Shown here piece after piece: positions 1 to 24,327 of a stretch of 24,327 nucleotides of DNA. The stretch is from a virus. The notes below the pieces were generated by a model that worked only from the letters and a program-made list of their open reading frames with translations, was not told where the DNA came from and ran no database searches. Within the stretch, counting starts at the first letter, position 1, and each line of letters starts with the position of its first letter. The translations under genes and the position numbers were made by a program. The stretch spans positions 1 to 24,327 of the IMG/VR virus record IMGVR_UViG_3300027973_002084; one strand, given 5' to 3'.

Positions 1-21
1 GTAAGAACGCCAAAAAAAGAA

Positions 22-2772
22 CTAGGTTGTTTTAGTGTCATGAGTTTCAAAAGCAATTTTCCAAAGGTCATATGTTGGGTTTGATGCCCATTCGATCGGC
101 GACGGGAGACGAGTGTCTCCGTATGACGCACGATCTGTAGTGACATCATACGGCTTCAATTGTAAACCAGTAACGACTGCTTTGCCTCCAATTAATCGAG
201 GATCTACCTTCTCAATCTTTAGGACATTCTGTGCTGTTTCTTTTAAGCGATCTACAAATCTTTGTTTAGCGGCATGTTTGTATCCATTTGATTTACAGAA
301 GTTAACGTAGCTTGCGTACAGCTCAACATATGCGTTTTTAACATACAAACCACGTTCGCTTTCATCTGTAGAAGGTCGGAAAGCACCTCCTCCGATACTT
401 GTAGTCGAATTAGGCGCATACAAACAACAGTCCGAAAGCCACGCGCAAATTGGATTATTAAATACCAGAGCTTCGATATCCGTAGCATTCAGCGTGGGGC
501 AATGCTTAACCGGATTGCTCAGCACATCGCGCATTTGATCTCGCGTCATTGATAAAGCCCAGCTCACAATCCCCGATAATTCTGGAGCTAGTTCACCTTC
601 TATGCGATCTTCATACACATTTATAAGATTCTTACGTTGAGAAGGAGGGACAACTTTATCCATGACAATCGTCAAACGACGACGCTCCAATCCGCTACTA
701 ATATCGGAGGACGATATATGTTCGTTAGAAGCAATACAAACCAACAACTCCGGTTTAAAGTTAATCGTCTGTGTCCCATACTTTCGCTCCGCCCGCAAAG
801 TGTCAGAGGAGGAAGTAAGTTTTTTTAACGTGTCTAAACGTTTTGAGAAAGAAGCCTCGTCTGTCAAAAGCAGTAACCGCTTGCCGATGAGGTTGTGCGT
901 CTCGAACCGATTGGTTTCAATTGTTTCTAAATCGCTCGTATGCGTCCCACCAAATCCAGCAAGGGCAATAAGAATTTGCTGCAGCGTGGATTTACCTGTA
1001 CCGCCCGGACCAATTAAGTGAAGAAATTTTTCTCCTGTGACATAACCTGTTACCAACGCACGTAGAAATGCTTGGATAATAACTACCTTTTCTGTTCCTA
1101 CAGCATGTTCTAGCCAAGTAATAAACTTAGGGCACATAGCTTTTTTGTCGTAGTCATAACCTAGCTTTGTTCGTAAGAACAAATCCTTATGGTTACCAGC
1201 GTTAAATTGTTGTGTGTCCGGATCTAAAATACCATTCTTAAATGGTATAAAACGGCGACCTTTGTTCCATATGGATGTACGTCCACCATCAATCGAACGT
1301 AACATTTTAGCTTTTAGTATTTGATAAACGGAAGCCACGGTAGCTGAGTTGTATTTCGGTAGAACACCAGCTACAACAAAAGTGTCTAGGGTTTTTACAA
1401 TCCTACGTTTAATGTGCTGATCGTCTTGGAGATACCAAATACCTTGGTCGTCGTCGTAAGTAAAGAACTCGTCTAAGGTCGAGTCGAATAAAAAGCGATC
1501 GCCATAGTTGTTAACAATAACATCGGCAATGTCGTTCTCCGAAAACTGCCTGTTGTTTTGTTGCAAGTTTATTAGCTGGGCCGGTGTTGCTGGTGTGGTA
1601 GCCATTGAATCGATTGAGTGTGAAGGTGTTGATGTTGATGTTGTTTGGAAAGAATCTTCCGAAAAAATGTCAAAAGCCAATATTGAATTTACTGGTTTTG
1701 CTTTTTTGCTTTTGATGTCTGATTTAACTTGATCTGGGCACAAGGTCTCAAAGAGATTCTTATAGTGAGACTTTAACTTTTTCCACGGGGATAATTCTCC
1801 GTTCTCTACAGCTAGCGAAATAGCTGGCTTCAAAGAAGAAGCATCAGTGATGCTGTTTAAGATCCGGTTAAATTTGCCATCAAGCTCAGGTGCGTAGTCA
1901 TACAGAGCATAGAACGCACGGTGTGCTATGTCAAGTGGTTTTTCTCGTGTTGGGACTTGCGAGTCTCGTAACCAGTTGCTCCACCCTATGATTTCTTTGA
2001 GAACCATAGCCATGGCAAACGATCTGTCCTCGACTTGATTGCCTTCGAGTATCTCCTTAACCGAGTTACTAACCAGTTTGCTGATCTCTACCCCTTCGTC
2101 GGCATATTCAACATTTAACGCTTCTAATGGATCTGATTCTGTAGATTCTTCTTTAGGGATTCGTGTGTAAGCAATATAAGCTTCGTCAATTTTTACCGCT
2201 GGTATGAATTTTTCTGTAACACATATAAGATCTTCTCCTTGTTTTGAACCGTAAAAAAGATTTACCGTTAATGTCGCTCTACGATCTGAGCCCGGAATCT
2301 GTTGGGAAATCTGCCTTGTAAACCATTGAAAAAAATCTGGGTCTAATATCGGTTTTTCTAAACCAAATACCAATCTAAATCGAGGCCAATCTACCGTGGA
2401 GCTAGGCGAGTAATAAGCGGATGATAGATAGTTTTTACAAAGATCTAATTCGAGTGCTTGATCAGGAGTTAACTCTTGCTTCTGTATTTTTTCACCTTCT
2501 TCTGTTTTTCCGTCTAGTTGATTATCTATATCAATAATAATCAAGCCTGCTTGAATACATCCAGTCTTATCCTTAATGCGCTTGCCATCTACTAAATGCC
2601 ACGCACAAAGACCTTCGCCTTCTTTTACTTGTTCTGATATAAAAGTAATGCTTTCGGTAACAGGAATCCAATTCTCATTGAATGACTTAAAATTACCACC
2701 TGCACTTATTTTCCCTGTTTTAGGGTTTACATATTTTTTAACTTCAGAATTTAACGAACAGACAAATTGCAT
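22..2772 (-). CDS. Primase-polymerase/SF3 helicase fusion (D5-like replicative primase-helicase)
   Basis: A 916 aa protein that probably primes and unwinds phage DNA at the fork. The N-terminal ~300 residues look like an archaeo-eukaryotic-type primase: an acidic 'IIIDID' motif near residue 75, then 'SPSSTVDWPRFRLVFGLE', matching the spacing of AEP catalytic blocks. The C-terminal half is a superfamily 3 / D5-type helicase with Walker A GPGGTGKST near residues 584-592, Walker B 'LLLLTDEASF' near 637 and a sensor-type 'CIASNEH' motif. Length fits phage/plasmid primase-helicases. A Shine-Dalgarno-like GGAG lies 7 nt before the ATG, unusual here because most neighbours lack one. It is the last gene of the leftward replication block. 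The helicase is certain; the primase assignment rests on short motifs. Confidence 0.9.
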   Translation of the reverse strand: MQFVCSLNSEVKKYVNPKTGKISAGGNFKSFNENWIPVTESITFISEQVKEGEGLCAWHLVDGKRIKDKTGCIQAGLIIIDIDNQLDGKTEEGEKIQKQELTPDQALELDLCKNYLSSAYYSPSSTVDWPRFRLVFGLEKPILDPDFFQWFTRQISQQIPGSDRRATLTVNLFYGSKQGEDLICVTEKFIPAVKIDEAYIAYTRIPKEESTESDPLEALNVEYADEGVEISKLVSNSVKEILEGNQVEDRSFAMAMVLKEIIGWSNWLRDSQVPTREKPLDIAHRAFYALYDYAPELDGKFNRILNSITDASSLKPAISLAVENGELSPWKKLKSHYKNLFETLCPDQVKSDIKSKKAKPVNSILAFDIFSEDSFQTTSTSTPSHSIDSMATTPATPAQLINLQQNNRQFSENDIADVIVNNYGDRFLFDSTLDEFFTYDDDQGIWYLQDDQHIKRRIVKTLDTFVVAGVLPKYNSATVASVYQILKAKMLRSIDGGRTSIWNKGRRFIPFKNGILDPDTQQFNAGNHKDLFLRTKLGYDYDKKAMCPKFITWLEHAVGTEKVVIIQAFLRALVTGYVTGEKFLHLIGPGGTGKSTLQQILIALAGFGGTHTSDLETIETNRFETHNLIGKRLLLLTDEASFSKRLDTLKKLTSSSDTLRAERKYGTQTINFKPELLVCIASNEHISSSDISSGLERRRLTIVMDKVVPPSQRKNLINVYEDRIEGELAPELSGIVSWALSMTRDQMRDVLSNPVKHCPTLNATDIEALVFNNPICAWLSDCCLYAPNSTTSIGGGAFRPSTDESERGLYVKNAYVELYASYVNFCKSNGYKHAAKQRFVDRLKETAQNVLKIEKVDPRLIGGKAVVTGLQLKPYDVTTDRASYGDTRLPSPIEWASNPTYDLWKIAFETHDTKTT

Positions 2773-2827
2773 GGGCTAGCTCCGTCTTACTATTTTGGCA
2801 CGATGTCCCGTATTAGACCACGGTTAG

Positions 2828-2856
2828 ACTCGAAAGCTCGGGTTAAACTTTCGAGT
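2828..2856. repeat. 9-bp perfect inverted repeat over the nuclease stop codon
   Basis: ACTCGAAAG (2828-2836) and CTTTCGAGT (2848-2856) form a perfect 9-bp stem with an 11-base loop that contains the TAA stop of the nuclease gene. No T-run follows on either strand, so it is not a standard intrinsic terminator. It may protect or process the mRNA end between nuclease and primase-helicase genes. Confidence 0.6.
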
Positions 2857-3613
2857 AAAATTTCTTTAAAACTTCCATCCACTGTTTCTTGTCTATATCT
2901 AATTCGTTAGCACCAAAAGTAAAAATTTGAACTGAATACTCGGGAACAGGAGTAGACACAATTATTCGAGTTTTGTCGATTTTAACTCCTAGACAATGCT
3001 CTGCAGCAATAGAGTATGCAGCTAGCTGTAACTTTGTCTTTTTTAATTTAAAAACACCACTAACTAAAGCCTTACGAGTTTTCTCGTCTAAGTCCATAGT
3101 GGGTTTTGGAAATCTATAACTATAAGGACCTGCGGAAGTTTTAAAGTCTGCGAGTATACATTCCCCGTTTTGATCTTTATAAATTATGTCGGGACAACCG
3201 GCATAACCATGGCCTGTAGTATTGTCGTAATAATGAATTCTGCCAATACCGTCGTCCCCCACATATTTTGACCACTGTGGCTGATTATATGGCTTTTCAG
3301 ACCACAGCACCTTACTGTTTTCTAAAAGCTCATCTAATTTTTCTGGAAGATCTTGCCAAAAAGGAAGTAAATCCTGAGGCGGTTTGACAATTAGACCTCG
3401 GATATAGTTTTCGACTGCACCGTGTACCCACGAACCTCTTGCCGCCGCTGCATCTGCTACACCCGGATTTAATACATTCCAGTGAGCTAATTTCCGTTGA
3501 GTATCTTCCGTTTGTGTAGCGGATAAGACACTAGTTACTGAAGGTAGTGGTCTATGTACTCCATCACAAACGTAATGACGTAAACCATCAATTGTTAAAC
3601 GAGTTTGGGACAC
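2843..3613 (-). CDS. PD-(D/E)XK (RecB/Cas4-type) nuclease
   Basis: A 256 aa metal-dependent nuclease of the PD-(D/E)XK fold, probably an exonuclease for phage recombination, DNA processing or host DNA degradation. Visible motifs: 'RPLPSVTSVLS' (21-31) and 'ARGSWVHGAVE' with His64, as in RecB-type nucleases; 'GCPDIIY' with Asp142; 'ADFKTS' with Asp156 and Lys158; and a 'QLAAYS' motif (Gln197, Tyr200). All expected catalytic residues are present. The start is GTG; an in-frame TAG lies 7 codons upstream with no ATG between. A near-palindrome overlaps the GTG. It sits between the acidic 121 aa protein and the primase-helicase. Cas4-like iron-sulphur cysteines are not evident, so RecB-like exonuclease is preferred. 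Confidence 0.9.
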   Translation of the reverse strand: MSQTRLTIDGLRHYVCDGVHRPLPSVTSVLSATQTEDTQRKLAHWNVLNPGVADAAAARGSWVHGAVENYIRGLIVKPPQDLLPFWQDLPEKLDELLENSKVLWSEKPYNQPQWSKYVGDDGIGRIHYYDNTTGHGYAGCPDIIYKDQNGECILADFKTSAGPYSYRFPKPTMDLDEKTRKALVSGVFKLKKTKLQLAAYSIAAEHCLGVKIDKTRIIVSTPVPEYSVQIFTFGANELDIDKKQWMEVLKKFYSKV

Positions 3614-3624
3614 AAGTTTGTGTC
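3609..3624. promoter_or_regulatory. Inverted repeat overlapping nuclease start codon
   Basis: GACACAA-GT-TTGTGTC is a 7-bp inverted repeat with a 2-base centre that covers the GTG start of the nuclease. It could be an operator or a translation-controlling hairpin. This is inferred only from symmetry and position. Confidence 0.4.
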
Positions 3625-3652
3625 GAATTACCTAAACTCTAGCGTATCCTAA

Positions 3653-4018
3653 TTAAAACGCATTAACAGGACACCTGTTCGCATTAAAATCCTGTGGATC
3701 ATCACCTTCATCTTCGTCCTCTTCATCTTCCTCGTCTTCGTCTACACCATTAATAAAAAATTCTGATTTTTGATAATCAAATTCTTTAGACCGGGTATTT
3801 AAATCTTCGTTTAAACAGATACCCGCCATAAAACTTTCTACGACAATATCACCACACTCTTCTGCTGATCTGACGCTACCGTCTGGACCAACGCACTCTT
3901 GCAGAAGTTGGTTCGAAACGGTTAGCGCACAGAGCTTATCTAGTTTTTCGTTTAGCTTTGTCAGGTTGTCTACAACAGCCTTTTGAAAAAGCTCGAATTT
4001 TCTGCTACGTGATGTCAT
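3653..4018 (-). CDS. Hypothetical protein with highly acidic C-terminal tail
   Basis: A 121 aa protein of unknown function. I chose the ATG at 4018 because it forms an ATGA overlap with the TGA of the upstream methyltransferase-like gene, indicating translational coupling; a longer frame would run inside that gene. The N-terminal part is a basic helical segment (SRSRKFELFQKAVVDNL), and the last ~35 residues include a run of mostly Asp/Glu before a short hydrophobic end (CPVNAF). Acidic tails ending in Phe occur in phage ssDNA-binding or replication-partner proteins such as T7 gp2.5, and also in DNA mimics. No family is recognised. Confidence 0.7.
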   Translation of the reverse strand: MTSRSRKFELFQKAVVDNLTKLNEKLDKLCALTVSNQLLQECVGPDGSVRSAEECGDIVVESFMAGICLNEDLNTRSKEFDYQKSEFFINGVDEDEEDEEDEDEGDDPQDFNANRCPVNAF

Positions 4019-4578
4019 GTTGGAAGTTCCGGAAGGGCTCCGATGTTTTCCCAATTTACTGCGTAACTGATCATCGTGCCATCCATCCACTTGTCCGGTT
4101 TTTGGAAAACAAACCAACAAGCTGTTACAGAGTCTTTAGTCGAACCTACAGCTCGAAATTTTGGCCGTGGCGACAAAACAACCATGTTCGATAATTTATT
4201 CTTTAGAAGGAATGTTCTTCGTTTAAACACCGGTTCTAAGAAAGATAACCTATCTAAAAGAGCAATGCCATTAGTCGCTATTGACATTCCGTATTCCATT
4301 ATGTATTCACTGTAGTCTTTTAAACCCATGGTTGAGCAGACGACCCAATCGTATTTTTTTTCTCGCATGGACACCCACCAGATAGGATCTAATAAGTTAT
4401 TCGGGTCTTCATTTGTTGTGACTGTATATTTATGTTTTTGAAGTTGTGTGCTTAAAACGTGTTGCGGATCGTAAGGAACTAAGATGTTTCCCGATATAAA
4501 CGTGTGCTTAATCAGCGTATGGGTCACCCCATCTGGAACTACATAAAAGTCGGTCATGAGGATCATGTGGAGATTCAT
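4015..4578 (-). CDS. Degenerate phage DNA methyltransferase-like protein
   Basis: A 187 aa protein resembling phage class I (Rossmann) DNA methyltransferases but lacking the catalytic loop. 'NILVPYDPQHVLSTQLQKH' occupies the place of the SAM-binding motif I region, 'TVTTNED' the acidic residue after strand 2, and 'YDWVVCSTMGL' (about residues 75-85) the place of motif IV, where active enzymes carry (D/N)PP(Y/F/W). Downstream, 'LLDRLSFLEP', 'VLSPRPKF' and 'GSTKDSVTACWFVFQK' match the C-terminal blocks I know from phage Dam-like enzymes. The family link is moderately supported; loss of motif IV suggests no methylation activity, perhaps a binding or decoy role. It starts divergently from nblA and is coupled by ATGA to the next gene. 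Confidence 0.6.
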   Translation of the reverse strand: MNLHMILMTDFYVVPDGVTHTLIKHTFISGNILVPYDPQHVLSTQLQKHKYTVTTNEDPNNLLDPIWWVSMREKKYDWVVCSTMGLKDYSEYIMEYGMSIATNGIALLDRLSFLEPVFKRRTFLLKNKLSNMVVLSPRPKFRAVGSTKDSVTACWFVFQKPDKWMDGTMISYAVNWENIGALPELPT

Positions 4579-4586
4579 AGTGTACT

Positions 4587-4605
4587 GACAGGAAGGTTGC
4601 CTGTC
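4587..4605. promoter_or_regulatory. Inverted repeat (candidate operator) at nblA -35
   Basis: GACAGG (4587-4592) and CCTGTC (4600-4605) form a 6-bp inverted repeat with a 7-base spacer. The right arm overlaps the -35 hexamer of the nblA promoter and the repeat lies 9 bases upstream of the divergent methyltransferase-like gene, so a bound regulator could affect both. Confidence 0.45.
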
Positions 4606-4625
4606 TACTGAAGAGTGAGTATAGT
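4597..4625 (+). promoter_or_regulatory. Sigma70-type promoter for nblA-like gene
   Basis: TTGCCT (4597-4602), a 17-base spacer and TATAGT (4620-4625) lie 22 bases before the ATG. The overlapping AGTATA reads as TATACT on the other strand and could serve the divergent gene, although no good -35 is seen there. Confidence 0.6.
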
Positions 4626-4647
4626 CGTCATATTCCAGGTTTATTAA

Positions 4648-4926
4648 ATGTTAAATCTTGAGTGGCTCGATACAGAACAGAATTTTTTACACCAGCGAGT
4701 TCTTAGGGATGCTAGGAAGTTGGACAAAGAACAACTTATAGAGGTTTTTGAAATGGTACATAGACAGCATTTGTTACATAAACGTTTATTCTCGGCTTTA
4801 TCTTCTTGGTGTGTTCGCTCTGGCGTAACGCTTCCTCCGTTAACGGAACTTTTAACTCCACGTGAAGTTGACCATCCGTTAAAACGAAACTCTACTAAAT
4901 GTTCTTCCAGCTCAAGCGATGAATAA
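4648..4926 (+). CDS. nblA: NblA-like phycobilisome degradation protein
   Basis: A 92 aa protein whose residues 4-50 match the NblA (Ycf18) family, small helical adaptors that direct phycobilisomes to Clp proteolysis. Key matches: L7-x2-E10-Q11-x-F13, then K27-E28-Q29-L30-x-E32-x-F34 and V37-x-R39-Q40-x3-H44-x3-F48, the same order and spacing as cyanobacterial NblA. NblA is normally ~60 aa; here a ~40 aa tail with a Ser-rich end (SSSSSDE) is added. nblA is known from some freshwater cyanophages. The gene is the only plus-strand gene in this block, with its own promoter and an AGG 8 bases before the ATG, and overlaps the tail of the convergent zinc-ribbon gene by 32 bases. Assigned by motif comparison from memory. 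Confidence 0.75.
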   Translation: MLNLEWLDTEQNFLHQRVLRDARKLDKEQLIEVFEMVHRQHLLHKRLFSALSSWCVRSGVTLPPLTELLTPREVDHPLKRNSTKCSSSSSDE

Positions 4927-5248
4927 TTCTATATATTTGAGTTTTGCTCATACCGTATTTGATGCTCAATTCTTTTTGAGTCTTGCCTTCTCTATATAAT
5001 CTTCTCATATCTCTAACATTGGTATCTGTCAATATTGCCCCTGGGTTACATGAACCTTGTCTGTTTCTGTTTTCTTTTTTATAAGGGTTTATTAATTTAT
5101 GACCATCTTTTATTAACAGAATCTCTTCTGTTGAAAATTTCAAGCCGCACGTGGGACAAAAGCGACGCCTGGTTTTTCCGTTTTTTTTCTGACGGACCGT
5201 TAAAACGTTAGTGACAACGCTGTTGCAGTCTGGGTTTGGGCAAAACAT
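4895..5248 (-). CDS. Zinc-ribbon plus helix-turn-helix DNA-binding protein
   Basis: A 117 aa probable transcription factor. The N-terminus has a four-Cys zinc ribbon: CPNPDC at residues 3-8 and CPTCG some 24 residues later, joined by a basic 'RQKKNGKTRRRF' stretch. The C-terminal half carries a helix-turn-helix: 'GKTQKELSIKYGMSKTQIYRII'. A very similar HTH ends the HNH-like protein at 6746-7333. The chosen ATG at 5248 begins just before the first Cys pair; a longer frame would run through the upstream terminator hairpin. There is no Shine-Dalgarno sequence, only a T/A-rich leader. The target is unknown. Confidence 0.75.
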   Translation of the reverse strand: MFCPNPDCNSVVTNVLTVRQKKNGKTRRRFCPTCGLKFSTEEILLIKDGHKLINPYKKENRNRQGSCNPGAILTDTNVRDMRRLYREGKTQKELSIKYGMSKTQIYRIIHRLSWKNI

Positions 5249-5289
5249 TATAAAAATTAAAAATAAAAAGCGCCGGGAGTACCGACGCT
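5249..5289 (-). terminator. Rho-independent terminator after the 272 aa gene
   Basis: On the minus strand an 8-bp stem (AGCGTCGG / CCGGCGCT, one G-U pair) with a 5-base loop at 5269-5289 is followed by TTTTTATTTTTAATTTTT. It lies 27 bases after the stop of the 5317-6135 gene and runs up to the start of the zinc-ribbon gene, so it separates two leftward transcription units. Confidence 0.8.
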
Positions 5290-5316
5290 CGATTGGCTTC
5301 ACTTGTTTACTGTACT

Positions 5317-6135
5317 CTAAAAGTCAACTCCTAGAGCTTTGGCCTGTTCTTCTGTAAGCTCAACAGCTTTTTTTCGTTTCGGCTGCGGGGGTTCGGGTTT
5401 AACTACGATTACATCCTCTGCTGCTGGAGCAGCAACAGGAGCAAACATACGAGCCATTCCTGTTCCCTCTAAAGCTTGCGGCCTTGCAGCGGCAAACTGA
5501 GCTTTAATTTCAGAATGATCTGAGCCAAGGGGCAGCTCTACCAAGTCCGAACCAGGGATGTGAGATTTCAAGCAATGCACTACAGATTCAGTTCCCGTCG
5601 AATCGAGCCACGCGATAACGTCCTCGACCAATTTTTCTTCAAGCTCATTTTGAGCCGGACGGTCTTTAAACTCCAAGGCATTAAAATTAATCTTGGCACC
5701 GTCTGCTCCCGTTACAGGATCCCGTTCGTTAAAAGAACGAGTCACAAACTTACTAGACGTGATAACTGAAGCGCAGTTAATCCTGTTGTTGTACAGGGTT
5801 TGAAAATAAGAGATAAAATTCTTTTGACTGGACTTACCTGAGATCATCGCGGTAGTTACACAGCGTGGCGGCAAAAGCCGGTGCTTCGGAGTTACACCGA
5901 TAAAAGCAATACGCATGAACTCTTCTTGGTTCCGCATTCCAAGATTTCCAAAATAAGGGGTAAACCCTAAAAGGATAAATTCAATTGGAATGCCGTTATC
6001 GTTTGCATCGATAATTGCAGAGTCAGAGTCTACATCAGATTTCCAACGGCGAGCTTGAAGATCAATTCGTAGTGTGTGGGGAGGAACGTTGGCGAGAATT
6101 TCGTCTTCGGAAAATTTACCGGCAATAAAAACCAT
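5317..6135 (-). CDS. Conserved-looking phage protein of unknown function (SSB neighbour)
   Basis: A 272 aa protein not assigned to a family. The first ~210 residues look like a compact alpha/beta domain ('IEFILLGFTPYFGNLG', 'FMRIAFIGVTPKHRLLPPR'), followed by an Ala/Pro/Lys-rich linker and a short acidic helix ending in LGVDF. A flexible linker with a terminal Asp-Phe resembles SSB-type or SSB-partner tails, which is only suggestive. It begins 15 bases after the SSB-like gene and both are probably co-transcribed, so a role in ssDNA metabolism is a reasonable guess. A weak CAGG lies 9 bases before the ATG. A rho-independent terminator follows. Confidence 0.8.
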   Translation of the reverse strand: MVFIAGKFSEDEILANVPPHTLRIDLQARRWKSDVDSDSAIIDANDNGIPIEFILLGFTPYFGNLGMRNQEEFMRIAFIGVTPKHRLLPPRCVTTAMISGKSSQKNFISYFQTLYNNRINCASVITSSKFVTRSFNERDPVTGADGAKINFNALEFKDRPAQNELEEKLVEDVIAWLDSTGTESVVHCLKSHIPGSDLVELPLGSDHSEIKAQFAAARPQALEGTGMARMFAPVAAPAAEDVIVVKPEPPQPKRKKAVELTEEQAKALGVDF

Positions 6136-6150
6136 GATTAAATACCTGAA

Positions 6151-6795
6151 TTAAAGGGAAAAATCGATTGAACCAATAGCCGCCGCAGCAATTTTACCTT
6201 TTTCAGGATCCACTGCTTTTTTAGGGGCGGACTTCGATGACTTGGGAAGATAAAGAATCTTATCCAAGGTGTAATTTAAGTAATTTTTATCATCTTTTTC
6301 GCTAGTAGAGACTTTACCGACCGCAATTGTCGGTGTGCCTGGTGCTAAATCTGATAGTTGTTTTGATAATTCAGCCCATGCTGTCAATTTAAACCAACAC
6401 GTTTCGGCGTTATCCGCTTGCCAAGCAAGGGAACGATTCGTGACGGTGGTGTCTGAGAGCTCAACCTCATCGGCTTTTGGACCCAGACCACCCGCAGCAA
6501 TAAACAAGTTGATTGCCAGCAGGTCATCGAAGTTATCTTTTGAGATAACTAGCATTGGTTGCATTTGAAGCACACCATCAACCGCGGCTCGTGTAGGACC
6601 AATAGCTAAAACAGAATCGTTTTTGCTTAATTGTTGTAGTAGTTTACCTACATAGTGATTTTTGTCCTGGATTAATTGGACCTTTGTTGAAACTCTTTTG
6701 TCGTTTGACGGGAGAGCATCAGCTAAGACGTTAATAACGCCTTCGTTATCCTGCGCGGTGTCTGTTATTTTCAGACCCAACAGAAAAATGTTCAT
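6151..6795 (-). CDS. Single-stranded DNA-binding protein, probable tandem OB folds
   Basis: A 214 aa protein probably coating ssDNA during phage replication. Residues ~95-185 read as an OB fold of the SSB type: 'NLFIAAGGLG', 'ETCWFKLTAWAELSKQL', 'GTPTIAVGKVSTSE', then 'YLNYTLDKILYLPKS'. The 'CWFKLTAWAELS' strand matches the SSB 'WF-V-WGKLA' block. Residues 1-90 show a second OB-like pattern. The C-terminus (GSIDFSL) is a weak version of the acidic-hydrophobic SSB tip, after a Lys/Pro/Ala-rich linker. The first 16 codons overlap the end of the upstream HNH-like gene by 50 bases. The neighbouring 272 aa protein may be a partner. Confidence 0.75.
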   Translation of the reverse strand: MNIFLLGLKITDTAQDNEGVINVLADALPSNDKRVSTKVQLIQDKNHYVGKLLQQLSKNDSVLAIGPTRAAVDGVLQMQPMLVISKDNFDDLLAINLFIAAGGLGPKADEVELSDTTVTNRSLAWQADNAETCWFKLTAWAELSKQLSDLAPGTPTIAVGKVSTSEKDDKNYLNYTLDKILYLPKSSKSAPKKAVDPEKGKIAAAAIGSIDFSL

Positions 6796-7333
6796 GCTTT
6801 AGTTTCCGATAAATGGTTGAGCGATGCACCTTTAGTGCCTTGGCTGCTTGACTTACGCCAGAACCTTGGCTTATGAATGCTAGTAGCATATTGGTATCTC
6901 CGCCAGTTAATTTCGAGTTTTTTCCGGTTCTGTAAGAAAAATGATATGGATTTATACACGACTTACAGTTGCAACTAGGCCGAGCTATAGCACCTTCACG
7001 AGGAATATCTAAATATTTCAAAATTAAATTTCTGACATAATAACGTTGTTTAAAAACATATAAGCAAGGAACATTATTGCTAAAGTTTTCACCCCAAGGC
7101 TCACATGTTTTGTAATCAAACAAGTTTAATGCTAATTTTTTAAATAGTGTAGAAAGTGGAGTTTCTTTACAGATCTTATAATGTAAGTTAAACGAACTTG
7201 CGTCTAAAGCACGACAAATATCCTCAGCTTGAGCCACCGCGTGGTTATTATTATTAGCTTCTATATAAAGGTCGATTGTTTTATTTTTTTTTAATATTTT
7301 AAGCTGGTATTTTTTTTCATTATTTGAGGACAT
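6746..7333 (-). CDS. HNH-like zinc finger / helix-turn-helix protein
   Basis: A 195 aa probable DNA-binding protein derived from an HNH homing-endonuclease-type family. The middle contains 'CNCKSCINPYHF', the C-x2-C-x-NP-x-H half of a zinc-HNH domain, but the usual preceding catalytic His block is not evident. The C-terminus has a helix-turn-helix ('GVSQAAKALKVHRSTIYRKL') like the one in the 117 aa zinc-ribbon protein. It may therefore regulate rather than cut DNA, though an active nicking enzyme cannot be excluded. It overlaps the virion-type gene upstream by 14 bases and the SSB-like gene downstream by 50 bases, which could reflect a moved-in gene. Confidence 0.75.
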   Translation of the reverse strand: MSSNNEKKYQLKILKKNKTIDLYIEANNNNHAVAQAEDICRALDASSFNLHYKICKETPLSTLFKKLALNLFDYKTCEPWGENFSNNVPCLYVFKQRYYVRNLILKYLDIPREGAIARPSCNCKSCINPYHFSYRTGKNSKLTGGDTNMLLAFISQGSGVSQAAKALKVHRSTIYRKLKHEHFSVGSENNRHRAG

Positions 7334-8306
7334 TGAGTTTACCTACGGCATCCATGTAATTTTGTATATTTTTTTGTGAAGGAGTGTAAAAAGCTATATT
7401 TTCTGGCATATAACCCAGATTTGCTAAAGTTTCAATTTCCTCTTTGTCTTTAGTTAGTAAATGTTTTCCGCTTTGCGGGTTATAAAAACGTTGAATAGGA
7501 ACGGCCCCTTCTGTCTCTTTGGTGTACGCCTCACCAACTACTCCTTCCAAAGAATAACCTCCTCTAATTGCAGATTCTTTTTCTTCTTCACTTATTGTGT
7601 ATAAATGGTTTCTACCTGTAGGACTATACAAACGGTATACGTCAGCTGCTTCCTTAACTAAATTAGAATCTGAAAACAAATCAAATCCGCTTTCCTCATT
7701 TTCTTTTGTAAAACCTGTTAAATCTTCTTTGCTTGGATCTGCCGTAAAGAAGTGACTTGCACTCGTCGGGTTATAGTAACGCTCCATTCTTATCAACTGA
7801 GGGAGCGAAGGAGTTTTCTCTTCTGGCAACACATCTGTTTCATCTGTTACTTCTGGTTTATAATTGCCGAAGGATGTTGGTTGACCGTTTGCATTATCTG
7901 AATCCTTTGTTTTATCCTGTGTGGCAGCTAAAGATGGTAAATTTGCGTCATTAGTGAAGCTAGGAATGTTTCCTGTGTTAGGGCTTATAGCCTTAAAAAT
8001 AGGAAGATCTGCATAATCTATATTTGGATTAACGCGAGCTGATGCAGGTGATGAAAAAGTTGGTGTTGTTGAAGTTGGTGTTGTTGAAGTTGGTGTCGTT
8101 GAAGTTGGTGTTGTTGAAGTTGGTGTCGTTGAAGTTGGTGTTGTTGAAGTTGGTGTTGTTGAAGTTGGTGTTGTTGAAGTTGGTGTTGTTGAAGTTGGTG
8201 TCGAAAAAGTTGTTTCTTCTTGTTGATTTTTATAGCCTAAAACACCACCTTTTCGGTTAGCAGGCTTACTTCCTTTTTGAAAAAATATATCTCCTGCAAA
8301 ACGCAT
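7320..8306 (-). CDS. Probable virion/adhesion protein: TPTST repeats plus DUF5648-like repeats
   Basis: A 328 aa protein in three parts. Residues 1-30 carry 'MRFAGDIFF...KGGVLGY', a motif shared with two neighbouring genes. Residues ~35-85 are nine tandem copies of a Thr/Pro/Ser pentapeptide, a likely extended stalk. After a disordered linker, residues ~175-320 hold three repeats around 'YYNPTSASHFFT', 'LYSPTGRNHLYT' and 'FYNPQSGKHLLT', with the R-x-YN-P-x-xG-x-H-x-x-T signature of DUF5648-type repeats, which occur in surface and cell-wall-binding proteins. The likely role is a tail-associated or decoration protein that binds host surface material. The family is recognised from memory; the virion role is inferred. 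Confidence 0.75.
   Translation of the reverse strand: MRFAGDIFFQKGSKPANRKGGVLGYKNQQEETTFSTPTSTTPTSTTPTSTTPTSTTPTSTTPTSTTPTSTTPTSTTPTSTTPTFSSPASARVNPNIDYADLPIFKAISPNTGNIPSFTNDANLPSLAATQDKTKDSDNANGQPTSFGNYKPEVTDETDVLPEEKTPSLPQLIRMERYYNPTSASHFFTADPSKEDLTGFTKENEESGFDLFSDSNLVKEAADVYRLYSPTGRNHLYTISEEEKESAIRGGYSLEGVVGEAYTKETEGAVPIQRFYNPQSGKHLLTKDKEEIETLANLGYMPENIAFYTPSQKNIQNYMDAVGKLNVLK
8059..8208. repeat. 15-bp tandem repeat, about 10 units, in-frame
   Basis: Nine near-identical units of GTTGGTGTTGTTGAA (plus-strand reading) run from 8059 to 8193, with a tenth degenerate unit to ~8208. Two units (at 8089 and 8119) carry a GTC-for-GTT change that is silent in the protein. On the coding strand each unit encodes one Thr-Pro-Thr-Ser-Thr. 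Copy number could vary by slippage. Confidence 0.95.
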
Positions 8307-8326
8307 TGTCTTTTTTTTTCTACTTT

Positions 8327-8337
8327 ATGTTAGCAAG
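8327..8337 (-). promoter_or_regulatory. Shared upstream element CTTGCTAACAT
   Basis: The 11-mer CTTGCTAACAT (minus strand) lies 20 bases before the 328 aa gene and recurs at 9728-9738, 22 bases before the 56 aa gene, in both cases followed by an A-rich spacer. The core GCTAAC also occurs upstream of the 382 aa gene. It is a candidate late promoter or leader element. Confidence 0.4.
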
Positions 8338-8357
8338 GCCATTCTAGTTTTTCCTTG

Positions 8358-9506
8358 TTATCCGACTTTAGCCTTTAGTTGGTCATAAATACCTCCTCCT
8401 CCTGGGGCGTTTTGCTCTCTAAGCAAATTTGTAGCTGCATTTAAATAGTCAAAAATTTCTTTATCTGAGTAACCAGCTTCTTTTGCTGCTTCCAAATCTT
8501 CTCCTCCGAAGTATTTATCGCTTATTCCATATTCAATTGAGATAGGTCGTCTTTCGCCTTGATTAGCGCTTGGTTCTGGAGCATTTACAAACGGTTGTTG
8601 ATCTGACAAATTACTTGTATAGTCGGGTATCGGATCTGGTTTATTCTTGTACTGATGAAAAGCTGGGTTTAATTGATCGTAAACTCCCCCTCCTCCTTTT
8701 ACATTTTGTTCTCTTAATAAATTTGGATTAGCATCTAAATATTTTAAAATGTCAGCGTCCGAGTGACCAGCTTCTCGTGCCGCTTCTAGATCTTCTCCTC
8801 CAAAATAATACTTATTTATTCCATAACCAGTGGAGATTGGGTTTTTTGTCCTTGCCTGCTCAATAATTGATGGCGCGTGGACAAAAGCCTGGTTTTCTCT
8901 AGAATCGTCAGGTTGAGAGTCGTCGTTAGATGTTGACGAGGAAGATTCAGTAGGTGGGTTTATTGAGGGCGAGGTACCTCCCGGGGGAGTAAAAGCAGGA
9001 GGGGTAGTTACTTTTGGAGTATTTTCAGGAGCAGGAGGGGCGGTTACTTTTGGAGTATCTCCAGTAGTAGGTAAGAACTCTGTAGGGGGAGGAGTAACTT
9101 TATCCGGTCTTGCATATCTTATAACACCCCCTTTTTGGTGCTCTGGTTTGTTATAGTTAAGTCTGCCTTCTTGTATGTTAAATCTATCGCCTGCATATTG
9201 AGGTTTAACAAACTGATCAAAAAAATCTTGTCCTAAAGAATCTAAAAATTGTTTAGTTGAAGCGTCAATATCTGCCTCTGGAAAAGAAGTTGTATTATTT
9301 GTATTTGTTGGGGAGGTTTCCTCTGTTGATGAAGCAGGGCCTTCACCAGCCATACGAATTGGTTCGGGATCTTCTTGTTCTGTTATACCAAGAGCTTTTT
9401 TTTCTTCCGGCGTGGACAAATCTAAATAGTTTTCTGGGAACATTGTATCCCCAGCCGAAAAAGGCTTACCTGGTTCTAATCGTTTTCCACCGAAAAAATA
9501 AGCCAC
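8358..9506 (-). CDS. Probable virion protein with duplicated GGGGxYDQL domain
   Basis: A 382 aa likely structural protein. It opens with 'MAYFFGGKRLEPGKPF' and 'AGDTMF', has 'YAGDRF...KGGVIRY' near residues 104-131, then a Pro/Thr-rich disordered linker, and ends in two copies of a ~55 aa domain: 'YGI-x-x-YFGGEDLEAA-x-EAG-S' through 'LLREQN' to 'GGGG(V/I)YDQL'. I recall similar domains in marine cyanophage virion proteins; this is from memory. The start is GTG, 28 bases after the stop of the 56 aa gene, with no clear Shine-Dalgarno. It is followed by the DUF5648-like gene. Tail or fibre location is inferred from architecture. Confidence 0.75.
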   Translation of the reverse strand: MAYFFGGKRLEPGKPFSAGDTMFPENYLDLSTPEEKKALGITEQEDPEPIRMAGEGPASSTEETSPTNTNNTTSFPEADIDASTKQFLDSLGQDFFDQFVKPQYAGDRFNIQEGRLNYNKPEHQKGGVIRYARPDKVTPPPTEFLPTTGDTPKVTAPPAPENTPKVTTPPAFTPPGGTSPSINPPTESSSSTSNDDSQPDDSRENQAFVHAPSIIEQARTKNPISTGYGINKYYFGGEDLEAAREAGHSDADILKYLDANPNLLREQNVKGGGGVYDQLNPAFHQYKNKPDPIPDYTSNLSDQQPFVNAPEPSANQGERRPISIEYGISDKYFGGEDLEAAKEAGYSDKEIFDYLNAATNLLREQNAPGGGGIYDQLKAKVG

Positions 9507-9534
9507 GAGATAAATACTTGAAGAAGGTTAACAG

Positions 9535-9705
9535 TTAGCTGATTGTCCTTGAGACAGAAGTAGCATCTGTCTTAGGTTGCTCTTTTTTAACTTTTACAGC
9601 CGGTTTATATACATTTTTTAAGTCAGGGAAGTAACGAGTCAGAGTAGAGGGGTTTTCCTCTTCTTGTTCTACGGCCTGACTAAAAGTATCTCCCGCAAAG
9701 CGCAT
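9535..9705 (-). CDS. Small AGDxF-motif protein (56 aa)
   Basis: A 56 aa protein starting 'MRFAGDTFSQAVEQEEENPS' and ending in a Lys/Thr-rich tail. Its first seven residues nearly repeat the start of the 328 aa protein, and the same 11-mer (CTTGCTAACAT) lies 22 bases before its ATG. It precedes the 382 aa gene by 28 bases. The shared N-terminal tag suggests all three products go to the same place, probably the virion. No known family. Confidence 0.65.
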   Translation of the reverse strand: MRFAGDTFSQAVEQEEENPSTLTRYFPDLKNVYKPAVKVKKEQPKTDATSVSRTIS

Positions 9706-9739
9706 GGGTTTTTTTTAGTTCTGTTCCATGTTAGCAAGT

Positions 9740-10021
9740 TTACAAGCTAATTCTTCTGGTCATAAATCTGTGTAGTTTGTGTCCTTTACGAACTACTATA
9801 TCTAGAGTTTTTGCACGAAGAGAAGCTTCTTCGTAAGTATTAAACCATTCTGCGTCGTCTCGTTCGGAACAGTAACTAACGACCGTATTGTCTTGTAAAA
9901 ATGAACGTAAGTAGTCTCCATCTAGGTTTTGGATAACCCACGCCTCTCGAAGTGTTAACTCAGGTTTTGCAGCCATTTCAACCTGTGTTGAAAATAAAGA
10001 TTTCTCTGCAAGTTTAGTCAT
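9740..10021 (-). CDS. Hypothetical protein coupled to PolA
   Basis: A 93 aa protein of unknown function. The ATG at 10021 forms an ATGA overlap with the TGA of the polymerase gene, which favours this start over one four codons upstream and implies translational coupling. It contains 'WVIQNLDGDYLRSF' and 'DDAEWFNTYEEASLRA', reading as a short beta-rich module followed by a helix, like small domains that interpret residue-by-residue display data, with no catalytic motif. A polymerase accessory role is only a guess from coupling. Confidence 0.75.
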   Translation of the reverse strand: MTKLAEKSLFSTQVEMAAKPELTLREAWVIQNLDGDYLRSFLQDNTVVSYCSERDDAEWFNTYEEASLRAKTLDIVVRKGHKLHRFMTRRISL

Positions 10022-11913
10022 TTTGCGGCCCATGAACTTCCTACAGAAGCGTCAGCAGAAGAAGGAACTGATTTTAAAACTGTTTCAGCCGATTTAATCA
10101 TGGTTGTCTCAAGAATCTCTTTATAAGTCTCAGCTAATTCTTCTTTTACTTCAAGTACCAATTCATCGTGGACAGCAGCGACCAATCGAACATCTTCATT
10201 TAAATGTTTGTTTAAATCCGCGATTGCCAACTTTAAAATATCAGCCCCACTTCCTTGGATTAGTGTGTTGGCGCTGCACATCATTGTCGCATCATCGTAA
10301 CTTAATAGCCGTCGTCTTCCGCAAGCTGTTCGAATATAAGCCCAACCTTCTTGTACCAGAGATGCTCTTTCTTGGTGCCACGCCCGTAAACGAGGGTAAG
10401 CCAAATGAAATGCCGCGTGGGCAATCTTAGCTTCTGATAAACTAATCATCTTTCCGCTTTGAGCAGCATACGTTTTATATTTTCGGTAACCCATACCGTA
10501 CAAGAGAGCAAAGTTCAGAGTCTTACCTTCTTGCCTCTGCTCCTTTGTAACCGAAGAAATGTCAATTTTATATATCAGGCTGGCAGTTAAGGTGTGTAAG
10601 TCAATGTTTTTAACGAAAGCTTCTTTCATCTGAGCTATGTTTATGAGCTCCGCACCGAGGCGTAACTCGATTTGAGCCCAGTCACAAATAACCAACTTAT
10701 AACCTGGAGCGGCAATAAAGCATTCTCTAAAATCTTTTGACCTTGGAACTTGCTGAATGTTTACTGCATAAACTGTTTTTCCCTGTGTTTTAGTTGTTTT
10801 AGGGGATCCATTGCTGGTAAAACGTCCGGAGTTTGCACCAACTTGGTTGTAACCAGAGTGTATCCTGTGGGTTACAGGGTTTATATTACTAATTAATTTA
10901 TTTACATGCTCTAATCGAGTCTCAATTTTAGTTCGTTCTCGGTACAGAATCAAGGTTGAGTCTTCGCTATCAAACTCAGAAAGGGCGATTTGGTTAAGCG
11001 TGGTCTTGCCCGTCGTGGCATCTTTAGGCAACTCGATATTGCAAGAACTAAAGACATTGACAATCTGGGCTGTTGATCCGGGGTTGAATTCTTTCTTTGG
11101 TTTTTTTCCAACAGCAATAGAACCGTCACTAGACCTTGGAAGTTTGCAATCTTCTGGAAGTCTAGAGTCAAGTTCGTTAATAAACTGTTCGGTTTTTGCA
11201 ACCAGTTCATCCTCAATACGTTTACGCAACACCATTAATTTCGTTACATCAACCCCAAATCCTGTGTGACACATTAAAGCCACAGGGCGAACACACTGCG
11301 ACTCGACGCTATAAATAGGAGTTAAATTTTCTTCACGCAGCTCTTCCAGTTGATCTGCGGCAATGCGTGGCAGTACGTCAACGTCTTTTGCTGCATACTC
11401 TATTTGTTCTAACGTTAGTTCGGGTTGAGACCAATCTGTTCGACGCTGCTCTTTATCGAGTTCAATGTTAAGACGCCTTAGTGCGATGGCTTTTAAACTG
11501 CACGACAAATCCGCAAAGTAAGGTTTTTGAGCTTGAGGACTAATCTTTTTTTCTTTAAAACCTGAACGCAATACACGCTCAGCAATGTAAGTATCATAAA
11601 TCTTGTTTTTAAAATCAATTCCTAACTCATATAAGAACTGCAAGTCAAAATTTAAATTTTGACCAATTATCATTTCGCGGGACTCTATTAACTCCTTTAA
11701 CGCGCTGTCAGCTTGAACTTTAAATAAGTCAAAAACATAAACAATACGATCCTCATCAGTTGGATTGCTGTCACACAACTGGAGTAAACGCGGTTTAGCC
11801 AATCTTGCTTGTAGCCCTGTTGTTTCGAAGTCAAGGCAAATCTTTTTATGTTGGGTAAGAATTCCAATGGCTTCGGTGTACGTATCGGGTGTTGTTATGT
11901 AGTTGATGTGCAT
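10018..11913 (-). CDS. polA: Family A DNA polymerase with 3'-5' exonuclease
   Basis: A 631 aa replicative or repair polymerase without a 5' nuclease domain, typical of phage family A enzymes. The proofreading domain is complete: Exo I 'DFETTG' (Asp28, Glu30), Exo II 'NLNFDLQFL' and Exo III 'YAAKDVD'. The polymerase domain has motif A 'ICDWAQIELRLGAEL', motif B 'RQEGKTLNFALLYGMGY' and motif C 'AAVHDELVLEV'. In motif B the residue equivalent to E. coli Phe762 is Phe (KTLNF). It follows a hairpin/T-rich terminator-like element and is coupled to the downstream 93 aa gene. It works with the primase-helicase and SSB encoded nearby. Confidence 0.95.
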   Translation of the reverse strand: MHINYITTPDTYTEAIGILTQHKKICLDFETTGLQARLAKPRLLQLCDSNPTDEDRIVYVFDLFKVQADSALKELIESREMIIGQNLNFDLQFLYELGIDFKNKIYDTYIAERVLRSGFKEKKISPQAQKPYFADLSCSLKAIALRRLNIELDKEQRRTDWSQPELTLEQIEYAAKDVDVLPRIAADQLEELREENLTPIYSVESQCVRPVALMCHTGFGVDVTKLMVLRKRIEDELVAKTEQFINELDSRLPEDCKLPRSSDGSIAVGKKPKKEFNPGSTAQIVNVFSSCNIELPKDATTGKTTLNQIALSEFDSEDSTLILYRERTKIETRLEHVNKLISNINPVTHRIHSGYNQVGANSGRFTSNGSPKTTKTQGKTVYAVNIQQVPRSKDFRECFIAAPGYKLVICDWAQIELRLGAELINIAQMKEAFVKNIDLHTLTASLIYKIDISSVTKEQRQEGKTLNFALLYGMGYRKYKTYAAQSGKMISLSEAKIAHAAFHLAYPRLRAWHQERASLVQEGWAYIRTACGRRRLLSYDDATMMCSANTLIQGSGADILKLAIADLNKHLNEDVRLVAAVHDELVLEVKEELAETYKEILETTMIKSAETVLKSVPSSADASVGSSWAAK

Positions 11914-11919
11914 TAGAAG

Positions 11920-11970
11920 TTTAAAAGAAAATAGTAAAGGCGCCCCCGCAATGCAAACCGCAAGGACGCC
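11920..11970 (-). terminator. Hairpin and T-rich run upstream of polA (candidate terminator)
   Basis: On the minus strand GGCGTCC (11970-11964) pairs with GGGCGCC (11945-11939), 7 bp with one G-U, and an 18-base loop; TTTACTATTTTCTTTT follows. It lies after the 81 aa gene and 26 bases before the polA ATG, so it may end the upstream transcript or attenuate polA. The GCGGGG core resembles leader elements near 17806, 20656 and 23112. Confidence 0.45.
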
Positions 11971-11983
11971 GCAGACCTAAAAG

Positions 11984-12229
11984 TTAATAAACGTCGTTTT
12001 GCTCTTCGGATTCTTCTTCCAGTTCAGGAACTACATAAGAAAGTAGTTCCATAAACTTCCCCGTCTCACCTGTGTGGTAATCAATGTTATGACAGATTGC
12101 TCCTCGGAAACAATCCATAATCTCCTCTGGTTCTAAGTCGTCAATGAACTCCCCAATAGTTTCGTTGAAGGCATCGAAACAAATTTCAGTGAGAGTTTTC
12201 GAAGTTCTAGGATAATTTAGAGTCTCCAT
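11984..12229 (-). CDS. Small acidic hypothetical protein
   Basis: An 81 aa acidic protein, probably helical, with 'EFIDDLEPEEIMDCFRGAI' and a Glu-rich tail (PELEEESEEQNDVY). It begins 4 bases after the 259 aa gene stops, so the two are co-transcribed. No motif identifies a function. Confidence 0.75.
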   Translation of the reverse strand: METLNYPRTSKTLTEICFDAFNETIGEFIDDLEPEEIMDCFRGAICHNIDYHTGETGKFMELLSYVVPELEEESEEQNDVY

Positions 12230-12233
12230 TCGA

Positions 12234-13013
12234 TCAAGCCTGACGAGATTTGTAGAAGTTTACAAGGTATGTTTCAATGTCTCCCCACATTTCTTTAACT
12301 TGATTTCCCTTGTCGGTTAGTTTAAATGTGTAGAACATCCGCTTCATCGCTTCAGCTTTGGAGCTAGCGTCCTCTCGTCGTGAACCACAGGAATATTGCT
12401 GACGAAGAGACAGCAGCCCATTACTGTCGCAATAGAGCAAGCCCGAACGAAGAGAGATGTATAAAGGGCAGACGTAGAAAGAATCACGACGAGGGGTTCC
12501 GGGAGAAAGTTCAGTTGGCTCAAATACTTTACTAGCGTTCTTTTTAAACCCGCGATACACCGCTGACGTGGATTTGATTCGGTATTCCGAAGAACACTTA
12601 TTTACAAACTCCACTGCTATATCGCGTATTGCGCGATAATCTGTTGTTGTACAAAGGTGGAGCAATAAAGCTGCGCCTGCACTACGGTAACTAACAGACT
12701 TATTTATTTCCTCTACAATGTCTAGAGGATCTTTTGATGTTTCGAGTTTTTTTGTGCTTGGTTTGTTTTTAACCAAAGCAGAATATTTAGGAGTTGCTTT
12801 TTCAGATGTAGCTAGCTTAAAAGCTAGGGATGCCAGCGCGGAACTCTTTTGCTCTACGCTTAGGCTAAACAGCTTGTCACTGTCCATTATTTTGACATCG
12901 ATCAGAGTTTCAAGGTCGATCTCAAAAGGTTGCTTTGCTTTAGCAGCTTTCATTAAAGCCGCTGCTTCTGGGTTTTCCAGGGTGCAACCCTGGTATTTGA
13001 ACTTGATGTCCAT
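12234..13013 (-). CDS. Hypothetical protein, first gene of polA-side operon
   Basis: A 259 aa protein not recognised. The N-terminal ~90 residues are Lys/Ala-rich and helical; the C-terminal half has conserved-looking blocks 'SFYVCPLYISLRSGLLYC' and 'FYTFKLTDKGNQVKEMWGDI', the latter reminiscent of winged-helix segments, without a firm match. A TTGACA-16-TACATT promoter lies 23 bases before the ATG, divergent from the plus-strand pair at 13137. It probably heads the transcript that includes the 81 aa gene. Confidence 0.8.
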   Translation of the reverse strand: MDIKFKYQGCTLENPEAAALMKAAKAKQPFEIDLETLIDVKIMDSDKLFSLSVEQKSSALASLAFKLATSEKATPKYSALVKNKPSTKKLETSKDPLDIVEEINKSVSYRSAGAALLLHLCTTTDYRAIRDIAVEFVNKCSSEYRIKSTSAVYRGFKKNASKVFEPTELSPGTPRRDSFYVCPLYISLRSGLLYCDSNGLLSLRQQYSCGSRREDASSKAEAMKRMFYTFKLTDKGNQVKEMWGDIETYLVNFYKSRQA

Positions 13014-13035
13014 AAGAAAGTCCGTTTACAAGGTC

Positions 13036-13063
13036 AATGTAATGGGTGTAAATATAGTGTCAA
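13036..13063 (-). promoter_or_regulatory. Promoter for 259 aa gene
   Basis: On the minus strand a perfect TTGACA (13063-13058), a 16-base spacer and TACATT (13041-13036) precede the ATG at 13013. The same TACATT -10 occurs at the 20580 gene. Confidence 0.55.
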
Positions 13064-13085
13064 GCCGCTTCATAAAAATTTAATA

Positions 13086-13099
13086 TTTGTTTAAACAAA
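13086..13099. promoter_or_regulatory. 14-bp perfect palindrome (candidate operator)
   Basis: TTTGTTTAAACAAA is a perfect palindrome covering the -35 of the rightward promoter and lying between two divergent promoters. That is the usual place for a repressor site. Confidence 0.5.
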
Positions 13100-13115
13100 G
13101 GAGCGAGGCTATAAT
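13087..13115 (+). promoter_or_regulatory. Sigma70-type promoter for plus-strand pair
   Basis: TTGTTT (13087-13092), 17 bases and a consensus TATAAT (13110-13115) lie 21 bases before the ATG at 13137. Confidence 0.65.
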
Positions 13116-13136
13116 TTTTTAAGAAGAAACCATTTG

Positions 13137-13376
13137 ATGCAAGACGAAGCGGCTACTTTTTTAGACATGTATCTTATGGATCACCCTGAAATCCTCGCAG
13201 AAGAGCAGTTAATTGCTAGTTCCCCTAGCTTTGATTTACGTTTACCACGACTCCCAGGTAATCAAGATGTTCAAGGTATCCCAAATGCAACACCAGAACT
13301 TTTAAGGCGTCTTCAAGAACGTAAGATAAGAAATCCTGGAGGCCAAGATTTACCGGGATTTCTAAAATCAGTATGA
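13137..13376 (+). CDS. Hypothetical plus-strand protein
   Basis: A 79 aa protein of unknown function. The ATG at 13137 is preferred over the adjacent TTG. The N-terminal third is acidic and helical ('DEAATFLDMYLMDHPEILAE'), the rest Pro/Arg/Leu-rich ('LRLPRLPGNQDVQGIP', 'LLRRLQERKIRNPGG'). It has the best promoter in the window and couples by ATGA to the next small gene. The orientation, shared with the 21390-22105 block and nblA, suggests a timing different from the surrounding minus genes. Confidence 0.7.
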   Translation: MQDEAATFLDMYLMDHPEILAEEQLIASSPSFDLRLPRLPGNQDVQGIPNATPELLRRLQERKIRNPGGQDLPGFLKSV

Positions 13377-13552
13377 GCTTAACACCAGAAAAACATCAAA
13401 GCATTGAAAGCCTGGCTAGGGCACTTAGAAATTTAGATAGTTACGATGATTGGACTTATGGGACAGAGGTAATACCTAACGATCGGACGTGGTGCCAACT
13501 TAAACACGAAATGAACAGTGAACAACAAGTAAGCCAAACCGTAGTTAAATAA
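13373..13552 (+). CDS. Hypothetical plus-strand protein (59 aa)
   Basis: A 59 aa protein starting 'MSLTPEKHQSIESLARALRN', containing 'DSYDDWTYGTEVIPNDRTWC'. Its ATG overlaps the TGA of the previous gene (ATGA), indicating coupling. No known family. It ends 54 bases before the convergent 152 aa gene; no clear hairpin terminator is seen in that gap. Confidence 0.65.
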   Translation: MSLTPEKHQSIESLARALRNLDSYDDWTYGTEVIPNDRTWCQLKHEMNSEQQVSQTVVK

Positions 13553-13606
13553 AAAAAAGAGTGTAGGTCAGTTTATAAACGAACTAATGACATAAAAATA
13601 TGCAAA

Positions 13607-14065
13607 TTAACCAGCACAAATTTCTTTGTAAATATTAGGTACATTTGTTATCCACGTATCAACATCCCTAGCTATTGTTTTTGATAAATTTTCAATTTCT
13701 ACAATGTCAAATATTAAAGAAGTCTCTACTTCGGCAAATGTTTTAACTCCATAGAGTGTCTCCAAGTAAGAACTTACATGTAAACCAACAGTATAAAAAG
13801 AATTTTCTTCGCTCCATAAATTAATAGTGAATATTCTTTGTTTAAAGTTATATGCAATACAAGATTCTTTATATTTAAAAACATAGTCGTCTCCTTCAGT
13901 CTGGGATTTTGTGTTTACGGAAGTCCATAACGAAGCCATTATCCAGTTAGCTAAACTTTCAATACTGGAATCCCAATAATATATATTTTTTATAAGCTTT
14001 ATTTCCGTAGCTGCGTCCCTTTTACTTGGCTCTAGTAAAACCGAATTTACATCAGTGTGTTTCAC
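13607..14065 (-). CDS. Hypothetical protein
   Basis: A 152 aa protein, Ile/Ser/Thr-rich, with 'YYWDSSIESLANWIMASLW' and 'VFKYKESCIAYNFKQRIFTI'. No catalytic motif or membrane segment is evident. The start is GTG and overlaps the TGA of the 87 aa gene (GTGA), so the two are coupled. It is the last gene of the leftward operon before the plus-strand pair. Confidence 0.75.
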   Translation of the reverse strand: MKHTDVNSVLLEPSKRDAATEIKLIKNIYYWDSSIESLANWIMASLWTSVNTKSQTEGDDYVFKYKESCIAYNFKQRIFTINLWSEENSFYTVGLHVSSYLETLYGVKTFAEVETSLIFDIVEIENLSKTIARDVDTWITNVPNIYKEICAG

Positions 14066-14325
14066 ACTACGTCATCCAAGTGTTCGTTTGCTTTGTTCAA
14101 CAAATAATGTTTTACTAACGTTAAGGTTTGATTATGTTTATCGTCTTTATCACTAGTTAAATCAATAACCAATTCCTCAGCTAAGGTTCTAAAAACCGCA
14201 GCCATTGGTTCTCGCGCTTCTCGTTGCCACGCACTTTTTGAGCTAACACCTAGATTAAATTTTACGTTATTAAACACGGTACAACAGTGGTCAAGAAGTG
14301 AATCGCAAATTTGAGAGTCGTCCAT
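14062..14325 (-). CDS. Hypothetical protein
   Basis: An 87 aa mostly helical protein ('REPMAAVFRTLAEELVIDL', 'LTLVKHYLLNKANEHLDD'). It shows no recognisable domain. It begins 28 bases after the HNH remnant gene and is coupled by GTGA to the 152 aa gene. Confidence 0.7.
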   Translation of the reverse strand: MDDSQICDSLLDHCCTVFNNVKFNLGVSSKSAWQREAREPMAAVFRTLAEELVIDLTSDKDDKHNQTLTLVKHYLLNKANEHLDDVV

Positions 14326-14353
14326 TAGTTTGTCTGTGTGTTGTTTAGTAAAT

Positions 14354-14566
14354 TTAACGAACTAACTTTTTATTTTCTTTAAGTTTGGCAATAATGTCGT
14401 CACAGTTGTATTTTTTTCCAAGAAGCTGAACAACATAATGTTTTTTAGTTTTATATAAGGTTCCAGCTTTTTCACCCGGAGCAATACGTCCGTTTCTCTT
14501 TTTCCATCTTAGACCGCTATAAATAGCGGAGTCCAAGTAAAAATACTCAGAAAAGTCAGGAGTCAT
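14354..14566 (-). CDS. HNH-associated domain remnant (70 aa)
   Basis: A 70 aa protein with 'SGLRWKKRNGRIAPGEKAG' followed by 'HYVVQLLGKKYNCDDIIAKL'. This is the order seen at the N-terminus of phage HNH/AP2-type homing endonucleases (sGLrWk, aGk-AG, Y-v-l-gk-Y-aHRi-w-l). The His-Arg at the usual HNH entry is replaced by 'CDDI' and the rest of the nuclease is absent, so it is either a stand-alone DNA-binding domain or a decayed endonuclease. The ATG at 14566 begins just before the domain. Confidence 0.65.
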   Translation of the reverse strand: MTPDFSEYFYLDSAIYSGLRWKKRNGRIAPGEKAGTLYKTKKHYVVQLLGKKYNCDDIIAKLKENKKLVR

Positions 14567-14601
14567 AATAAAGAATACGTAATAAATAAAAGTCTTACTT
14601 T

Positions 14602-14847
14602 TTAAAAAACACACACACTGTTTTTTCCTTCGTCCTCTTCCTCTGCCCACACCCAGTTTGAATTGTCAAACAGACTGTCGAGGTCTGAGCGCCCTTCAGC
14701 GTACTGCCACTTGTCTAACAACGAGTCAGCAAAACGGCCTATCATCAACTCTAGTGGAGGATCTGGATGGTCTATGCGAGCTGAAGCTTGAGTGTCGCGC
14801 CAAAGCTCTAGGATTTGATCTTCAGAAGGTCGTGGCATGGTGATCAC
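14602..14847 (-). CDS. Small hypothetical protein coupled to the VWA gene
   Basis: An 81 aa protein (78 aa if it starts at the ATG at 14838). The GTG at 14847 overlaps the TGA of the VWA gene as GTGA. It contains 'SEDQILELWRDTQASARIDH' and a tryptophan-rich acidic end ('NSNWVWAEEEDEG'). No known family. Tight coupling makes it a possible accessory of the RavA/ViaA-like operon. Confidence 0.65.
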   Translation of the reverse strand: MITMPRPSEDQILELWRDTQASARIDHPDPPLELMIGRFADSLLDKWQYAEGRSDLDSLFDNSNWVWAEEEDEGKNSVCVF

Positions 14848-16394
14848 CTAATACATTTTTGGATAACGTCAATGGTTTCTGCGTGAGCAGAAATGTCGAC
14901 CGCATAAGCTTCATCTGAAAACTCATGCACTATATCTGGAACATGTGTTCCGATACAGATTGTACTCCACATGGCTCCTGTCCTTTGTTTAAGGGACCGA
15001 AGCGCTCTCATATTAGAGTCTCGAACGTCTGAATAACCATCCGTAATCAAAAGAATGTCTGAACGATCCTGGGTCTTTGTTAGTTCGACCGCGTGGGAGA
15101 TTACGGAGTTAAAACTTGTACCTCCGCCAAGATGCCAAGTGCCTACAAAATCAAGTAATTCTTTGTTTGTTTTTCTATTTCCCTTCAAGGTTACACCCTG
15201 TTCAATTCGTGTATCAAATAAATAGATCTGAACTTCTCTATTTTCCTTTAAGGCTTCCTCAGAAATTACAAACGAAATAGCTTTTGACCAGACTTCTGGT
15301 TCTCCACCCATAGAACCTGAGGTATCTACGTACATAATTATTGGACCTTTACCTATATCTTTTCGGTGAGCGTTGTAATCTTTTGTAAGCAAAGTTTTCT
15401 GTGAGTACTTCAAAGCAAATAAAAGTTTTCCCTCGTTACTTCCAGCTAATGCCAGTTCTACAGGAAAGGCTCTTGTAATGTCATTTGAAAAAACCGCTCC
15501 GTTAATTGCTTCGTAAGTTGACTTTGTTATCTTCGCTCGTTTTCGTTCCTGCCATACTTTGCGGAGAGCACCTAACTTCTTTGCCAGTGCTTTTAGCTTG
15601 GGGTTTCTTTGTAACTTTTCCGCTAAGTCTCTCTTAGTTTGCAAGTCTGTACCGTGGGTCCCCTTACCCTCTTCGTTTCCAAACAAAGTCGAAATTGAAC
15701 TGTTTGTTTCGTCGCAATCTTTATTGGTTTTATCTACAATCCTGCTGGTCTGCGATCCTATTTGATCTTTAAGTTCTTCTATGGCGTTTTGAATTGCTTG
15801 ATTAATTTCTTTACCCTCAGCACGAGCTTTATCCATTGCAGCTTTATCACCTTTATCCTGAGCATCTTGAAATTGTTTTCTTAACTCATCTAATTTGTCT
15901 CCCGCGTTGAATACAAGTTGAACATCCAATAAATCTTTCTCAATTAACTCTTCTATGACTTCAGACAGTTGGTTTAAAATATTGATTGCGTTGTTACCTG
16001 CGTTAAATTGATTGCCTACACTTCTAGCTAGTAGATGAGGCCAAGCAGCGGCAAGACTAATATCAGACATAATCGCATACCACATTCCATTCTCAGGCTT
16101 ATATCCTTCTGGAAATTTAACGTCATCTCCATTTTGTTTTGCTCTGAAATAATCTTCGTAAGCTTGCTCTGTAATGGTCCAGTTTACGTCGTCTGCGTTA
16201 TACAACCGTTCGAAAAGCTCTTTACCAAAGCGGGATAGTTTTTTAATGTTGTAGTGATCAATGAGATAAGTTACAGAAGGTTTCCCGTCTACAACAAAGT
16301 CTTCCCAAAGAAAATCTGCAAGTGCTGAGCAAGCTAGCGTTAGAGGTTCGTTGTGAGTCAGCCTCACGAATTCAGTGTGTTTGTTTAGTTTCAT
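14844..16394 (-). CDS. ViaA-like von Willebrand factor A domain protein
   Basis: A 516 aa protein with a C-terminal VWA domain and an N-terminal helical region, the ViaA/CoxE-like layout. The MIDAS is complete: DTSGSMGG (357-364), Thr426 in 'GGGTSF' and Asp452 in 'ITDGYSD'. Upstream, 'LQRNPKLKALAKKLGALRKV' and 'DITRAFPVELALA...LLFALKYSQKTLLTKDY' match the pre-VWA segment of ViaA. Residues ~160-225 form a charged coiled coil. In E. coli ViaA partners the MoxR ATPase RavA; here a RavA-like ATPase lies just upstream, separated by one 52 aa gene whose TGA overlaps this ATG. The VWA probably binds a partner or substrate that the ATPase remodels. Confidence 0.9.
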   Translation of the reverse strand: MKLNKHTEFVRLTHNEPLTLACSALADFLWEDFVVDGKPSVTYLIDHYNIKKLSRFGKELFERLYNADDVNWTITEQAYEDYFRAKQNGDDVKFPEGYKPENGMWYAIMSDISLAAAWPHLLARSVGNQFNAGNNAINILNQLSEVIEELIEKDLLDVQLVFNAGDKLDELRKQFQDAQDKGDKAAMDKARAEGKEINQAIQNAIEELKDQIGSQTSRIVDKTNKDCDETNSSISTLFGNEEGKGTHGTDLQTKRDLAEKLQRNPKLKALAKKLGALRKVWQERKRAKITKSTYEAINGAVFSNDITRAFPVELALAGSNEGKLLFALKYSQKTLLTKDYNAHRKDIGKGPIIMYVDTSGSMGGEPEVWSKAISFVISEEALKENREVQIYLFDTRIEQGVTLKGNRKTNKELLDFVGTWHLGGGTSFNSVISHAVELTKTQDRSDILLITDGYSDVRDSNMRALRSLKQRTGAMWSTICIGTHVPDIVHEFSDEAYAVDISAHAETIDVIQKCIR

Positions 16395-16549
16395 GTTTGT
16401 TTTTTGGATCTGATGATGGCTTGATCTAAATCGACTAATAGAGCTACAAGTTTGTCGTAAGCACTTGAAGGGCTGATTACCTCCGCAGACTCTATAAAGT
16501 CTGCCAGTCTTTTTCGAACAAGATTTAAGTCTTCAGTTTTGACAGTCAT
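16391..16549 (-). CDS. Small helical protein between MoxR and VWA genes (52 aa)
   Basis: A 52 aa protein, 'MTVKTEDLNLVRKRLADFIE' then 'SPSSAYDKLVALLVDLDQAI', predicted all-helical. It couples by ATGA to the VWA gene and follows the MoxR gene by 25 bases. The upstream CATCACATCA is shared with the MoxR leader. No known family; position suggests a subunit or adaptor of the ATPase-VWA complex. Confidence 0.65.
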   Translation of the reverse strand: MTVKTEDLNLVRKRLADFIESAEVISPSSAYDKLVALLVDLDQAIIRSKKQT

Positions 16550-16574
16550 GTTGATGTGATGCTACGCGCTTAGA

Positions 16575-17768
16575 CTACTTGCTTATGTCGCTAATTGCAA
16601 CGGTAAGCGTTTCGCAATAATTTTCGAGCTGTTTCTGTAATTTTACGCCCGTCTGTCTTGTGCTCAAATTCATACGATATTTATTTCCGTCAATAACTTC
16701 TCCTACTTTGTCTCTGACTGTCTGCATATCTTTATGGTACTTACGTAATTGAATAACAAAATCATTTAACTCAGCGATTCCACTACTACGTAGTTGAGCT
16801 TTATGAGTCGTAGTTGAGTACTCCGTCATTATCCCAGAAGCAGCTCGTTTAGCATCGGCAAATATTTTGTTAGCCGTGGGAATCACCTGATCAAGGATCT
16901 CTTTAATAGTTTCCTTATCATCGGGTGTTCTATATACAATATGAACCAAAGAGTCGTGCATATGCTCTGGTACAAGTTCTTCATCTCCCTGAACAATTGC
17001 CCAAGCTCTTAAGAACTTAAGTACCTGCACACGACGCCGATCGCTAATTGTAATACCACGGGCACTTAACATATCCCATACTTCGCCATATTTATCTACG
17101 AAATCATCTGAGACTTTAATTTGTTTAGCGGCGTCCTGTAACTGTGTAAGGGTATCAAGACTTAAGTGTGTGCCTACGGTAGGTCGTTCCTCGACTCCAA
17201 GAGCCCAACCATCCAAGATCCGTTTCGATGTGCTTTTCTTAAGAAATTCCACCGTGGGTCGGAACAGAAATCTGTCTGCAAATGCTTGGAGGGATTCTTC
17301 ATCCGGCCAGGAATTTGTTGCTGCAACAATAGATTGAATCGGAGTGTGGATAACTTCTTTTCCATTGTTGAAAGTGCGCTCGTTTAAAAGAGTCAACAGT
17401 GAGTTCAGAATAGCGGATGATCCTCTAAATAACTCATCCGTAAATGCGATGTGAGCGTCTGGAAGATACCCTTTAACGTCGCGTGTGTACTCGTCATTAA
17501 GAAGCTTGGTAACGGCCACGGGGCCGAAGATCTCGGAAGGATCGGTGGTTGGAGTTAAAAGATAACCAAAGTAGTTGGCCCCAAAAATCCCGTTACATAT
17601 GTTCCGTACCAGATCAGACTTACCTGTACCTGGTTCTCCTAACAAGAAAGCGTTTTGCTTGCTTATTAGGGTTGCTAACAGACCATCAACCACAGACTCA
17701 CGTTCGAGCGTGGCAGCGTTTAGGTTTGCGCGAAAGGTTTGGAGAGAAGCGAATAAAGTGTCGTTCAT
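16575..17768 (-). CDS. RavA-like MoxR-family AAA+ ATPase
   Basis: A 397 aa ATPase of the MoxR/RavA family. Walker A GEPGTGKS (44-51), 'TDPSEIFGPV' (75-84), Walker B 'IAFTDELFRG' (Asp111-Glu112), and 'ILNSLLTLLNERTFNNG' plus sensor 'VAATNSWPDEESLQAFADRF' follow the MoxR order. The C-terminal ~130 residues are helical with a coiled-coil-like end. I chose the ATG at 17768; an upstream TTG would add 11 residues. MoxR ATPases act with VWA proteins as chaperone-like pairs, and the ViaA-like gene follows. CobS of cyanomyophages is a related AAA+ type, but the motifs here read closer to RavA. Confidence 0.92.
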   Translation of the reverse strand: MNDTLFASLQTFRANLNAATLERESVVDGLLATLISKQNAFLLGEPGTGKSDLVRNICNGIFGANYFGYLLTPTTDPSEIFGPVAVTKLLNDEYTRDVKGYLPDAHIAFTDELFRGSSAILNSLLTLLNERTFNNGKEVIHTPIQSIVAATNSWPDEESLQAFADRFLFRPTVEFLKKSTSKRILDGWALGVEERPTVGTHLSLDTLTQLQDAAKQIKVSDDFVDKYGEVWDMLSARGITISDRRRVQVLKFLRAWAIVQGDEELVPEHMHDSLVHIVYRTPDDKETIKEILDQVIPTANKIFADAKRAASGIMTEYSTTTHKAQLRSSGIAELNDFVIQLRKYHKDMQTVRDKVGEVIDGNKYRMNLSTRQTGVKLQKQLENYCETLTVAISDISK

Positions 17769-17805
17769 GAGCGTGATGTGATGTTGTAGGGATTGTAGCA
17801 AACTG

Positions 17806-17834
17806 TGAGCTTGCCCCGCAGCTGCAAAGCAACG
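17806..17834 (-). promoter_or_regulatory. GC-rich leader element (copy C)
   Basis: Minus-strand GCAGCTGCGGGGCAAGCTCAC lies 38 bases before the MoxR start and resembles elements at 20656 and 23112. TTGC/GCAA arms can pair around it. Confidence 0.35.
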
Positions 17835-17843
17835 AGGGTGTAA

Positions 17844-18506
17844 TTAAATGTAACTTCGTAAAACCTCGTCGAATTCTTGAGGCTTATCTTTATTGTTCTC
17901 ATACGTTAACCCATTGAATATTTGCTCATATGTTTTGTTCCATAATGTTTCGTACGTGGTAACCAAACTTTGTCTCTGTTCTCTAAAGTTTTCGTACAAA
18001 AGCGTTGTTTGTCTTATGAATTCAGTTTGCTTGGCTTGATCAAAAAGTACGTAATCATCTATATTATCAATCACCACCCATTCAAGATTAGTTGTCATAA
18101 AACGAACCCACTCTCCTTTGTAGTTTTTTCCAATCTTAAATCGTTCCTGAGTTGCGTTACTAAGCCAGGGAAACTTATCTTCGGGTGAGTATGTATAGTT
18201 CAATTCTTTGTGAGGCAGAGTTAAAGGTATTCGTTTAACATAATCGTTATACTTTATGTTTTTATCCTCATATTGTTTTATAATTTTTGCTTTAACTTGC
18301 TCAACTAATTTGTGTATGTCCGAATGAATTGCCCGTTCTATAGTTAGATGTTTATCGTTTTTTAATCGAGTACTAAAGCCTTCAACTATAAAAACACCTG
18401 GTTTATCTAATTGTCTGCGATACTTAACTTCTAATAAAACCGGTTCTTTTGTAGGACAATCTTCAAGTAAGATTGTTTGAAACTTAACTGTTGTTAATCT
18501 AGGCAT
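17844..18506 (-). CDS. Hypothetical protein in RavA/ViaA-like operon
   Basis: A 220 aa protein, unrecognised. It starts 'MPRLTTVKFQTILLEDCP', with beta-rich first ~60 residues, a Lys-rich middle, 'KFPWLSNATQERFKIGKNYK' and a helical C-terminus with many Gln/Asn. The ATG at 18506 overlaps the preceding gene by 8 bases. It precedes the MoxR gene by 75 bases, which hold leader element C. Co-transcription suggests it belongs to the ATPase system; no motif tells how. Confidence 0.75.
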   Translation of the reverse strand: MPRLTTVKFQTILLEDCPTKEPVLLEVKYRRQLDKPGVFIVEGFSTRLKNDKHLTIERAIHSDIHKLVEQVKAKIIKQYEDKNIKYNDYVKRIPLTLPHKELNYTYSPEDKFPWLSNATQERFKIGKNYKGEWVRFMTTNLEWVVIDNIDDYVLFDQAKQTEFIRQTTLLYENFREQRQSLVTTYETLWNKTYEQIFNGLTYENNKDKPQEFDEVLRSYI

Positions 18507-18714
18507 AAAACTGCACCGCCGTTGTTCGTGGGAAAGGAAGTTGTACAGATACAATTCGGCAAGTATGTTTTAATCGGTCTTTGAATCCGTTTAATCGGTT
18601 TGAAGCTACTTCAAAAGAGACAAAGGTAACAGCTTTTTCTGGATCGTTAGTGTATTTTTCAATGTCAGAGAGAAAGCCTTCCTTTGAATGGAAGGCATAA
18701 ACAGTTTGTGTCAT
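18499..18714 (-). CDS. Small hypothetical protein in RavA/ViaA-like operon
   Basis: A 71 aa protein, 'MTQTVYAFHSKEGFLSDIEK' then 'AVTFVSFEVASNRLNGF' and 'TCRIVSVQLPFP', reading as a small alpha/beta fold. Its ATG overlaps the last base of the 397 aa gene stop (TAATG), and its end overlaps the 220 aa gene. No known family. Confidence 0.7.
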   Translation of the reverse strand: MTQTVYAFHSKEGFLSDIEKYTNDPEKAVTFVSFEVASNRLNGFKDRLKHTCRIVSVQLPFPRTTAVQFYA

Positions 18715-19907
18715 TAGAAATCGGGTGTTGGTTGAGATGTTAATGGTGTTTTTATATCAGAAATCAAATCGTCTAGGTCGTCACCAGCAACACTAATTAG
18801 TTCGCGGCGCTGACCAATCATCTTATTGAGGTGCTTAGATCGTTGTGCGTAAATGTCCAACTCAATGTTTGCTTCTTTAACCAATAGGTCTAAAGCATTT
18901 GAGTTTTCTGCAGTTTTAATTTGTTCGCATAGAGTTGTATAAGTGTTAGACAAAGCTAAGGATTTTTGAAGTGTCTCTAGTCCTTTAGATGTATCACGGG
19001 TGTCAACGATCGACTCCAATTCAGTACGAATTTCTTGTTGTAGTTCTTGGAATCTTTTACATCCTTCTTCGCGAACTTGTCGCATTGGTGATTGAATTGC
19101 GTTGCCTGCACCTAGCAGTTGATCTGCTAAGCCAGCTAAGTTATCAAACCCAACTACGGAATCGCTAATTAGCTTTAGCTTCTCGGCTGTTACTTGCCAA
19201 GACCCACGCTTCTTATCTCCACCTGTTTGTTGTCGTCCGACTTTAGTTACAGTCCTAACATCTAAATCGTCAAGTAACTCAGCACCTAAACAAAGTGCTT
19301 TGTCCGCAGCATTAGCGTGGGCTGCTTCGATTACTTCTTTAGTATTTATTGAATTTTCATATGTAAGTAAACCTTGTACGTCACCATCAACTGGTTTCGT
19401 AGCAACTTCTAAAGAAACTGGAAGAGGACCAACAACATGAACCCCAATTGGATTGCGATACTCCTGCAGTGTCGGGAACACTCGCATATAGGCATCGCTA
19501 GCCAGTTTGTATTCCATTTCATCCTTAAAAAGAGGAAGCAAGAAACCCTCTACTGTGTTCCTCCATTTACCATGCTCTGACTCCCAGAAACCAAACAAAC
19601 GTTCGTTAGCTTCTTTAGCTTTCGCACGAATTTGTTTAATTAGTTTGTTTGCTTCATCGAAATAATTTGCTGTTACAAAATGAGTGTCGCCAAAGTGTAT
19701 GCAGTAACCGTCGTACAACTCTCGTTGCATAACTCGAAGAGCATCTAACTCAGATTTAAGTGCGTTAGAAAGATTAGGTCGTAGAGAAACAGTGTTGTTC
19801 TTCTCTAACGTGTCTACAACTGATTGCGGAAGTTTGAGATCGTCAAATTTAATTTGAATGCTTTGACGAACACTGGCGGAAATTGTACAAGAAAGCAAGT
19901 AGTTCAT
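18714..19907 (-). CDS. Helical protein, possibly DUF3150-like, heading RavA/ViaA-like operon
   Basis: A 397 aa mostly helical protein. The N-terminus 'MNYLLSCTISASVRQSIQIK', then 'ALRVMQRELYDGYCIHFGDTHFVT' and 'FGFWESEHGKWRN', have the general layout of DUF3150 proteins that sit beside CobS/CobT-like AAA+ and VWA genes on plasmids and phages. This resemblance is from memory and weak. The C-terminal third has coiled-coil stretches ('EEGCKRFQELQQEIRTELES'). It starts 28 bases after a terminator and is coupled to the 71 aa gene by TAATG. It may be the third component of the ATPase-VWA complex. Confidence 0.75.
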   Translation of the reverse strand: MNYLLSCTISASVRQSIQIKFDDLKLPQSVVDTLEKNNTVSLRPNLSNALKSELDALRVMQRELYDGYCIHFGDTHFVTANYFDEANKLIKQIRAKAKEANERLFGFWESEHGKWRNTVEGFLLPLFKDEMEYKLASDAYMRVFPTLQEYRNPIGVHVVGPLPVSLEVATKPVDGDVQGLLTYENSINTKEVIEAAHANAADKALCLGAELLDDLDVRTVTKVGRQQTGGDKKRGSWQVTAEKLKLISDSVVGFDNLAGLADQLLGAGNAIQSPMRQVREEGCKRFQELQQEIRTELESIVDTRDTSKGLETLQKSLALSNTYTTLCEQIKTAENSNALDLLVKEANIELDIYAQRSKHLNKMIGQRRELISVAGDDLDDLISDIKTPLTSQPTPDF

Positions 19908-19935
19908 GGTTAGTTACAAGAAAAGTGAAGGTTAA

Positions 19936-19969
19936 TAAAGAAAAATGGGTCGTTGCTGTAGACGACCCA
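19936..19969 (-). terminator. Rho-independent terminator before the ATPase operon
   Basis: On the minus strand TGGGTCGT (19969-19962) pairs with ACGACCCA (19953-19946) around an 8-base loop, followed by TTTTTCTTTA. It comes 27 bases after the 53 aa gene and ends the unit starting near 20617; partial readthrough may feed the 397 aa gene, because no promoter is visible in between. Confidence 0.8.
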
Positions 19970-19996
19970 GGGTTCCCATGGCCCGGCCATACAATA

Positions 19997-20158
19997 CTAT
20001 GGAAGGCATCCATTTGTATGGATTTCAGGATTTCTGCAGACTTGAACTTGGTAGCCTGGTCTTTTGGCTAAGACCAGAGGATCGTAGCCTAACGCTGCGC
20101 AAGTTATAATCCCAAACATGAGGCTAAGAAGTGTGAAGGTAGCGAAACGGTAGATCAT
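19997..20158 (-). CDS. Small exported or membrane-anchored protein (53 aa)
   Basis: A 53 aa protein starting 'MIYRFATFTLLSLMFGIITC', a positively charged then hydrophobic signal-like segment, followed by 'AALGYDPLVLAKRPG' and Cys41 and Cys51. Its ATG overlaps the TGA of the 141 aa gene (ATGA). It could be periplasmic with a disulfide, or a membrane peptide. Cys20 after 'IIT' is not a good lipobox. A terminator follows. No known family. Confidence 0.65.
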   Translation of the reverse strand: MIYRFATFTLLSLMFGIITCAALGYDPLVLAKRPGYQVQVCRNPEIHTNGCLP

Positions 20159-20580
20159 TTTAAGCGAGTAAATGCGAGGTTGATTTTATCGGTAATCATA
20201 TCTACGTCACCAGTTACAGCAAGCTGCTCGATCAACTTCTTCCGTTCGATCTTTGCCACTTTAAGTTTCTGTTCTAATTGCTCGATCTTATCGTCGATCC
20301 GTTCGAGTTTTGAGTGAGCCGTGGGCTTACGTGTTACCCGAACAACAATGTTGGTTTCAAGGTCTGGGAACTTAAAAGCAGATTCAGCGCCACTGAATAC
20401 AGACAAATCAAATTTGCGTGACTCAGCAACGGTAACGTTGTTAGTCAAGGTCTCTTTGGCTGCGTTAAAAGGCAGACCAAAAGCCTCATTGCAAGACAGG
20501 GTTGCTATATCAAACTCGTTCCACGAATGTGCAGCGAGCTCAGCGTCTTTAATCAGGGTCGTGAAGTTGGGGGTGTTCAT
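20155..20580 (-). CDS. Hypothetical protein with C-terminal coiled coil
   Basis: A 141 aa protein. Residues 1-90 are a mixed domain ('FTTLIKDAELAAHSWNEF', 'KFPDLETNIVVRVTRKP'); residues ~93-125 form a clear coiled coil ('LERIDDKIEQLEQKLKVAKI'). The ATG at 20580 follows a TTGCTT-17-TACATT promoter and a GGGAG/CTCCC leader hairpin. It is coupled by ATGA to the 53 aa exported protein. Function unknown. Confidence 0.75.
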   Translation of the reverse strand: MNTPNFTTLIKDAELAAHSWNEFDIATLSCNEAFGLPFNAAKETLTNNVTVAESRKFDLSVFSGAESAFKFPDLETNIVVRVTRKPTAHSKLERIDDKIEQLEQKLKVAKIERKKLIEQLAVTGDVDMITDKINLAFTRLK

Positions 20581-20603
20581 GTGATTTAAGAAGGATAAAG
20601 GAG

Positions 20604-20617
20604 GGGAGCTGTCTCCC
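20604..20617 (-). promoter_or_regulatory. Leader hairpin of the 141 aa gene
   Basis: GGGAG and CTCCC (20604-20608 / 20613-20617) form a 5-bp hairpin with a 4-base loop near the predicted transcript 5' end. It may stabilise the message. Confidence 0.4.
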
Positions 20618-20623
20618 ATGTAC

Positions 20624-20652
20624 AATGTAGCACCTCAGAACTATAAAAGCAA
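20624..20652 (-). promoter_or_regulatory. Promoter for the 141 aa gene
   Basis: On the minus strand TTGCTT (20652-20647), a 17-base spacer and TACATT (20629-20624, preceded by TGC as an extended -10) lie 44 bases before the ATG. Confidence 0.55.
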
Positions 20653-20655
20653 TAG

Positions 20656-20677
20656 GTGCGTTGCCCCGTAGTGAGGC
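20656..20677 (-). promoter_or_regulatory. GC-rich leader element (copy A)
   Basis: Minus-strand GCCTCACTACGGGGCAACGC, closely matching copy B at 23112-23132. The GGCAAC within it can pair with GTTGCC in the adjacent tRNA-like element. Confidence 0.4.
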
Positions 20678-20680
20678 AAA

Positions 20681-20740
20681 GGCAACCGCAGGAATCGAAC
20701 CTGCGTCTTAGTGTTTAACCACTAAGAAACCTATGTTGTC
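20681..20740 (-). ncRNA. tRNA-like element lacking one arm (about 60 nt)
   Basis: The minus strand contains a good tRNA T-arm (GCAGG-TTCGATT-CCTGC, with the universal TTC) followed by a 7-base acceptor strand GGTTGCC, which pairs imperfectly (5 of 7) with GACAACA ~50 bases earlier. Between them is only one hairpin, CTTAGTG-GTTAAA-CACTAAG, that can be read either as an anticodon-like arm with a 6-base loop or as a D-arm (GTTT...GTGG...AAAC). There is no room for both arms. It may be a decayed phage tRNA, an armless tRNA or a tRNA mimic. No normal anticodon can be assigned. Confidence 0.4.
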
Positions 20741-20873
20741 ATCGAATGCGCAGTAAAGTCACTGCGCAGATCGAAAACACAATTCCATAAAAGTAATTGA
20801 CGGAAAAAAAGCAATACACAGCCATAGATATGTAAGCAACTCCAATTACTTTTAGTGAGGCAATCGTGTTCAT
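20739..20873 (-). CDS. Small membrane protein (44 aa)
   Basis: A 44 aa very hydrophobic peptide: 'MNTIASLKVIGVAYISMAVY' then 'CFFSVNYFYGIVFSICAVTL' and LRIR. It probably forms two short or one long transmembrane helix with the basic end in the cytoplasm. It lies 6 bases after the 58 aa gene. Holin-like size and shape are suggestive only; no lysis gene is near. Confidence 0.6.
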   Translation of the reverse strand: MNTIASLKVIGVAYISMAVYCFFSVNYFYGIVFSICAVTLLRIR

Positions 20874-20879
20874 TGGTAA

Positions 20880-21056
20880 TCAACGGGTTGGATACACACT
20901 AATTGAGGAAGGGTCAACGTCAGCATTTTCGTTTAAGAACTTCATCTTTACGGTTGATTCGTCTAGTTCCTCTATTGAGTGACTGAACTTCCAACGTCCT
21001 TTGTCTCGGATAAAAACGTCAAATTTTTGAAGGGTTTTGGAGCTGTTCAATAGCAT
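20880..21056 (-). CDS. Small hypothetical protein (58 aa)
   Basis: A 58 aa protein beginning 'MLLNSSKTLQKFDVFIRDKG' with 'RWKFSHSIEELDESTVKMKF'. It may be a small beta-alpha domain. It is the first gene leftward of the 333-base regulatory gap; no strong -10/-35 was found for it. No known family. Confidence 0.55.
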   Translation of the reverse strand: MLLNSSKTLQKFDVFIRDKGRWKFSHSIEELDESTVKMKFLNENADVDPSSISVYPTR

Positions 21057-21137
21057 GGGTGGTCTGAATCCAGGTACATGATGGCAAAATAAGGTTAAAA
21101 GTCAAGAGCAAAATAAGCAAGAAAACATAAGTTTACA

Positions 21138-21154
21138 TAACGCATAGTGCGTTA
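21138..21154. repeat. Inverted repeat TAACGCA-TAG-TGCGTTA
   Basis: A perfect 7-bp inverted repeat with a 3-base centre, first of three related repeats in the gap. Candidate protein-binding site. Confidence 0.6.
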
Positions 21155-21210
21155 GTGTCTTTGCTTCCTATACCTTAGTAATAACTCTTTTCTGACTATT
21201 GAATATGAGT

Positions 21211-21283
21211 CGCAACTTGCGCATTGGTTAGAATTTATACAATGTTTATAGTTTATTTGTAATGTTTCTTGCGCTTAACGCAA
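21211..21283. promoter_or_regulatory. Two CGCAA/TTGCG repeats flanking a promoter
   Basis: CGCAA-C-TTGCG (21211-21221) ends just before the -35 at 21224, and TTGCG-CTTAA-CGCAA (21269-21283) starts ~10 bases after the expected transcript start. A shared binding protein could loop or block the promoter. Confidence 0.45.
21224..21252 (+). promoter_or_regulatory. Promoter for rightward block
   Basis: TTGGTT (21224-21229), a 17-base spacer and TATAGT (21247-21252), the same -10 as the nblA promoter. The leader to the first ATG would be about 130 bases. Confidence 0.55.
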
Positions 21284-21389
21284 AGCTCTATCATCAATTA
21301 ATTTTTGAAAATATACAGATAAGAGAGAACTTAAGCATCGTTAATTAGATTTTTAAGATTAGAATTGGTTGTCCTTCGGTTTAACTCTC

Positions 21390-21473
21390 ATGGCTGGCAT
21401 GACTAAAAAAGGTGGTGCATCTAAAGGCACTAAAGCTGGCGCTAAAGGTAGTAAAGGCGGCATGAAAAAGTGA
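21390..21473 (+). CDS. Gly/Lys/Ala-rich basic micropeptide (27 aa)
   Basis: A 27 aa peptide, 'MAGMTKKGGASKGTKAGAKG' then SKGGMKK, made almost only of Gly, Lys, Ala, Ser, Thr and Met. It is strongly basic and probably disordered, suited to nucleic acid or membrane binding. Similar basic low-complexity micropeptides occur in cyanophage genomes (recalled, not checked). It is followed after 7 bases by the 55 aa gene in the same direction. Confidence 0.55.
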   Translation: MAGMTKKGGASKGTKAGAKGSKGGMKK

Positions 21474-21480
21474 GCTGACT

Positions 21481-21648
21481 GTGAACAATCCGATTGCGTT
21501 CCTCAATAAATACTTGCAGGTTCCGATGATTGGAGGCGAAAGTGGTTTCGTGGCTCCATCGATGTTATCTAAACCTCCTACTTATTCTGAGGAACGCTTC
21601 GGACAATCTAAAGTGTTAAACAAGTTTCCATTTACTAAACATGTCTGA
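21481..21648 (+). CDS. Small hypothetical protein (55 aa)
   Basis: A 55 aa protein from a GTG start: 'MNNPIAFLNKYLQVPMIGGE' with 'MLSKPPTYSEERFGQ'. Its end overlaps the next gene by 8 bases, supporting a co-translated block of three. No known family. Confidence 0.55.
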   Translation: MNNPIAFLNKYLQVPMIGGESGFVAPSMLSKPPTYSEERFGQSKVLNKFPFTKHV

Positions 21649-22105
21649 CATTCGTGCTTTAATAGAACAAGCAGAGCAATACAATTTACGTAATCAGGCT
21701 GATAACTATATAATTCCTCGTGCAAAAGAAATTAATCCTTATGAAACTGTTATTATTCCTGAAAAAGAAAGACGCATTACTGGGATAAATAGAAATGAAT
21801 TGTTTGAATTTAATCCAAATTTATTACCAAAACAGTTTGCTGGAGGTAATCTTACCCCTTCAAATTTAATTAAATCTATTTCAGATACATTTTATGGAGC
21901 AGCATCCAGTGCTAATCCAAATTACAATCAATTGAACAGTTTAATAAAAACTATATCGGAAGGAGCTCCTTTAACTTTAACAGATGAAACGGGAGCTATT
22001 GTTATTGATCCCCGTGGTAGAGCAACACTTAAAACTGGGAATGTAGAATTTAATCTTGATGTGCCTAACAAAAGTGTTGGGTTCAATTTTAATAGTCGTT
22101 TTTAA
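21641..22105 (+). CDS. Hypothetical plus-strand protein (154 aa)
   Basis: A 154 aa Asn/Ile-rich protein: 'MSDIRALIEQAEQYNLRNQA' helix, 'YETVIIPEKERRITG', 'LLPKQFAGGNLTPSNLI' and a beta-rich C-terminal third ('VIDPRGRATLKTGNVEFNLD'). No family is recognised. The repeated-strand end would suit a virion or binding protein. After its TAA the same frame stays open for 41 more codons to a TAG at 22229, so readthrough is possible but unproven. Confidence 0.75.
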   Translation: MSDIRALIEQAEQYNLRNQADNYIIPRAKEINPYETVIIPEKERRITGINRNELFEFNPNLLPKQFAGGNLTPSNLIKSISDTFYGAASSANPNYNQLNSLIKTISEGAPLTLTDETGAIVIDPRGRATLKTGNVEFNLDVPNKSVGFNFNSRF

Positions 22106-22268
22106 CCCTCCGCTCGCACATCAAAATATTATGTTGACGATTACAAATGTAAACGTAAGGCATTAACTCATTTACATAAACAACTAAGTTGTCTGTTTGA
22201 ATTACTATGTAACCAGCACCTAAATAACTAGTTAAACAACTTAAGGAAGCGCATATAAAGTTAAGCAT
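22089..22268 (-). CDS. Possible small membrane-type protein (59 aa)
   Basis: A 59 aa frame beginning 'MLNFICASLSCLTSYLGAGY', hydrophobic at the N-terminus, continuing 'IVIQTDNLVVYVNELMPYVY' and ending with a basic tail. The ATG comes one base after the TAA of the 81 aa gene, typical operon spacing. It overlaps the end of the convergent 154 aa gene by 17 bases. It competes with the in-frame extension on the other strand; neither is proven. Confidence 0.4.
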   Translation of the reverse strand: MLNFICASLSCLTSYLGAGYIVIQTDNLVVYVNELMPYVYICNRQHNILMCERRVKNDY

Positions 22269-22269
22269 C

Positions 22270-22515
22270 TTACTTACTTAATAAGTATTTGTGAGCTGTT
22301 TGTTTAGGCTCGTTAATGTGTTCATCCAATTCGTTGAGGTTTTCAGCTGTACCACGGAGGATAACTCCGTCATAAGCGATGGCTAAACCGTCAGCAAATC
22401 CGATTAAGTAACGATCCACATCTGACTTCTTATAAAACATACGAATAATTGAATGATTCTTACGTTCGCCAGAGTTTGTCTCAACATAAACAGTGAACTT
22501 GTACTTATTTAGCAT
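22270..22515 (-). CDS. Hypothetical protein
   Basis: An 81 aa protein, 'MLNKYKFTVYVETNSGERKN' then 'VDRYLIGFADGLAIAYDGVIL', a probable small alpha/beta fold. It overlaps the CxxCxxCC gene by 11 bases, so they are expressed together. Function unknown. Confidence 0.75.
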   Translation of the reverse strand: MLNKYKFTVYVETNSGERKNHSIIRMFYKKSDVDRYLIGFADGLAIAYDGVILRGTAENLNELDEHINEPKQTAHKYLLSK

Positions 22516-22852
22516 GGTTAAATTGCTCCAAGTTGATTAGGTAGGAAGAATCGAGTTTGTTAAGTTGAATCCAAGAATTGCATATCTGAGCATTAATTTT
22601 GTAATACTCATTTAGATCAGTGATGCCACGGATCTTAGACATAGTTTTAATGTTGCACATGTCTGGTCTGTTGTCATACACAGCGCAGGTATTATCTGGC
22701 TGTAGCATACTACAAACACCATCCGTGGTTTCATAGGGGAAGTCGTTAAACAGTTGTTTAATCACTGGGTCTGTAACTTTGTCAACGTCAGCTAAAACGT
22801 GACCGACAATCTTACAGCAAAGACCACAACTTGTGCAGGGAAAGTTTTCCAT
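22505..22852 (-). CDS. CxxCxxCC cysteine-cluster (YkgJ-type) protein
   Basis: A 115 aa protein of the YkgJ-like family, thought to bind zinc or iron. 'CTSCGLCCKI' (Cys6, 9, 12, 13) is followed by 'GVCSML', 'NTCAVYDNRPDMC' and a late Cys ('AQICNSW'), the full family order. Its molecular job is unknown even in bacteria; metal chelation or cluster-dependent modification is proposed. It lies in a tight run of small genes, 4 bases after the 74 aa gene. Confidence 0.88.
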   Translation of the reverse strand: MENFPCTSCGLCCKIVGHVLADVDKVTDPVIKQLFNDFPYETTDGVCSMLQPDNTCAVYDNRPDMCNIKTMSKIRGITDLNEYYKINAQICNSWIQLNKLDSSYLINLEQFNHAK

Positions 22853-22856
22853 TAGG

Positions 22857-23081
22857 TTAATTAGATTCGACTAATTTATAATCAATGGAGTCTACACTCC
22901 ATTTACATTCGTCAGATATTAAATCTGCAATGCTAAAACCTTCGTCTCCATCTTCTACAGTCCATTCACTATGAAGATACTTTTCTTCGAGTATTTCATT
23001 AATACGAAGTGCTTCGTACTTTGTCAGATCTTCGTCATCTTCTAAATTGAACTCGATTGCAGTTACTCTGTAGGTTTCCAT
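22857..23081 (-). CDS. Small acidic hypothetical protein
   Basis: A 74 aa acidic protein: 'METYRVTAIEFNLEDDEDLT' and 'SEWTVEDGDEGFSIADLISD'. The net charge is strongly negative, so a DNA-mimic or partner role is conceivable, without motif support. Leader element B lies 31 bases before the ATG. Confidence 0.7.
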   Translation of the reverse strand: METYRVTAIEFNLEDDEDLTKYEALRINEILEEKYLHSEWTVEDGDEGFSIADLISDECKWSVDSIDYKLVESN

Positions 23082-23111
23082 GACGTTAGTTAGTGAGTGT
23101 TAGGTTAGTGT

Positions 23112-23132
23112 GTGCGTTGGCCCGCAGTGAGC
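23112..23132 (-). promoter_or_regulatory. GC-rich leader element (copy B)
   Basis: Minus-strand GCTCACTGCGGGCCAACGCA, nearly the same as copy A at 20656-20677. A GCGAAGCGAGCG tract adjoins it. Confidence 0.4.
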
Positions 23133-23154
23133 GAAGCGAGCGAGGATTTAATTG

Positions 23155-23319
23155 TCAATAGGCAATCTCCATATACTCAACACAGCTATGTAACAGTTTG
23201 AGCTCTAAGTTCTCCAACTTGTTGTTAATAAACTCCCACTCATCGCTAGAGTTTACCTCCTCAAGTTCTCGCTCAAGTGCAAGAATGTGTTCTTCAATTG
23301 TTTCAGGTCGCCAATTCAT
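23155..23319 (-). CDS. Small acidic helical protein (54 aa)
   Basis: A 54 aa protein, 'MNWRPETIEEHILALERELE' and 'WEFINNKLENLELKLLHSC', almost certainly a coiled-coil hairpin. It has one of the few strong Shine-Dalgarno sites here (GGAGG, 7 bases before the ATG), and its ATG overlaps the TGA of the preceding gene. No known function. Confidence 0.7.
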   Translation of the reverse strand: MNWRPETIEEHILALERELEEVNSSDEWEFINNKLENLELKLLHSCVEYMEIAY

Positions 23320-23480
23320 TTGAGTTCCTCCATGTTGAATGATTTAAGATCTTCGCAGTTGTTTAAGTCGATGTTCTCATAGATGCATTCAGATAACCAC
23401 ACTAAAGGGCTAGCTTTATCTGCACTAACTTCGATAACTAATTCAATTTTGTAATGCCGCGTGGTTACATTTTCTGCCAC
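23316..23480 (-). CDS. Small hypothetical protein (54 aa)
   Basis: A 54 aa protein from a GTG start: 'MAENVTTRHYKIELVIEVSA' then 'PLVWLSECIYENIDL'. An in-frame stop two codons upstream fixes the start. ATGA coupling to the next gene supports it. It is probably a small beta-alpha fold; family unknown. Confidence 0.6.
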   Translation of the reverse strand: MAENVTTRHYKIELVIEVSADKASPLVWLSECIYENIDLNNCEDLKSFNMEELK

Positions 23481-23530
23481 GGATTAAATCTAAATTGCAT
23501 AGGCAGTGTACATCATGTTTATGGTTTCAG

Positions 23531-24256
23531 CTACACTGCGGCCACAAAATTAGAAGCCCCGGTGCCATGTACTTCTACAAATATATCTGTTTTAGTGCCA
23601 TCGCACAGGCTACATGTTAGGCATTGCGCCTGGCTGTTATCTACTGTAGCTGGGCATTGTTTACCACTGAATGCTACAGAGTTTTTTGCTACAACTGCAA
23701 AGGTCTTCCAACCATGGGCGGATGCTTCAATGTAATCCTGTAGCCCATCACATGATGCCATAAATACACCCTTGCACCACTGAGCGAATGATTCTCGCCA
23801 CTGGTGAGTATAGCCTGTGTGGGATATACATAGGTTATTGAAATATGTAACTAACTCAGCGGGCAACATAGCGCCATCGCCATAAGAACCCCAGCGAATC
23901 TTCCTTGTTTTGAAATACTTAGAGTGTAGAGTTGCATCGTATTCAGGGTAAACGAGGCGCACATATGCGTTCCATACTTTGTTAGGCGCTTGGCCTACAT
24001 TTACGTAGCAAGATCTTTTCCTGCGCGGCTTGTTGTTTACAAAGCCTGATCCTCGATGGTAACAATTACCGCAGATCGCTAAATCATCACCGCTCTTAAG
24101 TGCAGCCACAGGATTAATATCCTGGTGCAATATGAATGTTTGGATCATGTTACCAGTCTTGCGATTGACTGATTTAAGTGTTGCAATGCATACGATTGGG
24201 GATCCATCGAGAGGCGACAATCCCTCCCACAAAACAAAACCTTGAGGGCGTTTCAT
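23531..24256 (-). CDS. Conserved phage protein of the DUF7227 type
   Basis: A 241 aa protein matching a family common in phages and plasmids that I recall as DUF7227: opening 'MKRPQGFVLWEGLSPLDGSP', then 'TGNMIQTFILHQDINPV', 'AICGNCYHRG', 'RSCYVNVGQAPNKVWNAY', 'RWGSYGDGAMLP' and 'TGYTHQW', with a Cys-rich end ('CLTCSLCDG'). The Cys pairs suggest metal binding. The biochemical role is not known to me. No start is visible for a further gene upstream before the window ends; a short open frame (24280-24327) may be the end of one. Confidence 0.85.
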   Translation of the reverse strand: MKRPQGFVLWEGLSPLDGSPIVCIATLKSVNRKTGNMIQTFILHQDINPVAALKSGDDLAICGNCYHRGSGFVNNKPRRKRSCYVNVGQAPNKVWNAYVRLVYPEYDATLHSKYFKTRKIRWGSYGDGAMLPAELVTYFNNLCISHTGYTHQWRESFAQWCKGVFMASCDGLQDYIEASAHGWKTFAVVAKNSVAFSGKQCPATVDNSQAQCLTCSLCDGTKTDIFVEVHGTGASNFVAAV

Positions 24257-24327
24257 TGTAATAATTTGGATGTGGATGTTTAAGTTCTGCGTGGTAAGTA
24301 TGCGCAGCCCACTAATACAAACGGGAT

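What the first reader, a model, noticed from the sequence alone, without database searches (positions are those of the whole stretch)
14602..19907. RavA/ViaA-like MoxR-VWA operon with four unknown partners in a phage
A MoxR AAA+ ATPase with intact Walker A/B and a ViaA-like VWA protein with complete MIDAS are joined by overlapping 397, 71, 220, 52 and 81 aa genes. RavA-ViaA pairs in bacteria act as chaperone-like complexes linked to respiratory enzymes and membrane state, and MoxR-VWA modules also appear in conflict systems. A complete set inside a phage is unusual and could remodel a host complex, assemble the virion or counter defence. The 397 aa protein may be the DUF3150-like third component seen beside CobS/CobT genes on plasmids, but that link is weak.
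Basis: partly seen in the sequence, partly recalled or inferred. Interest (0 to 1): 0.85.

Follow-up and report, generated by a model that had tools for sequence, protein, structure and literature searches.

The report
Phage RavA-ViaA-like motor with third protein
A large, uncultured group of freshwater phages related to cyanophage S-EIV1 carries a conserved three-gene machine, an ATP-driven RavA-like motor, its ViaA-like partner and a third protein folded like the plasmid family DUF3150, next to the phage DNA polymerase gene, which points to a role in remodelling DNA-replication or recombination complexes rather than the host respiratory role known from E. coli.

Summary
The genes are real, but the unit is smaller than described. 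The conserved core is three genes: p397, a RavA-type MoxR ATPase and a ViaA-type VWA protein. They keep this order in 76 of 80 p397-bearing IMG/VR contigs; the other four end too early to test. The 71, 220, 52 and 81 aa genes occur in 21, 7, 4 and 3 of 34 representative loci, so they are accessories. Motor and VWA fall on the RavA/ViaA side of trees, away from plasmid CobS/NorD-type proteins, but the LARA domain is missing and scores are far below equivalog cut-offs. The third protein has no sequence family. Its predicted fold matches DUF3150 (top viral hit, E 1.1e-4), with a weak colinear profile match. DUF3150 is the unstudied third gene beside MoxR and VWA genes on conjugative plasmids, often with bet/recT and exonuclease. 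Both p397 (35/35, ...DF) and DUF3150 (13/14) end in an aromatic residue after a variable linker. The triad lies in the replication block by polA and is absent from S-EIV1, which shares structural genes. Most likely function: ATP-driven remodelling of replication or recombination complexes (inferred, about 0.45). New variant of a known kind; phage MoxR-VWA pairs were already reported.

The parts
18714..19907 (-). p397: third core component, 397 aa; predicted fold like DUF3150; strictly conserved C-terminal Asp-Phe after a variable linker
16575..17768 (-). RavA-type MoxR AAA+ ATPase, 397 aa from the conserved ATG (mechanical ORF begins at TTG 17801); lacks a LARA domain
14844..16394 (-). ViaA-type VWA protein, 516 aa, complete MIDAS
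18499..18714 (-). 71 aa protein, common but not universal accessory (21 of 34 representative loci)
17844..18506 (-). 220 aa protein, fast-evolving accessory (7 of 34 loci; omega 0.36)
16391..16549 (-). 52 aa protein, accessory of the closest clade (4 of 34 loci)
14602..14847 (-). 81 aa protein, accessory of the closest clade (3 of 34 loci)
20155..20577 (-). 140 aa protein with C-terminal coiled-coil-like stretch, conserved neighbour upstream of p397 (32 of 34 loci; the other two have under 800 bp upstream)
12234..13013 (-). 259 aa protein of unknown family, conserved neighbour between VWA and polA
10018..11913 (-). family A DNA polymerase; 37 of 41 related polA loci with room have the VWA gene upstream
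5317..6135 (-). 272 aa conserved replication-block protein whose C-terminus (..G[VIL][DE]F) resembles that of p397; present in all 14 triad-bearing records tested
6151..6795 (-). 214 aa protein with weak SSB-family similarity (PF00436, E 0.009, below cut-off), ends ..SIDFSL
19946..19969 (-). terminator-like hairpin with T-run 39 nt before the p397 start codon, separating it from the upstream gene

Best explanation
The core is a three-protein AAA+ remodelling machine. A hexameric RavA-type MoxR motor (hexamer inferred from the family) works with a ViaA-type VWA co-chaperone whose MIDAS site binds an acidic ligand (inferred from the family). A DUF3150-like adaptor, p397, is helical with a small beta-sheet and carries an aromatic C-terminal docking tail. 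Shown: the genes, their motifs, the fixed order, the link to polA, the affinity to RavA/ViaA, and the strictly conserved C-terminal DF. Supported but not proven: homology of p397 to DUF3150. Inferred: the machine acts on phage DNA-replication or recombination complexes (polymerase, SSB-like proteins, exonuclease or recombinase), using ATP to load, unload or disassemble them. The tail of p397 would dock either on the motor/VWA or on a replisome partner.
For: Fixed order p397-MoxR-VWA in 76 of 80 loci, no counterexample with room. Invariant catalytic and MIDAS residues. Flanked by polA, with primase, exonuclease and an SSB-like gene in the same block; 27 of 31 polA loci with 8 kb upstream have the whole triad. 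In an 87 kb relative the triad is in the replication block at 26-30 kb on the - strand, while S-EIV1-like terminase and portal-like genes are at 60-66 kb on the + strand; S-EIV1 shares those structural genes (50% and 42%) but has a divergent polA (23-24%) and no triad. Fold match of p397 to DUF3150; colinear profile match E 0.014, 0 of 100 shuffles as good. DUF3150 sits between or beside MoxR and VWA on plasmids, in several cases with ssb, bet/recT and lambda-type exonuclease. C-terminal aromatic residue in p397 35/35, DUF3150 13/14, the 272 aa protein 80/80 at 73% identity or more.
Against: No direct evidence for any substrate. The DUF3150 link is not reached by Pfam, and the reversed DUF3150 profile scores almost as well (23.5 versus 26.5); TM-scores are 0.38-0.48 and the p397 model has pLDDT 75, pTM 0.58. 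Plasmid DUF3150 partners are a different MoxR/VWA subfamily. The DF-like tail of the 272 aa protein is lost in two distant relatives, so the shared-tail idea is weak in the phage. Location in a replication block may reflect expression timing only. The nearest isolate-type relatives of the motor pair (Moorella phage, CL131) do not have p397 next to it.
Confidence: 0.45

Rival explanations
1. Virion-assembly chaperone: the MoxR-VWA pair helps assemble tail or head proteins, as proposed for the archaeal virus ATV and group 2.2 jumbo phages.
For: Published precedents: ATV p618/p892 (PMC4124505) and the jumbo-phage MoxR-vWA pair (PMC7824862). One weak hit of p397 to a phage scaffold family (PF06810, E 0.03, below cut-off).
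Against: The triad lies in the replication block on the opposite strand to the structural block; S-EIV1 shares terminase and portal-like genes but lacks the triad, so this virion type does not need it.
Confidence: 0.17
2. Host-complex remodeller: as RavA-ViaA acts on fumarate reductase, Nuo and membrane lipids, the phage version reshapes a host respiratory or photosynthetic membrane complex.
For: Motor and VWA fall with RavA/ViaA; the likely host is a cyanobacterium (PurM of a relative is 82% identical to S-EIV1 PurM).
Against: No LARA domain, which in E. coli RavA mediates LdcI and lipid binding (PMC9489729); E. coli RavA-ViaA has no third protein of this type; no membrane feature was identified.
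Confidence: 0.12
3. Conflict or counter-defence module akin to the MoxR-vWA ternary systems of Kaur et al. 2020.
For: PF20030 is named after MoxR-vWA-beta-propeller ternary systems; ternary MoxR-vWA-X logic is described there (PMC7159879).
Against: No convincing PADLOC match for any of the seven proteins; no effector domain, peptidase or EAD found by Pfam; linked to polA rather than to a variable defence island; low omega. PF20030 is also found in 12 of 14 control genomes, E. coli among them.
Confidence: 0.12
4. Metal- or cofactor-insertion chaperone (CobS/CobT- or NorQ/NorD-like) for a phage metalloenzyme.
For: MoxR-VWA pairs often serve metalloenzymes, and DUF3150 neighbours are annotated as CobS or NorD.
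Against: The motor and VWA are not on the CobS/NorD side; no metalloenzyme gene found beside the triad.
Confidence: 0.07

Closest known systems
E. coli RavA-ViaA
   Same: MoxR motor of the same side of the tree, VWA protein with ViaA-like region and MIDAS, adjacent genes in the order motor-VWA
   Different: Phage motor lacks LARA, motor 40% identical over only 159 aa and VWA about 28%; far under NCBIfam equivalog cut-offs; third gene p397; sits in a phage replication block
MoxR-DUF3150-VWA triad of conjugative plasmids (IncC, pCAR1, IncHI-type) with SXT/R391 counterparts
   Same: Three components, third with similar predicted fold and aromatic C-terminal end, association with ssDNA/recombination genes
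   Different: Plasmid MoxR/VWA are of CobS/NorD type; gene order MoxR-DUF3150-VWA instead of p397-MoxR-VWA; p397 not matched by the Pfam model
MoxR-vWA pair of group 2.2 jumbo phages, phage 0305phi8-36 and cyanophage CL131
   Same: Phage-borne MoxR-VWA pair
   Different: No p397 relative found beside the CL131 pair; jumbo-phage VWA carries a metallopeptidase domain; different phage lineages
ATV p618/p892 (archaeal virus)
   Same: Viral MoxR plus VWA protein that interact
   Different: Very remote sequence (26% over 323 aa), virion components, role in extracellular tail growth
Moorella phage MTATph1 ATPase and VWA
   Same: Nearest annotated phage relatives (35% and 28%), adjacent genes
   Different: Upstream neighbours unrelated to p397

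Membership tests
RavA | RavA-type AAA+ core (NCBIfam NF010054, tree) | tested here: met
   5.1e-37 over residues 14-268; with RavA against plasmid/CobS types, support 100/99
RavA | Equivalog score cut-off (681 bits) | tested here: not met
   128 bits
RavA | LARA domain and RavA C-terminal domain | tested here: not met
   No Pfam match beyond bpMoxR, AAA_5 and AAA_lid_8 in the C-terminal part; protein is about 100 aa shorter than RavA
ViaA | ViaA-like region plus VWA with complete MIDAS | tested here: met
   6.6e-22 over 204-492; MIDAS invariant; ViaA side of tree 100/100
ViaA | Equivalog score cut-off (500 bits) and matching N-terminal domain | tested here: not met
   78 bits; residues 1-203 not matched
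DUF3150 (PF11348) | Pfam gathering score | tested here: not met
   Not among the families listed for the 35 members; no match in the window record and relatives
DUF3150 (PF11348) | Fold shared with annotated members | tested here: met
   Foldseek BFVD top hit is annotated DUF3150, E 1.1e-4, prob 1.00, over 330 columns; TM 0.38/0.48 and rmsd 8.7, so only the overall arrangement is shared
DUF3150 (PF11348) | Profile-profile similarity | tested here: inconclusive
   E 0.014, colinear; 0/100 shuffles reach it but the reversed profile comes close
CobS/CbbQ/NorQ (CGN) MoxR | Grouping with CobS-type ATPases | tested here: not met
   Separated from phrog_249 representative and plasmid AAA
MoxR-vWA ternary conflict systems (Kaur et al. 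2020) | VMAP, iSTAND, FtsH-pair or beta-propeller third component with effector domains | tested here: not met
   No such domain in any protein of the operon by Pfam, NCBIfam or PADLOC
ATV/jumbo-phage virion-assembly MoxR-vWA | Presence in virion or requirement for assembly | not testable with these tools
   Gene position and the S-EIV1 comparison argue against it

The most novel reading that the evidence does not exclude
MoxR-VWA motors of two different subfamilies (RavA/ViaA in S-EIV1-like cyanophages, CobS/NorD-type in conjugative plasmids) share a DUF3150-type adaptor and recognise aromatic C-terminal peptide tails on ssDNA-binding and recombination proteins. They would form a general class of AAA+ remodellers of mobile-element replication or recombination complexes.
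Probability: 0.25. Interest if true: 0.8.

Novelty: new variant of a known kind. Interest (0 to 1): 0.55.

Why it matters
RavA-ViaA and related MoxR-VWA machines are common, but few substrates are known. A compact triad that travels with a DNA-polymerase block in an abundant phage group gives a defined set of candidate substrates. It also ties in DUF3150, a third component found on more than a thousand plasmid records (including multidrug-resistance IncC plasmids) for which the paper library here holds no study. If both use aromatic C-terminal tails, one binding assay would test the function in two unrelated classes of mobile element.

Tried and rejected
p397 against Pfam, NCBIfam, PHROGs and PADLOC: nothing convincing. 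p397 against upstream neighbours of the Moorella and CL131 motor pairs: no relation. p397 against solved structures: only generic helical bundles, best Z 8.9. p397 in bacterial genomes: none found in the GTDB scan. First five-sequence DUF3150 profile: E 0.19. AlphaFold model of the 272 aa protein: pLDDT 46, not used. Campylobacter phage A11a as a phage homologue: rejected, its MoxR is identical to E. coli RavA, so the unverified record is contaminated; the Salmonella and 'Escherichia phage ECO95' hits look likewise like bacterial RavA/ViaA. DUF3150 scan of viral contigs: alignment too divergent for the tool. Promoter scan: no excess over shuffles. Rfam: no match.
Full report
What is there. The window is a 24,327 bp IMG/VR phage record. 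Its genes at 14602-19907 are all on the minus strand. In transcription order they are p397 (397 aa), p71, p236 (220 aa from its ATG), MoxR (397 aa from the conserved ATG at 17768), p52, VWA (516 aa) and p81. MoxR matches PF20030 (1.3e-57) and VWA matches VWA_2 (1.6e-10). Walker A, Walker B, sensor and arginine residues are invariant in 30 relatives, and the MIDAS DxSxS, T and D are invariant in 33. Synonymous changes dominate: omega 0.02 for MoxR, 0.05 for VWA and 0.10 for p397, as for the polymerase.

What belongs together. Of the 80 p397 loci, 76 hold p397, MoxR and VWA in this order; the other four end too soon to tell. In many distant members p397-MoxR gaps shrink to as little as 3 nt and MoxR and VWA overlap by a few bases, as expected of a tight operon. 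The small genes are not part of the core: p71 in 21, p236 in 7, p52 in 4 and p81 in 3 of 34 representatives. By contrast a 140 aa gene upstream and a 259 aa gene downstream are kept wherever there is room. Seeding from the polymerase instead, 27 of 31 loci with 8 kb upstream hold the whole triad, and 37 of 41 with 4.5 kb hold the VWA gene; several of the rest are cut by the flank.

Which phage. An 87 kb relative (G009) carries genes like those of cyanophage S-EIV1: terminase 50%, portal-like protein 42%, glycosyltransferase 41%, PurM 82%. The window is therefore most likely from an S-EIV1-related cyanophage lineage; no near relative is among 50,697 phage records. In G009 the triad is at 26-30 kb on the minus strand with primase, exonuclease and polA, while the structural genes lie at 60-66 kb on the plus strand. 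S-EIV1 has a divergent polA (23-24%) and no triad. So the triad goes with the replication block, not with the virion type.

Which families. NCBIfam gives RavA 5.1e-37 and ViaA 6.6e-22, both far under the equivalog cut-offs. In trees the window MoxR groups with RavA and phage/bacterial relatives against plasmid AAA proteins and a phrog_249 (CobS-type) protein, support 100/99. VWA groups likewise with ViaA, 100/100. Some branches are long, so the exact position inside the RavA side is open. No LARA domain is present; in E. coli it mediates LdcI and lipid binding (PMC9489729).

The third protein. p397 matches no sequence family. Its AlphaFold model (pLDDT 75, pTM 0.58) has as best viral match a protein annotated DUF3150 (Foldseek E 1.1e-4, probability 1.00), with six further matches at probability 1.00. 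A profile of 14 DUF3150 proteins aligns colinearly with p397 residues 25-167 at E 0.014; no block-shuffled profile of 100 reached the score, but the reversed profile came near. I take remote homology as probable (about 0.75) but not proven, and do not file p397 as a DUF3150 member.

What DUF3150 does elsewhere. A tblastn search finds it on 1,447 plasmid records. In fetched examples DUF3150 lies beside MoxR and VWA genes, and on IncC, pVAS114, pT159A and a Citrobacter plasmid also by bet or recT and lambda-type exonuclease. The pCAR1 paper notes these ORFs are conserved in R478, Rts1, SXT and R391 (PMC2642839). No paper in the library names DUF3150.

The tails. p397 ends in Asp-Phe in 35 of 35 representatives after an unconserved linker. 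DUF3150 proteins end in Phe, Trp or Tyr in 13 of 14; on IncC and pVAS114 the Bet, exonuclease and a 293-302 aa neighbour also end in aromatic residues, but on other plasmids they mostly do not. In the phage, the 272 aa protein at 5317-6135 ends G[VIL][DE]F in 79 of 80 close relatives, though two distant relatives lost it. SSB-type C-terminal phenylalanine tails are the familiar precedent (own knowledge); S-EIV1's annotated SSB ends DEPF.

How it most likely works. A MoxR ring, with its VWA partner and the p397 adaptor, uses ATP to remodel phage replication or recombination complexes. Shown: gene set, order, motifs, linkage, family side. Inferred: complex formation, substrate and direction of action. 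Rivals are virion assembly, host membrane complexes, conflict and metal insertion.

Novelty. MoxR-VWA pairs in phages are known: 0305phi8-36 (PMC2147016), group 2.2 jumbo phages (PMC7824862) and the archaeal virus ATV (PMC4124505). New here is a RavA/ViaA-type pair fixed to a DUF3150-like third protein and to a replication block across a large uncultured phage lineage.

Noticed in passing
MG065691.1 / MG065686.1 (L023): The MoxR gene in the unverified Campylobacter phage A11a record is identical to E. coli K-12 RavA in the tree alignment, so these phage records contain bacterial DNA.
   Followed up: yes
window 20660-20730, - strand: A tRNA-like relic (T-arm GCAGGTTCGATTCCTGC and a D-arm-like stem) with no ARAGORN hit lies between the 58 aa and 156 aa ORFs.
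   Followed up: partly
window 19946-19969, - strand: Strong hairpin plus T-run 39 nt before the p397 start codon; terminator or attenuator of the triad operon.
   Followed up: no
window 7320-8306, - strand: 328 aa protein with many TSTTPTSTTPT-like repeats and a DUF5648 domain (4.5e-30).
   Followed up: no
window 5317-6135, - strand: Very conserved 272 aa protein (73% or more across 80 relatives, 417 candidate loci) without any known family.
   Followed up: partly
L215 6136-9792 and L305 3294-6316: On IncC and pVAS114 plasmids Bet, exonuclease and a neighbouring protein all end in aromatic residues like the adjacent DUF3150 protein.
   Followed up: partly
window 22-2772, - strand: Primase-helicase with D5_N and DUF5906 domains together with a family A polymerase.
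   Followed up: no
L187 12615-12684: ARAGORN calls a tRNA-Cys with anticodon aca in the 87 kb relative, an unusual anticodon for Cys.
   Followed up: no
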